Virus record (IMG/VR): IMGVR_UViG_3300025098_000012
Span: 162,699 to 226,698 of that record
Length of the DNA: 64,000 nucleotides
Strand: one strand, 5' to 3'
Origin: a virus
Shown here: piece after piece, positions 1 through 64,000 of the stretch
Layout of the letters: the number at the start of each line of letters is the position of its first letter
Position numbering within the stretch: position 1 is the stretch's first letter
Position numbers and translations under genes: made by a program
Notes under the pieces: model-generated
Seen by the model: only the letters and a program-made list of their open reading frames with translations
What the model was told of the DNA's origin: nothing
Database searches by the model: none

Positions 1-80
1 TCTGGAACATAATTTGGAGTTGGGCAAGTATGGAGTCCCTGCGAGTCCGAAAATATCTGTTCCATTAACTTCTGATCCAT
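1..80 (-). CDS. Start of a gene running off the left edge (partial)
   Basis: An ATG on the minus strand opens a frame that stays open to base 1 (peptide begins MDQKLMEQIFSDSQG). It starts four bases after the stop of the NusG-like gene. A purine-rich GAAGGGG lies shortly upstream, so it looks translationally linked to that gene. Only about 26 residues are visible, so no family can be recognised. Confidence 0.5.
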   Translation of the reverse strand, partial: MDQKLMEQIFSDSQGLHTCPTPNYVP

Positions 81-84
81 TTTT

Positions 85-603
85 TTAAGCCCCTTCTACG
101 GATAAACAATCTATAGTGTGTATGATTTCTACACTCCTAAAAGACAGGTGGATAGCGTACATTCGTACATCGCCATCTCTCCAAGTCATCACTACCTCTC
201 CCTCAAAGCTCTTAAAAGGACCAGATTTTAATCGAACATAGTCTCCTTGTTTGAAAGAACCCCCTAGATTATCCACTTGCTTGACCATTCTCTTCAAATC
301 AGAGTCGGGGATCACTCCCATACTCATAAGGCCAGTGCGAGAATCTAGTTGAGAGATGATGTCTCTTACTAACCCACATTGCTTTAAACTATAATACTCA
401 ACAGCACCATACCCACTCTTGATGAAGATATACCCTTCCATTAACCAAATAGGTTCATGGTATCTCTGAACCATCAAAGGTATGTATACATCATCAACAT
501 TAAAAGCAGTGTTGGAAACAATTCTATCTTTGAGCGACCCTTTTAGGGCTTCTTCTTCGCCTTTAGTTGAAAGCTCAAGGACAACCCACGAAGTTTCTCT
601 CAT
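85..603 (-). CDS. NusG-like transcription factor (NGN plus KOW)
   Basis: This 172-residue protein has the layout of NusG/RfaH-type factors. An N-terminal NGN-like alpha/beta region (WVVLELSTKGEEEALKG, then YIPL and GYIFIKSGY) is followed by a C-terminal KOW segment (FKQGDYVRLKSGPFKSFEGE, about residues 117-136). Family members bind RNA polymerase and alter elongation or couple transcription to translation. A phage copy could act as an antiterminator or redirect host polymerase; that role is inference. It lies just downstream of the dnaX-like gene on the same strand (27-base gap). Length is close to that of cellular NusG. Confidence 0.75.
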   Translation of the reverse strand: MRETSWVVLELSTKGEEEALKGSLKDRIVSNTAFNVDDVYIPLMVQRYHEPIWLMEGYIFIKSGYGAVEYYSLKQCGLVRDIISQLDSRTGLMSMGVIPDSDLKRMVKQVDNLGGSFKQGDYVRLKSGPFKSFEGEVVMTWRDGDVRMYAIHLSFRSVEIIHTIDCLSVEGA

Positions 604-630
604 AGATAACTCACAGTAAAAAGAATGGTG

Positions 631-1824
631 TTAAATAGATACCATTCCTTTTACCATCTTGCTAAAATCCGATAGCGAAAGTTGTTTCTTAGGCGGTACT
701 TTATCCACCTGTGGTTCTGAAACAGCGATTTTTTCTTCAGAAATTGCTTGATGCACTTGTAGGGTTTGTACACCGCCGATCTTCCACTTCAACAAATCAC
801 ACTTGAACATACCACCTGTCGGTCTAATCGGACGACTCGCTAAACTGTCTGCAAGACTTAATAAAGGCATACCATACTTATCCCAAATCTCTTGCAAAAG
901 AGGTCTGTTCCAATATGGGGGTGGCACACCTGCCTTCATACCTAGAGAAATAGCAAACATACACGCAGATTGCAACCTGTCATAAGCAATACCCACAGGA
1001 GTCGATTGCAATAACTCATCGACCAAGCTCAAAGACTTAGAGTTGTCACTCAACAAGAGCTGACAGATAACATCATTACGATCTACATGGAGATATGCCC
1101 TCACACCTAGTAGACCCACCACACCCTCATTCGAGGAAGCTACACCCTCAATCGCTTTTAAAGCATCTCGAATATGACCCTCTGTGAAGTCAGCTATTAA
1201 AACCAACGCTTCACGCTCATACTCGAAGCCTTCCCACTCACACACCTTTTGTAAGCGATCTGCTATTTCTTCTGAGTCCACATGGCGAATGATGAACGCA
1301 GGAGCACACCTACTCAACACAGTCTGTCTCATCTTCTCTGGTTCGGTAGTGGCAAATATACAGACGAGCTTCTTATCGAAGCTACCCCGATCATTCTCCT
1401 CCATCGGCTTCAATAGAGCATCGAGTGCATCCTTAGATAACTGATGGGCCTCATCAAAGAGGTAGAGCTTCTTCTTCCCCGAAAATGAAGAATACCCTAG
1501 TTCCTCTAAGAGCTTCTTCACATCTGCTTTACCACTATTCGTAGCCGCATCTACCTCAATGAATGAGTCATGGCTACCTATTAACATCGCTTTACATGAA
1601 TGACATTCATCACAAGGCTCTCCATTAACAGGAGAGCCACACAATAAAGCACGAGCCATGATCCGACCTAGAGTGGTCTTGCCCGAACCATAAGGACCAG
1701 CGAATAGATAAGACTGTCTCCAACCTGCGTCTGACTTGACAAAGCCTTTGAGCGTTTGGATGGTAGCCTTTTGACCAAGCACATCGCTGTATGTTCTCGG
1801 TCTGTATTTGGTGTCTAAGGACAT
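631..1824 (-). CDS. dnaX: Clamp-loader ATPase, DNA polymerase III gamma/tau type
   Basis: This 397-residue AAA+ protein has all bacterial DnaX landmarks. They are Walker A GPYGSGKT (residues 43-50), a four-cysteine zinc module (C62, C71, C74, C77), the DEAH Walker B (124-127), the sensor-1 stretch ATTEPEKMRQ and the SRC arginine-finger motif (171-173). Family members load the sliding clamp onto primed DNA. With the HolA- and HolB-like genes at 44.8-46.4 kb, the phage encodes a bacterial-type loader rather than a T4 gp44/62 type. The protein is gamma-length, lacking a long tau tail. The annotated ATG has an AGGAGA-like ribosome site in the gene-sense sequence. Confidence 0.93.
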   Translation of the reverse strand: MSLDTKYRPRTYSDVLGQKATIQTLKGFVKSDAGWRQSYLFAGPYGSGKTTLGRIMARALLCGSPVNGEPCDECHSCKAMLIGSHDSFIEVDAATNSGKADVKKLLEELGYSSFSGKKKLYLFDEAHQLSKDALDALLKPMEENDRGSFDKKLVCIFATTEPEKMRQTVLSRCAPAFIIRHVDSEEIADRLQKVCEWEGFEYEREALVLIADFTEGHIRDALKAIEGVASSNEGVVGLLGVRAYLHVDRNDVICQLLLSDNSKSLSLVDELLQSTPVGIAYDRLQSACMFAISLGMKAGVPPPYWNRPLLQEIWDKYGMPLLSLADSLASRPIRPTGGMFKCDLLKWKIGGVQTLQVHQAISEEKIAVSEPQVDKVPPKKQLSLSDFSKMVKGMVSI

Positions 1825-1899
1825 CTTCTCTCCTCTCGTATAGGTACATATACCTTTATACTATTTCGAGAAGATTTAAGACCCTTAGAAGGGATAAGA

Positions 1900-2379
1900 T
1901 TAAATAACCTCTATCATCCAACCACGACCTAGACCGCCACCAAAAGATCCACGAGATGTCTGTAAGTAATCTTTGATAGCATACGCTATATCAACATCAC
2001 CCTCAAAGCGATCTTCCAAGTCATGAATACCTGCGTTCATATATATATCATCCATCTCAACGGGATGGCTTGCTTCTACTGCTAATGCAAAGTCAAAAAG
2101 ACTCACATTGCAAGACCAATGGTTATCTGGACAGATAAAGTTGATCTTTGATCTTTCTCCATTAGGGATGATGTTTACAACACATCGACCTGTTGCTTGG
2201 CTTTTGACCATTGAAAGTAGCTCTTGGACTGTCATCCTCTCCACTTCGTTTCTTGGTGATCCTGTAGAGATTGACACCTTGATCTTCGAGCTTGCTGTAC
2301 GATTTGAAGCTGTTTTGGACTCAAGTCGAGCAATCCTTTGCTCAAGGTCTTTGATGATTTCACTAGCAGATCTTCTCAT
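1900..2379 (-). CDS. MRRSA-tag family protein, function unknown
   Basis: The 159-residue product starts MRRSASEIIKDLEQRIARLE, an N-terminal segment shared with five other proteins here; the remainder is unrelated to them. I placed the start at this ATG rather than 12 codons upstream, because GGAG lies just before it and the same ATG context recurs in the family. Upstream sits a leader nearly identical to the one before 56447. The rest of the protein is mixed alpha/beta and slightly acidic, with no motif I recognise. The tag looks like an amphipathic helix; targeting to the virion is inference. Confidence 0.7.
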   Translation of the reverse strand: MRRSASEIIKDLEQRIARLESKTASNRTASSKIKVSISTGSPRNEVERMTVQELLSMVKSQATGRCVVNIIPNGERSKINFICPDNHWSCNVSLFDFALAVEASHPVEMDDIYMNAGIHDLEDRFEGDVDIAYAIKDYLQTSRGSFGGGLGRGWMIEVI

Positions 2380-2440
2380 GGTTTTTCTCCATTGGTTTAA
2401 GGTTAAAGAGATCACTTATGAGAGGGTATAAATAAACTAC
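2380..2440 (-). promoter_or_regulatory. P1 promoter-like motif plus shared leader (copy A)
   Basis: In gene sense this reads TAGTTTATTTATA (2427-2439), then CATAAGTGATCTCTTTAACC and a GGAG ribosome site before the ATG at 2379. The same string precedes 56447 almost base for base, with looser copies before 5103 and 50074. It looks like a duplicated promoter/5' leader module. Confidence 0.6.
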
Positions 2441-2485
2441 AAATAAAGTACCATTAGCATGATGTTGTTTCCTCATCTGTCTCTA

Positions 2486-2758
2486 TTACCCGATCAGACT
2501 CTTGAAGATGCTTTTGTCGAGAGGCTTCATGGTGATCTCACCATTCTTCATAGTGGCTGATTGTGCATCAAGTACCCAAGCACCCTTCTCAGAAGGTACG
2601 ATTTGGATTTGATACTGCACCCCGTCCTCGTAGTTCATCTTCTCCTCAGAGAAAGAGGGAAGTGGAGTACAGAAGAGAGTCGGTGAGTTCCCATGTGGCA
2701 GAGCATTTACTGCCTCTTTTAGATCATTAAGAGTAGGGATGATAGTTGGTTGTAGCAT
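2486..2758 (-). CDS. Hypothetical protein, 90 aa
   Basis: No family recognised. It is a small soluble protein with a hydrophobic start (MLQPTIIPTLNDLKEAV) and a beta-rich centre (YQIQIVPSEKGAWVLDAQS). In gene sense AAGGAGAAAA lies directly before the ATG. A P2 promoter-like motif sits about 55 bases upstream, so it is probably expressed with the other small P2-driven genes. Confidence 0.6.
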   Translation of the reverse strand: MLQPTIIPTLNDLKEAVNALPHGNSPTLFCTPLPSFSEEKMNYEDGVQYQIQIVPSEKGAWVLDAQSATMKNGEITMKPLDKSIFKSLIG

Positions 2759-2813
2759 ATTTTCTCCTTATTGAGAGTGGAAGTTGGTGGGCTTCATTGC
2801 CCCGATACTATGA

Positions 2814-2830
2814 TATAGATAAGGGGTTAC
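2814..2830 (-). promoter_or_regulatory. P2 promoter-like motif
   Basis: Minus-strand GTAACCCCTTATCTATA, one of seven near-identical copies in the window, each in an intergenic region. It points at the 90-aa gene starting at 2758. Confidence 0.6.
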
Positions 2831-2881
2831 ACACCACATTCTCGGTATCATTCATATAAAGGGAATGGGAGACAAGACACC

Positions 2882-4003
2882 ATGCAAGTTAAAATAGAAA
2901 ACTACCAATCAATCAAACACGCTGAGTTTGAGGTCAAAGGTCTGACTGTCATTACAGGACCGAATAACACAGGCAAGTCTGCTTGTGCGAGAGCCATTGC
3001 AGGTGCTTTCTCTAACGCTAGGGGTTATTCTCATGTTCGCAAAGGTGAAAAGTCATCAAAAGTCTCCATCGACTTTGATGATGGCAACTCGGTCATTTGG
3101 GAAAAGGGAAAAGGGGTCAACAAATATGAGATCAACGGACAAAAGCTAGATAAGGTTGGATCAAAGACTCCCGATGAACTTGATGACTTAAACATTATTT
3201 CAGTAGATGTAGATGGAAAAACTGTCTGGCCTCAGATAGCTAGACAGTTTGAACAAATCTTCTTGCTTGATATGCCCCCTAGTGTCCTCTCTAGTGCCTT
3301 GTCTGATGTCAAGACGATAGAAGCCTTAGAGAAAGCCTCAAGTTTCTCTAGGAGCGAAACTAAGAGCCTTAATCAACGCATTAAGATTAAGCATGAGGAC
3401 TTAGAGTATGAGCGTAAACGATTACCTAAGTTCAATGAACTGTCAGACGCAGAAAAAGCAATCAATCATATAAATGATCTTGAGGGGTCGATTAAGACCC
3501 TTGAAGAAAGAGTTAAAAAGCTAGAGGCAATCAAAGAAAAGAGAGAAAACCTTATGTTTCAAACACAGTTCGTATCTGCCTTGCAAAATGTACACTTTCC
3601 ACAGGTCAACCCACATGACTTCATGGGGATCAAAGACCTTGAGCGTATCCGTAGAGAAAAGAACCGACTAAGGATCATGGAAGGTATCGTAGGTGTCGGC
3701 TTAACATCATTCCCATCTTTGCCCGATGTGGAGGTCAAAGACCATAGACCACTTGAGCGAGTCTTGAATAAGCGTAAAGAGCTTGACCAAACAATCAAGT
3801 CAATCTCTATGCTAGAGGTCGAACTACCAAAAGTAGATACCACTATCGAGAATGACCTCAAAATCGCTTCGGAACGCTTTGAACTGTTCAGTCGCATCTC
3901 TCGCACCGAACGAGAGGTAGAAAAGCTCACAGAGGAGCTTGACGCTATCAAATGCGAGATTGGTGATACTTGTCCTTTATGTGAACAAGGTATCGACCAC
4001 TAA
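2882..4003 (+). CDS. SbcC/Rad50-like ATPase half ending at the zinc hook
   Basis: The N-terminal ABC/SMC-type ATPase lobe has Walker A GPNNTGKS (residues 26-33). It is followed by a long coiled coil (about 140-350) and a CPLC zinc-hook motif (364-367), six residues before the stop. Normal SbcC, Rad50 or T4 gp46 continue past the hook into a returning coil and a second lobe with signature motif and Walker B; that half is absent here and was not found elsewhere in the window. The likely partner nuclease is the SbcD-like protein at 24224. The start has a GGGAG ribosome site. Confidence 0.8.
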   Translation: MQVKIENYQSIKHAEFEVKGLTVITGPNNTGKSACARAIAGAFSNARGYSHVRKGEKSSKVSIDFDDGNSVIWEKGKGVNKYEINGQKLDKVGSKTPDELDDLNIISVDVDGKTVWPQIARQFEQIFLLDMPPSVLSSALSDVKTIEALEKASSFSRSETKSLNQRIKIKHEDLEYERKRLPKFNELSDAEKAINHINDLEGSIKTLEERVKKLEAIKEKRENLMFQTQFVSALQNVHFPQVNPHDFMGIKDLERIRREKNRLRIMEGIVGVGLTSFPSLPDVEVKDHRPLERVLNKRKELDQTIKSISMLEVELPKVDTTIENDLKIASERFELFSRISRTEREVEKLTEELDAIKCEIGDTCPLCEQGIDH

Positions 4004-4057
4004 CTCACTTTGTCTCTTCTTTAATCACTTTGAGGACTGAGATTTCTAGCGAGTATA

Positions 4058-4588
4058 TTAAAATCTATACCCCATGCCATAGATCAAACCCCAAACCAAA
4101 TCACCATCTGGATTATATGGTGAGGTTGTCACCCCTGCATACATAGTGCTGTCTTCGTCTTTAACGAACTTCAAACGAAACGCACCCACAGGGAAGAACT
4201 GACCATTAAGAGTAATCGTGTGTCCGACTGAAGCACCAACATCAAGACCTAAAGATTTCTTGTCAGAGATCTCATATCCTAATAACTCATAACTCGCACC
4301 TAGCATAAGACTAGGTGGTGTCTGAGACTCTACAAGTAAACCTTCCTCTGTAAACCTTTTGTTAGAGGAGGTAGGTAGATTGAACACAACCCATAATGCA
4401 AAGTTCTCATACATCTTACGAGATAAGATGAATGTGGCAGAGTTCGTAGGTACAGGTATTGAACCCTCTTCGTACCCACCGATGAACATTTGCGTTGTGC
4501 CTAGACTCACTTCCCAGTTATTCTCTTCAGCGTGAGAAATCGTAGAGGTGAGCAAGAAAGATAAGAGTAAAGCGATAGTAAGTCTCAT
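4058..4588 (-). CDS. Outer-membrane beta-barrel-like protein with signal peptide
   Basis: The 176-residue product begins with a textbook signal peptide (MRLTIALLLSFLLTSTISHA, cleavage near residue 20). Alternating hydrophobic/polar strands follow, and it ends in the aromatic pattern YGMGYRF, a C-terminal Phe as used by outer-membrane barrels for BAM assembly. Such a protein made by a phage would sit in the host outer membrane; altering surface or blocking superinfection is inference. It implies a Gram-negative host. The gene has its own GGAGAG ribosome site. Confidence 0.75.
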   Translation of the reverse strand: MRLTIALLLSFLLTSTISHAEENNWEVSLGTTQMFIGGYEEGSIPVPTNSATFILSRKMYENFALWVVFNLPTSSNKRFTEEGLLVESQTPPSLMLGASYELLGYEISDKKSLGLDVGASVGHTITLNGQFFPVGAFRLKFVKDEDSTMYAGVTTSPYNPDGDLVWGLIYGMGYRF

Positions 4589-4633
4589 GGTGTCTCTCCT
4601 TTATGGATAAAAGACACCGATAAAGAGACTATT

Positions 4634-4685
4634 AATCCCTAGATACGAAAAACCCCCCCCAAAATCTCAAAGGGAGATGAGGTTC
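4634..4685 (-). terminator. Terminator-like repeat
   Basis: Downstream of the minus-strand gene at 4696, an ATCTC/GAGAT stem (4664-4668 with 4674-4678) is followed in gene sense by a G run, TTTTT and GTATCTAGGG. The GTATCTAGGG tail recurs at 5171 and 6502 after T runs. The stem is short, so this is weaker than the one at 6511. Confidence 0.4.
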
Positions 4686-4695
4686 TTTATAGACC

Positions 4696-5103
4696 CTACA
4701 GGCTGTTTTTTGCTCTGCGAATAACAGCAGGAGATGAAAGTCGATCACCCTTATTAGCACCCTCAATGATAGCAACCCAAGCCTCAACTGGAGAACTCGC
4801 TCTCAACTTCTTCTGTAAAGCCTCTCCCCACACTTGAATGTCCTGTTTAGTCATTTTTTGTGACTTCCAAGAGATCTTCTCTGATCCACCTCTAGTGTAT
4901 TCTAGCGTCATGGTAAACATAGCAATACCATTATCATCTTCAACTGTAGCTGAGTATCCTTCATCACTTTCTACAACACGACCCATAACGAGCGTAGAAA
5001 ATGCCTCCTCAGACCAAGAAAAAGCAAAAGGATTTGCTTGCTTTTCAAGACGGGCGATTCTCATCTCAAGATTTCTGATTACTTCACTAGCTGATCTTCT
5101 CAT
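4696..5103 (-). CDS. MRRSA-tag family protein, function unknown
   Basis: The 135-residue protein begins MRRSASEVIRNLEMRIARLE, identical over 20 residues to the internal tag at 52669. The remainder (SWSEEAFSTLVMGRVVESDE onward) is beta-rich then helical and matches no family I know. The start is fixed by GGAG in gene sense and by the family's conserved ATG. A leader with a P1 motif precedes it (5104-5163). Confidence 0.7.
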   Translation of the reverse strand: MRRSASEVIRNLEMRIARLEKQANPFAFSWSEEAFSTLVMGRVVESDEGYSATVEDDNGIAMFTMTLEYTRGGSEKISWKSQKMTKQDIQVWGEALQKKLRASSPVEAWVAIIEGANKGDRLSSPAVIRRAKNSL

Positions 5104-5150
5104 GTTTTTTCTCCATTGGTTTTTGGTTAATGAGATCACCTATGTGAAGA

Positions 5151-5163
5151 TATAAATAAACTA
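5151..5163 (-). promoter_or_regulatory. P1 promoter-like motif (leader copy B)
   Basis: Gene-sense TAGTTTATTTATA about 50 bases before the MRRSA-family ATG at 5103. The following leader (AGGTGATCTCATTAACC) is a looser version of copy A. Confidence 0.5.
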
Positions 5164-5194
5164 TTGAAATCCCTAGATACAAAAAAACCCCATC

Positions 5195-6106
5195 TCACTC
5201 CACACCAAACTTAACCATCCAACGACCAATCGTACTCGCACCCACATCAAGATACTTGGCAATCCTACGCTGACTCCAACCCTTACTCCTTAAGTCCTCT
5301 AAGATGCCTTTGTCCATCTTCTTCTTGATAGCATTGTTGCGACCTTGAAAACCAAAGTCCAACTTGTAAGACATACAATCGGGTACATGAGGCTTAATGA
5401 TCTCAATGAAACGATCAGCGTTATCACCCTTAAAGTGAAACTCTCCTGCCTCCCCTTTTTTATGTGTCCAGTTAGGAGCTAAACCAAACTTCTCAAAGAT
5501 TAAGTAAGCGTTAGCTCGACTCCCCTGTTTTGCTCCAAAACAAATCTGAGGCCAATGTCCTGCATTACCATCATCGAGATACCACATAGCCAAAGCTAAC
5601 TCATCTACTTGGTCTATAACATCAGACTTAACAACTTTCCAACCCTTATCCCTATCCTCATAGAACAAGTCTCGATACTCATTAAGCATTGGGTGAGCGT
5701 GGGTGCGAAAGATATATGAGGTAAAATCTCGGCTCTTCGCTGTGGTTAACTCACCACTTGACCATTTGCCCCACTTCTCTTGCTTCCACTCAAGATACTC
5801 TTTCTGATTCGGTGCGTGTCGTTCCTCATAGTGTGAAGCGTTCGTTCTAAAGGCAATACGACCGTCACCTAGCATAGAACCAATAAGGATTGATCTTAAC
5901 TCCCCCTCAATCTTTGGTAGCTCAAGACGATCATATTTAGCCACTGTCTCAATCTCATAGCGTAGTCTCCAACTACGGACACGCTTTATGCTTGAGTCAA
6001 CACCCTCAGAAATCAACAAATCGTTAATCTGCTCCTGTGTTAAGTATTGCTTAGTATAGAGGTCTTCAAAACGCTCTTTAGATATAGGGCATGGTATCGC
6101 TCTCAT
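5195..6106 (-). CDS. LAGLIDADG-type homing endonuclease
   Basis: The 303-residue protein has two degenerate LAGLIDADG helices, LIGSMLGDG and LALAMWYLDDG, each ending in the acidic pair that binds metal. Both ends carry helix-turn-helix-like segments; the C-terminal one (WSQRRIAKYLDVGASTIGRW) resembles a resolvase-type HTH. Such enzymes cut unmodified alleles and spread their own gene. It is free-standing, not in an intron or intein. I placed the start at the ATG overlapping the TGA of the membrane-protein gene, since an upstream M would overlap that gene more deeply. Confidence 0.8.
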   Translation of the reverse strand: MRAIPCPISKERFEDLYTKQYLTQEQINDLLISEGVDSSIKRVRSWRLRYEIETVAKYDRLELPKIEGELRSILIGSMLGDGRIAFRTNASHYEERHAPNQKEYLEWKQEKWGKWSSGELTTAKSRDFTSYIFRTHAHPMLNEYRDLFYEDRDKGWKVVKSDVIDQVDELALAMWYLDDGNAGHWPQICFGAKQGSRANAYLIFEKFGLAPNWTHKKGEAGEFHFKGDNADRFIEIIKPHVPDCMSYKLDFGFQGRNNAIKKKMDKGILEDLRSKGWSQRRIAKYLDVGASTIGRWMVKFGVE

Positions 6107-6420
6107 AACCAACCACCCCCTAGATCCTCTTTTCCTGTCAGCAACCAATATACTGTCGCAATCATAAAAAGAGTCATACAGATAAGAAAGTACACAAATC
6201 CTACGATAACAAGTACCCCAATAGAGTTCAAGTTGAGATCAGAAAAGACAAAACCCCAAAAACCTTCCCAACTGAAGTAGCCAAGTAGCCCCCCTATGAC
6301 GAATCCTGTTAAACAAGTCATAAAGACAGACAAGTACAGGCTACACAAAGTAAGGAGGAACTTCCCTACCTTATGTACTAGGAAGCATACCCTGTTGAAG
6401 ATGCGTTCAAAAGCGTTCAT
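6103..6420 (-). CDS. Small membrane protein, 105 aa
   Basis: This hydrophobic protein has about three predicted membrane spans (around residues 20-48, 66-78 and 78-93). No catalytic motif is visible. Its stop overlaps the start of the endonuclease gene by four bases (ATGA), so the two are translationally coupled. Function not recognised. Confidence 0.6.
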   Translation of the reverse strand: MNAFERIFNRVCFLVHKVGKFLLTLCSLYLSVFMTCLTGFVIGGLLGYFSWEGFWGFVFSDLNLNSIGVLVIVGFVYFLICMTLFMIATVYWLLTGKEDLGGGWL

Positions 6421-6510
6421 AATGACCTCTTTAGGTTCTTGTGTGGTTGGTTGTGTTCCATTTGTACCACTATGAACCTAAAGAGGTCAAGATTTATTTC
6501 CCCTAGATAC

Positions 6511-6543
6511 AAAAAAACCCCATCTCCCGAAGAAGATGAGGTT
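6511..6543 (-). terminator. Rho-independent terminator after the capsid operon
   Basis: The ten-base arms AACCCCATCT (6516-6525) and AGATGAGGTT (6534-6543) pair (one G-T wobble) around an eight-base loop. In the minus direction the stem is followed by seven T. It lies about 60 bases beyond the capsid stop at 6606, a classic intrinsic terminator ending the head operon. Confidence 0.75.
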
Positions 6544-6605
6544 CTTTCTAAGTACCTCTTACACCTACTAAGTAGGCGAATGTACAAGCATTGTTATCTT
6601 AAAGA

Positions 6606-7484
6606 TTAACGCTGTACAGTAAGACGAGCAAGACCACGAGGGTTGTAAGCTCCGATACCCAAGTTTTCAAAGACACTGAAGCCGATTGTACGAGCTTTAG
6701 GATCGTCAGCAGAAAGGACGGTCAACTCGGTACGAACAGGGATACGACCAAACATCTCTGGCTCACAGCAGACATAAACAGTTCCAACAGGAACAAGTCG
6801 GCTAGTGATGATCTGAGCACCCCAAAGGGTAGCCTGTAGACCAGTCTTGAGAAGTGCCGCTTGGCTCTCGATGTCGAGAATGTCACGACCGAACTTACGG
6901 ATGTCAGCGTAATCACGAGCATTCATGAATACACGAGCAACACGAAGGTCATGACGCTCAATGAGGCTGTATGCGTCAGCAAGAACAGCACCATTAAGAG
7001 GAGCGATAACAGGAATGTCAGCGTTAGTCTGACCTGCAACGCTATCAAATCCGTTAGCCGCAACTGCATCAAGGATAGCGAATACACGCTCGTCCTCAGC
7101 CGCTTGGATTTGAGCACGAGCAAGATCCTGAGCACGCTCGATAAGGTCGAACCTACGCTCTTTGATCTGTGTGAGTGGGATCTCTGGGTTAGAAGCGATC
7201 TCAAACAATGGGAAGATAACCCTGCGTGGCTTGGTGATAGCAAGGATGTTCTCACCCTCTTCACCAACTACGAAAGCAGTCACATCGGGATCTTTGTCGT
7301 AGATAGGTAAAGCACCATCTGGAAGTTGCTCGACTAAGAAAGTCTTACGACCAACAGAGGTGTAATCTCTACGAAGGCGAAGTGGTTGAGTCATTGAAGC
7401 GGCGAGCTTCGCACGACCCTGTGGAGTCTTAATGTAGTCAGAAATGATCTTCTGTTTTACGGCATTATCAACTGTATTACTCAT
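6606..7484 (-). CDS. Major capsid protein (HK97-fold type)
   Basis: The 292-residue protein has the look of an HK97-type capsid subunit. It has an N-terminal arm, the segment SMTQPLRLRRDYTSVGRKTF, an E-loop-like GALPIYDKDPDVTAFVVGEE, a long spine helix (RFDLIERAQDLARAQIQAAE) and a C-terminal A-domain with LWGAQIITSRLVPVGTVYVC. It is the last gene in the order protease, scaffold, decoration, capsid, the expected head-gene order. A P1 motif before the preceding gene and a strong terminator after this one frame the pair. No long N-terminal propeptide is apparent. Confidence 0.75.
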   Translation of the reverse strand: MSNTVDNAVKQKIISDYIKTPQGRAKLAASMTQPLRLRRDYTSVGRKTFLVEQLPDGALPIYDKDPDVTAFVVGEEGENILAITKPRRVIFPLFEIASNPEIPLTQIKERRFDLIERAQDLARAQIQAAEDERVFAILDAVAANGFDSVAGQTNADIPVIAPLNGAVLADAYSLIERHDLRVARVFMNARDYADIRKFGRDILDIESQAALLKTGLQATLWGAQIITSRLVPVGTVYVCCEPEMFGRIPVRTELTVLSADDPKARTIGFSVFENLGIGAYNPRGLARLTVQR

Positions 7485-7506
7485 AATAAATCACTCTTCC
7501 TTTCTA

Positions 7507-8100
7507 TCAAATGCGTTGGTCGTATACCAACTCATCAGAAGTTGAGTCGGGAGCGATTTTAAGAATACCGATAGTAGTAGTATCAGTATGAGCGTTTGCG
7601 TTTCCTGTCTCAGTAGTCAAGAAACCATTACGAGAAGCAACAAGTGAAGCACCTGGAACATATGCTTGAGTCAAAGCTCCACCACCGTTGTCAATACGGA
7701 TTGTCTCATAAAGAAGGTTTGCGTAAGTACCTTGTGCAGAAACATAAGGTCCTCGGTTTGACGCAACACCTGGTTGGTTTTCAAAAGCATTGCCCGAAGC
7801 ATTGTTGATGAAAACACCAAGTACACGCTCAGTTGCAGGTGCAACAGCCTGTGAAGGCCCACCATGCTCATTAGCAGTACCACGAGTAAAAGCGATAGAA
7901 CCACTAAGTACACCGAGTACATTTGTTAAAAGTCCAGGAGCGGTGGTAGTATCACCGTTACCTGCAAAATCTACGGGGTTAGACTGAGTGAAAGCACTGC
8001 TGTGTAGTTGACCTACAGTGTTACGCACACCAACATGGAGGATACGCAACGCAGAGCTTGACTCTGTAAAACCACCACTAGCTTGTCCAAGTAGAGCCAT
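7507..8100 (-). CDS. Capsid decoration-like structural protein
   Basis: The 197-residue protein is rich in Gly, Ala, Ser, Thr and Asn, with repeated short beta motifs, typical of head decoration or other virion surface proteins. It lies 22 bases upstream of the capsid gene on the same strand, where head-stabilising proteins are often encoded. The ribosome site AGGAG is clear. Exact role (decoration versus fibre) cannot be told from sequence alone. Confidence 0.55.
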   Translation of the reverse strand: MALLGQASGGFTESSSALRILHVGVRNTVGQLHSSAFTQSNPVDFAGNGDTTTAPGLLTNVLGVLSGSIAFTRGTANEHGGPSQAVAPATERVLGVFINNASGNAFENQPGVASNRGPYVSAQGTYANLLYETIRIDNGGGALTQAYVPGASLVASRNGFLTTETGNANAHTDTTTIGILKIAPDSTSDELVYDQRI

Positions 8101-8122
8101 GAGATTTCTCCTATTTAGCTCG

Positions 8123-8145
8123 TACTCTCTGTTTTCAAGAGAGTA
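8123..8145 (-). promoter_or_regulatory. 5' leader hairpin before the decoration/capsid operon
   Basis: The eight-base arms TACTCTCT and AGAGAGTA pair perfectly around a seven-base loop, between the P1 motif at 8214 and the ATG at 8100. There is no T run, so it looks like a 5' UTR stabilising or regulatory stem on the capsid mRNA rather than a terminator. Confidence 0.5.
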
Positions 8146-8213
8146 GTGTTGTGTTGAAATAGGGTGGTCTTACAACCAACCCCGAAAAGGTTTTCCAATA
8201 TAATAGCGTCAGA

Positions 8214-8228
8214 TATAAATAAACTATT
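8214..8228 (-). promoter_or_regulatory. P1 promoter-like motif before capsid operon
   Basis: Gene-sense AATAGTTTATTTATA, about 110 bases upstream of the decoration/capsid genes. Its position before the most highly expressed structural genes supports a late promoter role. Confidence 0.55.
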
Positions 8229-8245
8229 ACAAGTTTATCTATATC

Positions 8246-9814
8246 TTATCCGAAGAACTTGCTTACATCGGGAGCAGACTCCCAAAGTTTAGAAAGCTCA
8301 TCAGAAGCACTTGAAGCCTCACGAGAGATGTTACCGAGAGTCTTAACAGCCGCTTTACGAGCAGAGGTGCGTGGGCGATAAGAAGCCTTCTTATCAGCCT
8401 TTTCCTCTTTAGCCTCTTCCTCAGTAGCTTCTTCTTCGGTAGCTTCTTCTTCGGTAGCTTCTTCCTCAGTAGCTTCTTCCTCAGTAGCTTCTTCGGTAGA
8501 CTCTTCCTCAGCGTCTTCATCAGCCGCTGTGAAGATTGAAGCGAGGCGAGGGTCCATAGCCATTGCATCTTCTGCGTCCATGTCAAGACCCATGACATCT
8601 TCACCCATGCTCATTGTAGTTTCGACTTCTTCAGCAGTATATCCATACTCTGGATCATTCTGCTCACGAGTGTCATCTGCTTCAAGCTCTGCAAGGAGAG
8701 TTGCCATCTCATTATCAGCAGTAGTGTCCATGTCAGACATATAAGTTGAAAGAGCTTCTGCAAGACGCTCAATCTTTGCTAAACGCTGAGTAGGCTGACC
8801 CTCTGAAGGCTCACTAGCAGGAGCAGTCTCAAGTGCTACAGTGTCGTTCTGACCTTGATAGCCTGTACCAACTTGTACTGCGTTATCAGCGAGTTTACGA
8901 ACCTTGCGAGCAAGACGAGCATTAGCGGCTTTAAGAGTAGCGATTTCTTCTGCGAGAGCTTCGGCTGATGAAGAGTGATCCTCAGCCATCATCATAGCCT
9001 CGTGATCTTCAGCCATCAACATTGCTTCGTGATCTTCAGCTTCAAGATCAGCCATGATTTGTGAAAGCTCATCTTCTGCTTCAAGTTCGTCTGCGAAAGA
9101 CTCACCAAGACCAAGAGCGATTTCATCACGAGAAAGGAAGCCATCCTCATTCATATCAAGATCGTCAAAGATCTCGTCAGAGCCACCCCATTCGTCCATA
9201 GAAATCATGCCATCGCCATCGGTGTCATAAGCGTCAAACATAGAGTGACCCATGTGATCGTCAGCTTCTAGTTCATCACTTGCATTTCCTGGTCCTGTGA
9301 ATTCAAGACCTTCATCATACTCAGTTCCAACTTGTACAGCATTGTCAGCAAGACGAGCAACACGAGCATTAACAGTACGACTAGGAAGATCCATCATGCG
9401 AAGTGCAAGATCCTCGATCTCACGCTGTGAAGCAGTACGACCAAGACGACTTTCAGCGATGCGAATGCACTTAGCCGCTTTACGCTCCATAGCTTTTTTA
9501 AGGTTCTCTTGGCGAAGGTCATCAGTAAGAGCATAATCTTCAACAAGCTCATCGCTTACAGCAGGATGCTCTGGCTCCCAACCATAAGATGCAGGAGCAG
9601 GACCAGAACGGTAAGGTCCTTTACGGACTCCTTCACCGAACTCTGAGTCGAAGCCATACTGATCTACAGAAGGCTGATCGGATGAAGCAGGGTGACCGAA
9701 GTGATCCCAACCAAGATTATCGTATCCTGGGAGGCCAGAGTTTGCTCTGCGATTTCTTCTACGAGCAAGCTCTGCCCTGCGAGACATATTCTTAGAACGA
9801 GAATACCTAGACAT
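8246..9814 (-). CDS. Acidic scaffold-like protein with paired EF-hands
   Basis: The 522-residue, strongly acidic protein sits between protease and capsid genes, the usual place of the scaffold. Two canonical 12-residue EF-hand loops are visible, at 197-208 (DTDGDGMISMDE) and 220-231 (DMNEDGFLSRDE), each with Asp at 1, 3/5, Gly at 6 and Glu at 12, so calcium binding is likely. Two copies of ADNAVQVGT occur (about 156-164 and 309-317) beside helical segments, and DHEAM-type repeats occur around 261-280. A TEEEA tandem repeat and a basic tail follow. Scaffold role is from position and composition; EF-hands there are unusual. Confidence 0.65.
   Translation of the reverse strand: MSRYSRSKNMSRRAELARRRNRRANSGLPGYDNLGWDHFGHPASSDQPSVDQYGFDSEFGEGVRKGPYRSGPAPASYGWEPEHPAVSDELVEDYALTDDLRQENLKKAMERKAAKCIRIAESRLGRTASQREIEDLALRMMDLPSRTVNARVARLADNAVQVGTEYDEGLEFTGPGNASDELEADDHMGHSMFDAYDTDGDGMISMDEWGGSDEIFDDLDMNEDGFLSRDEIALGLGESFADELEAEDELSQIMADLEAEDHEAMLMAEDHEAMMMAEDHSSSAEALAEEIATLKAANARLARKVRKLADNAVQVGTGYQGQNDTVALETAPASEPSEGQPTQRLAKIERLAEALSTYMSDMDTTADNEMATLLAELEADDTREQNDPEYGYTAEEVETTMSMGEDVMGLDMDAEDAMAMDPRLASIFTAADEDAEEESTEEATEEEATEEEATEEEATEEEATEEEAKEEKADKKASYRPRTSARKAAVKTLGNISREASSASDELSKLWESAPDVSKFFG
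8415..8500. repeat. 15-base tandem repeat coding TEEEA
   Basis: About five to six copies of a 15-base unit (TTCCTCAGTAGCTTC or TTCTTCGGTAGCTTC on the plus strand) encode repeated TEEEA residues near the C-terminus of the scaffold-like protein. The copies differ at synonymous positions. The tract could vary in length by slippage. Confidence 0.7.
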
Positions 9815-9852
9815 AAGGCTATTCCTTTCTGTGGGGTGAAACAGGGCGAGAC

Positions 9853-11292
9853 TTATTTCTGCCCGTAAGTGTTAAGGGATAAGAGTTTAGCTAATCTTAC
9901 AAGACGAAGAGTGTCTTGCTTCGACAGATTTTTACCATTTAAGTAGCTTGCTTGCTCCAGATAATCAACTACATCATTATACTGACTGGTTGAGCCGAGC
10001 AAACTAGCTAACTTATAAACATGGGTAGGAATCTGAACATTACAGTGATTATTCACTAGAGTTATGTTCAGTACAGCTTCTTCAACAGACTTAGCTGTTC
10101 TAACAGAAGCATCTAAGAGGCTCATGTACTTGGAAGCAGACATACCCTCTTTGACAATCGTATCGTTTTGTTCAACGACAGACTTATCAATAGGTGGGTT
10201 CATTACTTCTTGAGCCTTCTCTGCTTTGAGTTCGTTTTCTAGCTTTTGGCGAAAACGATCTACAATAGCAGTCTCGTAAACATTTTCGAGCTGTTTCAAC
10301 AAAGACTCGGAAGGTGCGTCAGCTTTATCATCACCACCTTCATCCTCATCCATGTCAAAAGGTCCAGCTTTCTTGTTTAGCTGACCATGAGGGTCATACC
10401 AAGGAGAACTCTGTAAACTAGACGCTTTAGCAATCCACTTCTGTGGAACTTCATTAAGTTGATCATCAGAAGCTGATTTAGCCATGTCAGCTTTAGGGAT
10501 GTCTAATACATTGCGAGCGACAGCTCCTACAAATGCAGGGGTTGCAACCCAAGATGCTTCGATGAATGTAACACCTGCTGTACCACCGATTTCTTCATGA
10601 CCACAAAGCTCTGCTACTCTATGTTGATTTCCTTGTTCATCATAGAAAACATTGCCTTTCTCATATTTGATATGAGAACACATCTCGGTTTCATCAGCGG
10701 CCACATGACCACATTTGGTGCAAATGGTAAAGTCTACGCTACATCCCATAGACATTGAGTTCATTTGACCCGACTCAATCTGTTTAACCAAGTCTTTGTG
10801 TTTGCGATCAGTAGCGACAAGGATGTCTACATATAAAGAATCACCGATGTCTCTAAGAACAGCATCAATGATCCGACCCTTAGATAGTTCTTCAACTTGG
10901 ATATGCTCAACAAAGTTATGAGCACCAATGAAGGTCTGATAAGATTTCTTAATCACACCTCTTGACCATGAGTCGAGGTTGTTATTGATGAACTTATCAG
11001 TGCCAGAGCTGACACGATAGTCAGCGTATTTACGATTAATAGTTTGTCCACCCTCAGTGATCGAGCCTGTCTTTGTGTTTGGAGGTGTGATTGCATCGAC
11101 AGAGCAAACGATAGTGGAGTGGGTAAGTAGAAATCTATCGGGAGTGAAAGGTTCGCCTAAGATGTCCTCTGCTTGCTTTTTGAGCGAAGCATTGATGGTT
11201 TTAGCACCAGAAGCGATCCTTACCTTATCCCATTGTAGACCATGAATGGAGGGCTGAACTACATTAGCCCTAGCATATCTTAAAAATGCCAT
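9853..11292 (-). CDS. Prohead maturation protease with zinc-finger insert
   Basis: The N-terminal half of this 479-residue protein looks like a gp21/S78-type capsid protease. A His-containing segment (FIGAHNFVEHIQ) is followed by beta strands (SLYVDILVAT) and a serine-bearing GQMNSMSMGCSVDF. A zinc-finger-like insert follows (CTKCGH ... C ... H), then FIEASWVATPAF. The C-terminal half (from about residue 300) is acidic and coiled, and may be a delivery or scaffold-like domain. It sits directly upstream of the scaffold-like gene, matching T4 order (21, 22, 23). The exact catalytic Ser/His pairing is inferred. Confidence 0.65.
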   Translation of the reverse strand: MAFLRYARANVVQPSIHGLQWDKVRIASGAKTINASLKKQAEDILGEPFTPDRFLLTHSTIVCSVDAITPPNTKTGSITEGGQTINRKYADYRVSSGTDKFINNNLDSWSRGVIKKSYQTFIGAHNFVEHIQVEELSKGRIIDAVLRDIGDSLYVDILVATDRKHKDLVKQIESGQMNSMSMGCSVDFTICTKCGHVAADETEMCSHIKYEKGNVFYDEQGNQHRVAELCGHEEIGGTAGVTFIEASWVATPAFVGAVARNVLDIPKADMAKSASDDQLNEVPQKWIAKASSLQSSPWYDPHGQLNKKAGPFDMDEDEGGDDKADAPSESLLKQLENVYETAIVDRFRQKLENELKAEKAQEVMNPPIDKSVVEQNDTIVKEGMSASKYMSLLDASVRTAKSVEEAVLNITLVNNHCNVQIPTHVYKLASLLGSTSQYNDVVDYLEQASYLNGKNLSKQDTLRLVRLAKLLSLNTYGQK

Positions 11293-11295
11293 GCT

Positions 11296-14200
11296 TTACC
11301 CCTTAACGATGTCGGAAGGTTTGATGATAAAGAGGCAGGTATAACAAGCGAGCAGTTTCTCACTCTTACCTCCTCTTCTTTTGTAAACAGTATTGCCGAG
11401 TGGAGTTTTACACTTGGGACAACAAGGTTTTTCCTCATTCCGACATTGGCGATAAGTACGATCTTTCTTATACCAATAAATAGCTTGCTTCATGTATCTG
11501 GAGGCAACACGATTAGCTTGCTTTTTGACGGCACGAGAAGTTACAGGAACAGTACCAGCTCCACCTGGTATAGTATCTTGATCGTCAGTATAAATGTTCA
11601 AGTAATCACCCGAAGTATCTACAACAAGATCTTCTACAGGATAGCGTTGCGATCCATGAGGGAACTGCACATCGACCATACCAATTGCAGGGAAGATAGC
11701 TATAACGAGTCCAGACCTTGACGGATTACCACCAAGAAAGGGGTATACACGCATCCCTAGCTCGAACGCTTGGGATCTACGCTGATAGTCAACATATTGT
11801 GTAGATCGTTTTTGCATGATTACAGTGCCTCCACTCTTATAGTAGGTGTCAATAAATGATCTATTAAAATTATTTGCTTGTTTATTTGATGAGGTAGACT
11901 CAATTTCTTGTGTCGCTGTGTCATCAAATAGCTCAGTAAGCCTACTTCTTATGTCTTTGAGCCTCTGTCTCTTAGTCGCACCATCTAAACTTTTCACTTT
12001 TTCTAGTTCTTGCTGTATCTGCTCCCATCTAAACTTTTTCGTGTTATCACTGTAGAGCTGAATACCGTCAATGCTACTCCGAGTTTCTTCAATTCTCCAT
12101 CTTGTCCTAAATTCTTCTCCAGCGGCTTCTCTCTCTTCTTCGGTGTATTCTTTACCAGTTGATAGATCAACACCATCAACGAACACCTCGAAAAACTTAT
12201 CTTTGTTTTCTCTCCAAAAGAGCTTCATTTGCTCTTTGACTTTCTTAGAAGGACCAGAGCTATCACCTTTAGGTTTGTAGTAGCCATCCCCCTTAGACTC
12301 TTTTTCGACAGTATGGAGATTAACGAAACCTCCACTCATGTAATCCCTTAACAGTTTCTTCATGTCATCAGACAATGGGTTAGGACAGGGATCATCTGAG
12401 GGGAGGAGCTTCTTGTCTCCCACACCTGCGGCGTTATTTGTAGGCCCACCAGGACAGTAGTCGTCATCTAATAAATCCAACATATCTCCATAAGGTCCTT
12501 GCTCACCTCCAACTACAGCTTTAAAATCTTCTGTGTCGAGGTTTTCAGTGACCGACTCAATCAAATCTCGTGTCTTACTAGGGTTAGTGCCTTGTTGGGA
12601 GAGCATACTGATGCCTTCTTCCCAAGCCTCTGATCCTGTTTGTCTTGCGAGTTCAAGTAATCGGTCGGGTACTTCGGCATACCCATCAATGACACCCTCA
12701 CTATTTATCATGCGTATTGTATTGAGGGCTGTTTCAGATGCTTTTAAGTTTACGAGCTTACCCTGTAATGATTTCTTTTCTTCATCAGACAGACCTTCCC
12801 CATCATTTTCTAGGAGTGCTTTTGCTTCACCAATCTCCTCTGCGACCCTTCCAACCATAGCATTACGCTGTTCTTCATTCATCTTCTTAAAGCGTCTGCC
12901 TTGAACTCTGCGTACATTCTGTAGGTGCTTCTCTTTATCGTGATCATCCCCATCAGTAGGGAACTCAAGTAGCCCGAACTCTGGATCTTCCACAATACTC
13001 TTTTGTGCATGGGTTGTTGCTAAGTAGCTACCTAGATTTTGTGCGTACTCCTTTTGAACAGCCTCATAGTTTTCTAAGTCTGATTTTAAGGAACTGAGAG
13101 AATCTTCTGCATCTTTCAAAGAATTCTTAAGTTGCTTTAGAGTTTCCTCATCTGTGTCATCGTCAGCTTCCGATAACTTTTGTTGAGCTTTATTCACCTT
13201 GTCGGTGGTTTCCTTAATGTCCTTATTGAGTTGTTCTACTGTAGGAGGAGGTGTGGGGGGCTTTAAATCCTTTGCCTCTTCGTCAATGTAAGACTGTAGA
13301 CCATCGAGTCCTTGATTTCTCATCACTTCTTCGACTTTGAATGCACCGGATCCGTAAGCCTGCACCATTTGTTGAACTTGATCTTCGGTCAACTCATCAA
13401 GTGCATCTACAGTTTCACTTATCCTTTGAATAAATGTGCGAGTGCTCTTTCTAGTTGATGCAAGATCCTTCTTCTCAAGTCCTTTGATTTGTTCCTTGAG
13501 ATCACGCTTCTCTTTATCGCTTAAAGAAGGATCTTCGAGCTTTTTTTCGAGATTCTCTATCTTCTCACTCGTGCCTTTGCTTAACTTATCCCTAAAGGCT
13601 TTCTCAAGGCGATCCTTGATTTCTGCCTTTTGGACATAGCTCGGCTGTTCCAATAAAGGAGCACCTTCAACAAACGGAGGTTCTTCTTTCGGAGGTGTAT
13701 CATCCCCCTTTGCGTCATCCTTTCCCGATTCATTTCTAGGTTTTGGCTCACCCTTACCTTTGCTTTTACCCTTGCCTTTGGGTTCTTCTTCTCCTGTTTG
13801 CTTCTCACGCTCTTTAGCTCTCTCGTCCAAGACATCTTTGGTTTCTTTTACTTCTTCTTCAGTAATGTCGGATGCCTCTTGAACATCAACCTCGACAGCA
13901 TCAATCCCCTCTTCTTCAAGAGATGTGGTGAGCTTTTCAGCGACTCTCTTTTTATAAGGACCTCGCTTTTTGCCTTTATCGGATCTTGTTTTTCTTTTCT
14001 TCTTAGGTGGTGGTTCACCTACTTCTTCCCGAACCTCCTCATGGATGTCCATAAGAAGAGCCATAATGTCTCTCATGGTGCGTTCTTCAACAAGAGACAT
14101 ATCTCTCATATCACGACCATTGTTCATCCTTGAGAGCAGGTCATATTGTTCATCATTGAGAGTAGCGGCTACGGAATAGCTGACATCACTAGAGTCTCCC

Positions 14201-14541
14201 TTAGACCCTCTAGCTTTATCCATAGCTTTGTTAAAGTCTTGGACAGCTTTTGGGTGGGCACGATTATAAGCTGTATTAAACGACAACTCATCACCTGTCA
14301 GCCTACTCTTATACTTACGACTTTTGAGCTTGTCTTTGACCTTCTTAACGATCTTCTGCTCTTTTTTCTGTTTCCTTTTCTGCTCTGGCGTGAGCTTTTG
14401 CTTCTTTCGCTTTTTCTTTTTAGTTGGCTTACGAGATCCGTCCTCACGCTTTTGAGAAGCCGCAACTCGGTGTGCCTCTAAAAGAAGGCGATCTGTTTTC
14501 TCTAGCTCCGTTTGGAGTTCTAGTAGAAGGCGACTAATCAT
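11296..14541 (-). CDS. Very large charged head-cluster protein with C-terminal zinc ribbon
   Basis: The 1081-residue protein begins with a helix containing AHRVAASQ. It continues with a lysine-rich stretch (about 30-80), long acidic and coiled-coil regions, and a folded C-terminal part. The latter includes a Tudor/SH3-like FPAIGMVDVQFPHGSQRYPV, the RVASRYMKQ tag, and a zinc ribbon built from CCPKC and, about 20 residues on, CYTC. It is co-directional with the head genes and separated from the protease gene by three bases. I cannot assign a function; a virion core, scaffold or packaging-associated protein is plausible. Composition differs from neighbours (very high Lys/Glu). Confidence 0.55.
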   Translation of the reverse strand: MISRLLLELQTELEKTDRLLLEAHRVAASQKREDGSRKPTKKKKRKKQKLTPEQKRKQKKEQKIVKKVKDKLKSRKYKSRLTGDELSFNTAYNRAHPKAVQDFNKAMDKARGSKGDSSDVSYSVAATLNDEQYDLLSRMNNGRDMRDMSLVEERTMRDIMALLMDIHEEVREEVGEPPPKKKRKTRSDKGKKRGPYKKRVAEKLTTSLEEEGIDAVEVDVQEASDITEEEVKETKDVLDERAKEREKQTGEEEPKGKGKSKGKGEPKPRNESGKDDAKGDDTPPKEEPPFVEGAPLLEQPSYVQKAEIKDRLEKAFRDKLSKGTSEKIENLEKKLEDPSLSDKEKRDLKEQIKGLEKKDLASTRKSTRTFIQRISETVDALDELTEDQVQQMVQAYGSGAFKVEEVMRNQGLDGLQSYIDEEAKDLKPPTPPPTVEQLNKDIKETTDKVNKAQQKLSEADDDTDEETLKQLKNSLKDAEDSLSSLKSDLENYEAVQKEYAQNLGSYLATTHAQKSIVEDPEFGLLEFPTDGDDHDKEKHLQNVRRVQGRRFKKMNEEQRNAMVGRVAEEIGEAKALLENDGEGLSDEEKKSLQGKLVNLKASETALNTIRMINSEGVIDGYAEVPDRLLELARQTGSEAWEEGISMLSQQGTNPSKTRDLIESVTENLDTEDFKAVVGGEQGPYGDMLDLLDDDYCPGGPTNNAAGVGDKKLLPSDDPCPNPLSDDMKKLLRDYMSGGFVNLHTVEKESKGDGYYKPKGDSSGPSKKVKEQMKLFWRENKDKFFEVFVDGVDLSTGKEYTEEEREAAGEEFRTRWRIEETRSSIDGIQLYSDNTKKFRWEQIQQELEKVKSLDGATKRQRLKDIRSRLTELFDDTATQEIESTSSNKQANNFNRSFIDTYYKSGGTVIMQKRSTQYVDYQRRSQAFELGMRVYPFLGGNPSRSGLVIAIFPAIGMVDVQFPHGSQRYPVEDLVVDTSGDYLNIYTDDQDTIPGGAGTVPVTSRAVKKQANRVASRYMKQAIYWYKKDRTYRQCRNEEKPCCPKCKTPLGNTVYKRRGGKSEKLLACYTCLFIIKPSDIVKG

Positions 14542-14547
14542 TGCAGA

Positions 14548-15189
14548 CTACCCTCTCAAGTTAAGGAACTTACGAGCAACACGCTGTGCCATCTTCTCAC
14601 TTCTACGAGAAAGATCGGGATCACCTTTGTCTCCACGACCAACACCTTGTAGATCGGGGTCATCGCTAATTTGTACTCTGTTCTTACGGAGGTCTTTGCG
14701 AGGAGGCTTATTCTTAGGAGATCTCCTAACGAGCTTTTCAACTGCTTCGTCCTCTTTTTCAGCTTGGGTCTTAGTCGCTACTCTCTTGTGAGGACAGATA
14801 TATGAACTTGCCTTACGCTCCATACTCGCCATCTTGCGAACATCAAAGCAATGTCCTGCAAAACTCTTTCTGAGAACTCTAAGTGCTTGAGCGAGGATGA
14901 GGTAAAACCTATGAGCGTGTTCGCTCTCTCTGGTGTCTAGCCAAACAGCTTGGAGCTTTCTAACTTCTTCAGCTTTACCGTCTAAAACATCTACATATTT
15001 AAGCTCTTTATCAAGAGAGACAGCTTCCTCAAAAAGTGCTTCTATGGTGAGGAAATGCTTACGGATGCAGTCTGGACATCTTTTACGAGGTTGGTTAAGA
15101 TGATCTTCGAGTAGGACAATCTGTTTACAGATCTCTCGTAAGTTATATAAGGGACTCATAATCGGCAATAAACCTTGATCGTTGCTCAT
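14548..15189 (-). CDS. Head-cluster protein with CxxC motif and C-terminal RVARKFL tag
   Basis: The 213-residue protein starts MSNDQGLLP; I chose this ATG because GAGGTG precedes it and a P1 motif lies about 40 bases upstream. A CPDCIRKHF motif near residue 38 suggests metal binding. The middle is helical, and the tail is basic, ending in AQRVARKFLNLRG, a version of the RVAxRYL tag. It is the promoter-proximal gene of the operon leading through protease and scaffold. Function unknown. Confidence 0.6.
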   Translation of the reverse strand: MSNDQGLLPIMSPLYNLREICKQIVLLEDHLNQPRKRCPDCIRKHFLTIEALFEEAVSLDKELKYVDVLDGKAEEVRKLQAVWLDTRESEHAHRFYLILAQALRVLRKSFAGHCFDVRKMASMERKASSYICPHKRVATKTQAEKEDEAVEKLVRRSPKNKPPRKDLRKNRVQISDDPDLQGVGRGDKGDPDLSRRSEKMAQRVARKFLNLRG

Positions 15190-15232
15190 AACTACACCTC
15201 TTTTTTTTGGGATACTAACTACAAGTAGGAAA

Positions 15233-15247
15233 TATAAACAAACTATT
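15233..15247 (-). promoter_or_regulatory. P1 promoter-like motif before head operon
   Basis: Gene-sense AATAGTTTGTTTATA, about 45 bases upstream of the 15189 start. It lies back to back with the plus-strand P2 motif at 15261. Confidence 0.55.
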
Positions 15248-15260
15248 AAACTAAGAGAGC

Positions 15261-15277
15261 GTAACCCCTTATTTATA
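15261..15277 (+). promoter_or_regulatory. P2 promoter-like motif
   Basis: GTAACCCCTTATTTATA, 43 bases before the ATG at 15320. It is divergent from the P1 motif 14 bases away. Confidence 0.65.
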
Positions 15278-15319
15278 TCTCTATGTAAGAACCACCAAAC
15301 ACTCTTAAAGGAGAACAAC

Positions 15320-15583
15320 ATGGGCAAGAAAAGACCAGATCAAGTGAAGCGAGTCCACGAGGCTTTGAAGATGAACGCTAAAGAGGCCAAGTACGGTATG
15401 CCGTACTGTAAGTGGCGAAAAGAAGAATCTCGTTGGGAGATCTCAGACGCTTCGGGTCGAGATGCGTCAATGTTCTTCTATCCCGAAGGGGAGCGTTGGA
15501 CTTATCAAGCTCCTTACTACGATGAGGAGGACTCAACCTTTAGTCGTTCACTTGGGAACGCCTACTGTTGTTACACAGGTTAA
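15320..15583 (+). CDS. Hypothetical protein, 87 aa
   Basis: It starts MGKKRPDQVKRV behind a clear AAAGGAG ribosome site; a longer upstream frame would run through the P1/P2 promoter region. The product is rich in Tyr, Trp and charged residues (CKWRKEESRWEISDASGRD), suggesting a small folded domain. No family recognised. It is P2-driven, so probably early-expressed. After the stop an ACAGG/CCTGT stem may be a weak terminator. Confidence 0.65.
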   Translation: MGKKRPDQVKRVHEALKMNAKEAKYGMPYCKWRKEESRWEISDASGRDASMFFYPEGERWTYQAPYYDEEDSTFSRSLGNAYCCYTG

Positions 15584-15607
15584 TCCTGTAGCCTTTGTCT
15601 TTGGTGC

Positions 15608-15624
15608 GTAACCCCTTATTCATA
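15608..15624 (+). promoter_or_regulatory. P2 promoter-like motif
   Basis: GTAACCCCTTATTCATA, 40 bases upstream of the ATG at 15665. It heads the run of small plus-strand genes to 17347. Confidence 0.65.
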
Positions 15625-15664
15625 TAACTACATAACGAAACCCACTCCCACTAGGAGAAAAAGT

Positions 15665-16162
15665 ATGACTGTTTCAACCCCCAACCCACGATATATCTTG
15701 GTTCAAGAGGAATACGGATACCGACATTGGGTCGGTGTCCTACCCTCCGAGATGAAACGAGATAACATCATCTCGTGGTGGAAGAATCTACCCTCTGTAA
15801 TGGGTATGTTCTTCAACCCAAGTGGGAGCTTCCCTCTTACTCTTATCGAGCTTGAAGATGTAGCACCCGATGGTGCTGACAAAGCCACATGGAAATGGAT
15901 AGACCCCGATGGTCAAGTGCATATCCTTGATCGCTCTAATGTGGTGCTGTTCGCCCATGTTCACATGGATGATGACAGCTACCTCAAAATCCCTCAAGGA
16001 GAGACTTTTCACCATGCAGGGTATGGAGAGATGCCCTTTGCAGATGAGGAGGACGAGGACGAGTGTGATGAGCCTACTGAAGAACAAATCAGAGAGTGGG
16101 CTTCCGAGAGCGAACTCAGTAGAAAGGTGTTCCAATCCTTGTATCCAGAGATGAAGCTATGA
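15665..16162 (+). CDS. Hypothetical protein, 165 aa
   Basis: It begins MTVSTPNPRYILVQEEYGYR after an AGGAG ribosome site. It has a beta-rich core (WKWIDPDGQVHILDRSNVVL) and a very acidic patch (ADEEDEDECDEPTEEQ) before a helical end. No recognised family. Its TGA overlaps the ATG of the next membrane-protein gene. Confidence 0.6.
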   Translation: MTVSTPNPRYILVQEEYGYRHWVGVLPSEMKRDNIISWWKNLPSVMGMFFNPSGSFPLTLIELEDVAPDGADKATWKWIDPDGQVHILDRSNVVLFAHVHMDDDSYLKIPQGETFHHAGYGEMPFADEEDEDECDEPTEEQIREWASESELSRKVFQSLYPEMKL

Positions 16163-16326
16163 GTCCGACAGTAGTCGTGCCGAGTAGTTGGGTTTTAGCT
16201 TACCTCATCGGTCTTGTTTTTTGTTTTTACAAGGCACACAGGACTGACAAGGTAGAGCTGTTCTTTACCTTTGGTATGATCTATCTACTAGCCCTCACCA
16301 TTGGACTAAGACTCTACTATGCTTGA
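16159..16326 (+). CDS. Small membrane protein, 55 aa, two spans
   Basis: This short frame overlaps the previous stop (ATGA). It encodes two hydrophobic helices separated by a charged loop (FYKAHRTDKVELF). It is followed with overlap by a second tiny two-span protein. Size and pairing resemble small phage membrane proteins, but no holin or other assignment is justified. Confidence 0.55.
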   Translation: MSPTVVVPSSWVLAYLIGLVFCFYKAHRTDKVELFFTFGMIYLLALTIGLRLYYA

Positions 16327-16474
16327 CATCTATTATTCGGCACTCATCAGCCTACTTTTCATCTCATTTGGAATAGGTCTTTTTTACTCAACCACAAGAG
16401 CGAGATACTTCGCCTATGCAGGTGTCGGATCTTACATCATAGGACTATTTTTAGGAGTGTATTATGGCTACTAA
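16319..16474 (+). CDS. Small membrane protein, 51 aa, two spans
   Basis: It starts MLDIYYSALISLLF, overlapping the previous gene by eight bases. It has two hydrophobic segments around a short basic loop (STTRARYFAY) and ends in GVYYGY. Its end overlaps the start of the ribbon-helix-helix gene. Tight overlaps on both sides argue that it is a real member of this operon. Confidence 0.5.
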   Translation: MLDIYYSALISLLFISFGIGLFYSTTRARYFAYAGVGSYIIGLFLGVYYGY

Positions 16475-16637
16475 CAAATATGCAAAAAACAAGAGATCAA
16501 TCTACTTATCAGACCCGATAATCCAAGAACTTGAAGCTGAGGCAAAGCGTCAAGATAGAACGGTGTCTTGGCTAATCAAGAGAGCTTGGCTTGAGTCTCG
16601 TGAGAAGATAAAGAAGTATCCCGATGTCGAGCAATGA
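16464..16637 (+). CDS. Ribbon-helix-helix DNA-binding protein, 57 aa
   Basis: The 57-residue product has the Arc/CopG pattern: a short beta strand (RSIYLSD), helix A (PIIQELEAEAKRQ), a turn (DRTVS) and helix B (WLIKRAWLESREKI). Such proteins dimerise and bind operators through the strand. It lies in the overlapping P2 operon and may be a regulator of it; that target is inference. No toxin partner is obvious next to it. Confidence 0.65.
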   Translation: MATNKYAKNKRSIYLSDPIIQELEAEAKRQDRTVSWLIKRAWLESREKIKKYPDVEQ

Positions 16638-16998
16638 ATTCACCCACATCGTAGACGGACAAAGACAATGGAGTCAGAAGGGTCTTAGAACCATCCAAAG
16701 TACACTGTGTCTTGAGAATACTTTTTTACGATTTAATACCCTCAAAGTATTACTCACAGAGTCCTTTGAAGAGTGTGGTGGTAAGTTCAAGAAGATTCAA
16801 GAGTCAGATATGATCTGTAGGTGGATGTTGCAGACTCCCTGTTGGGATTGCAGTGTGGTACTGCACCACCAACCCACATACCGAGACTCTATTGTTCTTA
16901 GGGTAGGTGGGGGTGTCGAACCAATGAGGCCAGAGAAAGACCTTTTTCCCTTGTGGGGGATCATAAGGGATAAGTGGGAAAATGAAAACAGAGATTAG
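16624..16998 (+). CDS. Paralog family protein A, 124 aa
   Basis: It contains VDGQRQWSQKGLRTIQ near the start and ends with LFPLWGIIRDKWEN. The same arrangement (DGQR.W near the start, a strand-rich middle, L..LWD.IR..W at the end) is seen in the next gene and in the opposed gene at 17316. These are diverged copies of one family of unknown function. It overlaps the flanking genes at both ends. Confidence 0.6.
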   Translation: MSSNEFTHIVDGQRQWSQKGLRTIQSTLCLENTFLRFNTLKVLLTESFEECGGKFKKIQESDMICRWMLQTPCWDCSVVLHHQPTYRDSIVLRVGGGVEPMRPEKDLFPLWGIIRDKWENENRD

Positions 16999-17347
16999 AG
17001 ATGGTCAGAGGGTGTGGACTAAAGATTCCATAGAGATCATTTTAGAGGGGTATAAACCACATCAGTCAGATGATTACTGGTATAAGTTAGGGGCGGTTTT
17101 TCGAGGTGGACTCATAGAAGCAGGTTTTAGTGAACCTAAAACCTTATTAGAAAATAAGATCACCCTCCACCTAAACACTCAAAAATGGTTTTGCCCCATA
17201 CACCTTCTTCGATTAGATGACGGACAGATCGTCTTTCTTTTTGATCTTGAAATGCACCCTGCAAGAGACTTGATCTATCTGTGGGATTATATCAGAGAGG
17301 CTTGGTCAAAAAAGATCAAGGGTAGCGATTACCCCATATCACCCTAA
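16982..17347 (+). CDS. Paralog family protein B, 121 aa
   Basis: A second copy of the family, starting MKTEIRDGQRVWTKDSIEII and ending LIYLWDYIREAWSKK. It overlaps the first copy by 17 bases. Its 3' end overlaps the convergent third copy by 32 bases. Function unknown. Confidence 0.6.
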   Translation: MKTEIRDGQRVWTKDSIEIILEGYKPHQSDDYWYKLGAVFRGGLIEAGFSEPKTLLENKITLHLNTQKWFCPIHLLRLDDGQIVFLFDLEMHPARDLIYLWDYIREAWSKKIKGSDYPISP

Positions 17348-17639
17348 TCCTCTCAAAAAGGGTTCTAGGGTCTTTGACCGTCTCCAAAATAACCTCATCG
17401 CCATCGCTCCCACAAGCGTCTTTCCCGATGAGTGTTCCTTGTCGGGTAGCTCTCACAAATAGGTGTTGAGAAATCCAAAACATACGAGAGTCATGTTTTG
17501 TTGATTTTAACCCACACTCAGAAAGAGCGTTGGTGATGACGATGAGGGTCATCATCTCATGTTCAGATTTTTGAATCTCGGTCAGTCCGTAAGCAGACCA
17601 CTCCCTTCGACCATTAACTTTCTCGGTGAGCGTATTCAT
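17316..17639 (-). CDS. Paralog family protein C, 107 aa
   Basis: A third, inverted copy of the family, with VNGRREWSAYGLTEIQ near the start, SECGLKSTKHDSRMFW in the middle and LFERIRVIWGNRYP at the end. The inversion next to the direct pair suggests local duplication and rearrangement. Function unknown. Confidence 0.6.
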   Translation of the reverse strand: MNTLTEKVNGRREWSAYGLTEIQKSEHEMMTLIVITNALSECGLKSTKHDSRMFWISQHLFVRATRQGTLIGKDACGSDGDEVILETVKDPRTLFERIRVIWGNRYP

Positions 17640-17823
17640 TCCTAATGTACCTCAACTTTGCTTCATACTCATCATTTGCAAACAATACATCAATCTCTAC
17701 TTGTGCTTGAGAGGGTGATGACTGCACGATTTTTTCTGCTTCAAGGTCAAGATGATCCAAAGGCTTTGCAGAACCAGTGATGCGAGCATAGGTGTAAGAT
17801 TGAATTAGTTGGTCGATGTTCAT
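17614..17823 (-). CDS. Hypothetical protein, 69 aa
   Basis: It starts MNIDQLIQSYTYARITG; this ATG follows GGAGGAAG in gene sense, so I prefer it to a longer upstream frame. The protein is helical and acidic, ending RYIRNEYAHRES. Its end overlaps the start of paralog C by 26 bases. No family recognised. Confidence 0.55.
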   Translation of the reverse strand: MNIDQLIQSYTYARITGSAKPLDHLDLEAEKIVQSSPSQAQVEIDVLFANDEYEAKLRYIRNEYAHRES

Positions 17824-17845
17824 TTCTTCCTCCATAAGTGGGTGG

Positions 17846-18097
17846 TTAAGACTCGTTATATGATTTAACATCTTCCATCCCATAAGTCCGTACACCTTCT
17901 TTAGCAAACTCACGAGCGATAAGATACTCAGCGAGCTGTCCATTCAGCGTTTCTATACGCTCATCTACATACTCATAAGGGTCATTTCTCTCTTTCCAAC
18001 CTTCGTACCAGTCAATCATCCTTTGGTGTGCTTCGATTTGTGCGTTGATATGATCTATTTTAGATATGTCTATTGTGTATCTTAGTAAAGGGTTCAA
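17846..18097 (-). CDS. Hypothetical protein, 83 aa, TTG start
   Basis: No ATG fits the frame start, but a TTG at 18097 lies six bases after a perfect AAGGAGG, which decides the start. The product is a helical, charged protein (HINAQIEAHQRMIDWYEGWK). It is divergent from the topoisomerase gene. Function unknown. Confidence 0.55.
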   Translation of the reverse strand: MNPLLRYTIDISKIDHINAQIEAHQRMIDWYEGWKERNDPYEYVDERIETLNGQLAEYLIAREFAKEGVRTYGMEDVKSYNES

Positions 18098-18111
18098 TAG
18101 ATACCTCCTTG

Positions 18112-18124
18112 TAGTTCATTTATA
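18112..18124 (+). promoter_or_regulatory. P1 promoter-like motif before topoisomerase
   Basis: Plus-strand TAGTTCATTTATA about 28 bases before the topoisomerase start. This plus-strand example helps fix the sense orientation of the P1 motif. Confidence 0.5.
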
Positions 18125-18151
18125 ATACCACTAAAGAAAAGGAGAATGAAT

Positions 18152-19579
18152 ATGCCTACACCACAAGAAGAAAGAAAAATCTCTGCGTTTCAACGCAAAG
18201 CCCTCACAGCTTTTAGGTCGCTTTTGAAAGACCTCAAAAGTTATGGTGCTCAAGCTAAGTCCGAGCATAAAGGTCGAGGACAAGCTGTTATCAATAAGAG
18301 AAAAAGACACATAGTTAAGTCGATTAAGACGCTCCCTCAAGTTCTCACCTTCATGGAGAAGTTTGTCGGATCAGACGAAGTGAGCGATAAAGCATACTCT
18401 TGGAGGAACACTACCCTTTATCTCATTCGTGATCACTTGGCAGGTCAAAAGACGCTAAAAGAGGTGAGCGAGACATTCAAAAAAAACAGCATCCGATCCT
18501 TCAAAGCACTAGAAATCCACAAGAGACAAGCACCTCTTAAGTCAATCATCCCTGTAGAGCTTAGAGCTTACTTACCCGACACAATCACTATTGATGTAGA
18601 CGATGAGGGATATATTAAGACGATCAACGATATGTTCGGCAATAAGACTTACACTTTAGCCGAGAAGATCAAGTCTCAAAAGAAGCTCATCAAAAAGTAC
18701 AACACAATCGTTAAGCTCATTAAAAGGGATCTCAAATCGAGAGATGAGATGACTAAGTTATCTGCAATCATCACTTCAATCATCATGGAAACAGGGATAA
18801 GACCAGGACAGATTGGAAATGGGATTGTAGAAACAGTAGACGACCAAGAAGTTCAAGTTGAAACCTTCGGAGCGATCACGCTGAACACATCTCATGTTAG
18901 CTTTGTGAGGAATAACTTTGCCGAGCTAAGTTTCAGAGGGAAGATGGGAACTGTAAACACAGCGTCCATCTCAAACTCAGCAATCGTCAAAGTGCTGAAA
19001 GATTATGTGGATAATGCTCTTTCATCTGGTTCAGATTACATTTTCATTACGAGTGAAGGTGAAAGGTTCACCTACCAAGACCTCATAAAATACTTTAGGA
19101 CTAACTTTAAGGGATTTAAGATCACTGATTTTAGGAAACTAAGGGCGACACAAGAAGTTTTTGACGGACTCCAAGAAGAAAGAGATTCAATGCTTCGGAG
19201 GATTAAAGAGGTCGCAGAGATGGAGACAGAGGATTTGACTCAGCGTGTTGTTGAGATCGTAGCCGAAACGATCAATAAAGCACACGAGAGGGCACAAGTG
19301 GCTTTGAGCCACGATAGTGGAACAACGACTAAGAAATCGTACATCAACCCCGAAGTTCTACTAAGGTTCTTGAGTACAGCTTCAATGCAAAGCACTCTCA
19401 AAGAGAGCATTACGACAGGTAAGACAAAGCTCCACTTTGACCCTATGATGTTCGTTCGAGAGGCGACTCGAACAGCAGGATTGCGTATGATTTCTGCATC
19501 GGGGAGGACGCTAGAGAGTATAGATACAATCATTGATATGTTAGAGCATATTTTTGATGGTGGTATAGTAGAAGGTTGA
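18152..19579 (+). CDS. DNA topoisomerase IB-like protein
   Basis: The 475-residue protein carries the type IB catalytic set in order. These are Arg in METGIRPGQ (R217), Lys in FRGKMGT (K264), Arg in TDFRKLRAT (R328), His in LSHDSG (H387) and the nucleophile Tyr in KKSYINP (Y397). Family enzymes relax supercoils by cutting one strand through a 3'-phosphotyrosine; integrases share the fold, but the GKMG strand and SYINP tail favour topoisomerase. An N-terminal region of about 200 residues replaces the usual small N-domain. I chose the second ATG since AAGGAG is seven bases away. Confidence 0.8.
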   Translation: MPTPQEERKISAFQRKALTAFRSLLKDLKSYGAQAKSEHKGRGQAVINKRKRHIVKSIKTLPQVLTFMEKFVGSDEVSDKAYSWRNTTLYLIRDHLAGQKTLKEVSETFKKNSIRSFKALEIHKRQAPLKSIIPVELRAYLPDTITIDVDDEGYIKTINDMFGNKTYTLAEKIKSQKKLIKKYNTIVKLIKRDLKSRDEMTKLSAIITSIIMETGIRPGQIGNGIVETVDDQEVQVETFGAITLNTSHVSFVRNNFAELSFRGKMGTVNTASISNSAIVKVLKDYVDNALSSGSDYIFITSEGERFTYQDLIKYFRTNFKGFKITDFRKLRATQEVFDGLQEERDSMLRRIKEVAEMETEDLTQRVVEIVAETINKAHERAQVALSHDSGTTTKKSYINPEVLLRFLSTASMQSTLKESITTGKTKLHFDPMMFVREATRTAGLRMISASGRTLESIDTIIDMLEHIFDGGIVEG

Positions 19580-19601
19580 AACCCTAAAAAGAGGATGTGT
19601 T

Positions 19602-20225
19602 ATGACTAACATTAATGGCATCAAGACCGACCCGAATAAACAAAGAGGCAAGAACACATTTGGTGGAGGGAATGAAAATTCTCTTTACATTCCGATGTCG
19701 GACATCGAGCAAGAGTTCATCGCTCGTCTTGTTGAGCAGGGAGAAATCTTGGTCGAGTTTCATGGTTGGGGTACGGTTCAGCCTATCGTGACCTTTGGTG
19801 ATAAGGTCATCCATGCTCACATTAAAATCTTGTTCCATAATGCTCCCCCTCCCCCTGGCAAACCTGTTCCTTTCTTTGACATGGATCTTCGGACTCAATC
19901 GGGGATCAGTCTCTACAGACAAAAGATGCCGACATCTTATGGCAACACACCAATCACCATCTCTAACGAGGTTGAACTTGAAATGGTGTGGGATATAGCC
20001 CTCAAATATATTGATCCGAAGCTCATCAAGACGCTCATGCCCCAAGTGAGAGGGTTTACGACAAGGCTTGAAGATCGAGATACGCACGACATCACTGTAA
20101 CTGGTAATATGAGACTTAATAAAGAGCAGGTTAAGTCAGCTCATAGCCTTCATCAGAGCGAACAGAACATCAAAGTATATGATGAAAATAAGCTCGCTGA
20201 GTCGATCACTAAAATCTCAAAGTAA
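19602..20225 (+). CDS. Hypothetical protein, 207 aa
   Basis: It follows the topoisomerase by 22 bases with a GAGGATG ribosome site. The middle is beta-rich with a proline run (HNAPPPPGKPVPFFDMDL), and the end is helical. Nothing recognisable. A long antisense frame overlaps it but lacks a ribosome site. Probably co-transcribed with the topoisomerase. Confidence 0.6.
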   Translation: MTNINGIKTDPNKQRGKNTFGGGNENSLYIPMSDIEQEFIARLVEQGEILVEFHGWGTVQPIVTFGDKVIHAHIKILFHNAPPPPGKPVPFFDMDLRTQSGISLYRQKMPTSYGNTPITISNEVELEMVWDIALKYIDPKLIKTLMPQVRGFTTRLEDRDTHDITVTGNMRLNKEQVKSAHSLHQSEQNIKVYDENKLAESITKISK

Positions 20226-20561
20226 TAGTCTATAGGGGTGTTTATCCCACTTAACTTTAACTGCACCTTTAGGGAGAGTACATTCAGTTCTCTTGTCTTT
20301 ATCTAGGTAGTAGACCTTACGATTAGAAGATTTCTCGTAGTATTTACTCCCTAGCCGATAGAGAGTCCACTTTAGATTGTGCTTGGCTTTTAGTATGAGA
20401 TTGCTTGGGTATAGTTCTTCAAGAATGTAGCCCATTTCATCCTCATACTCTTTAAGAGACTTATATCGCTTCTCTCCATCTTGAGAGTTCACATAACAAG
20501 ACTCATTTTTATAGACTATAAATACATCGTCTTTCATGTTGTATGTAAGAACGGATTTCAT
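20217..20561 (-). CDS. Hypothetical protein, 114 aa
   Basis: It starts MKSVLTYNMKDDVFIVYKN; this ATG follows GGGAGTC in gene sense, and longer frames would run into the divergent flavoprotein gene. The protein is lysine- and tyrosine-rich, ending HPYRLLL. Its end overlaps the previous gene by nine bases. Function unknown. Confidence 0.55.
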   Translation of the reverse strand: MKSVLTYNMKDDVFIVYKNESCYVNSQDGEKRYKSLKEYEDEMGYILEELYPSNLILKAKHNLKWTLYRLGSKYYEKSSNRKVYYLDKDKRTECTLPKGAVKVKWDKHPYRLLL

Positions 20562-20575
20562 AAAGGTAGACTCCC

Positions 20576-21241
20576 ATGAAGATTTTGATTGTAAGCACAA
20601 CCACGCATAGGGATAAATCAACTAGCAAAATGGTGCTAAGTAAACTGTCAGATAAACTAAATGAAAAGCATGATATAGACTTCATTGATGCAAATGATCT
20701 TCACATCGTTCCTAATCTTAGTTGTTATTCTGATGGGAAAATGAACTGTGCTAATCCAGACGCAGGTAAATATAGATGTTGGGCACATAAACTTAGTCAT
20801 GACAACCCCGATGATTATCGGGGGAAAGATGAGATGAACATCATTTATGACGCTTTAGATTGGTGCGACTTGGTAATATGGGGAACGAGTGTTCGTTGGG
20901 GTAGTCATTCAGCCTTGATGCAGAAGATCATAGAGCGTATGAATACCCTTGAAAACCAACAAACAGTATATGGAGAGAAGAACCCTTTAGAGGGTAAGAA
21001 ATGTGGTGTTGTGGTAACTGGACAGCATTATAAGGCACAATCGGTATCTGAACACCTCATCACACAGTTCGGGTGGATTGGTTTTGATACAGACCCCTCT
21101 TATGTTTTGACTTGGCAGAAATCCCAAGACATACACCTAGAGCAAGAAGATGATAACAACGACCCTCTTGAAGCATATCTCAAATCTAAAGAGGGCAAGG
21201 CACAAGTAGATAACTTCCTTTCATTCATGGAGATCAAATGA
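20576..21241 (+). CDS. Flavodoxin-fold NAD(P)H-dependent FMN reductase-like protein
   Basis: The 221-residue protein has the flavodoxin-like reductase layout. An N-terminal strand and FMN phosphate loop ([20 protein letters not shown]) come first. The central strand [20 protein letters not shown] matches the P.R.G..S flavin loop of this family, and a later strand is [11 protein letters not shown]. Family members reduce flavins or quinones with NAD(P)H. Its TGA overlaps the ATG of the GMP reductase gene (ATGA), so the two are coupled. Substrate is unknown. Confidence 0.7.
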
Positions 21242-22722
21242 GAATCGAAACAGACTTTAAACTCGACTTTAAAGATGTGTTGTTTAAGCCTAAGAGGTCT
21301 ACCCTCACATCACGCAAAGATGTGAAACTATCTAGGGAGATTAAACTCCCTCACAGTAAAAGAATATGGGAGGGTGTACCTATAGTAGCCGCTAATATGG
21401 ACACCGTAGCTACCTTTGAAGCAGGTAAAGTCCTCACCGACCTCCACATGATGGTCTGTCTCCATAAGCATTACACCGAAGAACGATACATGGAGATATA
21501 TGATTGGGTGTATTCCAATCAAGGATGTGGCTACGCTCCATATTGGGCTTACTCTATGGGTATCTCAGACGAAGAATTTGATAGACTTGTGCGTATTCAA
21601 GATAAGACCAATGGAATGATCCTCACGATCTGCATTGATGTGGCTAATGGGTATACAGAGCGTTTCATTGAGTTTGTCGCTAAGGTAAGGAAAAAGTATC
21701 CACTCTCCATCATCATCGCAGGGAATGTAGTCACAGCAGAAATCACTGAACAGTTGATCTTAGCAGGTGCTGACATCGTAAAGGTTGGGATTGGTTCGGG
21801 ATGCTTCGTTGCTGGTACACCTATCCTCACCAATAATGGACTCAAGGCGATTGAGGAAGTTGAGGTAGGAGATAAAGTAATGACTCACATGGGTCGTGAG
21901 CGTACTGTGTCGAACACCTTCACCCATACCGATAAGAATCTACTCGTTAATGTGAATGGTATCAAAGCGACACCAAACCATGAGTTCTATGTGGTACATA
22001 AGTCTGATGCAGATAAGGTGAATGACGAGAACATCCATGAGTACGCAAAGTGGGTTCGAGCTGATGAACTGACCTATTCACATTATCTTTTAGAAGCACC
22101 CTCATTTAGTCTCATAGAAATCAATACCCTAGAAACAGAACCTAACCCATCGGGGATCGCCTATGACCTTGAGGTCGAGGAAGATCACTCATATACGATT
22201 GGGGAGAATAGGACTGTAGTTCATAACTCAGCGTGTACGACCAGAATACAGGCAGGTGTAGGTTATCCACAGTTAAGTGCTGTTATTGAGTGTGCTGATG
22301 CCGCTCATGGTTTAGGTGGACGCATCATGTCAGATGGTGGTTGTACCTGTCCTGGTGATGTAGCTAAGGCATTTGGTGGTGGAGCTGACTATGTGATGCT
22401 TGGGGGTATGCTCGCAGGACACACCGAGAACCTTAGACTTGATGAAGATGGAAACGCACTCTTCTATGGTATGTCATCAGACACAGCCATGAACAAGTAT
22501 CATGGTGGTGTTAATGACTATCGTTCGTCAGAAGGACGCACAGTAGCCATTGAGCGTAAAGGTTCAATCAAAGATACCCTCCAAGACATACTTGGAGGCA
22601 TCCGATCAACCTGTACTTATATTGGTGCAAGCGAGCTAAGAGAACTGAGTAAATGCACGACATTCATTCGTGTTCGTCAGCAATATAACTCTGTGTTTGA
22701 GTCTAGGACGCTTAAGTCTTAG
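21238..22722 (+). CDS. guaC: GMP reductase interrupted by an in-frame mini-intein
   Basis: The flanking parts align closely with bacterial Gua[58 protein letters not shown], then [35 protein letters not shown] and YGMSSDTAM. The enzyme converts GMP to IMP and ammonia with NADPH. A 142-residue intein (precursor residues 189-330) separates GIGSG from SACTTR, two residues before the catalytic cysteine (C333). Spliced, the enzyme is 352 residues, near the 347 of E. coli GuaC. The unspliced precursor should be inactive. ATGA overlap couples it to the flavin reductase. Confidence 0.93.
21802..22227 (+). mobile_element. Mini-intein (HINT domain, no endonuclease) in guaC
   Basis: The 142-residue insert has the splicing blocks. 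Block A is [10 protein letters not shown], with Cys1. Block B is [13 protein letters not shown], with the TxxH motif. Block F is [15 protein letters not shown], and block G is TVVHN followed by Ser+1. The penultimate His and terminal Asn are both present, so it should splice. There is no LAGLIDADG or HNH domain between blocks B and F, so it is a minimal intein that cannot move by itself. Boundaries follow from Cys1 and the HN/S junction, and removal restores an uninterrupted GuaC sequence. Confidence 0.93.
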
Positions 22723-22979
22723 TAAGCACCTGCGATGTGCTTGATTTCTTCTTCAACCCTCATGGAGAGCGTATACCAACGCTCTGCTAAGTCAGCATAG
22801 TAGCGATCCTCCACATCTCCTCTGAATGAAGGCATCTTTTCAAGTTCACGCTCCATCTCTTGCATAGCCTTTAAGACTTTTTCTGCCGACTTACGAATCG
22901 GTGTTGAAGATTGCTTCTGTTCAAGTCTAGCAATCCTAGACTCAAGATTTCTTATCGTTTCTTCCGCTGTTCTTCTCAT
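22719..22979 (-). CDS. MRRSA-tag family protein, 86 aa
   Basis: It begins [20 protein letters not shown], a diverged copy of the shared N-terminal tag. A second helical segment follows ([17 protein letters not shown]) and a short end. It starts just before the end of the superoxide dismutase gene, with another possible ATG six bases upstream; GAAAGG spacing favours MRR. It lacks the long leader seen in other family members and depends on the upstream gene. Function unknown. Confidence 0.65.
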
Positions 22980-22981
22980 GT

Positions 22982-23593
22982 TCATAATCCTTTCGAGGCA
23001 TAGCCCCAACTTAATAGATTGTCGATTACTTGCTCTAGGAACTCTTTACGACCATTCTCATAGTCGGGGTAATAAGCGTGTTCCCATAGGTCAATGGTTA
23101 AGATAGGTCGATGACCTCTCATCATTGGTGTGTTTTGATTTAGAGTCGAATAAACTCTAAGCTCGCCTGTCTTAGTCTCGGCTAACCAAACCCAACCAGA
23201 ACCGAAATGACTCGTTCCTTCAAGGATAAGTTCATCTCTAAGTTCTGAGTATCCACCAAAAGTCTTATTAACTTTACCTTGAAAAGATCTTGAGGTGTCC
23301 TCATATCTAATAGGTTTAGGGGAGAGACAGTTCCAATAAAAAGCATGGTTCCAGACACCACCACCAAAGTCGATTACAGACTGTTTGATTTCTTGTGGTA
23401 TCCACTTTGGGTTAGATATGAGTTGATAGAGGCTACCTACTCGTTCAAGCATTTCTGGATATTGCTCAAGAGTCGTATTGAGCTTATCTACATATCCTTT
23501 CTGGTGTGAAAGGTGATGTAGCCTCATAGCCTTTTCAGAGATAATAGGCTCAAGAGCGTCATACTTATATGGTAGTGGTTGTAGTTTAATCAT
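22982..23593 (-). CDS. Iron/manganese superoxide dismutase
   Basis: The 203-residue protein matches the Fe/Mn-SOD family along its length. It has PLPYKYDALEP at the start, RLHHLSHQKGYV with the first metal His (H26/H27), GGGVWNHAFYW (H83), FGSGWVWL and LTIDLWEHAYYPDYENGR (D168, H172). All four ligands are present, so it should be active in dismutating superoxide. NQNTP near residue 152 resembles the Gln position of Mn-type enzymes. There is no signal peptide, so it is cytoplasmic. Phage-encoded SODs are uncommon. It is co-directional with the GNAT-like gene upstream. Confidence 0.92.
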   Translation of the reverse strand: MIKLQPLPYKYDALEPIISEKAMRLHHLSHQKGYVDKLNTTLEQYPEMLERVGSLYQLISNPKWIPQEIKQSVIDFGGGVWNHAFYWNCLSPKPIRYEDTSRSFQGKVNKTFGGYSELRDELILEGTSHFGSGWVWLAETKTGELRVYSTLNQNTPMMRGHRPILTIDLWEHAYYPDYENGRKEFLEQVIDNLLSWGYASKGL

Positions 23594-23607
23594 ATTAAGA
23601 TCCTACT

Positions 23608-24156
23608 TTATGGTCGTTTAAGTATAGCTAGGCATAATCCAGATGAAGGGTATTTACGACCTAGTGATGCCCATACTCGTTTAGCATCATTGCTAGTTGA
23701 ACCTGTTTCCATACAACCATCTGGAACAAATATAAAAGGCTGACCTACTTTATTCCAGTAAGTTCTAGCAAAAGTAAGGTACATATCAGTTCCTATTTTC
23801 TTACCTTTGTATTCATCTTTAATTGCAGTATTGTAAACTGAAAGGATAGGGGCATAAGGTCTATCCTTCCAATCATTCTGAACAAGGTGCGGGTATTTGT
23901 TCAAAAGTTTTTGAACATCATTAGAACATTTTAGGCTCTCAACCTGTGATATGTCTTGCCCCATGATAGGGTTTAGTTTTTTTTCATTTAACCCACCTTG
24001 TATTTGACCAATGCGTTTACGACCATGAAAAATGACAAGTTGATAAAAACTCCCAACATTACCCTTAACAGTGTACTTGATCTTTTCATCTCTCAATGGG
24101 TTAGCTATCTCTAATCTCTTTGCATATTTACTAGCTACTCTTTGATATGGTTTCAT
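23608..24156 (-). CDS. GNAT-like acetyltransferase-type protein with RVASKY tag
   Basis: It starts MKPYQRVASKYAKRLEIANP; this ATG follows AAGGAA, and a P1 motif lies upstream. The RVASKYAK segment is the recurring tag. The middle contains AIKDEYKGKKIGTDMYLTFA, like the acetyl-CoA-binding motif A of GNAT proteins. Toward the end, TSNDAKRVWASLGRKYPSSG resembles tails of phage GNAT-like proteins. The substrate is unknown, and the GNAT call is moderate. Confidence 0.5.
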   Translation of the reverse strand: MKPYQRVASKYAKRLEIANPLRDEKIKYTVKGNVGSFYQLVIFHGRKRIGQIQGGLNEKKLNPIMGQDISQVESLKCSNDVQKLLNKYPHLVQNDWKDRPYAPILSVYNTAIKDEYKGKKIGTDMYLTFARTYWNKVGQPFIFVPDGCMETGSTSNDAKRVWASLGRKYPSSGLCLAILKRP

Positions 24157-24194
24157 CTGTTTATTCCTTATATGCCTAATCATATAAGTATAGT

Positions 24195-24209
24195 GATAAA
24201 TAAACTATT
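24195..24209 (-). promoter_or_regulatory. P1 promoter-like motif
   Basis: Gene-sense AATAGTTTATTTATC, about 40 bases upstream of the 24156 start. It also lies between this gene and the divergent SbcD-like gene, whose sense reads GATAAATAAACTATT. Confidence 0.45.
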
Positions 24210-24223
24210 GAAAGGTTAAATCT

Positions 24224-25198
24224 ATGATAAAGCTACTATGGAGAACCGATGTCCACATGGGGGATAAAACACCACGCAGACGCACAGGGAACTGGACGGA
24301 TGATGTGGTCAACAAGCTCAAGTGGATTGGTGATCTCGCTAAAGATAAAGAGATTGATGCTGTTCTTGATGGAGGAGACTTCTTTGATGTCAAATCACCT
24401 ACCAAGAATAGCCATAGTTTAGTCCGTAAAGCGTGTGAAGCACATGAGCATTACCCTTGCCCTACTTATGGTCTAGTCGGCAACCACGATGTAAAATATG
24501 GGAACATAGACTACCTACCCGAACAGCCTCTAGGTGTCCTATTCTCATCGGGTGTGTTCAAGCAGTTTGGGGATGATGTAGAAATCAACTTTGAAAAAGA
24601 TGGTGTCAAAGTTCGTGTCGTGGGTGTGCCTTATCATGGTGTCATCTATGACTTTGATCGGCTCAAAAACATAAAGAAGAAAGATGAAGACTACCTGTTA
24701 GTAGCTTGCCACTTGTTAGCCCGACAAGGTAAGACAGGATCTATGTTTGAGAATGAGGATATAATCGGATATGACTTCCTCAACGAAAACACAGAGGTTG
24801 ACGGTTGGTTCTTTGGTCATTGGCACAAAGACCAAGGGATCTCCACGCTCTTAAATGGAGCGAGGGTAGTCAATGTAGGGTCATTAACTAGAGGCTCTTT
24901 GCACCTTGATGACTTAGACCGTAGACCTTGTGTGGTAGAGGTTCAAGCGACCAAAGAGTCGCTTAACTTCATCAGACACGATGTTCCTGTACGAGATGCC
25001 AATGAGGTATTCAAAATAGAGGAAACAGTGCGTGAGAAGGAAGATAAGCAACGCATGGAGGACATCGTAGACAAGATGAAAGCTGTAGCCACATCGGGTT
25101 GGTCTGAACTGACTCTTAAAGAGCGTGTAATGCAGACTATGGGTTCAAATGGAGCTAAGGAGATGGCTATCTCTTACCTTGAACGAGTCGAGGAATAA
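24224..25198 (+). CDS. SbcD/Mre11-like recombination nuclease subunit
   Basis: The 324-residue calcineurin-like phosphoesterase has metal-binding motifs in order: WRTDVHMGD (D9, H11), DGGDFFD, GNHD, ACHLL and FGHWHKD. T4 gp47 and cellular SbcD use these to cut DNA ends together with an SMC-type ATPase. The matching ATPase here is the truncated SbcC-like protein at 2882, 20 kb away. Length is similar to gp47. It is divergent from the GNAT-like gene. Confidence 0.85.
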   Translation: MIKLLWRTDVHMGDKTPRRRTGNWTDDVVNKLKWIGDLAKDKEIDAVLDGGDFFDVKSPTKNSHSLVRKACEAHEHYPCPTYGLVGNHDVKYGNIDYLPEQPLGVLFSSGVFKQFGDDVEINFEKDGVKVRVVGVPYHGVIYDFDRLKNIKKKDEDYLLVACHLLARQGKTGSMFENEDIIGYDFLNENTEVDGWFFGHWHKDQGISTLLNGARVVNVGSLTRGSLHLDDLDRRPCVVEVQATKESLNFIRHDVPVRDANEVFKIEETVREKEDKQRMEDIVDKMKAVATSGWSELTLKERVMQTMGSNGAKEMAISYLERVEE

Positions 25199-25241
25199 GA
25201 TTAAAGAGATCACTTATGAGGGGGGGTGTAAATAAACTATT
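25199..25241 (-). repeat. Truncated copy of the P1/leader module
   Basis: Between two convergent genes lies gene-sense AATAGTTTATTTACA, a C run, then CTCATAAGTGATCTCTTTAA, matching the leader of copies A and D. No ribosome site or MRRSA start follows; the sequence runs straight into the SbcD-like stop. It looks like the remnant of a lost MRRSA cassette, or a promoter for antisense RNA. Confidence 0.5.
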
Positions 25242-26097
25242 AATAGCGATCTTTATCAATAGCGTCTTGGTCAATCTCAACAAAGATACCGTACTCTACC
25301 TCAGCCAAAACATGAGCGATGATATGTCTATCGTCCTTAATCTCTAAACCTCTGACCATGTAGTCATGCTCAAGGATCTCAATGTGAGTGAGGTTGTGAT
25401 ACTCTGGTATATCGTATTCGACCTCATGCTGTACATCACCAAAAGCGAGATTAAGCTGATCGTCATCCATATTCCTAAGAATGTTGCCCTTGATGTTCTT
25501 GGTGATAGCATCACAAAGATTTCTTACTGAACTCGGATCATCATCGAGGTACATATCAGCAAGGTTCATATCAGCAAGGTTCTCAAGCTCGTCTAGCTCA
25601 ACCTCAATAGCCATCTTAACAAGAAGACCTGTAGTACCCTCAATAGAATCATTTTCGGGGTAATTTGGACTGCTTGGGTGAAGCGAAGAAGGAACTTCCA
25701 CCTCGATCTCGCCCTTAACTTTTTTGAGTTCCATTTTGAGTACATCACCATCTACTATTAAAGAAGAGAGAGCGTGTAAAAACTTGTTTGCTTCCTTTTT
25801 GCTTGTGCCTGGAAGCAATGTTTGAACTGCTTGTAGTCCTGTACCTGCGAGTTTATTTCGTGCAGTACGACTAGTAATCCTGTCTGCATCCCGATCAGAG
25901 AGATACATATCTGCATCCCGATCATAATACTTTCCCTCACTAGGGTCATAATAAAGGATCTCCCCTCCTTTAAACTGAAATGGACCTTCCATTCCCTTTA
26001 ATGGGGTGTAGCGATCTTGGTCAAGGCGAGGCATACGGAACTTTCCCATCATTTCTTCGTGGTGTCTTTTAGCTGACGCTTTTCTAATTGAAGCCAT
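25240..26097 (-). CDS. Hypothetical protein, 285 aa
   Basis: It has a basic N-terminus (MASIRKASAKRHHEEMMGKF), a central region with DRDADMYLSDRDAD repeats, and acidic C-terminal strands (HVLAEVEYGIFVEIDQDAI). No family recognised. The ribosome site AAGGAAG is good, and a P1 motif lies about 45 bases upstream. A virion-associated role is possible only by analogy with other P1-driven genes. Confidence 0.55.
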   Translation of the reverse strand: MASIRKASAKRHHEEMMGKFRMPRLDQDRYTPLKGMEGPFQFKGGEILYYDPSEGKYYDRDADMYLSDRDADRITSRTARNKLAGTGLQAVQTLLPGTSKKEANKFLHALSSLIVDGDVLKMELKKVKGEIEVEVPSSLHPSSPNYPENDSIEGTTGLLVKMAIEVELDELENLADMNLADMYLDDDPSSVRNLCDAITKNIKGNILRNMDDDQLNLAFGDVQHEVEYDIPEYHNLTHIEILEHDYMVRGLEIKDDRHIIAHVLAEVEYGIFVEIDQDAIDKDRY

Positions 26098-26139
26098 AAT
26101 ACACTTCCTTTCTAATTTTCCTGTTCATAACTTGGTATC

Positions 26140-26154
26140 AATAAATAAACTATT
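26140..26154 (-). promoter_or_regulatory. P1 promoter-like motif
   Basis: Gene-sense AATAGTTTATTTATT before the 26097 start, in the divergent gap shared with purA. Confidence 0.45.
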
Positions 26155-26172
26155 AAAGAAAGGACTTTGAAA

Positions 26173-27366
26173 ATGACTCAAGTGATCGCAGTAATAGGTG
26201 GACAATGGGGCGATGAGGGTAAAGGAAAAATCGTTGATTTTTTGTCGCACAAAGCTGACTACTGTATACGCTTTCAAGGAGGAAGCAATGCAGGACACAC
26301 CATCATTTTTGGAGGTGAAACATACAAGCTCCGACTTCTACCTTCTGGTGTACTCAGAGGAGCTAAAGGTGTACTTGGTGCAGGTATGGCAATCAACCTC
26401 GATGTCTTACAAGGCGAGTTTGATATGCTATGTGGGATGGTTGGATATGAAGAAGCAAGTAAGAGGGTTCTGATTGATCATCGTGCTCATCTTATTCTCC
26501 CCATCCATATTCAAGTGGATACCGAACGAGAAGAGAAATCTTCCAATCGCATCGGAACAACACGAAACGGAATCGGTGTCTGTTATGAGGATAAAGCAAG
26601 ACGCATTGGGTTGAGAGTAGGAGATTTGCTTGACCCATCAACATGGAATGAGAAAGTCAAACTCATAGCTGAAGCTCATGGTGGGTATTCATCTTCTCTC
26701 GTAAAAGAAGAAATCTTATTGAAGTTAGAGAGGTGGAGGGAGAGCTGGATACCTTTTATTTATGACAACCTCTCTTTAAAGCTCCATGAAGCGATGAATG
26801 GTGGTGTTGATAAGGTTATTATTGAGGGTGCTCAAGGAACTTTCCTCGACATCTCACATGGAACATACCCATTCGTAACAAGTTCAACCACGATTGCAGG
26901 TGGCATCAGTGCAGGTATTGGATGTGCATTACCTCGTGATGCAGAAATCATTGGAGTAGTGAAAGCCTATTGCACACGAGTCGGTGCTGGTCCTTTCGGG
27001 TTAGAGGACACAGGTGAGCTTGGTGAGCGTTTGAGAAGCAAAGGTGGAGAGTTTGGTGTGGTCACAGGTCGAGCTAGACGCTGTGGTTGGAACTCACTAC
27101 CCATGCTTAAACACGCTCAAGTCTTAAATGGGTTCACCTCACTAGCCATCACCAAAGTAGATGTGCTTGATGGGTTTAGTGAGGTGAGGATCGGATTGGA
27201 GGGTGGCATGAAAGTCTTTGAAGGGTGGGATAACTCGGCAGGAGTTCAAGACTACTCCTTCCTCCATGCAAATCTCAAAGAGTATATTGATTACATCAAT
27301 GAGAATGTAGTCCCTGTGTCGATCATCTCAACAGGTGCTGATAGAGAAGATACGATCTTCGTTTAA
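26173..27366 (+). CDS. purA: Adenylosuccinate synthetase
   Basis: The 397-residue protein carries the PurA signature GQWGDEGKGKIVD, with the catalytic Asp (D14), and GGSNAGHTI, with the catalytic His (H42). It also has RIGTTRNGIGVCYEDKA, EGAQGTFLDISHGTYPFVTS and the C-terminal STGADRED. It joins IMP and aspartate with GTP to make adenylosuccinate. The intact Asp separates it from PurZ, the dATP-replacing enzyme of Z-genome phages, where this position is changed. I chose the ATG eight bases after GAAAGGA, over an upstream TTG. With GMP reductase it can convert GMP toward AMP. Confidence 0.95.
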   Translation: MTQVIAVIGGQWGDEGKGKIVDFLSHKADYCIRFQGGSNAGHTIIFGGETYKLRLLPSGVLRGAKGVLGAGMAINLDVLQGEFDMLCGMVGYEEASKRVLIDHRAHLILPIHIQVDTEREEKSSNRIGTTRNGIGVCYEDKARRIGLRVGDLLDPSTWNEKVKLIAEAHGGYSSSLVKEEILLKLERWRESWIPFIYDNLSLKLHEAMNGGVDKVIIEGAQGTFLDISHGTYPFVTSSTTIAGGISAGIGCALPRDAEIIGVVKAYCTRVGAGPFGLEDTGELGERLRSKGGEFGVVTGRARRCGWNSLPMLKHAQVLNGFTSLAITKVDVLDGFSEVRIGLEGGMKVFEGWDNSAGVQDYSFLHANLKEYIDYINENVVPVSIISTGADREDTIFV

Positions 27367-29459
27367 AAGCGATACCTCAACCTAGAGTATCTAAGACCAC
27401 TAGACGCATTACCAACGCAAATAGCCACAGCGTCTTTATCTCCTACCAAGACAGCCTTATCCTTAGCTCTAGTTACTGCTGTATAGAGCAAAGAGCGTTG
27501 TAAGAGGTTTGAGCTATGCTCGGTGGTCATCGGCATAATAATGGTGTCATATTCAAGACCTTGGCTCTTATGGACAGTTGTCGCATAAGCGAGTCTCAAG
27601 AGTTTCCTTACTTGGTCAGATGGGATGTCTACAATCTGATCCTTCACACCTTTGATAAGTACACTCACGCTTGTTTTATCAATCGACCTAATACGACCTA
27701 TATCCCCATTATAGACATTTAGATCATACTCATTCTTGGTAATCATCACCCGATCACCTACTCGGATAGAGTCTTTTCCTACTCGGATGAAAGCACCACC
27801 TATATCGGGGTTCAAAGCCGACCTTAGTTCTCGGTTAAGGTTGGTTACACCGACTTTCCCATGATGGGTGGGGCTGACTACATGGAAGTCTACTTGATCC
27901 ATGTGAAGCTCTTTACATCGGTTCACAATCTCATCAAGAATGTCTTGAGAGGTGTAGCGATCAATAAACTGATAATCCTTATTGTGTTGAGGTACTTCAC
28001 CTGCATGGATCTTATGAGCGGCAATCGTAACACCACTCCCCTCTCCTTGCCTAAAGATTTCCGTAAGGTGTTCTCTCGGTACAGCATTTGACTCTATAAG
28101 TTCTGACAACACAAAGCCTGCCCCGACAGGGGGGAGCTGTGCTATATCACCTACCATGATGACTCGGCACTTAGGCGATATACCTTTCATCACTCTCCAC
28201 ATGAGGTGTAAGTCAATCATAGAGGACTCATCTATAATGACAACCGACTCTGTTCGTGGGTTCTGTGGATTATGCCTCCAAATCTCTCGACTTGGATCAT
28301 TGCTGTTCCCAATACCCTTGACTCCACTTTCTTCGTCTTTCTTCACACCCTCATAGTCGGACTTGTCTGTCTTATCGTCCATAGGTAGACCTGCACCGAA
28401 CGCTCTATGAACAGTGAAAGCGTCCATATTGGTTAAGGCACTTGCTCGCTTTGCGGCAATACCTGTGGGGGCGATGAGCAAGATACTCTCTTTACGATCA
28501 AGCAAGATTTTACATAGTGTATTGAGAATGGTTGTTTTGCCTGTTCCTGGCAATCCTGTCACGATTGAGAATGGTTCTGTAAGACCTTGTTGGATTGCCT
28601 TAAGCTGTGTATTGGTTAATGGGTAGCGTGAATATGATTTGATGTCATCAATACTCATTGATTGAAGCATCGTATTCAATCTAAGAGGCGATTTAATCTC
28701 CTCTGCAACCTCTACCTCCATTTTGTAATAAGAAGGCAAATAAAGGGCAATAGAGGAGTCCTGTTGGATCTTATCGACCACAATGCGAGGGGGCTTTGCT
28801 TCTTTCATCGACTTGATGACTTGACCGATCTCTTTCGGGTTCGTCAAGCCTGTAAGGACAGCAGTATCTTTAAACACTGTATTAGTGTCTAGGTGGCAAT
28901 GGCCTTGATACACACCTTGAAGCATAGACCAAAAGATTGAAGCCTCTACTCGTCCCTCATTTTCGGGATCAAAGTCTTTCTTTAGGAGCGTCTTAGCTAT
29001 TTCATCTGCACCTTGAAAGGACACCCCCTTGTATACCAAAGCCCAAGGATTTGATGCGATGGATTCGGGAGACATTTGAACATCATTCCAAATGGAGTTG
29101 ATGATGTTCAAAGGCACTCCTGCTTCAGAGAGGCTTGATATGACCTCAATAGACTCTTGCATAAGAGGATCAGACCAATCCGTCCAACTGTATAGAGCCG
29201 ACCCTTTGAGGTACTTAGGGTTAATCGGATTACGGACTATATCAAGGTTTTTCTTACCATTACGCTTGTCGAGCGTTTCTTTACCTTGAAAGGTAAACAC
29301 TTGACCTCTTGAGACAGGGCCAGCGATCTTACCTTTGACCACGATAGGCTTCGTATCCGCCTCTGAAGCTACGATACACCGTAAAATATAATATGGGGGA
29401 TTGGCAAAAATCTGCCCCAACACTTTTGCAACATAAAACACAAAGAAAACCTTTCTCAA
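27363..29459 (-). CDS. RecD-like SF1B helicase
   Basis: This 698-residue helicase has an N-terminal region with OB-like strands (VVKGKIAGPVSRGQVFTF) followed by the RecD motor. Walker A is TGLPGTGKTT (about 301-310), Walker B is VVIIDESSMID (about 406-416), then GDIAQLPPVGAG, the SH3-like insert (DRVMITKNEYDLNVYNGD), VHKSQGLEYD and YTAVTRAKDK. It should move 5' to 3' on DNA. The size is like RecD2 proteins, which work without RecBC. Its stop overlaps the purA end by four bases, converging. Confidence 0.9.
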   Translation of the reverse strand: MRKVFFVFYVAKVLGQIFANPPYYILRCIVASEADTKPIVVKGKIAGPVSRGQVFTFQGKETLDKRNGKKNLDIVRNPINPKYLKGSALYSWTDWSDPLMQESIEVISSLSEAGVPLNIINSIWNDVQMSPESIASNPWALVYKGVSFQGADEIAKTLLKKDFDPENEGRVEASIFWSMLQGVYQGHCHLDTNTVFKDTAVLTGLTNPKEIGQVIKSMKEAKPPRIVVDKIQQDSSIALYLPSYYKMEVEVAEEIKSPLRLNTMLQSMSIDDIKSYSRYPLTNTQLKAIQQGLTEPFSIVTGLPGTGKTTILNTLCKILLDRKESILLIAPTGIAAKRASALTNMDAFTVHRAFGAGLPMDDKTDKSDYEGVKKDEESGVKGIGNSNDPSREIWRHNPQNPRTESVVIIDESSMIDLHLMWRVMKGISPKCRVIMVGDIAQLPPVGAGFVLSELIESNAVPREHLTEIFRQGEGSGVTIAAHKIHAGEVPQHNKDYQFIDRYTSQDILDEIVNRCKELHMDQVDFHVVSPTHHGKVGVTNLNRELRSALNPDIGGAFIRVGKDSIRVGDRVMITKNEYDLNVYNGDIGRIRSIDKTSVSVLIKGVKDQIVDIPSDQVRKLLRLAYATTVHKSQGLEYDTIIMPMTTEHSSNLLQRSLLYTAVTRAKDKAVLVGDKDAVAICVGNASSGLRYSRLRYRF

Positions 29460-29556
29460 CTAGAGATCATTTTCTTCATGTTATATGATTTAACTCTTAT
29501 GAGAAACTAGCCGAGCGAGGGAAAGTCTCGCTTAACCCTTACTCGACTAAGATTTC

Positions 29557-32500
29557 TTAGCTATCGAGATAATGCTCCATAGCGTACATGAGGTCTAGGT
29601 CTTCCATGCTCGCACCCTTGAAGCTCGCATTGCGAAGGTTCAAAGACTCCTCAGATGGAATACAAGCCTCTGAGATGAACTGAGAAGGTCCACCTGTATG
29701 CTTGTTTCGTCCTGGTCCGTACATAACCTTAACACGATCTTGACCACGAGTAAGGGCAACATAGGCAAGCCTACGCTCAGACTCGATAGAAGATCGTTTA
29801 TCGGGGAACGCTCCACCAGTCATAGGCAAGTACATATCACGACACTCTAAGCCCTTCCAAGAGTGCATAGTACCCAAGAACACACAGTTCTTCTTACCTT
29901 GATTGCCTTGCATAGCTTTTGACTGCTCTTTAAGAGTCATGAAGAAATCAAGACCCTCTTCAAGAGTGCGATTTTGCATCACTCTACGAACAATGCTTGT
30001 ACCACTGTCAGCATATTCTTCCATATCTTCTTGAGAAACTTCGCCCGACTCGGTTTCTTCTGAAAGCTCATTGACCTCTGCTGGACTGAGGTTTTTACCA
30101 AGACGCTCCATCAAGTTTTTACCATCAGCTCCCCTTACCTCATAACACACAAACTCGATAAGCTCTTGTGTAGTACCATCAAAGTCAATGATAGACTGAA
30201 GCATATCAGCATACGCTTTAGCGTTTGCATTACTCCTACGAGCAGTTCGAGGATAAATCTGACTGTAGCCACCTCTCAGATACCAATCGAGTGGGTGCTG
30301 ATCTGCAATCATTGCCCCTCGTTCTACTTTCTCATTGAATGCTTTATCAATGAAGAAATTAAGGTGTCTGTGTGCAATAAATACAGTTTTAGCTCTCAAC
30401 ACAGGATTTGATGACTTGACTGCCATCAGATCAATCGGTGCAAGCATTGTCTTAGAGTCAAGTAGATCATTCTTAGAGTAATAAGGAATCCCTTGAATGA
30501 GTAGTTCAAAAGCATATCCTTTAAGCTCTTTATTAGTACGACAACCAATGCCAAACTTATGCTGTTCTCCACCCTCGTGATCCCAACCCTCAAGATCAAC
30601 AACTTGCTTCATCTCTTCGGCAATCTCCATAGCACCTGGAGACATTGGGTTTTCACCCGAACCATAGCCTTCAAAAGAGATACGACCTTCTTCTTTAGAA
30701 GCGTTTGGATTACAAGTCATAGGGATTTGACGACTATTATGTGCGATCAACTTATTAGCCGCTTGGACGATGTTTCGACCCGACCTAAAGTTAGTACGCA
30801 GGATAGAAGTCTTGAACTCCCCACCCTGTGAGTCAGAAATGTTGATGAACTCTTCTGGTTCTGCACCTCTAAATTCGTAGATCGCTTGCTTGTCATCCCC
30901 AATGAAACAGAAAGTATCGGCTGTCATTCGACCATCACCATAAGGCTTTAAAGTCTCTGGATTGATATGACCTGCGATTAAACCAAACAAGATGTGCTGA
31001 CTCTCGTTCAAATCTTGTGCTTCATCAACAAAGATGTACTTATAAGTGGCTTGAAGCCTCCTCAGAACCTGTGGGTTCTCTACGAGGGTCTTATTAGCGT
31101 TAAGGAGCATATCATCAAAGTCATACGATTTCCCAATAGCTTTAAGATACTCGTAAGCACCATAAACAGCTACTCTTTGCCTATCACCACCCTCAAACCA
31201 AAGCTCGGTTGGAGACTGCAACTTTGACTTCGCAATACCGATGAATTTTGCGTATTCCTTCTCATTTATATCTTTATTGACCATCTGTGTTGGGTCAATG
31301 CCGAGATTAAACCATTGGTTTAATGGAACTTCAAAATGTTTACGAGGGTTATCTTCCGAAGCGAACTTACCTGGAAAACCTGGGAATGGTTCAGCCTTCT
31401 GTAAAGAGTTCATTCCACGACTTGGAGATCCATCACGCTTCGCTTTGAGTTTATTGTTAATCATGGCTCGGAAGCGAGGGTTGTCCCATACAGGATCGTC
31501 TTCATTGGGGAGTACAGCTTCATTTCCCTGTCTACCTACAATGATGCTCCCCAAGTCATTGAGATCGTATCTAGCCCAACCATATCCTTTACTCTCACCC
31601 CAAAGTGCTTTGTCAGCAATCGCTTGAGTAGTACGGATTAAGAGTTGCTTCAAGTCATATTGAAAGGCATCTTCTTCACTCAAGGTTTCTTGGATAATAG
31701 GAGCTTGGTTGATTGCCTTACTTGTATCAATGAAAGGCATTGGTACAACTTCACCAACTGGAGCTGTTGGTCGAAGGGTGACTTGAGCAATAGCCGCTTT
31801 AAGTAGGTTTGCTTGGGCACTCTTTTTTAAGAGCCTCTTACCCCTAAACACCTTAGCGTCAAGGCAAACGCTATTTCCAATAGAGTGTGTTGTTTTTCCA
31901 ACAAACTTACCAACTGACGCTCCGTCAGAGTATTTTAACGCTCTCTTTTCAAGCTCTCCTGCGGCTTCATTGCTGAAAGTCGTTGCAATAATGTTGCTAG
32001 GGCTAACACCAAGCTCTTTAATGGTATATGCAATCTTGGATGCGAGAACACGAGTTTTACCCGAACCTGCACCTGCGGCGATGATTGACTTGCCTGTGAC
32101 CATCATCGCTTCTTCTTGCTCTGGTGTAAGACCTTGCTTCTCACCTGTGCGAGTTTGGAAAGCTGTGTTGGTGTTGATGATACGACTCGCCTCACTAAGA
32201 ACAGCTTGTCGGTTCGATGTGTTTCGGCTCATGTCCAAAAGAAGATCAAACTTAGTCTCACGCTCTTGAAGAAGATGAATACGCCCATCCTCAGAAAGAC
32301 TGCCTGCACGAATACGAGCATCAATACTCTTGATTTCTTCTGCAAGAAGGTTTGACTCTTGAAGGTCGGCAATACCAAGCTCTACTTCATTCGCTTGATC
32401 AAGCTCTTCACAAGCCATAACGATCCATTTACCGATTGTAGTTGCTCGGCTCGCTCTCGGTGCTTGAAGAAGGGCATTAAGGTCGATGAAATCCTCATGA

Positions 32501-32883
32501 CAAGCACTAGAAATCGCACATAATGCCTCTTTAGTTCTCTTGTCTGGATATCTCTCTTTTAACTGTACAAGTCGAGAGTTAAACCAACCCATAACCTCTT
32601 GGACCGCTGATGCTACACCAATCGCCTCTTCAGCATCTAAAGTTCCTTTACGAGCTTGAGAGAGCTTGGTATGAATAGGACCTGATGCGAGGCCAGGTAG
32701 TCCTTCTTCAAGAAGGGGTTCGATCATGGTATCAACCATAGCATCGAACTCGCCCTTGTAGCGTTTTAGGATAGTCTCAGCCTTCTTTAAGCCTTTGGGA
32801 TCTCCCCCAAGCTCTTCATAGGCTTTCATCGCTAGACTCAACTTCATCAAGTCAGCAAAAATTCGTGTATCTGGCGTTGTCAT
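29557..32883 (-). CDS. UvrD/Rep-like SF1A helicase with long N-terminal extension
   Basis: The 1108-residue protein has about 250 extra N-terminal residues (helical) before the helicase core. Motifs are LTPEQEEAM (Q motif), AAGAGSGKTRVLA (Walker A near 270), ATTFSNEAAGEL, YIFVDEAQDLNESQ, FIGDDKQAIYEFRGAEPEEF, LRTNFRSGRNI and YVALTRGQDR. It should unwind DNA 3' to 5'. It is longer than UvrD (about 720), with an insert around residues 440-540. Same strand and 10 bases from the HAD gene upstream. Confidence 0.9.
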   Translation of the reverse strand: MTTPDTRIFADLMKLSLAMKAYEELGGDPKGLKKAETILKRYKGEFDAMVDTMIEPLLEEGLPGLASGPIHTKLSQARKGTLDAEEAIGVASAVQEVMGWFNSRLVQLKERYPDKRTKEALCAISSACHEDFIDLNALLQAPRASRATTIGKWIVMACEELDQANEVELGIADLQESNLLAEEIKSIDARIRAGSLSEDGRIHLLQERETKFDLLLDMSRNTSNRQAVLSEASRIINTNTAFQTRTGEKQGLTPEQEEAMMVTGKSIIAAGAGSGKTRVLASKIAYTIKELGVSPSNIIATTFSNEAAGELEKRALKYSDGASVGKFVGKTTHSIGNSVCLDAKVFRGKRLLKKSAQANLLKAAIAQVTLRPTAPVGEVVPMPFIDTSKAINQAPIIQETLSEEDAFQYDLKQLLIRTTQAIADKALWGESKGYGWARYDLNDLGSIIVGRQGNEAVLPNEDDPVWDNPRFRAMINNKLKAKRDGSPSRGMNSLQKAEPFPGFPGKFASEDNPRKHFEVPLNQWFNLGIDPTQMVNKDINEKEYAKFIGIAKSKLQSPTELWFEGGDRQRVAVYGAYEYLKAIGKSYDFDDMLLNANKTLVENPQVLRRLQATYKYIFVDEAQDLNESQHILFGLIAGHINPETLKPYGDGRMTADTFCFIGDDKQAIYEFRGAEPEEFINISDSQGGEFKTSILRTNFRSGRNIVQAANKLIAHNSRQIPMTCNPNASKEEGRISFEGYGSGENPMSPGAMEIAEEMKQVVDLEGWDHEGGEQHKFGIGCRTNKELKGYAFELLIQGIPYYSKNDLLDSKTMLAPIDLMAVKSSNPVLRAKTVFIAHRHLNFFIDKAFNEKVERGAMIADQHPLDWYLRGGYSQIYPRTARRSNANAKAYADMLQSIIDFDGTTQELIEFVCYEVRGADGKNLMERLGKNLSPAEVNELSEETESGEVSQEDMEEYADSGTSIVRRVMQNRTLEEGLDFFMTLKEQSKAMQGNQGKKNCVFLGTMHSWKGLECRDMYLPMTGGAFPDKRSSIESERRLAYVALTRGQDRVKVMYGPGRNKHTGGPSQFISEACIPSEESLNLRNASFKGASMEDLDLMYAMEHYLDS

Positions 32884-32893
32884 GATTAACTCC

Positions 32894-33487
32894 TTATTTT
32901 AGCAGGTCATACTCTTCTTTAGAGATATAAACAGGATATGGGTTAGGTTGAATTAGATGAGCGTTGAACTCAACTCCAAAGTGATCACACACTGTCTCAA
33001 TGGCATCGAGGTTCTTCTGAGTATCTTCCCAAACAGACACGCTCTGAATGTTAGGGTATTTCTTGAGGAGATCAAAGGTTAGTTTAGCCTTATAGCGAGA
33101 TGTAGACCCTGTGCCTGGTTTTAGGTGAACCTCATCAAAGTCCAACCCTTTACCCTTTAATAGCTCGGCTACACGATAACGCATAGCACCGTTGTCATTA
33201 AGGCGACCTGTACACATGATCGCAAGAGTGTCCATGTCAGAGATAGAGCGTTTAGCTTCACCAACAACACCATTAAACCAATAATCCCCACTAGGCTTTT
33301 GAGGGATAAAAGGTTCACTTAAACTAATGGCCTCGTTGAACCAATAACCCATTTTTTTGTTCGACCACCACTCTGGTGGTTCGGGGCTACGGAACAATGT
33401 ATTATCAAAGTCAAAGATATGAAGCTCAAGACTTTCTGAGCTTGTTTTCATATACTTTGTTGCCACTCTCGCAACAAGATTTCTCAT
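32894..33487 (-). CDS. HAD-family phosphatase (Swiss Army Knife RNA-repair-like) with tag
   Basis: It starts MRNLVARVATKYMKTSSESL; AGGAGAACAGAC precedes this ATG, and longer frames would overlap the divergent gene. After the RVATKYM tag comes a HAD motif HIFDFDNTLF with the two catalytic Asp (D26, D28), then CTGR (motif II-like) and SVWEDTQKN (motif IV-like). The combination PEPPEWW and HLKPG with later EDxxxN resembles the HAD branch linked to RNA repair. Substrate unknown. Confidence 0.65.
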   Translation of the reverse strand: MRNLVARVATKYMKTSSESLELHIFDFDNTLFRSPEPPEWWSNKKMGYWFNEAISLSEPFIPQKPSGDYWFNGVVGEAKRSISDMDTLAIMCTGRLNDNGAMRYRVAELLKGKGLDFDEVHLKPGTGSTSRYKAKLTFDLLKKYPNIQSVSVWEDTQKNLDAIETVCDHFGVEFNAHLIQPNPYPVYISKEEYDLLK

Positions 33488-33542
33488 GTCTGTTCTCCTC
33501 AAAGGTAATATACAGAAGTATCTCATAATAAAGGATCTACAA

Positions 33543-34424
33543 ATGTTAATTATACTTTCCCCGACATCACAGTTAGCTACTGACACTCTTAGGCTGTCAA
33601 ATCCTCCTGCACTATCGGTAGAAGCAGAATATGGTGGGTTCGTCCTTGAGGGTACAAAATACACTGCCGCTCATCACCAACCACTCGGATCACCTTATGT
33701 CGGTCGCCATGTCACCCCCTTTGGTAGACCTGCACCTTGTAATGACTCCAATATACCAAAGCTCAATGATAATGAAGTAGCCATCATCTCACACCTCGAC
33801 ATCGACACTCTTGGTGGACTTATGAGAGCTACAGATCAGTTCGAGGATAACCCTGTCTTTTGGTTCTATGCTGAACATATCGACACCAATGGCATCCACA
33901 AGGCAAGACAAGACCACCCCTGTTGGGTTCTATATAATGGACTTAACGCATGGATCAATGAAAACTATCCAGAGATAGACACAAAGAGAAACAACGATGT
34001 GACCGATTTCTGCTACAAAGCATTCGACTTCATTAAAGAAATGCTTAATGACGGTCTGCTTGCTACTCGAATGGGTAATGCTCACATCTATCTCCAAGAA
34101 AAGCTCGATGAGTCCTCCTTTGTAGAGATGAAACCATGTGGTCTGATCGTTAGACGAACAAGAGGTGAAAAGGTAAATCATCTCTATCGTGGAGAAAATG
34201 CGATCATCACTTACGATGAAAAATATAAGAAGATTAGGATTTCTACTGCTGACCCCATTCCAAACCTATCTTGTAGACGACTCGTTCAAGAATGGTGGGG
34301 TGATAGAGCTGGTGGACACGATCAGATCGCAGGTTCTGCAAGAGGCCAAATCATGTCCGAAGATCAGTTTAGGGAGGCAATAGAAAGGTTTGAAACTGAA
34401 CTAACTAGAGCATTACAAAGGTAA
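33543..34424 (+). CDS. Putative DHH-type phosphoesterase-like protein
   Basis: I placed the start at MLIILSPTSQ, after AAAGGATC, since the upstream extension overlaps the divergent HAD gene. The protein has AIISHLDIDTLGGLMRA, similar to the DHH metal-binding strand, and near its end WWGDRAGGHDQIAGSARG, similar to the GGH..A.G motif of DHHA1 domains. That pairing suggests a nuclease or phosphodiesterase acting on small nucleotides or RNA. A fully canonical DHH triplet is not visible, so the call is tentative. It is followed three bases later by the next gene. Confidence 0.4.
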   Translation: MLIILSPTSQLATDTLRLSNPPALSVEAEYGGFVLEGTKYTAAHHQPLGSPYVGRHVTPFGRPAPCNDSNIPKLNDNEVAIISHLDIDTLGGLMRATDQFEDNPVFWFYAEHIDTNGIHKARQDHPCWVLYNGLNAWINENYPEIDTKRNNDVTDFCYKAFDFIKEMLNDGLLATRMGNAHIYLQEKLDESSFVEMKPCGLIVRRTRGEKVNHLYRGENAIITYDEKYKKIRISTADPIPNLSCRRLVQEWWGDRAGGHDQIAGSARGQIMSEDQFREAIERFETELTRALQR

Positions 34425-34427
34425 TAA

Positions 34428-35468
34428 ATGGCTTTCACAGAAAAAGTAAACAACATTAGAAGGGCAAAAAGCCACATCGTTCAAACTTTCCATGAGATCT
34501 TTGAAGAGTTTGATGAACTTTGGGAAAAGAATCCTCACGAAACAGCCACAGGCATAATCAATGAGGTCTTAAAAGAAAGCGGATTTGATCAGTGGATCTG
34601 TGAACACATGAATAGGGATGTTTGGATCAGTGGAGCTGATCAATGCCTTATGGTGTGGGTAAAAACACGAAACTACAAGACCCATATTGATGTAACGATT
34701 GCCTGTCGTGGTTCAGCAAAGAACCTAAAACTAGACACACACAAGCCTCTATGGAAAATGATTGATTTGCTCCTAAGTACGATTAGAGGATCTTACTTCA
34801 AAACTAGAGAGGTCGGATTTGAACAGCTTTTAGAAATCTATTCATTAGAACGATTAGAGGGCATAAAAGAAGATCTAAAAGATCAAGTAGACAGGAAAGC
34901 AAGAGTCATCATCAATCAACAAAGCCAAGAGGTCAAAGATGAACTCAATGACTTGTTCACTGATGTTGAACTCGAAAAGAAGCTGAAGCACATCCAAAAT
35001 AACATCCCAACACTCACAACATATTACGATTGGGAGATGGGTCAAAATGGAGTTACAAAAAGATACTACTCAAAGCAACTCTCGGACTTAGGGAAGAGGC
35101 TTTATAAAGAGTGCTTAGAAGATCGCTTACTTATGATTAACTTCTTAGGGAGCGTTATTATGGAATGTGGGGCGAAGCGAGTTCGTTGCACTAGAAGAAC
35201 CAAACCAACGAGTCCAGATCGAAGCCCTACTTTTCTGTTTGAAAAAAATGGAAAGACCCTCTATGTGCGTTTCTTTCCTGTGTGCATCAATCTCAGCCCA
35301 AGAGAAAACTCTTTTGATGACGAAAATGAGATTGATCTGCCCGAAAATAACCCCGATAAATTCGATATACTCTCAAGCATCGAAAGTCATTGGGAACATC
35401 TATACGGAGAAAACAAAACTCCGTACCTCAACTGGACAATCGAAAACCCATATGGTTGGGTAGATTAA
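34428..35468 (+). CDS. Hypothetical protein, 346 aa, duplicated domain
   Basis: The two halves look related. One has WICEHMNRDVWISGADQCLM then PLWKMIDLLLSTI. The other has LGSVIMECGAKRV then FDILSSIESHWEH. Each resembles the short paralogs at 16.6-17.6 kb (ECG segment, then a closing helix with W). It may be a two-domain member of that unknown family. It is in an apparent operon with the DHH-like gene and converges with the next. Confidence 0.5.
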   Translation: MAFTEKVNNIRRAKSHIVQTFHEIFEEFDELWEKNPHETATGIINEVLKESGFDQWICEHMNRDVWISGADQCLMVWVKTRNYKTHIDVTIACRGSAKNLKLDTHKPLWKMIDLLLSTIRGSYFKTREVGFEQLLEIYSLERLEGIKEDLKDQVDRKARVIINQQSQEVKDELNDLFTDVELEKKLKHIQNNIPTLTTYYDWEMGQNGVTKRYYSKQLSDLGKRLYKECLEDRLLMINFLGSVIMECGAKRVRCTRRTKPTSPDRSPTFLFEKNGKTLYVRFFPVCINLSPRENSFDDENEIDLPENNPDKFDILSSIESHWEHLYGENKTPYLNWTIENPYGWVD

Positions 35469-36190
35469 GAAGAAGCCATACCAAAGAAGTAATAACCCTC
35501 AACTTTACCTACCTTCTTTTGAATCCTCTTACCACTTACAGTGTAAGTAGCAAGTTTAGAAGATTCAGCATAAGACATACCACCTTGATCTTGTACTTTT
35601 AAAATACGAACAACTTGACCAGGATCAATGTTGTTTGGGCTTTCAAGTAACTCTTTCGTAGAGGCAACAGCCTCTTTCTTTGTAGAATACTTTTTATTAG
35701 TATTGCTACTCCTAATATAAAAAACTTCACCATTTGGTTTATCTGTCGTGATCTTCCTTTTTCCCGCAGGAGTAGTTAAAACTACACCTCCGTTCCAAGG
35801 GATTTCAACCTCAATGACTGCTCCTGCTCTCTTCTTCCCACCCATCATTTTCTCTTGAACCATCTTTTTTGCTTCTTCTTTATTTCGTGCCTTCACCTTT
35901 ACTTCAAATTCCTTTTCGGCAACAACCTTTTCTTCTCCGAAAGCAACACAACCAGCGTCATCCCACTTGCCATAGTCATCATAATGCTCGTCAGCATACT
36001 CTTGAGCTTTCTTCTTAGACATAACTTCACGAGTAGCCATAGTGAAACCGCCTTTTTCAGCAATGGTTCCAGTATAACCACCACTTCCATACTCGTATCG
36101 AGCTTCTTGTACGAGTTCAGCGAATACTCGGTTTGCGTTTGCACCATAGCCAGAATTGACAAAGCCATCTGCTCCTGCTTGTTTCTTCAT
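35465..36190 (-). CDS. Hypothetical protein, 241 aa, with YTGTI segment
   Basis: It starts MKKQAGADGFVNSGYG after AAGGAG, with a P1 motif upstream. The first 60 residues (AFGANANRVF-like region, ARYEYGSGGYTGTIAEK) resemble a segment I have seen in other phage hypothetical proteins. An EVKVKARNKEEAKKMVQEKM strand-helix unit follows, then a small beta domain at the end. Function unknown. Its end overlaps the convergent gene by four bases. Confidence 0.5.
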   Translation of the reverse strand: MKKQAGADGFVNSGYGANANRVFAELVQEARYEYGSGGYTGTIAEKGGFTMATREVMSKKKAQEYADEHYDDYGKWDDAGCVAFGEEKVVAEKEFEVKVKARNKEEAKKMVQEKMMGGKKRAGAVIEVEIPWNGGVVLTTPAGKRKITTDKPNGEVFYIRSSNTNKKYSTKKEAVASTKELLESPNNIDPGQVVRILKVQDQGGMSYAESSKLATYTVSGKRIQKKVGKVEGYYFFGMASS

Positions 36191-36236
36191 AACATTTCTC
36201 CTTGTGTGCCGTGTTAAATCAACACCCATGAGGAGT

Positions 36237-36249
36237 TATAAAGAAACTA
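36237..36249 (-). promoter_or_regulatory. P1 promoter-like motif
   Basis: Gene-sense TAGTTTCTTTATA, just after the stop of the GIY-YIG gene and about 47 bases before the 36190 start. Confidence 0.5.
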
Positions 36250-36257
36250 CAAAAGCA

Positions 36258-37355
36258 CTAGGCGATCTCTGACCAATCCAAATCCCTAGCCTTAATCGAA
36301 TCATATCCTCGCCTACTACCTAACTCCCAATCAACACTCGCTAACAATAACCTCTTAGCTGTACCCCTACCCAAAAATACGGTCTGCTTCTTAAGGTTGT
36401 TCCTCAAAGTGATGTTCACACTCTTAAAGAGATAACCCTCTTTGAGCTTGTTAATGTAGTCTTCACGACACACTTCCTCTACATCACCCTCTAAGTTGAT
36501 TAACTTCACAGGCTTACTAGACCAACTGCTCACTTGACCGTTAGCCTTAGCCTCCTTGACTCCAGATAACTTAGAGATCACATCATAGTTCACACGCTCT
36601 AAATCAAAGTGCGTTCCAAACTTGAACCCATGATCCAAAACAAGATGCTTCACCACATCATGTTGACCACAACTATATATCCCAATGTCTTCTCTATGAA
36701 TGTTCACAACTCCCTTAGAGCAAAGCGACCAACCCAACCTAAAGTAATCAGATAACTCACCTCTAGGGATCTCAACCTCTACACCTGTACGCACCATCGC
36801 TATCGTATCTGGTTTGTTCTTGCTATGTAGCTTTGCTCTTTTCTTCGGACAGTTTGCAGATGCTTTGATCCTAGCCCTCACCTCTGGATCTTTTAGAGCC
36901 TTTTTGTGCGAATCATGCCATCTTTGGCGAGGTTCACCCTCTCTTGAAGCTAAAACACGCTCCCGATAACTCTCATCTTCCCATAGTTCCTTACCTCTTT
37001 TACTCATCTCCATCTTCACGATAGGATTAGAGCAATAGTGTTTCAAAGCGTTAGAGGATGAACCCATGCCCCCACTGTTCATGTTCAAACAAAGTGGGTC
37101 ATGGTCAGAACCCCCGATATATTTCTCACCAACCAACTCGGCTTCATAAGCGTAAGCGTCATCCTCGTTCTCAAAGACCCTAATGATTTCTTTTTCAAAC
37201 TCATTAGGGTGAGCTTTCATTTTACGCAAGAGCAAGAGTCCAGAGCCTTGATACTTACTCCCATCGGGATCACGATCTGAGTAAGTTCCTTTACCCAAGT
37301 AATACTCGCCTGTCCTCTTGTTGAACTGACGATATACATAATAACCTTTTGCCAT
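36258..37355 (-). CDS. GIY-YIG homing endonuclease with an nrdB-like tail
   Basis: The N-terminal GIY-YIG-type nuclease domain has YYVYRQFNKRTGEYYLGKGT, a conserved Arg (RKMKAHPNEF) and Glu (DAYAYEAELVG), then N near LCLNMNSGG. It is followed by repeated DNA-binding-type helices (CSNPIVKMEMSKRGKELWED, KDPEVRARIKAS). I chose MAKGYY as start (GAAAGG upstream). It lies directly downstream of nrdB and ends DLDWSEIA, nearly the same as the NrdB tail EWDWSEIA, with near-identical DNA. This suggests the element captured the target gene's 3' end. Confidence 0.8.
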   Translation of the reverse strand: MAKGYYVYRQFNKRTGEYYLGKGTYSDRDPDGSKYQGSGLLLLRKMKAHPNEFEKEIIRVFENEDDAYAYEAELVGEKYIGGSDHDPLCLNMNSGGMGSSSNALKHYCSNPIVKMEMSKRGKELWEDESYRERVLASREGEPRQRWHDSHKKALKDPEVRARIKASANCPKKRAKLHSKNKPDTIAMVRTGVEVEIPRGELSDYFRLGWSLCSKGVVNIHREDIGIYSCGQHDVVKHLVLDHGFKFGTHFDLERVNYDVISKLSGVKEAKANGQVSSWSSKPVKLINLEGDVEEVCREDYINKLKEGYLFKSVNITLRNNLKKQTVFLGRGTAKRLLLASVDWELGSRRGYDSIKARDLDWSEIA

Positions 37356-37439
37356 TTCAATGCCTTTCAAAGAAGTTATTGAAAAGCGTACCAAAACGAC
37401 AAATGTTAGTCAAGAACTAAAGGTCATAAATACCTATTT

Positions 37440-38414
37440 TTAGGCGATTTCTGACCAATCCCATTCACCTACAAGACCGTTGGCGGAGTAGTCTGACACA
37501 ACCCCCTCAAAGAAGTTCTTGAAAGAGTCACCACTTACGACCCAATCGAGCCATTGGAGTGGATTTTTCTTTTGTTTGAAGACGGGTTTAAGTCCGAGTT
37601 GTAGAAGTCTACGATCAGCGAGGTATCGGACATAGGTTTTGAGATCATCTGAAGTGAGATCATTGATAGCACCGTTATGATTATAAACGAGGTCAATGAG
37701 TTTATCTTCTAGTTCAACAGCCTTCTCATAGTTTGTGTAGATGTAGCTCTTAAGTTTATCGGTCACAACACGAGGGTGTTCTTCACAATAAGCATGAAAG
37801 AGCTTTGTCATACCCTCTACATGAGTAGATTCATCTCTAATGCTCCATTCCACGATCTCGCACATACCTTTCATCTTCCCGAACCGTTGGAAGTTGAGGA
37901 GCATAACGAAAGCAGAGAATAAGCTCATGCCCTCGTTACATACAGATCGGGCAAGCTCAAATGCGATGTTGGTGATACGACCTAAACCTTCTGGTGCTTG
38001 AGTCATAAACTCGATCTTCTCACGCATCTCATCAAACTCTAGGAACGCAGAGTATTCTTTAACTGCAAGTCCTAGAGTGTCATTTAATAGTGCGTATGCT
38101 CTTTGATGTGTTCCTTCACGATTAGCGAAGGATAAGAGCATATTTCTGATCTCGTTGTTCTTGAACTCTTTGATAAAGATGTCGCAGTAGTTCCCACCGA
38201 CAGCAACATCGGATTGAGTGAAGATCCGTAGGATTTGTGTGATGTGTTGTTTCTCCGAGTCAGAAATCTGACCACCTTTCCATTGGTTCACATCTTCCTG
38301 TAGCTTCGCCTCCCAAGTTCCCCAATGAATTTTCTCGTGTTCCTCTGCGATGTTCATCGCCCAAGGATACTGAAATGGCTTGTAAGTTGTACTGAACTCA
38401 AGTAGTCCTGCCAT
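37440..38414 (-). CDS. nrdB: Ribonucleotide reductase class I small subunit
   Basis: The 324-residue R2 protein has iron-ligand motifs: an early acidic ligand region (HWGTWEAKL), REGTHQRAYALLND (ExxH with the radical Tyr four residues after His) and the second ExxH in IRDESTHVEG. It should hold the tyrosyl radical for deoxynucleotide synthesis with NrdA (43036). The tail GLVGEWDWSEIA is the segment that docks on R1 in this family. An endonuclease gene follows, carrying a copy of that tail. Confidence 0.95.
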   Translation of the reverse strand: MAGLLEFSTTYKPFQYPWAMNIAEEHEKIHWGTWEAKLQEDVNQWKGGQISDSEKQHITQILRIFTQSDVAVGGNYCDIFIKEFKNNEIRNMLLSFANREGTHQRAYALLNDTLGLAVKEYSAFLEFDEMREKIEFMTQAPEGLGRITNIAFELARSVCNEGMSLFSAFVMLLNFQRFGKMKGMCEIVEWSIRDESTHVEGMTKLFHAYCEEHPRVVTDKLKSYIYTNYEKAVELEDKLIDLVYNHNGAINDLTSDDLKTYVRYLADRRLLQLGLKPVFKQKKNPLQWLDWVVSGDSFKNFFEGVVSDYSANGLVGEWDWSEIA

Positions 38415-38472
38415 GTTCTTAACCTCTCGTTATAGAGTTGAATGTTATTGATACCACCCTACAATGAGAGAA

Positions 38473-38483
38473 TATAAAAACTA
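38473..38483 (-). promoter_or_regulatory. P1-like motif before nrdB
   Basis: Gene-sense TAGTTTTTATA, overlapping the stop of the upstream gene and about 60 bases before nrdB. It is two bases shorter than consensus. Confidence 0.4.
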
Positions 38484-39077
38484 CAAATCACCCATCTTCT
38501 CTTTGAGAACCTTCTTATACTCCGACCATGATCTCCTAAAGGTTCGCATGAAGCCCTCAAGATCATCGTAGAGGCTAGATGGATTGAGTACACCTGTGAG
38601 CTTCGGCAAGTTCCAACCCCCACTGAAGATGTTATCAAGAAACTCCTGTGCATCTTTATGCCCTGTATGCTCTCGCTCATCGTTGAAGTTGATCAAATAC
38701 TCGACTACATCTTCACCGTAGCTAAACTCTATGTCGATCTGTAAGCGATCTTCATCACAGAGCATCACCCCACAAAAGTCACACTCTTCCTCGACTGTTT
38801 CCTCGACTCTAAAGCCAAGCTCATGCAAGAGCTTAAGAAACGCTCCGATAGCGTAAAAGGTGTTTTGGTTTTCAAGCACCTCGTCTGAGACACCACGAAC
38901 ACCATTACGCTTCTCGGTCATCCGTTGCTCTATGAGATTTTGTCGAGCGTTTTCCTCGATAGCACACTCAAACATAAGTCCGTATGTGCGAAATGTGTCT
39001 TCAACACCTTTAAGTGCAGTGTCAGTTTCAAGAAAGTCTGCGAAGATGAACTTCTCGTCATCATGGATCTCATTCAT
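38481..39077 (-). CDS. Hypothetical protein, 198 aa
   Basis: An acidic, mostly helical protein beginning MNEIHDDEKFIFADFLETD, with an isolated CDFC pair. It ends in a helix EYKKVLKEKMGDL. AGGAGGAC in gene sense precedes its ATG, and a P2 motif lies 24 bases upstream. No family recognised. Confidence 0.6.
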   Translation of the reverse strand: MNEIHDDEKFIFADFLETDTALKGVEDTFRTYGLMFECAIEENARQNLIEQRMTEKRNGVRGVSDEVLENQNTFYAIGAFLKLLHELGFRVEETVEEECDFCGVMLCDEDRLQIDIEFSYGEDVVEYLINFNDEREHTGHKDAQEFLDNIFSGGWNLPKLTGVLNPSSLYDDLEGFMRTFRRSWSEYKKVLKEKMGDL

Positions 39078-39100
39078 ATTGTCCTCCTGTTCTAAGGGGC

Positions 39101-39117
39101 GATAGATAAGGGGTTAC
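39101..39117 (-). promoter_or_regulatory. P2 promoter-like motif
   Basis: Gene-sense GTAACCCCTTATCTATC, 24 bases upstream of the 39077 start. Confidence 0.6.
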
Positions 39118-39198
39118 ATCTGCAACCTCTAAACTACTAACGCTTCCTAGAACACAAAACGGACAATTTTTCTTTTTCAAACTTAGAAAAAAGTTTTT

Positions 39199-39753
39199 TT
39201 ACTGACCAAAGTCCCAAGGAAGGTCGTACATATCTTGACCCGAACGAGCGTCTTTCCAACCAACTCGTGCTTGGATAGAACCACGAGCAGGAATGATTTC
39301 TCCCTTAGCTAGAAGCTCGTTACTGTATTTAGCTCCGACACCATTAGTAGCAATCGTGATATGTGGGTCATCATTCTTAACAAGTCGAGCTAAAGGACCT
39401 TGAGGCTCAACAAGAACAGCCATACCCTTATCGTCATGTGCGTAGCCCACGATGTTAAGAACAACATTCTTACCGATAAGATCAGCATAAGGCTCAAGGA
39501 TGTTAGACTCAGCACGACCCTCTCTCTTGAGAGCTTTCTTTTCCTTCTTATCAAAGAACTCAATGGTCATGTGGTGAGCGGCTACTTTCCAACCCATAGC
39601 TTCTGGATCAAGACCCGATTGATCTTGGAACCAGTTAAGCAAATCTCTCTTATCAATAACAGCTTCGGCAAACATGACGCTTGCAGGTTTATCTTGGGCG
39701 AGCTTCCTCATGTGTACAGAAGCGACTCTTCGGATCATGCGATTGTAGTTCAT
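39199..39753 (-). CDS. 2H phosphoesterase-like protein with RVASVHM tag
   Basis: The 184-residue protein begins MNYNRMIRRVASVHMRKLAQ, the recurring tag, then shows two HxT motifs 70 residues apart: HMTI (H61, T63) and HITI (H131, T133). A pair of HxT/S motifs defines the 2H superfamily, whose members open cyclic phosphates in RNA repair, tRNA processing or cyclic-nucleotide cleavage. The phage Acb1 anti-CBASS enzymes are 2H proteins, but nothing shows this one is. The ribosome site AAAGGAG is good. Confidence 0.55.
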   Translation of the reverse strand: MNYNRMIRRVASVHMRKLAQDKPASVMFAEAVIDKRDLLNWFQDQSGLDPEAMGWKVAAHHMTIEFFDKKEKKALKREGRAESNILEPYADLIGKNVVLNIVGYAHDDKGMAVLVEPQGPLARLVKNDDPHITIATNGVGAKYSNELLAKGEIIPARGSIQARVGWKDARSGQDMYDLPWDFGQ

Positions 39754-39800
39754 GTTAAACTCCTTTTAGAGATTGGTTAAACGCATATAAACTAGAGTCA

Positions 39801-39813
39801 TATAAACAATCTA
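39801..39813 (-). promoter_or_regulatory. P1 promoter-like motif
   Basis: Gene-sense TAGATTGTTTATA, about 48 bases before the 2H-like gene. Eight bases separate it from a divergent P2. Confidence 0.45.
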
Positions 39814-39821
39814 CAAATCCT

Positions 39822-39838
39822 GTAACCCCTTATCTATG
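39822..39838 (+). promoter_or_regulatory. P2 promoter-like motif before SNF2 gene
   Basis: GTAACCCCTTATCTATG, about 60 bases before the SNF2 ATG. Confidence 0.6.
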
Positions 39839-39898
39839 AGATTGTGTGGGAGAGGTATGTAAGCCTTGCCCAAGCCTTACTCCAACAAGGAGATCCAA

Positions 39899-42025
39899 AT
39901 GAGAGTTTTCAAGAACAAGTTCGCCAAAAAGTGTAATGTCTGTAAGACCCCTGTAGCTGAGGGTGCAGGGTTCACATATCAGCCACAGGGTGGAGCGTAC
40001 ACCACCATCTGCAATAGCTCTGTATGTCTTGACGCAAGTCCTGCACAGGTCAAGGCTCTCCTTAACGCACCCTCTGTGCGTGAGATCAATGCACAAGGTG
40101 AGATCAAGATGCCTTATGAGGCAGACGCTTTACCTATCTTGCGTGGGATGCCTGGAGCAAGGTGGAATGGCGATCTCAAGTGTTGGACTGTAAGTCTTGC
40201 ACCGAAGGATCGTCAGCGTGTGATGGAGGGTGTGCGTAGGCTCAACCTCAGCTTCCCTATCGGCTTCGATGGAGTACAGCAAGATAGCTCTGTCTTAGAT
40301 GCTATCAGTCGAGCCAAAGACGGTGGTGCTTACACCTATCAACTTGATGGGGTCAAGTTCCTGTCAAGCCATGAGAACTGCTTGCTTGCAGATGACATGG
40401 GTCTTGGGAAGACCCTACAGGCACTCATGGCTATCGAGATGGGTGGTCGAGCTATCGTACTTTGCCCTGCAACTTTGAAGCTCAATTGGGCAAACGAGGT
40501 TCGCAAGTGGAGGTCTGACCTCTCTCCAGTGGTCTGTAAAGGTCGCAAGGGGTTCAAGCTCCCTCAAGCGAATGAGGTTGTCATCCTCAACTATGAGATC
40601 CTCCCTACAGAGATGACTCCTACTGACAAGTGGGGTGATGACTCTGAGAATGTACCTCAAGCATGGCGAGATGTGCTTGCTCAAACAACCCTTATCGCTG
40701 ACGAGGCTCACCTCTGTAAGAGCCACAAGGCGATCCGTAGCAAGCGTACTAAGGTTCTCTCCAACCTCTGTAAGAGGAGTTGGGCGATGACTGGAACTCC
40801 CCTCTTGAGCAAAGGTTTTGACCTATGGGGTGTAGTCAGCACCTTCGGAATGGGTCGCACCATCTTCGGTGGCTTCAAGGGGTTCATCCGAGACATGAAC
40901 GCTCATCAAAACTACTATGGTGGATGGGAGTTCGGCACACCTAACCCATGTGTACCAGAGAAGCTCCGTAGGGTCATGCTCCGTAGGACTAAGACTGAGG
41001 TCTTGACCAACCTCCCACCTAAGACCTACCAAGATGTACTTGTCGAGGTAGGCTCAAAGCGACTCCTCAAGATGAGTGAGAAGATGCTTGAGGCAATGAA
41101 GGAGAATGGCTCAAACGCTATCCCCGACTTTAGCGAGTTCAGTCGCATCCGAGCCGAGCTTGCCGAGTCTCGTATCTCTGCCCTTGAAGAGATGGTTGAG
41201 AGCTTCGAGGAGGCTAACGAGCCTGTGGTCGTGTTCTCTGCACACCGATCACCAATCGAGGCTATGGCAAAGCGTGATGGTTGGGCTGTAATCATGGGGG
41301 ATACCGACCAAGATGATCGTGAAGATGCTGTTATGGCTTTCCAAGCTGGAATGCTCAAAGGGATCGCCTGTACCATCAAAGCTGGTGGTGTCGGGATCAC
41401 CCTCACCAAAGCAAGCAAGATGATCTTCTGTGATCAAGAGTGGAATCCTGCTCTTAATCTCCAAGCTGAGGATCGTATCTGTCGTATCGGTCAGACTGCT
41501 TCTAACTTGCAGTACATCCGACTCGTATCGGACTGTGCGATGGATCTTCATGTCCTCAAACTCATAGACAAGAAAAAGGCTCTTATCGAGGCATCAATCG
41601 AGAAAGAGTGTGGAGCGTTGACCTCAACTGCTACCACTAAGGGTGTCGCTATCAAGCAAGAGACTCGTGAGGAGCGTGATGCTCGTATCGCTAAAGCTGT
41701 TCAGCGAGACGCTCAAAACGCTGTCTCTAACCAACTTACAGAGTGGACTAAGGCAATCCCATCAAAGATCCTCAATCGTTCTGTAGACGCTAACCTACAA
41801 GCTCAAATCATCACAGCAAGTGAGTCTCTTGACGGTGCTTGTGATGGGGCAACCGATAAGGACGGAATGGGGTTCAACAAACCCGACAGCTATGTGATGA
41901 AGAACATCAACTCAAGTGGTCTACTCCATGACCTCGATCAGCAAGACTTGCTCAAGTTCGCTTGGTCAAAACTCCTCAAGTATCGGGGTCAAGTAGGAAC
42001 TATCGCACCTAGCCTTTACCTATAA
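39899..42025 (+). CDS. SNF2-family ATPase with N-terminal zinc finger and HARP-like region
   Basis: I chose MRVFKNK as start because ACAAGGAG lies just before it; the upstream extension is not needed. A CNVC ... C zinc finger (C12, C15, C38/C43 region) is followed by a HARP-like stretch MPYEADALPILRGMPGARWN. The helicase core follows: DDMGLGKT (165-172), DEAH (268-271), WAMTGTPLLSK, VVFSAHRSP, CTIKAGGVGITLT and AEDRICRIGQ. This is the SMARCAL1/HARP-type layout, enzymes that anneal or remodel DNA forks. GC content looks higher than neighbours. Confidence 0.88.
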   Translation: MRVFKNKFAKKCNVCKTPVAEGAGFTYQPQGGAYTTICNSSVCLDASPAQVKALLNAPSVREINAQGEIKMPYEADALPILRGMPGARWNGDLKCWTVSLAPKDRQRVMEGVRRLNLSFPIGFDGVQQDSSVLDAISRAKDGGAYTYQLDGVKFLSSHENCLLADDMGLGKTLQALMAIEMGGRAIVLCPATLKLNWANEVRKWRSDLSPVVCKGRKGFKLPQANEVVILNYEILPTEMTPTDKWGDDSENVPQAWRDVLAQTTLIADEAHLCKSHKAIRSKRTKVLSNLCKRSWAMTGTPLLSKGFDLWGVVSTFGMGRTIFGGFKGFIRDMNAHQNYYGGWEFGTPNPCVPEKLRRVMLRRTKTEVLTNLPPKTYQDVLVEVGSKRLLKMSEKMLEAMKENGSNAIPDFSEFSRIRAELAESRISALEEMVESFEEANEPVVVFSAHRSPIEAMAKRDGWAVIMGDTDQDDREDAVMAFQAGMLKGIACTIKAGGVGITLTKASKMIFCDQEWNPALNLQAEDRICRIGQTASNLQYIRLVSDCAMDLHVLKLIDKKKALIEASIEKECGALTSTATTKGVAIKQETREERDARIAKAVQRDAQNAVSNQLTEWTKAIPSKILNRSVDANLQAQIITASESLDGACDGATDKDGMGFNKPDSYVMKNINSSGLLHDLDQQDLLKFAWSKLLKYRGQVGTIAPSLYL

Positions 42026-42037
42026 GGAAGAATAACA

Positions 42038-42559
42038 ATGACAAAAGTAATGTATATACATGGACTAGAGGGAGAACCTAATGGAGTGAAAGGGTCGTAC
42101 TGTCAGACCCATTACAACGCAGTCGCTCCACAGATACCAGCCACCTTAGAGTCTCTTATGAGGAGTCGTAAAGACTGTATCAAGACCTGCTATAAAATCG
42201 CTAAAAAAGCTGTCCTATCCCATAAGCCCGACATCATCATCGGGTCGAGCTTTGGAGGAGGGATCACTATGGCTCTTATGCAGAACAATGTCCATAAAGG
42301 TAAGGCAATCTTACTCGCACCTGCTGGTGTTAAATATGGACTTCCAACCCTAATCCCAAAAGGAAACCGAGTGGTTATCCTCCATGACCCCACAGACGAC
42401 ATCGTACCTTTTAAGGACAGCGTTCGTATCTATGGAGACAATATACTTGATGGGTGTGATGTTAAGCTCATCAAAACAGATGGAGGACACCGACTCATCA
42501 ACCTCACAACCGATGGTCTATTAGACCAAGTGGTTCTTAGTCTAAGCGAAGATCAATGA
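42038..42559 (+). CDS. Alpha/beta hydrolase, YqiA-like esterase type
   Basis: The 173-residue protein has a first strand MYIHGLEG with the oxyanion loop. The nucleophile elbow is GSSFGGG (S71), the acid region is HDPTDDIVPF, and the catalytic His is in DGGHRL. The small size and HGLEG start resemble YqiA-type esterases. The substrate is unknown. It follows the SNF2 gene by 12 bases, with an AAGGAAG ribosome site. Confidence 0.75.
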   Translation: MTKVMYIHGLEGEPNGVKGSYCQTHYNAVAPQIPATLESLMRSRKDCIKTCYKIAKKAVLSHKPDIIIGSSFGGGITMALMQNNVHKGKAILLAPAGVKYGLPTLIPKGNRVVILHDPTDDIVPFKDSVRIYGDNILDGCDVKLIKTDGGHRLINLTTDGLLDQVVLSLSEDQ

Positions 42560-42878
42560 TGCCACTGTGTTGCCTCTTAACATAATTAAGACCATCACTA
42601 TAGAAAGAATCTTCTGAGTCAATCTCCACATCAAGGATCTCAACACTACTTCCATTTGCTTTGAAGGTAACAGCGGCCCAACCTTCCACACCTTCTCGTG
42701 GATTACCTTCACCATCGTACTGATAGTCATAACCCGCAAAGTCCTCTAACTCTGGCTCATCATCATCGTCTGACTCTTGCCACTCCTCATATGCCTCCTC
42801 ATACTCCTGCACAGCGTTTTGATGGTCATCCCATTCCTCTGCACTTGTTTCTGAGTAAAGAGTTAAGTCAAATCCCAT
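42537..42878 (-). CDS. Hypothetical acidic protein, 113 aa
   Basis: Highly acidic and rich in Tyr and Trp (EEAYEEWQESDDDDEPELED), with a small beta end. No family recognised. The 3' ends of this and the hydrolase gene overlap by 23 bases. There is no strong ribosome site. A degenerate leader copy lies upstream. Confidence 0.5.
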   Translation of the reverse strand: MGFDLTLYSETSAEEWDDHQNAVQEYEEAYEEWQESDDDDEPELEDFAGYDYQYDGEGNPREGVEGWAAVTFKANGSSVEILDVEIDSEDSFYSDGLNYVKRQHSGIIDLRLD

Positions 42879-42984
42879 GACAAAGTAATCTTCTCTTTGG
42901 CTGTAACCAAGATAACACTCTTGAGTCCAGTTTATCTCAAGATCGTTATTAAAATTGAGATCAGATTTTTAAAGAAATCATATC

Positions 42985-43035
42985 CATTTGGTTTAAGGTT
43001 AATGTGATCACTTATGTGGGTTCATAAAGAAACTA
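42985..43035 (-). repeat. Degenerate copy of the P1/leader module
   Basis: Gene-sense TAGTTTCTTTATG right after the nrdA stop is followed by CATAAGTGATCACATTAACC and TTAAACCAAATGG, matching the MRRSA leader. No MRRSA coding sequence follows. About 100 bases of AT-rich sequence precede the next start at 42878. Confidence 0.5.
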
Positions 43036-44739
43036 TCAGCCTTGACAGCTCATACATTCATCAAGATCATAATCTTTTAATGCCTTACGCTCAATCTTCT
43101 CACTCACTTTATCGGCTACAACACCAGCGTTGGTGCGAAGATAGTACAAGCCCTTGAGCTTCTTCTTCCATGCACTCAAATGAACAGCGTTGACATAGTT
43201 CTTATCTGAACCAGCAGGGAAGAATAAGTTGACCGACTGACCTTGGCAAACCCACTCTTGACGAACGGAAGCGTGTTCCACAATCCACATTTGGTCGATC
43301 TCAAAAGCAGTCTTGAATGTGTCCTTTTCAATCTGAGTTAAGAAATCTAAGTGCTGTACGCTCCCTTGATTGAGGATGATACTCTGACGCACTTCATCGA
43401 GATCAATGTCCTCTTTCTTCTCAAGCACAGCTTCAAGATACTTATTGAACTGCAAAAACGACCCTGCTCGTGTCCTATGCGTAAACGCATTTGACTTCCA
43501 AGGTTCGATACTTGGGCTTGTATCGAGAATGATAGCCGAGTTAGCGTTTGGGGCGATGGCGAGAAGATGGCTATTCCTCATGCCCGATCCGATACCGTCA
43601 AGGTACTCACCCTTGATTTCTGCTAAACGCTTAGAGGAAGCTACTGCTCGTTCTTTGATGGTTGAGTAAATCTTACGGTTAGCCGAGACAGCAAAGATCG
43701 ACTCAAAGGGCAGACCCTTTTTTTGAAGATAGGCATGAAAACCCATTGTACCTAAACCAAGAGAGCGTTCGGCTTCTGCACTCTTGATCGCCTTCTCAAG
43801 TTGAGGGGGAGCGTTTTCAATGAAATACTGTAGGACATCATCTAAGAACTCGATCAAGTCCTCAACGATGGGGGTATCTTTCCATTCATCGAACATTTCA
43901 ACATTGAGACTAGATAGACAACAGACTGCCGAGCGATTAGGACCTGTGGGAAGATGAATTTCATTACAGAGATTTGAGCCATGTATCTCCAACCCCTTAT
44001 CCTTGAGGGGCTGTGGGAGATGTCTATTGGCTTCATCAATAAAGTTGAGGTAAGGCTCTCCTGTACGGAAGCGTACTTCAAGGATGCGTTGCCATAGTTC
44101 ACGAGCATCTACGGTGTCTCTGACTGTATTATCGGCAGGGTCAATGAGATTCCAAGTTCCACCGCTCATCACAGCAGTCATAAACTCATCAGTAATGTTA
44201 AGGGCATTGTTAAGGTTGAAACACTTACGGTTAGTGTCTCCACCTGTAGGAAGTCGAAGGTTCATAAACTCAACGACATCGGGGTGGCTAATGTCGAGGT
44301 AAGCCGCATAACTACCTTTGCGTGTAGACCCTTGCCTATACGCAACCATATCCGAGTCTACGGTTTTGAGAAAAGGAATAGGTCCTGGTGCTTTTTTGCT
44401 AACTGAGCGAACATCATCCCAATGTCCACCGACACCCCCTCCCATAACGCTCATCCACCGAAGCTCCTCTGTGTGTTCGATCAGACCCTCAACTGTGTCG
44501 GGTACATAAGTGAGGAAGCAAGAAATCGGCATACCTGTACTCTCAGCGTTCGAGAGTATAGGTGAACTGAACATGAACCAACCTTTGGTTGCGTACTCTA
44601 ACACCCTCTCAGCAAGTTCTTTATTTGGGGTGTATGCGTAAGCGGCTCTCCTAAATGCTTCCTGTGGTGATCCGTCCGACTCTTTCATGTAATAAGAGTT
44701 CAATAGTGTCAATGCGTGGTCTGAAAAAGGGAATCCCAT
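43036..44739 (-). CDS. nrdA: Ribonucleotide reductase class I large subunit
   Basis: The R1 protein has active-site motifs: ISCFLTY (N-terminal redox Cys), SNLCNEIHLP (radical Cys with Asn and Glu), CCLSSLNVE (second redox Cys), SLGLGTMGFHAYLQ, a P-rich GM..SHLLAIAP loop, GLYYLRT (Tyr pair) and the C-terminal CMSCQG thiol pair. It makes deoxynucleotides with NrdB. The ATP-cone domain is missing, so dATP inhibition at the activity site should be absent. I set the start at MGFPFSD (AAAGGA upstream); upstream ATG at 44754 and a TTG at 44799 are possible. Confidence 0.9.
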   Translation of the reverse strand: MGFPFSDHALTLLNSYYMKESDGSPQEAFRRAAYAYTPNKELAERVLEYATKGWFMFSSPILSNAESTGMPISCFLTYVPDTVEGLIEHTEELRWMSVMGGGVGGHWDDVRSVSKKAPGPIPFLKTVDSDMVAYRQGSTRKGSYAAYLDISHPDVVEFMNLRLPTGGDTNRKCFNLNNALNITDEFMTAVMSGGTWNLIDPADNTVRDTVDARELWQRILEVRFRTGEPYLNFIDEANRHLPQPLKDKGLEIHGSNLCNEIHLPTGPNRSAVCCLSSLNVEMFDEWKDTPIVEDLIEFLDDVLQYFIENAPPQLEKAIKSAEAERSLGLGTMGFHAYLQKKGLPFESIFAVSANRKIYSTIKERAVASSKRLAEIKGEYLDGIGSGMRNSHLLAIAPNANSAIILDTSPSIEPWKSNAFTHRTRAGSFLQFNKYLEAVLEKKEDIDLDEVRQSIILNQGSVQHLDFLTQIEKDTFKTAFEIDQMWIVEHASVRQEWVCQGQSVNLFFPAGSDKNYVNAVHLSAWKKKLKGLYYLRTNAGVVADKVSEKIERKALKDYDLDECMSCQG

Positions 44740-44839
44740 GCCTTTTCCTTTCATTTTTTCAATCGGTTTTTTCTCATAGTTGCACTTGAGTTCTCTCAAA
44801 GAAGAACCAAGCGACTCTTATGCTTGTGGTATTTATTAT

Positions 44840-45772
44840 CTACAAAATACCAAGTACACCAACCTTAAACTTCAACCAACTGTCCCGACCACCAGAGACT
44901 ACATTGTTCTCACACTCATAAAGCACATTCAGCAACCTACGAAGGTTTTGCACACCTCCAAAGGAATAAATCTTGGGTGCGATAAAGTTTTTTATCGCAT
45001 ATGGATTTTTCCTCAGATCGCTTGCAATCTGCTCAAGGTTCATCTTGGCTTCTACTCGTAAACCTACTTCAAGTAGATTGATACAGTTCGACAATAAGAT
45101 CCCATTACAGACAGCCATCGTCTGATCTGTCTTAGATGAACGCTCAATCTTCTCACAGACCTTGATGAACGCTTTGTGGTTTCTCTCCATGATCGCATTG
45201 GACAAGTCAATGAAGCTCGCTTCGGTCAGATCAGAAATCAAGTTTACTACGATGTTTGGTGTGATCTGATCTTCATCTCCAACAGCATGGACATACTTCA
45301 CCACTTCCCATCGCAAAGCACCTAAATCAATCCCGACCCTGTTCACAACAGCACGACACAGAACAGGGTCGATCTTCTTTTCATATTTCTCTACATATTT
45401 ATGCACCCAATCGCTCGCCCATTCTTTCTTTTGATCCTCGTACTGTGGTTCATCAAGTTTTCTTGAAAGATAACCCTCTAAGGCTTTCGGTAGGCGATCA
45501 TTTGTGTGTACGACTAAGACCTCACTCGCTCCTCTTGCTTTGAGATGTTGATCGAGCTTCTTGTTCTTGGTCGGGTTAGTTAGCACAACAAAGATTGGGT
45601 CTGTATCAAATAATCCAGACTCGAAGGCTGTCATGAGATCATCGGTCTTAGCGTCTACCTCACGAACATCATATCCATTAGCCCGATACTCAAGTGTGAT
45701 GTCTCTTGCTGTTAGGTCAATCCACTGTTTTGATGATCCGTATAAGACCATTACATTTTCGTCATTACTCAT
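44840..45772 (-). CDS. holA: DNA polymerase III delta (HolA)-like clamp-loader subunit
   Basis: The 310-residue protein has HolA features: an N-terminal P-loop-fold remnant (MVLYGSSKQWIDLT ... VFVVLTN), a middle with GIDLGALRWEVVKYVH, and the typical C-terminal helical segment NPYAIKNFIAPKIYSF followed by LRRLLNVLYECENNVV. In bacteria delta opens the clamp ring. It overlaps the HolB-like gene by eight bases, so the two are made together. Similarity is structural-pattern level rather than strong. Confidence 0.7.
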   Translation of the reverse strand: MSNDENVMVLYGSSKQWIDLTARDITLEYRANGYDVREVDAKTDDLMTAFESGLFDTDPIFVVLTNPTKNKKLDQHLKARGASEVLVVHTNDRLPKALEGYLSRKLDEPQYEDQKKEWASDWVHKYVEKYEKKIDPVLCRAVVNRVGIDLGALRWEVVKYVHAVGDEDQITPNIVVNLISDLTEASFIDLSNAIMERNHKAFIKVCEKIERSSKTDQTMAVCNGILLSNCINLLEVGLRVEAKMNLEQIASDLRKNPYAIKNFIAPKIYSFGGVQNLRRLLNVLYECENNVVSGGRDSWLKFKVGVLGIL

Positions 45773-46352
45773 TTTTTAACCCTAAGAAATAGCCATATAC
45801 GCACACCTTGCGTACATGAGGTCTTTTAAGAACAGCCTTCAGATCATCGTCATAACGCTCTACTAATCCCTCATCAACTAACACATCCACATACGCTTCA
45901 AGAAAAGCTCTATGTTGCCCCTTCTCGATCTTTTTAAGGCAATCTGATACGAGGATAAGGTTTTCATCAGAAAGAGCCTTAGAGAGCGTTTTAGCGTCCT
46001 CATAAAGTGGGTGTTGAGGTTGGGGCTGATAATGAAACCTCTCCCCACACCTTGATCGGATCGTTTCGGGAACAGACCCATAGTCTCTAGCCCATAAGAT
46101 CAGTTCGGGGGCAGAGGGATAAGGTTCTTCAATCCTCTTAAGTAAGATGTCTAGCGTTTGAGGGTTCGCTTCATCAAGAGGACCTGCTACTAAGAGTGGG
46201 TTATCTTGAGGCCAAACTTGAGAGTACATCTCCACTAACTCTTTTACAGCGTCAGTCTTTAAGTCTCGGTAGGGGGGTTTAATGAGAGTCTTACCTTCCA
46301 TGAGATCAGCTAAGGCTCTCTCAACTCCCGACCCATGATGTATGAATAGCAT
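45765..46352 (-). CDS. holB: DNA polymerase III delta-prime (HolB)-like clamp-loader subunit, short
   Basis: The 195-residue protein contains the delta-prime/clamp-loader core: LLVAGPLDEANPQTLDILLK, then IEEPYPSAPELILWARDYGS and PETIRSRCGERF, the SRC motif. It is shorter than E. coli HolB (334), lacking most of the N-terminal ATPase lobe. It is coupled to HolA. With DnaX at 631 it completes a minimal loader. Confidence 0.7.
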   Translation of the reverse strand: MLFIHHGSGVERALADLMEGKTLIKPPYRDLKTDAVKELVEMYSQVWPQDNPLLVAGPLDEANPQTLDILLKRIEEPYPSAPELILWARDYGSVPETIRSRCGERFHYQPQPQHPLYEDAKTLSKALSDENLILVSDCLKKIEKGQHRAFLEAYVDVLVDEGLVERYDDDLKAVLKRPHVRKVCVYGYFLGLKNE

Positions 46353-46489
46353 ATAATCTCCTTTCTTTTACCCTTATAGATTTTTACCCTTTACATCTCC
46401 TCGTAAGTCTCATATAAGGGTTCTTGTGTTTCCCCTTTGGGGATTGTCTCTAGTCCTCTTAAGTGAGATCAAGACAGGAGATGGTTAAT

Positions 46490-47110
46490 GACCATTAGGT
46501 GGGATAGTCTAGCTTCTAGTACGCACCTAACGACACAAAATTAACTGTTCATACGCTGTGGCTTATATGTACCCTAACCTTTTAACCGAGATTGGGTATG
46601 CTCCTTGGGAGAAGAGCTGACTTAATACACTTGTTAAGTTTCATTCTAGGAATACCTCAACTAGATCAGCTTAGTCTCTTACTCGTAGCTTACATTAGAT
46701 ACTCTTTAGAGTAGATAAACTCTTAGAGGAGTATACTCTAAGAGTTAGTAAGATACGAAGTATCGCTAGAGTTAAAAAGAATACTAAGAAAAAAACTACA
46801 ACTACAACTTTAACTTCTACAAGTTCAAGTTCTACATCTACTACTACTAATAGTACACCTACAGGTACTAGTAGTTCTTCTTCAACTCATTCAGCTTCAG
46901 CTACTATATGTTCTACTCTATCTTAACCTACATCTTCTACATCATCTTATCTTATTATATCTTCCAGTATATCGTATTATCCATATATGCGATATGTGTA
47001 TATAGAAGATACCTTATCAGTAAGGATAAGGTATCAAAAGATAGTATTTCCTCTTAGTTAAATAGAGGAAATATGGTATAATCTCTCTAAGATACTAAGA
47101 GAGAGATTAA
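46490..47110. ncRNA. Structured non-coding region, candidate large phage RNA
   Basis: No convincing gene lies between 46353 and 47115. The region holds several perfect inverted repeats. TTAGGTG/CACCTAA is at 46495-46530. A neat three-way fold is AGCTGA/TCAGCT (46615-46671), enclosing CTTAA/TTAAG and TCTAG/CTAGA. An 11-base stem AACTCTTAGAG/CTCTAAGAGTT is at 46718-46746, and GATAC/GTATC at 46752-46764. Three more stems of 9-10 bases are at 47008-47035, 47045-47073 and 47080-47108. A G-poor, CTA-rich tract (about 46790-46990) separates the groups. It lies between divergent genes. The strand is uncertain; a large RNA or a replication origin both fit. Confidence 0.5.
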
Positions 47111-47115
47111 GAGAA

Positions 47116-47463
47116 ATGAAGTTAATAGAGATCAACCTATCTGGAACAAATGAAAAGGATGTAAAGAGCTTATGTGAAGCTCTAAGCAGAAGGTTCTTAG
47201 GTTGTACTCTCTACAGGACTATCGGTTATTGGAGTGAAGAAGGTTATCAGTTTAAGAAATCTTATGAGGGGACCAAAGAGGAACAGGGGTATGGGATTAA
47301 GGTCTTAATAGAAGATGATCTCGATCAAGTGGAAAAGATTATAAGAACCTACTTATCGGAAACAGATCTGAACTGGGTTCAAGTAGTATCTTATGGGGTA
47401 GATACCCATCATGTAAACTTGAGGGGGGAGTTTAAAAGGGTAAGTTCATATAAGGGTAGGTGA
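47116..47463 (+). CDS. Hypothetical protein, 115 aa
   Basis: It begins MKLIEINLSGTNEKDVKSLC with alternating strand/helix patterns like a ferredoxin-type fold, but no family is recognised. The start follows directly after three hairpins; a GAGAGATTAAGAG purine tract serves as ribosome site. The third hairpin (47080-47108) covers that purine tract, so translation may be regulated by folding. Confidence 0.55.
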   Translation: MKLIEINLSGTNEKDVKSLCEALSRRFLGCTLYRTIGYWSEEGYQFKKSYEGTKEEQGYGIKVLIEDDLDQVEKIIRTYLSETDLNWVQVVSYGVDTHHVNLRGEFKRVSSYKGR

Positions 47464-47493
47464 ACCAACCAACCTTAAAAGGAGACTCACCCT

Positions 47494-47838
47494 ATGAGTG
47501 AAGTAAAAGATTTAAAAGAGCAGATCGTTCGTATTCGGGAAAACACCAAGATCACTCAGATCATGGTTTCAAGGTGTGTGAAGATGCCTCGTGGTGGAGG
47601 AGATGTTTTCGTTTCCTTAACAGGAAACTACGGTGAGCCTAATGATGTGGAGGGAGGATTAAGCCTCGAAGATGCAAAAGTGGCGACCCATTTACTTGGG
47701 CTTGAAGCAAACATCATGGCTTTCCAACAAGCTAGATCATCGGGTATCTTATCGGCACAACAATGTGATAGTGCCATAAAGCACACAAAGAACAACTTTG
47801 GTCAGCTCCTTATGAGCCTAGATGGAGACAAAAAATAA
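47494..47838 (+). CDS. Hypothetical protein, 114 aa
   Basis: It starts MSEVKDLKEQIVRIRENTKI after AAGGAG. A basic PRGGGDVF loop and helices follow. No family recognised. Its TAA overlaps the next ATG by one base, so the two are coupled. Confidence 0.55.
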   Translation: MSEVKDLKEQIVRIRENTKITQIMVSRCVKMPRGGGDVFVSLTGNYGEPNDVEGGLSLEDAKVATHLLGLEANIMAFQQARSSGILSAQQCDSAIKHTKNNFGQLLMSLDGDKK

Positions 47839-48677
47839 TGATTGAACAAGCGTATATTGATCGCATTTATGAGAGACTTACAGCTATGGATGTCCAACTT
47901 GATGCTGACCCTATTGAGTTTGGACCTAGTCGGCTTAACTACAAGACATCAGAGGTTCGAGGGCATCTTTCATCAACTGAAAAAATCTTCATGGAAGTCA
48001 GTCACAATCTTCAAAAGATCAAGCGTGATCTGTTGATCCGACAGACCGAATATAACATCGAACAGACTCAGCTCATTGCTAATGATCCCCATGTGCGTTC
48101 GGGTCGCTCCCAAAAAGAGCGTGAAGCACTAGCGGCCACTAGACTCGTTCATATCCAATCAAAGATCAATGACCTCACTTTGTCGGCTCATGATCTTGAG
48201 GACTTGATGACGGTTATTAAGGCAAAGCGTACAGACCTTAAAGACCTTCAAGGTCGATTACGAGATCAGTTGAAGTTATGCCAAGAGCAGATCGCTTTAG
48301 GTCAGCGTTGGGGGTCTAAGACCTTTACATCTAGGACTTTTGATGACCCTAATGTGATCTCCACCGAAGTCAATACAGCTAAACTTGTGGATCAGTTTAT
48401 CACTCAGCGTCAAAATGCTGAAGCGAAGGTTGATGAGCAAGCTGAACAAATGACTCAAGTCGAAGCAGAGACACCTAAGCGAGAAGTAATCTCTGTAGAG
48501 GACGAACTTAGTGTAGCTTTGTCTCAATCTCCTAAAGACAGTTCCCCCTTAAATGGAACAAACACTAAAGCGAATGAGGACGAGATTGAGGGCTTTGTAA
48601 AGACTCCGTTGGAGGAGATTGATACAAATGTTGATGCGATTGATCTTGATGATCTTTTTGCTGAGTTTGGTGGTTAG
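47838..48677 (+). CDS. Coiled-coil protein with acidic C-terminal tip, 279 aa
   Basis: Residues about 40-165 are helical coiled coil (KIFMEVSHNLQKIKRDLLIR ... QGRLRDQLKLCQEQ). The last third is acidic and disordered and ends IDLDDLFAEFGG. An acidic tail with a hydrophobic tip is typical of proteins that bind a partner through the tail (as SSB does), but no family is recognised. It is coupled to the previous gene. Confidence 0.55.
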   Translation: MIEQAYIDRIYERLTAMDVQLDADPIEFGPSRLNYKTSEVRGHLSSTEKIFMEVSHNLQKIKRDLLIRQTEYNIEQTQLIANDPHVRSGRSQKEREALAATRLVHIQSKINDLTLSAHDLEDLMTVIKAKRTDLKDLQGRLRDQLKLCQEQIALGQRWGSKTFTSRTFDDPNVISTEVNTAKLVDQFITQRQNAEAKVDEQAEQMTQVEAETPKREVISVEDELSVALSQSPKDSSPLNGTNTKANEDEIEGFVKTPLEEIDTNVDAIDLDDLFAEFGG

Positions 48678-48759
48678 GTAGACAAGGGGCTGAGTCTTTC
48701 TGCATAGGGCAGAAAATACGAACGATACCACCGCATTTATAACAGGAATGAGGAGACAT
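48565..48759 (-). CDS. Possible small cysteine-rich protein
   Basis: A 64-codon frame starts MSPHSCYKCGGIVRIFCPMQ, with two Cys pairs followed by a Gln/His-rich tail. AAAGG lies nine bases before its ATG. About half of it is antisense to the end of the previous gene, and the tail is low-complexity, so it may be spurious. It follows the small gene at 48818 on the same strand. Confidence 0.25.
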   Translation of the reverse strand: MSPHSCYKCGGIVRIFCPMQKDSAPCLPNHQTQQKDHQDQSHQHLYQSPPTESLQSPQSRPHSL

Positions 48760-48817
48760 ACTAAGAGCCTTTGAGCGAGGGTTGAGAGGGTATTCTTTGA
48801 TACCCATAAAAATACTA

Positions 48818-48979
48818 TTAAACAACCCTTACCAAAGAGACTCGATAAAGAAGGTTAAAGAGATCTCCTTTGTGCCTCTTTCTTTTATTTGTCTCTTCGA
48901 TTTCTATTCGGACAGGTTTAGCCGAGTCCTCGCTACAGCAAAGAGTACAGCATATCACTAATATAAAGGTCAGTCTCAT
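48818..48979 (-). CDS. Small secreted or lipoprotein-like peptide, 53 aa
   Basis: ATG at 48979 follows a strong AGGAGG by ten bases. The product begins MRLTFILVICCTLCCSEDSA, a basic start, a hydrophobic core and a CC pair that could act as a loose lipobox, then a charged tail (IEIEETNKRKRHKGD). It is downstream of the 49036 gene on the same strand. Spanin-like function cannot be claimed. Confidence 0.5.
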   Translation of the reverse strand: MRLTFILVICCTLCCSEDSAKPVRIEIEETNKRKRHKGDLFNLLYRVSLVRVV

Positions 48980-49035
48980 CGAAAAAATACCTCCTATTTA
49001 ATCTTGGGAAACAGGGGGTATTTAATGACTATGAA

Positions 49036-49566
49036 TCAAAGTTTGAGAGGATCGCCATTATCGTCAAAAAGACGCTCAACATCGAATGTTCCGTCTTCGG
49101 ATACTTTCATACTCCATAGGTCTTGGGTAGCCTTATGTACTAGGGTAGACTCACCACCTGCTTGGCTCAAAAAGCTCGCTGAAAGGTTAGGTCCACTCAA
49201 CACGATGAAGTGATCCTCAATGCTCGCAACTTTCATGCTTGCTACACGCAAGAAGTTAGCAGGGATGCGATCAATCTTGTTGCGTCCGTCAAACTTTACA
49301 AACACCTCTCCGTCAAGAGAGGTAACGTCACCTGTTGCAGTCTTAACAGATACGACTGTTCCCTTTGTGCCAGCAGTCGGGAGCTGACCAGGTAAGATCA
49401 CACCGTTATTAGTGTGTGAGACTACACGCATACCATCTTCAAAGTTGAGTGCTTCTCTTTTATTCTTGCGACCCCGATCAGTTAAGTCAGAAATCTTAGT
49501 ATCAAGAACAGCGTCCATGCTAGAGGTCTTTTGAAACGAGCCAAATACAATGTCATTATCCCACAT
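49036..49566 (-). CDS. Hypothetical protein, 176 aa, conserved-looking phage type
   Basis: It begins MWDNDIVFGSFQKTSSMDAV after TAGGAGA. A KOW- or SH3-like beta segment (GTKGTVVSVKTATGDVTSLD, GEVFVKFDG) is followed by LRVASMKVAS, reminiscent of the RVAS tag, and DLWSMKVSEDGTFDVERLFD at the end. That last segment resembles hypothetical proteins of other large phages from memory. A P1 motif lies 45 bases upstream. Function unknown. Confidence 0.55.
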   Translation of the reverse strand: MWDNDIVFGSFQKTSSMDAVLDTKISDLTDRGRKNKREALNFEDGMRVVSHTNNGVILPGQLPTAGTKGTVVSVKTATGDVTSLDGEVFVKFDGRNKIDRIPANFLRVASMKVASIEDHFIVLSGPNLSASFLSQAGGESTLVHKATQDLWSMKVSEDGTFDVERLFDDNGDPLKL

Positions 49567-49610
49567 AATCAGTCTCCTAGTGTGAATAAAGTGTCTGATT
49601 ATGTGGGCGA

Positions 49611-49625
49611 TATAAAGAAACTATT
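49611..49625 (-). promoter_or_regulatory. P1 promoter-like motif
   Basis: Gene-sense AATAGTTTCTTTATA, 45 bases before the 49566 start. Confidence 0.5.
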
Positions 49626-49657
49626 AAAGTAGATCTCTACCTGTGGATCATAAACGA

Positions 49658-50074
49658 TTACTTAGCAGGGATTGAGTTTGGCAGATTAGTGATTGTTTCA
49701 CTAATCCAATCATGACCACTATCTAACAAGTCTTCACCCCAAAAGCTAGGGTCAGAGATTTTCACTGTAATGCAAATGCAAGATTCACATTCCGATGTAG
49801 TTACAAAATCTTCAATCATCTGACTGTGGGGCCACTGATTGATAGAGGTTTTAAAATCTTCTACAGATCTTTTTAGGATCGCCCTGTTCATGTGCATGAA
49901 ACAAAGGTTAATTTTGTCTTCTTCATACTCACGATCATCTACCATGATGATAGCACGAGCATTACTTAATTTTGCTGTCTTTGCGGCAGACTTCGTTCTT
50001 CTTGAGGTGCTGTTTTCAAGTCGAGCAATACGATCTTCAAGATTTCTGATGGTTTCGTTTGCTGATCTTCTCAT
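49658..50074 (-). CDS. MRRSA-tag family protein, 138 aa
   Basis: It begins MRRSANETIRNLEDRIARLE. The remainder (AIIMVDDREYEEDKINLCFM onward) has a Cys-rich strand (TTSECESCICITVKIS) and is unlike other members. A leader with GGAG and a P1 motif precedes it (to 50140), and the end of the ClpP-like gene lies inside that leader. Function unknown. Confidence 0.65.
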   Translation of the reverse strand: MRRSANETIRNLEDRIARLENSTSRRTKSAAKTAKLSNARAIIMVDDREYEEDKINLCFMHMNRAILKRSVEDFKTSINQWPHSQMIEDFVTTSECESCICITVKISDPSFWGEDLLDSGHDWISETITNLPNSIPAK

Positions 50075-50107
50075 AATGGTTCTCCATTTGGTTTAAGATT
50101 AAAGGGA

Positions 50108-50782
50108 TCACTTATTGATAGGGGGGATAAATAAACTATTAACACGCTCGTACTTGATGACCTCATCAACCAAACCAAGCTCAAGACACTTCTTAGGGTT
50201 CATCCAAAGATCACGCTTTAGAAGATCTTTGAGTTGCTTCTTCTTCATGTTGGTGTTCTTGAGGTAAATGGACTCCAACATTTCCATGAGCGAGTCCATA
50301 GACTCTTTCTCATCAGTTAGGTTCTCGTATGTTCCCCATACACCTGTGCTGATTTGGTGGATGAGCATGAAACTATGCTCGGTGATGAAGCGTTTAGTTC
50401 CGACACAAGACATGATAGTCGCCGCTGACGCCGCCGACCCCTCGACATAAGTGAAAACAGGGATGTCCGAGTCTAAGATATGGCTCGCCCCTGCAAGACC
50501 ACTAAAGGCACATCCTCCACCACTATTGATATGAAGGTGGATCGCAGGAGCTTGAGAGAGTCCAAGATCAGTGACCATATTAATGATCTGTTGACCGATG
50601 GACTTGATCGCAATCCCCATCTCCATGACAGACTTCGGAGAGATGCCTTGATAGAGGTAGATGTGATTGTCGCTTACGGTAATCTCACCATAGAAATCTG
50701 CTTGTGCGTTTTTGCGTTGAACATGAGCTTCTTCGTCATCATAAATTCTACGCATAGTGGGTGGGTGGTTAAAGTATTTCAT
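50108..50782 (-). CDS. ClpP-like serine protease
   Basis: The 224-residue protein has the ClpP fold motifs: IHLHINSGGG, the nucleophile segment GSAASAATIMS (S119), MLIHQIS (H142) and KRDLWMNPKKCLELGLVDEV with the likely Asp. Phage ClpP-like proteases often act in head maturation, but cellular-type protein turnover is also possible. I chose MKYFNHPP (AAAGG spacing). The last residues ERVNSLFIPPINK are encoded by the P1/leader module, so its original stop may have been nearer. Confidence 0.85.
   Translation of the reverse strand: MKYFNHPPTMRRIYDDEEAHVQRKNAQADFYGEITVSDNHIYLYQGISPKSVMEMGIAIKSIGQQIINMVTDLGLSQAPAIHLHINSGGGCAFSGLAGASHILDSDIPVFTYVEGSAASAATIMSCVGTKRFITEHSFMLIHQISTGVWGTYENLTDEKESMDSLMEMLESIYLKNTNMKKKQLKDLLKRDLWMNPKKCLELGLVDEVIKYERVNSLFIPPINK
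50126..50140 (-). promoter_or_regulatory. P1 promoter-like motif (leader copy C)
   Basis: Gene-sense AATAGTTTATTTATC, then CAATAAGTGATCCCTTTAA. Here the motif lies within the last codons of the ClpP-like gene, whose TGA is part of the leader. Confidence 0.5.
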
Positions 50783-50784
50783 AA

Positions 50785-51207
50785 TCATGCCCTTTCTCGG
50801 ATTATGTGAAATCCTTCTAGCCAAGCTAGAACAAGAGGTCTAAGAGATTGAGTGGCGAGTGGGGAAAAACACTCTGGCATTTTCCGATGTCCTAAGATAC
50901 AGTGGTCTTTCTTATACGACAGACAATGGTCTTTTTCATCACAGTCTTTGGGTACATCAAGGAGCTTTAGACAGCCTCTAGGCTCTCTAAGGTTTTGATT
51001 CATCAGAGGGGTTGTGAACCCTCTCATTGCTTGGTCGAGTATGTCATGTGAGACTTCGGGGATTAAACGCTCTACAGGTGTTCCTACAAGGTCAGAGAAC
51101 GCACCCCAATTTGTACTCTCATAAGGAAGGATCTTAGCGATCTTAGGGTTATTCCAATGACGATCAGTAAGGGTCATAAAGATTAACCCATCTCTACGGT
51201 ACATCAT
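50785..51207 (-). CDS. Hypothetical protein, 140 aa, cysteine cluster
   Basis: It begins MMYRRDGLIFMTLTDRHWNN, with DCDEKDHCLSYKKDHC in the second half, suggesting a metal-binding site. Its start overlaps the previous stop, and its end overlaps the ClpP-like start region, so it belongs to a coupled operon. Function unknown. Confidence 0.55.
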   Translation of the reverse strand: MMYRRDGLIFMTLTDRHWNNPKIAKILPYESTNWGAFSDLVGTPVERLIPEVSHDILDQAMRGFTTPLMNQNLREPRGCLKLLDVPKDCDEKDHCLSYKKDHCILGHRKMPECFSPLATQSLRPLVLAWLEGFHIIRERA

Positions 51208-51527
51208 TAGTGGACGACCTCATCCTTCTTCATGAGTTCGATTTCTCTAAGGCATATATTAGCAAGATCTTCGGATATGATCTTTTCATCGGTGAGGTAA
51301 TCTACAACTAAAGGGTGTAATGTGCCGATAAGAAGGATCGGTTGGCGATCATCATTTTTATCGGGGGTTACTAACACTTGCATTTCGGGGAAGATACGCT
51401 CTATCCCCATCATTCGCCCAACATAGAACCACATTTTAATCAGTTCTTCTTTTGAGTCTGACTGAGCTACTATATTGTTGAGTATTGCCTGCAATACTTC
51501 AACAGGATCTATTGAGTCGTTGTCCAT
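51207..51527 (-). CDS. Hypothetical protein, 106 aa
   Basis: It begins MDNDSIDPVEVLQAILNNIV after GGAGAG. A helical first half (KEELIKMWFYVGRMMG) is followed by a small beta part (EMQVLVTPDKNDDRQPILLI). First gene of a three-gene coupled run to the ClpP-like gene. No family recognised. Confidence 0.55.
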   Translation of the reverse strand: MDNDSIDPVEVLQAILNNIVAQSDSKEELIKMWFYVGRMMGIERIFPEMQVLVTPDKNDDRQPILLIGTLHPLVVDYLTDEKIISEDLANICLREIELMKKDEVVH

Positions 51528-51575
51528 GATACATCTCTCCTTTTATATAGAGAGATGTATCTAAAGACTACAAAC

Positions 51576-51830
51576 TTAATGTTGTCTATGCAGACATCTC
51601 GCCCTAACCTCATTGAGCATAGATTCGATCTTATTAAACTTATCTAAAAATTCTTTATAGGGTCGAAGCACATCTTCATCACTGAGGTTATCGAGCATTT
51701 CAGCGGCATCATCAAAGATTCTTTTAAGATCACGATTTTCACTTAGAAAGTCATGGTTTTCATACTTTTTTCTAAGGTCTACGAGCCTACCTAGATTGTC
51801 ATCTAGGTTTTCTCTCACATCGTGAAACAT
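51576..51830 (-). CDS. Hypothetical helical protein, about 84 aa
   Basis: A helical, charged protein (NLDDNLGRLVDLRKKYENHD). The start is uncertain: an ATG at 51830 or a TTG at 51860 overlapping the previous stop; neither has a good ribosome site. Translational coupling to the WGR gene is likely. Function unknown. Confidence 0.45.
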   Translation of the reverse strand: MFHDVRENLDDNLGRLVDLRKKYENHDFLSENRDLKRIFDDAAEMLDNLSDEDVLRPYKEFLDKFNKIESMLNEVRARCLHRQH

Positions 51831-51853
51831 CTTGGTTTTAGAGACTGCGTTTC

Positions 51854-53584
51854 TTACCAACTTTTTTTTTGATAAGAAGCTCTTCTACGACCACCACTCA
51901 TAGCACCCTCAAGTTTACGGATGAGTTTCTGTAGACCTGCAATGGCTTTACGAGTACGAACTTCAACAGGCTGACGACCTGCACGACCAGTTCCTTGAAT
52001 ACGATCAAGTGCGAGGCGAATGTCGTTCGCAGACTCTTGGGAAAGTTGATCTCGATTAGTGCCGAGTGAACGCTGTGTTGCCATGAGCTGTTGTACAGCT
52101 CGCTCATCAACGATACCGTTATCTTGGAATGAAGCAATCGCCGCACGAACAACAGAAACGGTATCTGTGATCATAGCTTGTGAGTAAGCAATGTCTTGGT
52201 TCTGCCACATTCCAGGATTTGAAGTAAGACCGATTGGATACGAGCCATAGAGAGGACCGCTCTTACGGTGTTCACCTCTCTGTGAATATGCAGAGACATA
52301 ACCCTTCTTGAGCTTAGACTTGAGCTGTTTAACAAAGAAAGCCTGTGCTTCATAAGAGTCCATAAATGATTTATCGGCTCTACGACCCGAAGAACCAAGA
52401 CGACCATAAAGGATTTCTACATCTGATCCGCTAACGACCATCTCGTAGAATTTGCTTTTGTTCTCGGACTCACCGATGAGATAAAGCATACAAGAGGTAG
52501 CCTCTGCCATTGAGCGACCCTCATGATAAGCTGTGCTTGAGCGAACACCTGCGAGTTGTGGCTCACCTGCGGCTTCACGATTCATGCTTGCAGTGCGATT
52601 GAGGTTTGCCTCAAGACGAGCGATCCTCATCTCAAGGTTACGGATTACTTCACTAGCTGATCTTCTCATTTGAGATCCTTTCTTTAGAAGCCTTCTGACT
52701 TCATCTTTAGAGTAAGAGTTGTCGAGCTTACGCTCATTACGATAGATGAGGTGACGCAAACGCTTACGCTCCTCATCATTGAGTGAATCAATGCCTCTAC
52801 GCTGACCTTTATTGATAAGCATAAAGTCATCACGCTCAAGATAGGCATTGGATTTAAGGTCTGCAAGTAGCTTAGATGCTGGAGATGACTGACTAGCAAT
52901 GATTTCTTCAACCACATTCATCTGTCTTTCAGAGAGCTGAATACGATCTTCAGCTTTAGACTTGAGTTGTGCCAAGAAACGATTACGAGGGTCGAGTTCA
53001 AGTGCCTTTTCAATACGGACAAGCTGATTACTTGTCTGATTACCAACCATTTGAGTTTGCATCAGTTTTTCGTCAAGCACTTCAATCTGTCTCTCGGAAA
53101 GCTCTCTACCACCCATAAACTGATCGTAGAGACTTCTGAAAAAACGATTAGTAGGTTGCATCGCAATCGCTTGGTTGAGCTTCGTTAAGATGTCTTGATC
53201 GGGATTCTCAATACGCTCTTCAGTTTCGATTAGGATTTCCTCAACCCTGTAGTGAAGGGGATCTCCTTGTTGAAGCTCATTTAAGATGTCTTTCCACCAA
53301 TCACTATTCGGATTAAGAGCAAGAACTGCTTGAACACGCTCAATGCTCTCTACATCTCTGAACTTACCTGGAAAGTCGATCTTGAGTTGGATGAGTCCAT
53401 CACTGATGGACATATCTCCAAGACTCCTTAACAGAGACACAAGAACATCTGGTCCTTTTTTGTTGAGTTTAACTTCAAAATCGTCAAAGTTAATCATGGC
53501 ATTGTCTCTACGAGACTCCATCTCAAGCATCTCTAGTGCTTCTTCTACTGTGGTATTGTAGAAATATATTTGATTGGCTTTCAT
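51854..53584 (-). CDS. Two-part protein: helical repeats, then MRRSA tag and WGR domain
   Basis: The 576-residue frame starts MKANQIYFYN after GAAGGAGATGTG. Residues about 95-260 hold two to three helical repeats sharing LSERQ and P.NRF patterns. After about residue 305 an internal MRRSASEVIRNLEMRIARLE occurs, with AAAGGATC before its ATG at 52669. A WGR domain follows (MLYLIGESENKSKFYEMVV, YGRLGSSGRRADKSF, AFFVKQLKSKLKKGYVSA). WGR domains in PARPs bind DNA ends or contact a partner. The internal start may also make a separate 271-residue protein (51854-52669). Confidence 0.65.
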   Translation of the reverse strand: MKANQIYFYNTTVEEALEMLEMESRRDNAMINFDDFEVKLNKKGPDVLVSLLRSLGDMSISDGLIQLKIDFPGKFRDVESIERVQAVLALNPNSDWWKDILNELQQGDPLHYRVEEILIETEERIENPDQDILTKLNQAIAMQPTNRFFRSLYDQFMGGRELSERQIEVLDEKLMQTQMVGNQTSNQLVRIEKALELDPRNRFLAQLKSKAEDRIQLSERQMNVVEEIIASQSSPASKLLADLKSNAYLERDDFMLINKGQRRGIDSLNDEERKRLRHLIYRNERKLDNSYSKDEVRRLLKKGSQMRRSASEVIRNLEMRIARLEANLNRTASMNREAAGEPQLAGVRSSTAYHEGRSMAEATSCMLYLIGESENKSKFYEMVVSGSDVEILYGRLGSSGRRADKSFMDSYEAQAFFVKQLKSKLKKGYVSAYSQRGEHRKSGPLYGSYPIGLTSNPGMWQNQDIAYSQAMITDTVSVVRAAIASFQDNGIVDERAVQQLMATQRSLGTNRDQLSQESANDIRLALDRIQGTGRAGRQPVEVRTRKAIAGLQKLIRKLEGAMSGGRRRASYQKKSW

Positions 53585-53622
53585 CACATCTCCTTCGGTT
53601 TGTTTCACAGCAAAGGAGGAGG

Positions 53623-53635
53623 TATAAATAAACTA
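53623..53635 (-). promoter_or_regulatory. P1 promoter-like motif
   Basis: Minus-sense TAGTTTATTTATA before the 53584 start. In plus sense it reads TATAAATAAACTA, 15 bases before the portal-operon start at 53650, so either strand could be served. Confidence 0.45.
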
Positions 53636-53649
53636 TAAAAGGTAAAGAT

Positions 53650-54165
53650 ATGAACCCCATCTTAAAGATCTCTCCCGAAAACCAAGACCGATTAAACAAA
53701 GCACTAGAATCTATTCTGAACGAACACTTGATGCTCACACAGATGTACTCATTCGAGGGTTCGGATAAAGATTTGGTTCGAGTCGCAGAATTTTCGTCCA
53801 CTTGCCTCGAACACCTTAGCAATGTCCTTATTAGTGATACTGACATCACATGGGATTGGGAGGCATACCAAAAGGCTCGCAAAGAGTTCATGGACAAGCC
53901 CACTCCTCAAACTAAAGAAAAGCTGATCCTCCATATTCAGTTTAATCTTGGTGTGCATGAGTCGTCCCTTCACACAGGGGAGAAATGGGAACTAGTTGAA
54001 GATAAGAACGGATACTTGAAGTTCAAACCTGTTTACCCGAACAAGTTCCACATTCGTTTAGGTCAGTTAGAGGACTTAAAGAAATCTTACACCTTTGTTG
54101 ATGATGTGGTATACAACCAAGATGGGCTTTATGTTCAGTACAACGAGGTACAAAATGACACATGA
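53650..54165 (+). CDS. Hypothetical protein, 171 aa
   Basis: First gene of the run that leads to the portal. It begins MNPILKISPENQDRLNKALE; helical, then a small beta end (PNKFHIRLGQLEDLKKSYTF). AAAGG lies nine bases upstream. It overlaps the next start by 11 bases. Function unknown. Confidence 0.55.
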   Translation: MNPILKISPENQDRLNKALESILNEHLMLTQMYSFEGSDKDLVRVAEFSSTCLEHLSNVLISDTDITWDWEAYQKARKEFMDKPTPQTKEKLILHIQFNLGVHESSLHTGEKWELVEDKNGYLKFKPVYPNKFHIRLGQLEDLKKSYTFVDDVVYNQDGLYVQYNEVQNDT

Positions 54166-54442
54166 CGAGTTGATCGCTAAGTGGAAGTCATTATTCACAG
54201 ATGAATATGGGGATTCGACACTGACATATCTTGAAGTGCCTGATTCTTGGTATTTATTAGTCGATACACTATGTGATCAAATCCAAAGCCACCTAGTAAA
54301 AACACCCGAAGCTGGTTTCTTTTATGTAGTTCAGATTAAAGAGAAGTTTGGTGGTTTAAGGTTTTATACTAACAGTCATGACTCAACTATAGAGGGTCTG
54401 ATCCGAATGGCAGAAGCATATAGCTACCACATACCTCAATAG
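54155..54442 (+). CDS. Hypothetical protein, 95 aa, KEKFGGLRFY type
   Basis: It begins MTHDELIAKWKSLFTDEYGD after CGAGG, within the end of the previous gene. It contains VVQIKEKFGGLRFYTNS, a segment I recall from many phage hypothetical proteins. Function unknown. Confidence 0.55.
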   Translation: MTHDELIAKWKSLFTDEYGDSTLTYLEVPDSWYLLVDTLCDQIQSHLVKTPEAGFFYVVQIKEKFGGLRFYTNSHDSTIEGLIRMAEAYSYHIPQ

Positions 54443-54483
54443 TTGTTTTATATCCTCAACTAACAACAAAGGGGGGTATAAAT

Positions 54484-54750
54484 ATGTCATTACCTAGAGA
54501 ACGAAAAAGAGCTGACTATCGAGTCATTGCTCGCATCTTGCAACTGAGTCATGGACAAGCAGATCCAAAAGACTCATTGCTTGAAAAGATTTCTAATGTA
54601 TTTAATCGTAATGGTGGCTCTTGGGTATTATTCTTTGAAGGACACCCAAAACACAGCAAGCTACTTAAAGTAGTGATAAAAGCTGTCGTAAAACATAAGA
54701 AGGATCAACATGAGCGAAGAACTAGAAGCCAAATCAGTTGGGAAGATTAA
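54484..54750 (+). CDS. Hypothetical basic protein, 88 aa
   Basis: Basic and helical (MSLPRERKRADYRVIARILQ). It overlaps the portal start by 41 bases. The preceding purine run (AAAGGGGGG) could be its ribosome site. Function unknown. Confidence 0.5.
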   Translation: MSLPRERKRADYRVIARILQLSHGQADPKDSLLEKISNVFNRNGGSWVLFFEGHPKHSKLLKVVIKAVVKHKKDQHERRTRSQISWED

Positions 54751-56386
54751 ACCCCGATCAAAAGCGATCACTCGTAAGCTCAATCCTGCCGAGATGAAAT
54801 CGAGGGTCAAAGTGGCGATGACCACAGGAGGCTCTATGATGGGGTCGGGTGGGAACTTCTACTCACCAGAGTTATCTACTGACTTTCTTGAACTACCTCA
54901 AAGTCAAGACGAACAACGCAACTACTTTAGGTTCTTTTATCGCACTGACCCCTTCGTAGGACAGGCGATTGATCTACATACAGAGCTTCCCCTCTCTAAG
55001 ATCAGATTAGGGCTACCTAAAGCTCGCAACCGAGACATGGCTTATGAAGCACTTAGGTTCTGTGAAAAATGGGCGAAGCGAGTCGGACTACTTCACCGAC
55101 TCATAGAAATCTTACATGAGTTCAACCTGCTCGGTGAGGTTTTTGTTTTCTGTGAGGACAATAATCCAGATGTGCCTCAAGAGGTGACACATAGTGGTCG
55201 GAATGTTCTTAAAGAAGATGGCGAAGCGTTTACTGAGTGGACTGAGTATGAGGACTCCCATGAACGAGCTTACAAGTGGCTCAAGAGGAACTATAAAGGG
55301 TGGACAGGTGTTCGTATCCTCCCTCCCGAACAAGTTCACATGGAGAGTTTTCCTTTCACTAGTGAGAAGATCATTCAACTTATTCCCGATAGTAAAACTC
55401 GTGATGTAGTTGAACGAGCTTCGGTTAATGATCCCTCTGCTCTTCGTATTGTAGACTCAATGCCAGGAGATGTTGTAGAAGCTATTCGAGATGGTCGCAA
55501 CATTGACCTCAATACTGATCCCGATCAAGGATCATTCGTTTATTATATGGCTCGTAAGAAATCACAATATGAACCTCGTGGACACTCTATGCTTGAGCGT
55601 TGTCTTCGTATCCTCGTTTATCGAGATAAATTAAGACAAGCCCAAACTTCTATCGCTTCAAGACACATGACTCCTATCCGACTCGTATATGCAGAGGATA
55701 TGGATGCGTCTGATGTTGAAGAGTTGAGAGATCAAGTGGATCTTGCACTACAAGATCCAGACTATTCTATCATCGCTAACTTCCAAGTCTCTTGGGAAGA
55801 GATGGGTGCTGACTCTCGTTTGCTTGAACTATCGGGCGAATATGATATGACAGACCGACAGATGTATGCAGGTCTAGGTGTTACAGAATCTCTGTTATCT
55901 GGTGAGTCTAGTTATAGTGGCGATAGGATCAACTTAGAAGTCATCAACACACGCTATATGCTTATGCGTGAGGTTCTTCAAGAGATGGTTGAAGAGAACA
56001 TCTTGAAGCCAATGTGTAGACGAATGGGTTTCGTTGAAATAGATGAAGATGGTGATGAGGTTGTAGTACACCCAACCCTTAGCTTCACTCGACTTGGATT
56101 GCGTGATAATCAAGATACCTTTGACGCTCTCTTTAACCTGTATCAGAAGGGTTCATTGGACATTGATGTGATCCTAGAACTCCTCAATGTAGATCCTATG
56201 ACAACTAAGGCTAAACTTGAGCGTGATATGTGGACACTCAATGACTCTCAGTTTAACGAAGTTCTGAGAGGGGTCTATGGTGAAGCAGGTCGTATGTTAG
56301 CCGAGAACACAGAAGCGATTGAGATCATCGCTAAGAATCTTGGATTAAAGTACAACCCACCAGAAGATGACGGTGGTCGTTTCTAA
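54710..56386 (+). CDS. Portal protein
   Basis: The 558-residue protein has portal hallmarks: RTDPFVGQAIDLHTELPLSK near the start of the wing, a long clip/stem region, FQVSWEEMGADSRLLELSGE and LGVTESLLSGESSYSGDRIN, followed by helices (YMLMREVLQEMVEENI). Twelve copies should form the DNA-entry vertex. It lies far from the capsid operon (over 40 kb), unlike T4-type order. AAGGATC precedes the ATG. Its stop merges into the P1/leader module. Confidence 0.85.
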   Translation: MSEELEAKSVGKIKPRSKAITRKLNPAEMKSRVKVAMTTGGSMMGSGGNFYSPELSTDFLELPQSQDEQRNYFRFFYRTDPFVGQAIDLHTELPLSKIRLGLPKARNRDMAYEALRFCEKWAKRVGLLHRLIEILHEFNLLGEVFVFCEDNNPDVPQEVTHSGRNVLKEDGEAFTEWTEYEDSHERAYKWLKRNYKGWTGVRILPPEQVHMESFPFTSEKIIQLIPDSKTRDVVERASVNDPSALRIVDSMPGDVVEAIRDGRNIDLNTDPDQGSFVYYMARKKSQYEPRGHSMLERCLRILVYRDKLRQAQTSIASRHMTPIRLVYAEDMDASDVEELRDQVDLALQDPDYSIIANFQVSWEEMGADSRLLELSGEYDMTDRQMYAGLGVTESLLSGESSYSGDRINLEVINTRYMLMREVLQEMVEENILKPMCRRMGFVEIDEDGDEVVVHPTLSFTRLGLRDNQDTFDALFNLYQKGSLDIDVILELLNVDPMTTKAKLERDMWTLNDSQFNEVLRGVYGEAGRMLAENTEAIEIIAKNLGLKYNPPEDDGGRF

Positions 56387-56399
56387 TAGTTTATTTATA
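56385..56399 (+). promoter_or_regulatory. P1 promoter-like motif and leader copy D
   Basis: Plus-strand AATAGTTTATTTATA directly at the portal stop codon, then CATAAGTGATCTCTTTAACC and GGAG before the MRRSA ATG at 56447. It is nearly identical to copy A on the opposite strand. Confidence 0.6.
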
Positions 56400-56446
56400 C
56401 CCTCTCATAAGTGATCTCTTTAACCTTAAACCAATGGAGAAAAACC

Positions 56447-56740
56447 ATGAGAAGATCTGCTAGTGAAACTATTAGAAATCTTGAAGATCGTATCGCTCGC
56501 CTTGAAGGTAAGACAGCGAAAATCAACCTCAAATCCCTTGCCAAGCACATAAGTAAAAAAAGAAGCGATGGTACTGGTACTGTTGGCTTTGTGGAATATG
56601 ACGCACGAAGCCAAACAGTAATTTTCCTCAATGGGGACTATGAAGATATAGTAGTACCTGTAGACAAGTTGTTAGCTCAACTTATCCGAGAGGAGATGGG
56701 TAATGACCTGTATGACTTAGAGGGCAACACTATCAGTTAA
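56447..56740 (+). CDS. MRRSA-tag family protein, 97 aa
   Basis: It begins MRRSASETIRNLEDRIARLE, with a tail unrelated to other members (SLAKHISKKRSDGTGTVGFV, then an acidic strand). Leader and first codons match copy A almost exactly, so these two cassettes share a recent origin. Function unknown. Confidence 0.7.
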   Translation: MRRSASETIRNLEDRIARLEGKTAKINLKSLAKHISKKRSDGTGTVGFVEYDARSQTVIFLNGDYEDIVVPVDKLLAQLIREEMGNDLYDLEGNTIS

Positions 56741-57249
56741 GAGGATAAAGCCTTATATAGCTTCTCCCACTGACGCACCTTTGAGTCCTCTAGCGATGAG
56801 AGCATATTGAACACCTCCCAATAGCGTAAGGTGTCCTCATAATCCTCTCTCCTAGAGGTTTTCTCGTTTAATAGACCCTCTACCCTACGCATTATCATTT
56901 CTTTGCGTGTAGGGTCTTCGTAGGTGTCCTCAAAGATGTCTTTCTTTGGTTGGTACTTCCACACCTCAAGCCCATACTTGAGTTCTAGGGCTGTGCAAGC
57001 CCTACCAAAGTCAAGACCCTCTTTTTCCATTACCGTAGCGATGGAGTCTCGCACCTTACCACAGGCGAAACAGAACCAAGTGTTTGTCTCTGGATAAACA
57101 CGAGCTGAGGGTGCGTTATCCGATCCATCCCCATGTAAGTCGCACCTAAACTGTTGTTGGTTGGTGTGTCCATGCACATCATAGTTATAAGCACTTAATA
57201 CTGAGAGAATAGGTATCTTCTCTTTGATTCTTTCGGCTCTTTTGCTCAT
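56737..57249 (-). CDS. CHC2-type primase zinc-finger protein
   Basis: The 170-residue protein has the CHC2 zinc finger of DnaG-type primases (C36, H39, C60, C63, within RCDLHGDG and NTWFCFACG). The TOPRIM catalytic domain is absent. It may be the DNA-binding module of a split primase or primase-helicase. A helical C-terminal half follows. Its stop overlaps the convergent MRRSA gene end. Confidence 0.75.
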   Translation of the reverse strand: MSKRAERIKEKIPILSVLSAYNYDVHGHTNQQQFRCDLHGDGSDNAPSARVYPETNTWFCFACGKVRDSIATVMEKEGLDFGRACTALELKYGLEVWKYQPKKDIFEDTYEDPTRKEMIMRRVEGLLNEKTSRREDYEDTLRYWEVFNMLSSLEDSKVRQWEKLYKALSS

Positions 57250-57479
57250 TTACTGCCTCGCTTCATCACTTGTCGTAAGTGATGGTATCGTTCATTGACC
57301 ATCACTTCTTCATGGCATTCCCCAAACGATAACTCTTGAGGGGGAGCGTTCACGCTCACATAAGTTGATACTCCGTCTGACTCACAAAGATGGACGGACA
57401 CCTCTCTACTGCTGTCCATATAGATAAGCCCGAAGCATAGGGCAATAAAAGCGATCACAGCGATTCCGTCAGATGTCAT
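57246..57479 (-). CDS. Small membrane-anchored protein, 77 aa
   Basis: An N-terminal hydrophobic helix (IAVIAFIALCFGLIYM) is followed by a soluble part with two Cys (LCESD, ECHEE). Overlaps at both ends place it in the P2-driven operon. Function unknown. Confidence 0.55.
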   Translation of the reverse strand: MTSDGIAVIAFIALCFGLIYMDSSREVSVHLCESDGVSTYVSVNAPPQELSFGECHEEVMVNERYHHLRQVMKRGSK

Positions 57480-57780
57480 ATTTAACTCCTAGTGCCTTCC
57501 ATGAAGCGTAAGCGAACCAGTCCTCTTGAGAGAGTATCATCTCATAGTCATGGGCGAGACCGATGCGAACATAGTTCTCATTGAACTCAAGACTTGGGGT
57601 GTACTTAAAGTCTCTCTCTGCCTCTAGGAAAGCCTCAAACTCACCATAGTAGAGGTTATATTTCTCATACTCCTCATATTCCTCATAGTCTGGAGTATTG
57701 AGGTCTGTCCTCACCAGCAACTTGCGAGTGGTGAAAGGCATGACTCTTTGTTCGGTAAAGTCGATGTCGTATTCAAGCAT
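57469..57780 (-). CDS. Hypothetical acidic protein, 103 aa
   Basis: It starts MLEYDIDFTEQRVMPFTTRK; GAGGAAAACAGCA precedes this ATG. A tract DYEEYEEYEKYNLYYGEFEA is striking. It overlaps its neighbours on both sides. Function unknown. Confidence 0.55.
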   Translation of the reverse strand: MLEYDIDFTEQRVMPFTTRKLLVRTDLNTPDYEEYEEYEKYNLYYGEFEAFLEAERDFKYTPSLEFNENYVRIGLAHDYEMILSQEDWFAYASWKALGVKYDI

Positions 57781-57991
57781 TGCTGTTTTCCTCTCGGTAG
57801 TGAAGCTCATCTCCGATAGAGATGTATAGATCTTCATACTCGTTGGTTGGGTGGGTGGCGAGTATGTGCTTTTGGATCGCCACTAGAGTCTCGTTAGGTA
57901 AAGCGAGTTGATCATAAGGTGGGATCTCATCACCGTTAATGGTGATGGTGTGGTCGCCTTCAAGGTTTGGTAGTGAGACTGTGATGTTCAT
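57773..57991 (-). CDS. Hypothetical protein, 72 aa
   Basis: It begins MNITVSLPNLEGDHTITING, a small beta-type domain. AAAGGAG precedes it. First of a four-gene overlapping operon to the primase finger. Function unknown. Confidence 0.55.
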   Translation of the reverse strand: MNITVSLPNLEGDHTITINGDEIPPYDQLALPNETLVAIQKHILATHPTNEYEDLYISIGDELHYREENSNA

Positions 57992-58059
57992 AGAGTGTTC
58001 TCCTTTGGGAAGTTTTAGTATTGCTCCTCCACCACCGAGTCAGAGGACTCAACTCCCAT

Positions 58060-58137
58060 CTAAAGGTGCGTGGTGGTGTTAGGGTTCTTATGGGTAAAGA
58101 GTTCGATGAGGGCTAGGGTTAGAAGAATGTGTTTCAA
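58060..58137 (-). CDS. Possible 25-residue leader peptide, TTG start
   Basis: AAAGGAG precedes a TTG that opens MKHILLTLALIELFTHKNPN, ending at TAG 58060. It sits between the P2 motif at 58172 and the operon at 57991. Could be a leader peptide or chance. Confidence 0.3.
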   Translation of the reverse strand: MKHILLTLALIELFTHKNPNTTTHL

Positions 58138-58171
58138 GTTTCTCCTTTGGGAGTGAGTGGTTATACAATGT

Positions 58172-58188
58172 TATAGATAAGGGGTTAC
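58172..58188 (-). promoter_or_regulatory. P2 promoter-like motif
   Basis: Gene-sense GTAACCCCTTATCTATA upstream of the 57991 operon, just after the structured region. Confidence 0.6.
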
Positions 58189-58194
58189 AAACAC

Positions 58195-58450
58195 CCCGAC
58201 TCTCCTAAGAGAAGCCGAGGTGTCGGGCAAGTGAGCTGACCTCGCCAAGCATATCTGAGTCTGCGTAAAGCCCGTTTCTATAGGAAAGACGCAACATCTC
58301 ACCTTATGTTGGCTCAAACCCCCCTTTTGAGATTGAACCTACGATGCGAGGTCAGAATCACCCACAACGACCACTACCCTTTCAATGGGTGGTTTACCTT
58401 TACAACAGCGTAAAGGCTTTGTTGGGCTAGTGGCATCCCCCAACGACATT
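58195..58450 (-). ncRNA. Structured RNA candidate between two P2 motifs
   Basis: No gene here. A minus-strand P2 motif at 58455-58471 points into about 250 bases of consecutive stems. They are GTTGGG/CCCAAC (58421-58444), CCTTTAC/GTAAAGG (58397-58416), ACCAC/GTGGT (58369-58395), CTCAAA/TTTGAG (58313-58331), CAACAT/ATGTTG (58292-58311), GCGT/ACGC with inner TTTC/GAAA (58263-58292) and CGAGGT/ACCTCG (58216-58244). The near-continuous hairpins and own promoter argue for a functional RNA. Family unknown; not a tRNA. Confidence 0.6.
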
Positions 58451-58454
58451 ATAC

Positions 58455-58471
58455 AATAAATAAGGGGTTAC
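58455..58471 (-). promoter_or_regulatory. P2 motif pointing into the structured RNA region
   Basis: Gene-sense GTAACCCCTTATTTATT, directly ahead of the hairpin series and back to back with the plus-strand P1. Confidence 0.55.
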
Positions 58472-58473
58472 AG

Positions 58474-58489
58474 TTGTAGTTTCTTTATC
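58474..58489 (+). promoter_or_regulatory. P1 promoter-like motif before metallopeptidase genes
   Basis: Plus-strand TTGTAGTTTCTTTATC, about 30 bases before the ATG at 58520. Confidence 0.55.
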
Positions 58490-58519
58490 GCTCTCAATAT
58501 AAAGAAAAAGGAGCTTACT

Positions 58520-60382
58520 ATGCAGAATATAACTAGTAGAATAAGACCACCAAGAGCAGTAGTCGAACAGATCGAAGAATACCTATTAAGCCAAGTCGGG
58601 GTATACGAAACCCTTAATCTAAATGTTAATGTTCCCCCACCTCCAAGAACTCGTGGTTATGTAGAGGACTTAGACTTGAGAGTGGAGATAATTCCTCCTC
58701 ATGCGTCTGAAAAATATAATAGAGTTGAAGCTAAATATGACTCTACGAACTCTGTTCTTTATGTGAACCTCCCCTACTTTGAAAAAAAATATGAGGGAAG
58801 GGAACTAGCAGAAGCTCTTTACAGAGTAGTCGCTCACGAGCTAGTTCATGTATATCAAATCCTTTATACTAGATCACGAGATGGCGATCCGAGATCTGAC
58901 TCTCCAACAGCAGGGCTTCCTGGACTTAGAGAGAGAACCCCACAATATAGACAGGAAACAGGTGAGATACTTGACCATCGTTTAGACGACAATGAGTTTT
59001 ACCCACGCTTAGAGGACACCATCAATGCAATCAACTTTGTAGCGAGAACAAGGCAAGATGAGATAGCGAGTATCATTTCTTATGTTGTAGGTGAGTCAAA
59101 ACGACCAGCGTACCGTTCTAAGCACTTAAGAGAGCCTATGGCATGGCTTGAAGACTTAGGGAAGTACGCACCTAAAAAGTTCCTCAAAGCTGTGAGAAAG
59201 ATCAAGAACGAGTTCCCCGAAACAGCAAAAATGCGTACTGCCGATTTCTTTAGGCAGGTTAGTCCTCCCGATGAGTTAAGTACCTTTAGTAATGGAACAC
59301 CCACAGGTAAAGGAACAGACCTTAAAGACAAAGGTGAAGGCTCTCAAATGCCAAATGGAGATGGAGCTAGGAATATAGGTCGCCCTAGCCCCGACTCCCC
59401 TAACCTTAAATCAAGAAATCTTGATCGCTCTGAGTCTTATGGTCGTAAGCCTGCTGAGGGATTTGATGGAGGTTATGTGCATGATAGTGGTAGCGGTAGT
59501 GCTAGGGTTATCCCTTATGATAGTGGTTTTGCGAACAACTCATCTCCTTTGAGAAAAGCGTCAAAGCGTGTTGCTCACAGATACTTAGATTCATTAAAAG
59601 CACCTTCGATGAAGACATCGGCAAGACCGATACGCATTGATAAAGCTAAGATCAAAGAGATGACTAAGGATGCGATCAAAACCCTTGAGGACATAGTTAA
59701 GAAAACTAAGGAGGAAACCTTATCCAAAGCTATCAAACGCAAGACGAGAGACGGAACTATATTTCTAGGTAGCTACCTAGATTCTGGTTCCTCTATTGAG
59801 ATTCAGATCATGGTCAAAGAAACGCACGAAAATGGGCAGTACATCTACAATCCACAAAGGGGTTTGCATGAGATCGAAATCTATCTTGCAGATAGAACCG
59901 TCAAAGAACTGACTCACCCTTATCTGTATAAAATGTCAATAAGACCAGCGATGGTTAAGCACATATACTCTATTCTCATACATGAGATTACTCATGCCGT
60001 TGAGCGAATCCGATACTTGCAGACTGACGAGGACTTGCTAGGCTTTGGTTTAAATCAAGGATCTAGGTTTGATAAGGCAAAGATCAAGACACGCAAAGAC
60101 AAAGATAAGGTATTAAAGGCGTATTACAATGACCCTAGCGAGGTTAAGGCTTACCTCCAACAGATTGCTGATGAAGTAGAGGAATACCTTAACCAAAAGC
60201 ATGGAGGGCTGTCTAAAGAATCCCTACAGTCTGGTTGGAGAGATTCTTTTGGTTATTACGGTTCTAAGACTTGGGATCAAGTTTCTAAATACCTCACCCC
60301 AAAGAACCAAAAGTATATCAAGAAAGCAGTGCTCTCACATCTCATAGAGACCATAGACTCAAAGGAATCAACCAATGGCTAA
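58520..60382 (+). CDS. Protein with two HExxH metallopeptidase-like domains
   Basis: The 620-residue protein starts MQNITSRIRPPRAVVEQIEE after AAGGAG. Domain 1 has VVAHELVHVYQ (HELVH near 113) and a downstream acidic motif DDNEFYPRLED. A disordered linker rich in Gly, Ser and Pro leads to KRVAHRYLDSL, a tag. Domain 2 has LIHEITHAVERIRY (HEITH) and later DPSEVKAYLQQ. HExxH plus a distant Glu suggests zinc peptidases, but no known family is recognised. The next two genes carry related domains. Confidence 0.65.
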   Translation: MQNITSRIRPPRAVVEQIEEYLLSQVGVYETLNLNVNVPPPPRTRGYVEDLDLRVEIIPPHASEKYNRVEAKYDSTNSVLYVNLPYFEKKYEGRELAEALYRVVAHELVHVYQILYTRSRDGDPRSDSPTAGLPGLRERTPQYRQETGEILDHRLDDNEFYPRLEDTINAINFVARTRQDEIASIISYVVGESKRPAYRSKHLREPMAWLEDLGKYAPKKFLKAVRKIKNEFPETAKMRTADFFRQVSPPDELSTFSNGTPTGKGTDLKDKGEGSQMPNGDGARNIGRPSPDSPNLKSRNLDRSESYGRKPAEGFDGGYVHDSGSGSARVIPYDSGFANNSSPLRKASKRVAHRYLDSLKAPSMKTSARPIRIDKAKIKEMTKDAIKTLEDIVKKTKEETLSKAIKRKTRDGTIFLGSYLDSGSSIEIQIMVKETHENGQYIYNPQRGLHEIEIYLADRTVKELTHPYLYKMSIRPAMVKHIYSILIHEITHAVERIRYLQTDEDLLGFGLNQGSRFDKAKIKTRKDKDKVLKAYYNDPSEVKAYLQQIADEVEEYLNQKHGGLSKESLQSGWRDSFGYYGSKTWDQVSKYLTPKNQKYIKKAVLSHLIETIDSKESTNG

Positions 60383-62336
60383 AAATGTACCTACCGATGA
60401 GAAGTTATGGACTGAGATACAATCTCTAGCTAAAGGTGAGTCTAGTAAGCCTGTTTCTAGGGGTAAAGAGTCTGTCAATCCTGTGAATGATGGGAAAGGG
60501 TTTGAAACTTTCCCATCGGCTTATGCTAACGGTTGGGCTTTGGCTCAGTACAAGCGACTAGGTGGTAAGTGGAAAAAGGAATCTAAAAAAGCAGGTCTGA
60601 TAAGACCTCCAAAACATATTGTAGATAAAGTTTCAGAGATACTGACGGCAGGGTTTGCTTCTTATTGGGTTGGGAAGCAAAAGGAAATGGATAATAAACC
60701 GTATTTATCTATATCTCTTGAAAAGATCTCTAACTTTGAAAACCTTATCGAAGATTTAGATGAAGCGTATATGTCCGTAAGGATGAAACGAGCTACTTTT
60801 GATGAATTGGAAAGAGCTTTAAGAGCTTTGAGAGTATCGACTCAAGAGCTTATAGATATGTTTAAAGGGCGAATACCTCCTACCCTTGAAAAGATGAGTC
60901 ATATTTTAGAAAACATGAGTCCGATTAGTGTCTTTGAAGAACCTAAAAAATATAAAAAAGAATTTATGTTTTTAGGTAGGACATTCGGTTTAATTTCAGA
61001 GTTGAGATCTCTGAGACAAGATCCTGTTTCTTACATCTCAGAGAAATCAAGGGCATTATATGAGGGTGAAGCTAATAAAGTTAAAAGGTTTGATAAATTC
61101 TTAGATCGACCTTCTCAATCGACATGGATTTTTCAAACAGAAGATTTAGGCACACTTCGGTTACAAGTAAGAGAATCTAAGGGTGCTAAGGGTTTAGCGT
61201 ATTATCGTTATGATGAAATTGATGATCTACATACAATAACCGTTAGGGTGTTTCCTAACTCCAATGACTTGAGTGGGGAAGATCTAGGTAAGATTAAAGA
61301 TTATGTACGGCATGAGTTAGTTCATGCTATGCAAAAAAAAATGTCATTGGACTTCAATGTTGATCAAGCAGGTATTCCTTTCCAAAAGCGAGATATGACT
61401 TACTTGCAAGGACATAAATACAAAGAAAAAGACCTTAAAGCTCAATATGAAAGAGAGGGTCTTGACTCAGATTTGGTAAGTATCCATGCACTTGATGACA
61501 TCGAGTTTTATACGAGACTTTTAGATGAAGTGGTGGAATTTCAGAGACTTAATGTGAGTGGTTCAGACCTTAATCAAGAGGTGCATGAGTGGGTGTCCAA
61601 AAGAAAATTTTTTGTAAGTTTAAAAAGGTTTAAGAAAAAGAATTGGAACAAGGCTGTTGGTATTTTCTTTGAAGCAGTCAGTTCTAATCGAAAGTATGCT
61701 CGTAAGTGGGACAAAGATCATTGTGAGTCTAAGAGTTGCGATGAGATGGGCTTCTCTGAAAAGGCTTCATGTCGCCCCTATAAGAACTGCTACGAGAAGT
61801 CAGCGTCCTCCAAAGTTAAACCCATGTACTTAGGTTCAGAAAGTGGAGCGATGGCTTACGATTTCTACTTTATGCGTGTGGAAAAGGATTACTATTACCA
61901 CTACACATACAGAGATCGTGCCGAAGAAATAATAGAGGATGGTTATTTAAGACCCAATTTCTACAACGATCAACCAGGAGGACAAGGTGTTTTTGCCATC
62001 TCTGGATCTTATGGACAAGAGGTCACAGACCTTCAAGTCAGTGGTTCTAGGAAAAAACACATGGATAGGATAGTTGCCCTCAAGTTTAAGACTAAAACTG
62101 AGCCTAAGTATGGATACCCCGAAGAAATCATTTGGGATAAACCTGTGAAACTTATTCGACCAGAGATTGTTAGCTTTTCGGAAGCTGAGGCAGACATTAA
62201 GAGGAATGAGGACTTAGGAGAATACTTCAAGGTATTTTACGACTTTAAGAAGGCTGTCGAGATTAAAAAAGAATATGGAACAGTGATCTCTAGGGTTGCT
62301 CACAGATACTTAAGGAATCTAAAAAATGAAACATAA
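60375..62336 (+). CDS. Metallopeptidase-like protein with ART-like C-terminal domain
   Basis: The N-terminus holds ETFPSAYANGWALAQYKRLG, a short segment I recall from large phage proteins. Next come RPPKHIVDKVSEIL (shared with neighbours), VRHELVHAMQ (HELVH) and DDIEFYTRLLDE. A Cys-rich stretch follows (HCESKSCDEMGFSEKASC). The C-terminal part, HYTYRDRAEEIIEDGYLRP then GGQGVFAISGSYGQ, looks like an ADP-ribosyltransferase-type fold. It ends VISRVAHRYLRNLKNET, a tag. It overlaps the previous gene by eight bases. Functions are inferred from motifs only. Confidence 0.6.
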   Translation: MAKNVPTDEKLWTEIQSLAKGESSKPVSRGKESVNPVNDGKGFETFPSAYANGWALAQYKRLGGKWKKESKKAGLIRPPKHIVDKVSEILTAGFASYWVGKQKEMDNKPYLSISLEKISNFENLIEDLDEAYMSVRMKRATFDELERALRALRVSTQELIDMFKGRIPPTLEKMSHILENMSPISVFEEPKKYKKEFMFLGRTFGLISELRSLRQDPVSYISEKSRALYEGEANKVKRFDKFLDRPSQSTWIFQTEDLGTLRLQVRESKGAKGLAYYRYDEIDDLHTITVRVFPNSNDLSGEDLGKIKDYVRHELVHAMQKKMSLDFNVDQAGIPFQKRDMTYLQGHKYKEKDLKAQYEREGLDSDLVSIHALDDIEFYTRLLDEVVEFQRLNVSGSDLNQEVHEWVSKRKFFVSLKRFKKKNWNKAVGIFFEAVSSNRKYARKWDKDHCESKSCDEMGFSEKASCRPYKNCYEKSASSKVKPMYLGSESGAMAYDFYFMRVEKDYYYHYTYRDRAEEIIEDGYLRPNFYNDQPGGQGVFAISGSYGQEVTDLQVSGSRKKHMDRIVALKFKTKTEPKYGYPEEIIWDKPVKLIRPEIVSFSEAEADIKRNEDLGEYFKVFYDFKKAVEIKKEYGTVISRVAHRYLRNLKNET

Positions 62337-64000
62337 GTCTTTAATCGAAAAGGTGGCCCAACGCTATTTAGAGTCTGTAAAGCGTGATGATCCTAAAAAA
62401 AAGAACACTGGTAAGGGTGGGTTAGGTACTTGGTTTGCAGGGCATGGTGGTGGAGATCCCGATGATCGTGCTACATGGGGCGATTGGATTGCTATAACAC
62501 CTGTAAAACACACTATCAAAAAAGAAGATGGAGAGGACAAGACCTATGAACCAGGAGACATTGTTGGCCCATGTGCCATATCTAGTGAAAAAGAGTGGTC
62601 AGATGTTACAAGTGGGGGAAAAAAACCCCTCAAGTGTATGCCACGAGAAAAAGCATGGAAAATGCCCAAGAAAGACCGAGCCGAGATTGCCAAAAAGAAA
62701 AGGCGGGAAGAAGCGAAGCATCGTGGGAAGAAGCCTGTTAATACTCCGACTTTCTCTGATGAAGCTAAAGAGATCACAGAGAAAAAGAAGAAGACTTCTG
62801 GCTTAATCAGACCTCCAAAACACATTGTAGATCAAGTAGCAGAAATAGGTAAAGGATTACTCGCCCAATACTGGATTAAAAGGGAAAAAGAGGATAGCTC
62901 CAAAGGTGGACTAGATCCAGAGTCTGTTGAGGGTCTTGAGTGGATACTTGAGGATCTTGATTATCTGCCACTTGGGGTCAAAAGAGGTGAACATGATGAG
63001 GAAGAAGTGATCTTCCAAGTCAGAAATGTACAGAGAGCTTTTTCCGAGATAGATGAACAGATGGAATCTGCAAACCTCAAATACTCAGACTTCCACAAAA
63101 TCAAGACAAAGATAGATCAGCTCGATGCACAGAGCATCTTTAATGACCCAAGAGGGAATAAGGCTCTCATCGGGTCTATCTCGGATAGGGCATCTGATTT
63201 ACTTCGTGAGTTTAAAAAATGGTCAACAGGGAGTAAACAATACATCCCCACCTTAATGCGTAATGACTACCTTGAAGCTGTCGAACGACTGTCAAAGTAC
63301 AAGGTCAAGGACAGTGGTAGATACTATGTTGAAGATGATGAGCTAGGCTTAGTGGCAGTACATCTTCAAGAGTCCTCACATGGTGCGGCTCAATACTATT
63401 GGGATGGTATTCACCACATCATATTTAATGTTCTCAAGAATATGACTGAACTCCCTCTCAAGTATTTAACAGATCGAGAAACGATAGCAGGACATGAGCT
63501 AGTTCATGCAATGCAACAACATTACGCTAATAAAGCGAACATAGAGGAAGCAGGATTACCAAGTCAGAAAAGAGATGAACAGTTTCGTTTTGACATGAAG
63601 GAGAAACAGAAAGAGCTGAGAGTCCAATATGCTAGAGAGGGGATGGATTTTGAGCTGATCTCTATCCATGCGTTAGATGACATAGAGTTTTACTCTCGCC
63701 TACTCGATGAGGTTACTGAGTTCAAAAGACGCAATAAGGGTCTTAATGATGAAATACATAAATGGGTAAAAAAACGACCTTTTTTTGTAAGTCTTAAGAG
63801 ATTTAAGCGTAGGAATTGGAAAAAAGCAGTAGGCATCTTTGTTGATGCTGTGCAACTTAAAGCTAAGTCAGCTAGTCGGGTAGCTCATCTCTATTTGCAA
63901 GCGGCTGCTCAACCTGCACAAGACCTAGCAGGTGTCAAAACATGGGTCGATAAAACCCGACAAGACCAAATCAATAACGATACCTCTACCCCAAATAAAT
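62326..64000 (+). CDS. Metallopeptidase-like protein, third copy (partial)
   Basis: The frame starts MKHKSLIEKVAQRYLESVKR, the tag at its very N-terminus, overlapping the previous stop, and stays open to the window end. After a short region with WFAGHGGGDPDD and a basic stretch, it repeats the family layout: RPPKHIVDQVAEIG, IAGHELVHAMQQ (HELVH) and DDIEFYSRLLDE. A second tag, SRVAHLYLQAAAQ, follows. It is truncated only by the window. It is clearly a paralog of the previous gene. Confidence 0.65.
   Translation, partial: MKHKSLIEKVAQRYLESVKRDDPKKKNTGKGGLGTWFAGHGGGDPDDRATWGDWIAITPVKHTIKKEDGEDKTYEPGDIVGPCAISSEKEWSDVTSGGKKPLKCMPREKAWKMPKKDRAEIAKKKRREEAKHRGKKPVNTPTFSDEAKEITEKKKKTSGLIRPPKHIVDQVAEIGKGLLAQYWIKREKEDSSKGGLDPESVEGLEWILEDLDYLPLGVKRGEHDEEEVIFQVRNVQRAFSEIDEQMESANLKYSDFHKIKTKIDQLDAQSIFNDPRGNKALIGSISDRASDLLREFKKWSTGSKQYIPTLMRNDYLEAVERLSKYKVKDSGRYYVEDDELGLVAVHLQESSHGAAQYYWDGIHHIIFNVLKNMTELPLKYLTDRETIAGHELVHAMQQHYANKANIEEAGLPSQKRDEQFRFDMKEKQKELRVQYAREGMDFELISIHALDDIEFYSRLLDEVTEFKRRNKGLNDEIHKWVKKRPFFVSLKRFKRRNWKKAVGIFVDAVQLKAKSASRVAHLYLQAAAQPAQDLAGVKTWVDKTRQDQINNDTSTPNK

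What the first reader, a model, noticed from the sequence alone, without database searches (positions are those of the whole stretch)
21802..22227. Mini-intein two residues from the catalytic cysteine of a phage GMP reductase
Seen: a 142-residue HINT insert with Cys1, TxxH, terminal HN and Ser+1 splits GIGSG from SACTTR in a GuaC otherwise matching the bacterial enzyme. Known: inteins favour conserved active-site sequences. Inference: with no endonuclease it is immobile by itself, and splicing gates activity. The upstream coupled gene is a flavin reductase and an SOD lies nearby, so redox-dependent splicing at Cys1 is conceivable.
Basis: partly seen in the sequence, partly recalled or inferred. 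Interest (0 to 1): 0.85.

Follow-up and report, generated by a model that had tools for sequence, protein, structure and literature searches.

The report
Phage enzyme intein, apparently re-fused
A phage enzyme gene (GMP reductase) carries a self-removing protein insert whose closest known relative, in a sister phage, is broken into two separate genes around a DNA-cutting gene; related viruses hold intermediates, suggesting that split inteins can lose the cutting gene and fuse back into one piece.

Summary
Window ORF 21238-22722 is a type-1 GMP reductase (GuaC) with a 142-aa, endonuclease-free intein (21802-22227) between GIGSG and SACTTR. All splicing residues are present and AlphaFold gives a HINT fold (pLDDT 95.9). 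The site is not new. [quoted passage not shown] Most of those belong to the 'fractured gene' type: N-extein+IntN, free-standing NUMOD3/Vsr-like homing endonuclease, IntC+C-extein. The nearest relative, L003 (90% identical, same operon), is fractured in that way, so the window and L003 form a natural cis/trans pair. On the intein tree, contiguous members are scattered among split ones (6 changes), and the window nests inside split relatives. Other loci show intermediates: in L084 the endonuclease is deleted and a single in-frame TAG separates the halves, and L117 keeps an internal MKF start. I therefore favour a re-fused split intein over an ancestral mini-intein. The window junction, however, is 41 unrelated bases and not a clean deletion scar, so the opposite direction (endonuclease inserted in L003) stays open. 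Redox gating is unsupported. Splicing itself is untested.

The parts
20576..21241 (+). NADPH-dependent FMN reductase-like protein (221 aa); its stop overlaps the GuaC start (ATGA)
   Evidence: Pfam PF03358 E 2e-15; same order in sister phage L003 5339-6004
21238..21801 (+). N-extein of GMP reductase (188 aa), ends ...KVGIGSG
   Evidence: NF003470 / PDB 2a7r alignments
21802..22227 (+). contiguous mini-intein, 142 aa, Cys1 ... HN, +1 Ser
21802..22073 (+). part homologous to the separate IntN half of L003 (93.4% nt identity)
22074..22114 (+). 41-nt junction where the sister phage has 1039 nt (IntN stop, endonuclease gene, IntC start); no significant similarity to that segment; no internal start codon or Shine-Dalgarno site
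22115..22227 (+). part homologous to the separate IntC half of L003 (95.6% nt identity)
22228..22722 (+). C-extein of GMP reductase (SACTTR..., catalytic Cys at +3) and stop codon
26167..27366 (+). adenylosuccinate synthetase PurA; with GuaC it would give GMP -> IMP -> adenylosuccinate (context of the host enzyme)
   Evidence: NF002223 411.6 bits, cut-off 402

Best explanation
The insert is a cis-splicing (contiguous) member of the IMPDH-1-type intein family at its standard site, the catalytic Cys loop of the IMPDH/GMP-reductase barrel. The precursor is made as one 494-aa chain. The HINT domain excises itself by the class-1 pathway (Cys1, TxxH, His-Asn, Ser+1) and leaves a 352-aa GuaC with a complete GIGSGSACTTR loop; the precursor should be inactive. 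The intein most likely descends from a split intein whose two halves flanked a free-standing Vsr-like homing endonuclease, as still seen in the sister phage L003. The endonuclease was lost and the halves fused in frame. Shown here: anatomy, homology, sister pair, intermediates in relatives, tree. Inferred: splicing activity, inactivity of the precursor, and direction of the change.
For: Anatomy and fold. Same site as IMPDH-1, whose exteins are GGG|SIC (PMC12350263). L003 is fractured: GuaC-N+IntN 6001-6867, endonuclease with NUMOD3+DUF559 6887-7864, IntC+GuaC-C 7854-8483. Intein tree: window+L003 100/99, joined by split L133 at 95/91; contiguous members need 6 changes. The endonuclease tree also pairs L003 with L133 (88/91), and endonuclease and intein distances correlate (Mantel r 0.75, p 0.0005), as expected if the split-plus-endonuclease unit is old. 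Two-state model: P(split) 0.99 at the window/L003 ancestor, 0.74-0.78 at the ancestor with L133. Fusion-only histories need 6 events, splitting-only 12 (12-15 on bootstrap trees). Intermediates: L084/L087 lost 785 nt of the endonuclease, leaving one in-frame TAG before the IntC ATG; L089 and L123 keep only the 3' end of the endonuclease gene; contiguous L117 keeps ...AEMKFKLVEI at the IntC start. The intein looks selected: 4 non-synonymous against 19 synonymous codon changes from L003.
Against: No splicing assay. The 41-nt window junction is not a simple deletion scar and has no significant match in the L003 segment (p 0.31), so conversion from another allele or an unseen intermediate is needed. 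The tree backbone is weak (15 of 23 inner branches open), and the estimated rates are high in both directions. Endonucleases can be swapped (L078 against L079). The intein is less diverged than its exteins (synonymous changes 19/127 codons against 103/351, p 0.0013), which suggests recombination that could blur the history.
Confidence: 0.66

Rival explanations
1. Reverse direction: the window keeps the ancestral contiguous mini-intein, and L003 became split when a Vsr-like homing endonuclease gene inserted into the intein coding sequence (the usual textbook direction).
For: PMC12707363 states that natural split inteins are believed to come from contiguous ones. The L003/window difference is a block of 1039 against 41 nt with sharp edges, as expected from homing with short co-conversion. 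The endonuclease family is mobile (HEN swap).
Against: It needs about twice as many events (12 against 6). L003 and L133 share split ends (LTK..LLLE* / MLSK.KLVEI) and sister endonucleases. Endonuclease-loss intermediates are seen directly in L084/L087, L089 and L123.
Confidence: 0.25
2. The intein is a conditional switch, in particular redox-gated, that delays GuaC activity.
For: It splits the catalytic loop; an FMN-reductase-like gene is coupled upstream and an SOD is near.
Against: The SOD is about 41 kb away in the sister phage. The intein's only Cys is Cys1 and there is no partner Cys just upstream. Known natural redox inteins use such a partner (own knowledge). The IMPDH-1-type relatives are among the fastest split inteins measured (PMC11766414).
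Confidence: 0.05
3. A non-splicing HINT domain (bacterial intein-like domain), or a dead insert.
For: The best sequence and fold match in the PDB is the C. thermocellum BIL domain 2lwy.
Against: It has all intein residues including Ser+1, an exact insertion in a conserved enzyme loop, homology to split inteins that must splice for the enzyme to form, and purifying selection.
Confidence: 0.03
4. Assembly artefact that joined two halves of a fractured gene.
For: The sister genome has an extra 1 kb here.
Against: The junction is 41 nt not present in L003, in frame, without stop; five other contigs show contiguous inteins at the site.
Confidence: 0.02

Closest known systems
IMPDH-1 split intein (metagenomic; Carvajal-Vallejos 2012, Dassa 2009)
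   Same: Same insertion site (GIGGG|SIC against GIGSG|SAC; exteins GGG/SIC in PMC12350263); same enzyme superfamily; relatives found here (L105, L117) carry the MKF... IntC start and ...HLLIEL / ...HMLIKLD IntN tails that I recall for IMPDH-1
   Different: Window intein is one chain in a GMP reductase, not two chains in an IMPDH; 142 aa with its own linker. The IMPDH-1 sequence itself was not available to align (recalled only)
'Fractured genes' (Dassa et al. 2009): split intein halves flanking a free-standing EDxHD/Vsr-like homing endonuclease
   Same: L003, L078, L079, L080, L083, L094, L105, L113, L114, L115, L124, L128, L133 have this arrangement at the same site
   Different: The window has no endonuclease and no split
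gp41-1 and NrdJ-1 inteins (6qaz, 8ubs)
   Same: Same HINT fold; profile match to gp41-1 E 8.7e-8; Foldseek probability 1.0
   Different: Other host proteins and sites
LAGLIDADG-bearing full inteins at the same GuaC/GuaB site (L107, L109, L157, L160, L164, L165, L167, L171)
   Same: Same insertion site and splice junctions
   Different: A different, longer intein type with an internal endonuclease
Bacterial intein-like (BIL) domains, e.g. 2lwy
   Same: HINT fold, closest PDB sequence
   Different: No +1 nucleophile or enzyme-loop insertion there (own knowledge)

Membership tests
Class 1 intein | N-terminal Cys/Ser nucleophile, TxxH in block B, His-Asn at the C-terminus, Cys/Ser/Thr at +1 | tested here: met
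   Cys1, TPNH 57-60, HN 141-142, Ser+1; TIGR01443 above cut-off
Class 1 intein | HINT fold | tested here: met
   AlphaFold pLDDT 95.9; Foldseek hits are HINT domains/inteins
Class 1 intein | In-frame insertion that leaves a complete host protein when removed | tested here: met
   intein-free phage GuaC sequences span the site
Class 1 intein | Protein splicing | not testable with these tools
   needs expression
IMPDH-1-type intein family | Insertion between GxG and SxC of the catalytic loop | tested here: met
   GIGSG|SAC against GGG|SIC (PMC12350263)
IMPDH-1-type intein family | Sequence kinship with split members at that site | tested here: met
   91% to L003, about 50-60% to other split members in GuaC genes
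IMPDH-1-type intein family | Alignment to IMPDH-1 itself | not tested
   sequence not held in any source available; recalled only
Fractured-gene arrangement | Intein split into separately encoded halves | tested here: not met
   one open frame in the window; met in L003
Fractured-gene arrangement | Free-standing Vsr-like homing endonuclease between the halves | tested here: not met
   absent in the window; NUMOD3+DUF559 gene in L003
GMP reductase (type 1, GuaC) | Equivalog match and catalytic Cys/Thr | tested here: met
   NF003470 490 bits, cut-off 397; SACTTR
Redox-regulated intein | Cys partner able to lock Cys1, conserved redox context | tested here: not met
   single intein Cys, no nearby upstream Cys, SOD not a neighbour in the sister phage

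The most novel reading that the evidence does not exclude
Split inteins at this site cycle back: phage 'fractured genes' repeatedly lose the free-standing endonuclease and then the stop/start between the halves, regenerating contiguous cis-splicing inteins. The window and L003 would be the closest known natural cis/trans pair.
Probability: 0.6. Interest if true: 0.75.

Novelty: new variant of a known kind. Interest (0 to 1): 0.62.

Why it matters
Split inteins are usually taken as a one-way product of breaking contiguous ones (PMC12707363, PMC7765530). A 91%-identical pair of inteins, one in cis and one in trans, in the same gene of sister phages, with endonuclease-deleted intermediates in relatives, lets that assumption be tested at the bench and gives matched material for the question of what makes a natural split intein associate and splice. 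It also shows GMP reductase as a frequent intein host and extends a class used in protein engineering.

Tried and rejected
Redox gating: rejected for lack of partner Cys and of a conserved SOD neighbourhood. BIL domain: rejected because of Ser+1, the insertion site and split relatives. Cellular relatives: the genome-contig scan with the IntN alignment gave no intein at this site, only unrelated Hint proteins and one archaeal intein. INPHARED phages: no record with an intein at this GuaC site was seen; the HINT-only hits are in other proteins. The 41-nt junction was searched for a remnant of the L003 endonuclease: nothing above chance. Sister phages L147-L149 lack the GuaC/FMN-reductase module beside the shared 207-aa gene, so they could not polarise the change. 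The L003 endonuclease search found no other close copy. The Dassa 2009 paper is not held, and the IMPDH-1 sequence was not found in any held paper.

Full report
OBSERVATION. The window (bases 162699-226698 of a 226,698-bp virus record) encodes at 21238-22722 a 494-aa protein. Its two outer parts match type-1 GMP reductase (NF003470, 490 bits; human GMPR2 2a7r aligned to residues 3-189 and 331-488). Residues 189-330 (21802-22227) are a HINT domain with Cys1, TPNH, HN and Ser+1. The model of the insert has pLDDT 95.9, and its structural matches are BIL, Prp8, gp41-1, DnaB, NrdJ-1 and other HINT domains. The precursor model has low confidence exactly at 331-340, the catalytic loop.

THE SITE IS A KNOWN INTEIN SITE. 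The IMPDH-1 split intein has exteins GGG and SIC (PMC12350263), which is the loop GIGGG|SIC of IMPDH and the same position as GIGSG|SAC here. A search of viral contigs with the N-half alignment, a DNA pattern for KVGIGxGCF and a pattern for VHNSxCTTR (read) found three architectures at this one site in phage GuaC and IMPDH-like genes: (a) split halves, mostly around a free-standing endonuclease; (b) contiguous mini-inteins (window, L092, L110, L111, L117, L118); (c) long inteins with an internal LAGLIDADG domain (L107, L109, L157, L160, L164, L165, L167, L171). Intein-free phage GuaC genes are common. No GTDB genome gave an intein at this site, within the limits of one pattern-based scan.

THE SISTER PAIR. 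The closest relative, L003 (contig of 375,691 bp), has the same FMN-reductase/GuaC order, but its GuaC is fractured. GuaC-N+IntN is 6001-6867 and ends ...ADELTKEHLLLEVQ*. An endonuclease with NUMOD3 repeats and a DUF559 (Vsr-like) domain is 6887-7864. IntC+GuaC-C is 7854-8483, starting MLSKYKLVEINTLE. The IntC start is preceded by AGAGGAG, inside the 3' end of the endonuclease gene. Between the same two anchors L003 has 1039 nt and the window 41 nt (22074-22114), in frame. Nucleotide identity is 85.8% (N-extein), 93.4% (IntN), 95.6% (IntC) and 86.7% (C-extein). Synonymous changes are fewer in the intein (19/127 codons) than in the exteins (103/351; p 0.0013), so the intein has probably been exchanged between these lineages more recently than the gene. 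Only 4 intein codons differ non-synonymously.

DIRECTION. On a tree of 26 short inteins the window and L003 pair at 100/99, with split L133 next at 95/91. The six contiguous rows need six changes. The endonuclease tree also pairs L003 with L133 (88/91), and endonuclease and intein distances correlate (r 0.75, p 0.0005), so the split-plus-endonuclease unit looks largely co-inherited, with at least one swap, L078. A two-state model puts split at the window/L003 ancestor with 0.99, and 0.74-0.78 one node deeper, for seven rootings. If only fusions are allowed 6 events suffice; if only splittings, 12 (12-15 over 1000 bootstrap trees). Direct intermediates exist in relatives. L084 and L087 lack 785 nt of the endonuclease present in L083; the IntN frame now runs through the endonuclease remnant to a TAG that is followed at once, in frame, by the IntC ATG, one substitution from a contiguous intein. 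L089 and L123 keep only the 3' end of the endonuclease gene, the part that carries the ribosome-binding site and start of IntC. L117 is contiguous but keeps AEMKFKLVEI, the IntC start of its split relatives. I therefore think the window intein is a re-fused split intein. Against this, the 41-nt junction resembles neither L003 end closely and has no significant match in the L003 segment, so fusion did not happen by one clean deletion of an L003-like allele; the tree backbone is weak; and an insertion of the endonuclease into a window-like intein in L003, with short co-conversion, gives the same pair. I put these at about 0.66 and 0.25.

MECHANISM. Shown: anatomy, site, homology, selection. Inferred from established class-1 intein chemistry: N-S shift at Cys1, transesterification to Ser+1, Asn142 cyclisation, S/O-N shift, giving a 352-aa GuaC. 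Because Ser+1 and the catalytic Cys+3 sit in the loop that the intein interrupts, the precursor should be inactive. The window has no endonuclease for it, so by itself this copy is not mobile; relatives supply an endonuclease from a separate gene. The window also encodes PurA, so the phage could turn GMP into IMP and adenylosuccinate; PurA is kept in the sister phage.

REDOX IDEA. The SOD is next to GuaC only in the window; in the sister phage it is about 41 kb away. The intein has one Cys, and the N-extein has none close to the junction. The measured IMPDH-1-type relatives splice fast (PMC11766414). I regard regulation as unsupported.

NOVELTY. Members of this site family are known (IMPDH-1; fractured genes). 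What I did not find described in the held literature is an intein in GMP reductase, a cis/trans pair of such close kinship, or evidence for split inteins fusing back; reviews state the opposite direction. The two key primary papers (Dassa 2009, Carvajal-Vallejos 2012) could not be read here, so priority is not certain.

Noticed in passing
G000:C1 about 126-129 kb, - strand (L001/L002), outside the window: The same virus record has a large terminase gene with a full LAGLIDADG intein in its P-loop (GRRSGK|C...HN|T).
   Followed up: partly
L170 (IMGVR 3300032311_001238): The C-half of a fractured GuaC/GuaB-like gene starts a second intein ten residues after the first (SACTTRFMTG|CFAAGTKIN), so two inteins seem to bracket the catalytic Cys.
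   Followed up: no
L078 against L079/L128: Nearly identical split intein halves enclose very different endonucleases: the endonuclease seems exchanged between otherwise matching cassettes.
   Followed up: partly
split loci, IntC start (L003, L078, L079, L083, L105, L113, L133 and others): The end of the endonuclease gene overlaps or abuts the IntC start and carries its ribosome-binding site; endonuclease-deleted alleles (L084, L089, L123) keep just this end.
   Followed up: partly
L118 4976-6967: A CBS-domain IMP dehydrogenase (583 bits, above cut-off) holds a contiguous intein 61-65% identical to those of phage GuaC although the enzymes are only about 31% identical: the intein appears to jump between GuaC and GuaB at the homologous site.
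   Followed up: partly
window 26167-27366: Phage adenylosuccinate synthetase of the PurA type (not PurZ), with GuaC possibly a GMP-to-adenylosuccinate route.
   Followed up: partly
G001 (contig of L003): Several further intein-domain matches (C1:5745-6962, 22965, 87281, 136160-136534): the sister phage appears intein-rich.
   Followed up: no

What the first reader, a model, noticed from the sequence alone, without database searches (positions are those of the whole stretch)
58520..64000. Three adjacent genes with four HExxH domains
HELVH (three times) and HEITH (once) occur; each HELVH domain is paired with a D.EFYxRL motif and an N-terminal RPP..[IV]V helix. Adjacent overlapping paralogs with added ART-like, Cys-rich and tagged segments look like a family of modular effectors or virion peptidases, and I know of no described family with this layout.
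Basis: partly seen in the sequence, partly recalled or inferred. Interest (0 to 1): 0.7.

Follow-up and report, generated by a model that had tools for sequence, protein, structure and literature searches.

The report
Swappable metallopeptidase cassette of jumbo phages
A very large bacterial virus carries, next to its portal gene, a string of mix-and-match protein modules that includes four predicted zinc peptidases; related viruses carry the same modules in other orders, most likely as enzymes loaded into the virus particle and delivered into the host cell.

Summary
Three overlapping genes at 58520-64000 carry three HELVH domains and one HEITH domain (four or more HExxH in 0 of 20,000 shuffles). 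Each HELVH has RPP..[IV]V upstream and D.EFY.RL downstream. Gene three is cut by the contig end.

HELVH is a new phage-only family: 19 viral loci, none found in about 85,000 prokaryotic species, no family-library match above cut-off. AlphaFold (pLDDT 86.5) gives the zincin order: strands, HExxH helix, Glu helix. Fold searches were not significant, so the zinc site is predicted, not shown.

The larger finding is a cassette. In 30 contigs, HELVH, HEITH, ART-like, GNAT, PAP2, Dps-like and small modules occur on one strand in 20 arrangements around two linker anchors, P1 and P2. P1 is predicted disordered yet nearly invariant (dN/dS 0.017). A helix tag (RVAxRY[LM]) often marks module starts, and recurs on ART-PolyVal, HAD and nucleotidyltransferase proteins and on two genes beside the head protease.

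Best reading: virion-packaged, host-directed effectors, akin to polyvalent proteins but with new peptidase families and a swappable layout. Packaging is unproven.

The parts
58520..60382 (+). Gene A, 620 aa: HELVH domain, P1 anchor, RVA tag, HEITH domain
   Evidence: ORF with ribosome site; HMM module map
58532..59236 (+). HELVH domain of A (HELVH at 58835-58849, DNEFYPRL at 58988-59011), short form without the helical insert
   Evidence: alignment; dN/dS 0.14; model of A
59240..59560 (+). P1 anchor: nearly invariant, predicted disordered
   Evidence: 98% identity at dS 0.58; pLDDT about 30; present in 30 contigs
59567..59587 (+). RVAHRYL tag between P1 and the HEITH domain
59633..60379 (+). 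HEITH domain (HEITH at 59981-59995, NDPSE downstream)
   Evidence: relatives L024, L026, L041-L043; model
60375..62336 (+). Gene B, 653 aa: PSAY (DUF5872-like), HELVH, CysRPY, ART-like, RVA tag
60384..60578 (+). PSAY module, weakly like DUF5872
   Evidence: PF19197 E 0.018; S-BM3 match
60591..61706 (+). HELVH domain of B (HELVH at 61311-61325, DIEFYTRL at 61497-61520)
   Evidence: alignment A2; AlphaFold pLDDT 86.5
61701..61799 (+). CysRPY module: four Cys and one His, possible metal site
61806..62243 (+). ART-like domain (YHYT...G.L.PN)
   Evidence: Tox-ART-HYD1 E 0.12; alignment; 18 viral loci
62292..62312 (+). RVAHRYL tag at the C-terminus of B
62326..64000 (+). Gene C, 558 aa or more, cut by the contig end: RVA tag, KGGL, HELVH, RVA tag, start of P2
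62350..62370 (+). KVAQRYL tag near the start of C
62386..62775 (+). KGGL module
62797..63879 (+). HELVH domain of C (HELVH at 63493-63507, DIEFYSRL at 63679-63702)
   Evidence: alignment; dN/dS 0.13
63877..63999 (+). RVAHLYL tag and first 32 residues of the P2 anchor; continues beyond the contig
54710..56386 (+). Portal protein gene upstream of the cassette (context)
   Evidence: phrog_16240 E 8e-32
6606..15327 (-). Head gene block (context): two RVA-tagged genes (14548-15327, 11296-14541), head maturation protease (9853-11292), acidic scaffold-like, small and capsid-like genes
   Evidence: phrog_18299 E 1.8e-15 for the protease; ORFs; tags; scaffold and capsid calls are by position and composition only

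Best explanation
Genes A, B and C are a stretch of a modular cargo locus of a jumbo phage. The HELVH and HEITH domains are zinc metallopeptidases of the zincin type: two His of HExxH plus a downstream Glu (in DDxEFY or NxPxE) hold the zinc and the Glu of HExxH activates water. They are one class of swappable cargo among others (ART-like, GNAT, PAP2, Dps-like). The proteins are most likely packed into the head during prohead assembly, guided by the RVAxRY[LM] helix and/or the invariant disordered anchors P1 and P2, then ejected with the DNA, and the peptidases cut host proteins early in infection. Shown here: genes, families, conservation, shuffling, tags, predicted fold order. Inferred: zinc binding, proteolysis, packaging, ejection and host targets.
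For: Catalytic residues invariant in 19 sequences down to about 20% identity; predicted element order fits a zincin. Purifying selection. Enzyme modules are optional and reordered in 20 arrangements on one strand, as expected for independent cargo. P1 is disordered yet nearly invariant, as expected for a docking segment. Tagged proteins elsewhere in a close relative are ART-PolyVal, HAD_SAK_1 and nucleotidyltransferase, and two tagged genes sit directly upstream of the head maturation protease. Portal gene next door. Core neighbours are a 45% Lys+Arg segment and a Dps-like domain, suited to packed DNA. T4 packs effectors through a short targeting peptide (PMC9026906).
Against: No proteomics, assay or cultured phage. 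No significant fold match. Some cassette ORFs have no recognisable RVA tag, P1 or P2, so the targeting signal is not settled. RVA tags occur at protein ends and inside chains as well as at starts. ART similarity is weak.
Confidence: 0.5

Rival explanations
1. The HELVH peptidases are processing enzymes: they cut the long module strings of this locus, or other virion proteins, into separate units during head assembly or after ejection, as proposed for MPTases of polyvalent proteins.
For: Fused multi-domain ORFs with HELVH in the same chain; the literature proposes this role for polyvalent MPTases (PMC5512222).
Against: 13 of 30 contig stretches with fused modules show no HELVH (some are cut short), and a 177-kb contig with the fused core has no family member at all; three HELVH plus one HEITH copies is more than processing needs; modules also occur already split into separate genes.
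Confidence: 0.2
2. The proteins are ordinary intracellular phage enzymes made during infection, with no virion role; RVA tags and P1/P2 serve another purpose, such as DNA or membrane localisation inside the cell.
For: No direct virion evidence; basic and Dps-like neighbours would also suit intracellular DNA binding; a DNA primase-like gene lies between portal and cassette.
Against: Tagged genes lie in the head gene block beside the head protease and the tagged cargo classes match those of injected polyvalent proteins.
Confidence: 0.2
3. The HELVH and/or HEITH domains keep the zincin fold but are not active peptidases, for example structural or binding modules.
For: No catalytic assay. One relative group (L045-L047) has lost the DD of DDxEFY (HEATH...TGVEFY), which suggests drift.
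Against: The HExxH Glu and the EFY Glu are invariant across 19 sequences and kept even in the divergent group.
Confidence: 0.1

Closest known systems
Polyvalent proteins of phages and conjugative elements (Iyer et al. 2017, PMC5512222), including phage P1 DdrB and N4 virion RNA polymerase
   Same: Unrelated enzyme domains joined in one chain; zincin peptidases (1-5 copies) with ART and GNAT; phages with portal-type packaging; a close relative has a true ART-PolyVal protein that bears the RVA tag.
   Different: HELVH and HEITH do not match the MPTase-PolyVal model; no LPD domains were detected; the modules are spread over several overlapping genes and reordered between relatives around P1 and P2.
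T4 Alt and internal head proteins with capsid targeting sequences (PMC9026906)
   Same: A short N-terminal sequence shared by otherwise unrelated proteins; ART among the cargo; head maturation protease present.
   Different: The RVA tag is also found at C-termini and inside chains; no cleavage site is known; no T4 S77 protease match (controls blank).
Ejection proteins of giant phages SPN3US and phiKZ (PMC10052503, PMC7411985)
   Same: Large phages whose heads hold many ejected proteins and which process head proteins.
   Different: That similarity is one of plan only; no sequence relation was tested or seen.
SprT-like, Peptidase M91, PhageMetallopep, BSP and eCIS_core HExxH families (Pfam)
   Same: HExxH helix; weak matches around that helix.
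   Different: All matches are below family cut-offs; none covers the DDxEFY region or the N-terminal GLIRPP helix bundle.

Membership tests
Zincin metallopeptidase superfamily | HExxH on a helix preceded by a small beta sheet | tested here: met
   Predicted strands 178-220 then helix 229-254 with H241, E242, H245 in B, pLDDT 86.5; same order for A HELVH and HEITH at lower confidence
Zincin metallopeptidase superfamily | Conserved downstream Glu on a second helix as third ligand | tested here: met
   Glu of DDxEFY invariant in 19 sequences and at the start of helix 303-320; NxPxE in HEITH; position in space not measured
Zincin metallopeptidase superfamily | Structural match to a solved zincin | tested here: inconclusive
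   No match at E 1e-3 or better
Zincin metallopeptidase superfamily | Zinc-dependent proteolysis | not testable with these tools
   needs protein
Polyvalent proteins | Two or more unrelated enzymatic domains in one polypeptide | tested here: met
   for example GNAT-CysRPY-KGGL-PAP2-P1-HELVH in L111/L022; in B, HELVH plus ART-like
Polyvalent proteins | Peptidase domain belongs to a described polyvalent MPTase clade (MPTase-PolyVal, PF18818) | tested here: not met
   No match in A-C or in the own contig; only PF18818 was available, not all 12 described clades
Polyvalent proteins | LPD domains | tested here: not met
   No LPD model among Pfam matches of A-C or of the isolated modules
Polyvalent proteins | Packaged in the capsid or delivered at entry | not testable with these tools
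   needs virion proteomics
T4-type capsid targeting sequence | Short N-terminal segment shared by unrelated proteins | tested here: met
   RVAxRY[LM]: 7 and 8 strict copies in two contigs against about 0 in shuffles, many at protein starts
T4-type capsid targeting sequence | Sufficient for packaging, removed by the prohead protease | not testable with these tools
   needs experiment
T4-type capsid targeting sequence | T4-type gp21 protease (Peptidase S77) in the same genome | tested here: inconclusive
   No PF03420 match, but control genomes also gave none; another head maturation protease family is present
ADP-ribosyltransferase (ART) | Match to an ART family model | tested here: inconclusive
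   Tox-ART-HYD1 E 0.12, below cut-off; no solved ART by profile

The most novel reading that the evidence does not exclude
Jumbo phages carry a dedicated payload locus in which two conserved disordered anchors and a short helix tag mark proteins for packaging, so that enzyme modules (a new zincin family, HEITH zincins, ART, GNAT, PAP2) can be swapped freely, giving each phage its own set of injected host-directed enzymes.
Probability: 0.35. Interest if true: 0.8.

Novelty: new variant of a known kind. Interest (0 to 1): 0.6.

Why it matters
If the cargo reading is right, one locus lists the payload enzymes of a group of jumbo phages, and its tag and anchors would be a handle for finding injected effectors in other large phages. 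The HELVH and HEITH families would be new peptidases with unknown bacterial targets; HELVH was not found in any cellular genome searched. The locus is also a natural experiment on how phages fuse, split and reorder effector modules.

Tried and rejected
Chance motifs: rejected by shuffling. Known family: Pfam, PHROGs, NCBIfam and PADLOC gave nothing above cut-off for A-C. Host-derived gene: no relative among about 85,000 prokaryotic species in the pattern-seeded scan. T4-like portal or S77 protease: no match, but the controls were blank too, so not used as evidence. PDB fold search: no significant match with either model. Full-length model of A: low overall confidence (53), used only for element order and the disordered linker. 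Mixed-fragment alignments A5 and A6 were misaligned and not folded. A tag-like hit in an ART gene of LR745208 was judged to be part of the ART motif itself and dropped. Homology of HELVH and HEITH: only the strand plus HExxH stretch aligns (hhalign probability 22%), so they are kept as two families. HEITH alone, given as a single sequence, found no relative; the three-sequence alignment did.

Full report
What is there. The window is the last 64 kb of a 226,698-base virus contig. Genes A (58520-60382), B (60375-62336) and C (62326 to the contig end) lie head to tail on the plus strand, overlap by 8 and 11 bases and each have a ribosome site. Three HELVH motifs and one HEITH motif are present as reported, with D.EFY.RL and RPP..[IV]V beside each HELVH. 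Four HExxH motifs never arose in 20,000 shuffles of the three proteins. Codon comparison with relatives shows strong purifying selection (dN/dS 0.13-0.22 for the modules tested, 0.017 for P1). Gene C is incomplete; relatives show P2 followed by a basic segment (91 aa, 45% Lys+Arg) and a Dps-like domain.

The HELVH family. Pfam, PHROGs, NCBIfam and PADLOC have no model that fits. Nineteen viral loci encode relatives, and the scan of prokaryotic species genomes found none. In the alignment of 19 sequences the residues H, E, H and Q of HExxHxxQ, a G.P pair, H.LDD.EFY and a few C-terminal positions are invariant. The AlphaFold model of B's domain (19 sequences, pLDDT 86.5, pTM 0.72) has an N-terminal helical part, four strands, the HExxH helix and then the helix that begins at DDxEFY. 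That is the order described for the zincin peptidases of polyvalent proteins (PMC5512222). Foldseek found no significant structural match (PDB; viral: best E 0.013, with several annotated peptidases and a polyvalent-domain protein among the weak hits). I therefore treat the zincin fold as likely and the zinc site as unproven.

The HEITH family. A's C-terminal domain recurs in L024, L026 and L041-L043 with HExTHA followed by YxNxPxExxA. The full-length model of A shows the same order of elements at moderate to low confidence. Profile comparison with HELVH aligns only a strand and the HExxH helix.

The cassette. A module map with HMMs built here shows that A-C are made of pieces that recur in relatives in other orders. 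Thirty contigs carry P1 (of which one short locus was not mapped, plus the window). In these, all 69 module-bearing ORFs are on the same strand and 20 different arrangements are seen, some of them shortened by contig ends. Counts: P1 30 (the contigs were collected with it), P2 28, Dps-like 25, PSAY 24, CysRPY 24, KGGL 23, HELVH 17, ART 15, GNAT 10, PAP2 6, HEITH 4. A core plus optional enzymes is the simplest description. PAP2 and GNAT are supported by Pfam or PHROGs (PAP2 E 2e-13; GNAT Pfam E 8e-5, PHROG E 1e-20); the ART call is weak. One 275-kb contig has, like the window, three HELVH copies and one HEITH. PSAY and KGGL-like modules also occur together in a cyanophage protein encoded next to the small terminase gene.

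Anchors and tags. P1 is predicted disordered (pLDDT about 30) yet is the most conserved part, 98% identical at dS 0.58. That pattern suggests a binding segment. The tag RVAxRY[LM] occurs 7 and 8 times in the two long contigs against about zero in shuffles, and about 11 times each when variants are allowed. It sits at protein starts, at ends, or between modules in fused genes. The same gene piece is a separate, N-terminally tagged ORF in the window's phage (contig 19900-20268) but is fused, with the tag inside, in the 375-kb relative (257901-260747). Tagged proteins in that relative include an ART-PolyVal (E 1.9e-12), a HAD_SAK_1 (1.5e-18) and a poly(A) polymerase-type nucleotidyltransferase (4.9e-16). 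Two tagged genes of the window lie directly upstream of the head maturation protease in the head gene block, and the cassette lies about 2 kb downstream of the portal gene.

Mechanism. T4 packs Alt and internal proteins through a 10-residue targeting sequence, and proteins fused to it are packaged and delivered (PMC9026906). The giant phages SPN3US and phiKZ hold many head proteins, and SPN3US ejects many of them (PMC10052503, PMC7411985; PMC9026906). Polyvalent proteins join zincin peptidases with ART and GNAT; self-processing, activation after entry and attack on host proteins have been proposed. The present data separate these a little: fused strings exist without any HELVH domain in the stretch held, and a 177-kb contig with the fused core has no family member at all. 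An obligatory processing role is therefore less likely than a cargo role. My weights: packaged host-directed effector 0.5, processing peptidase 0.2, intracellular non-virion enzyme 0.2, inactive fold 0.1. Packaging, ejection, zinc binding and targets are inferences.

Known or new. The kind, multidomain phage conflict proteins with zincin peptidases, is known. The peptidase families, the anchors, the tag and the shuffled multi-gene layout were not found in the libraries and papers searched. I rate it a new variant of a known kind. Limits: metagenome contigs, unknown hosts, no proteomics, small alignments, no model coordinates.

Noticed in passing
window 51854-53608, 4696-5139, 1900-2415, 56411-56740 and others; also the 375-kb relative (L062-L080): A second N-terminal tag, MRRSASE[VI]IRNLEMRIARLE, on 8 or more ORFs of this contig and 15 or more of the relative, none in shuffles. 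Some carriers look like WGR DNA-binding proteins. Its role is unknown and may be a second sorting signal.
   Followed up: partly
L035 5377-16813 (375-kb relative, contig about 199-212 kb): A second island with a distant HELVH-family gene (HEMTH), a C39-like cysteine peptidase, a HEIGH metallopeptidase, a GNAT and tagged ORFs.
   Followed up: partly
window 21238-22722; L011 14592-17074: IMP dehydrogenase-like gene with an intein-like insert; in the relative the gene is split by an extra ORF that looks like a homing endonuclease.
   Followed up: no
window 50108-50785: ClpP-like gene that matches head maturation protease families (phrog_94, E 2.7e-43), although an unrelated head maturation protease is also present at 9853-11292.
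   Followed up: no
L021/L118 (275-kb contig); G003 (416-kb contig) 212490-214935 and 398561-399961: Other contigs also carry several HELVH-family copies.
   Followed up: partly
L045-L047, end of the 888-aa ORF: A divergent member with HEATHAMQ and TGVEFY: DD of DDxEFY is lost but HExxH and EFY are kept.
   Followed up: partly
window 5195-6148: ORF that looks like a free-standing homing endonuclease next to the capsid-like gene.
   Followed up: no
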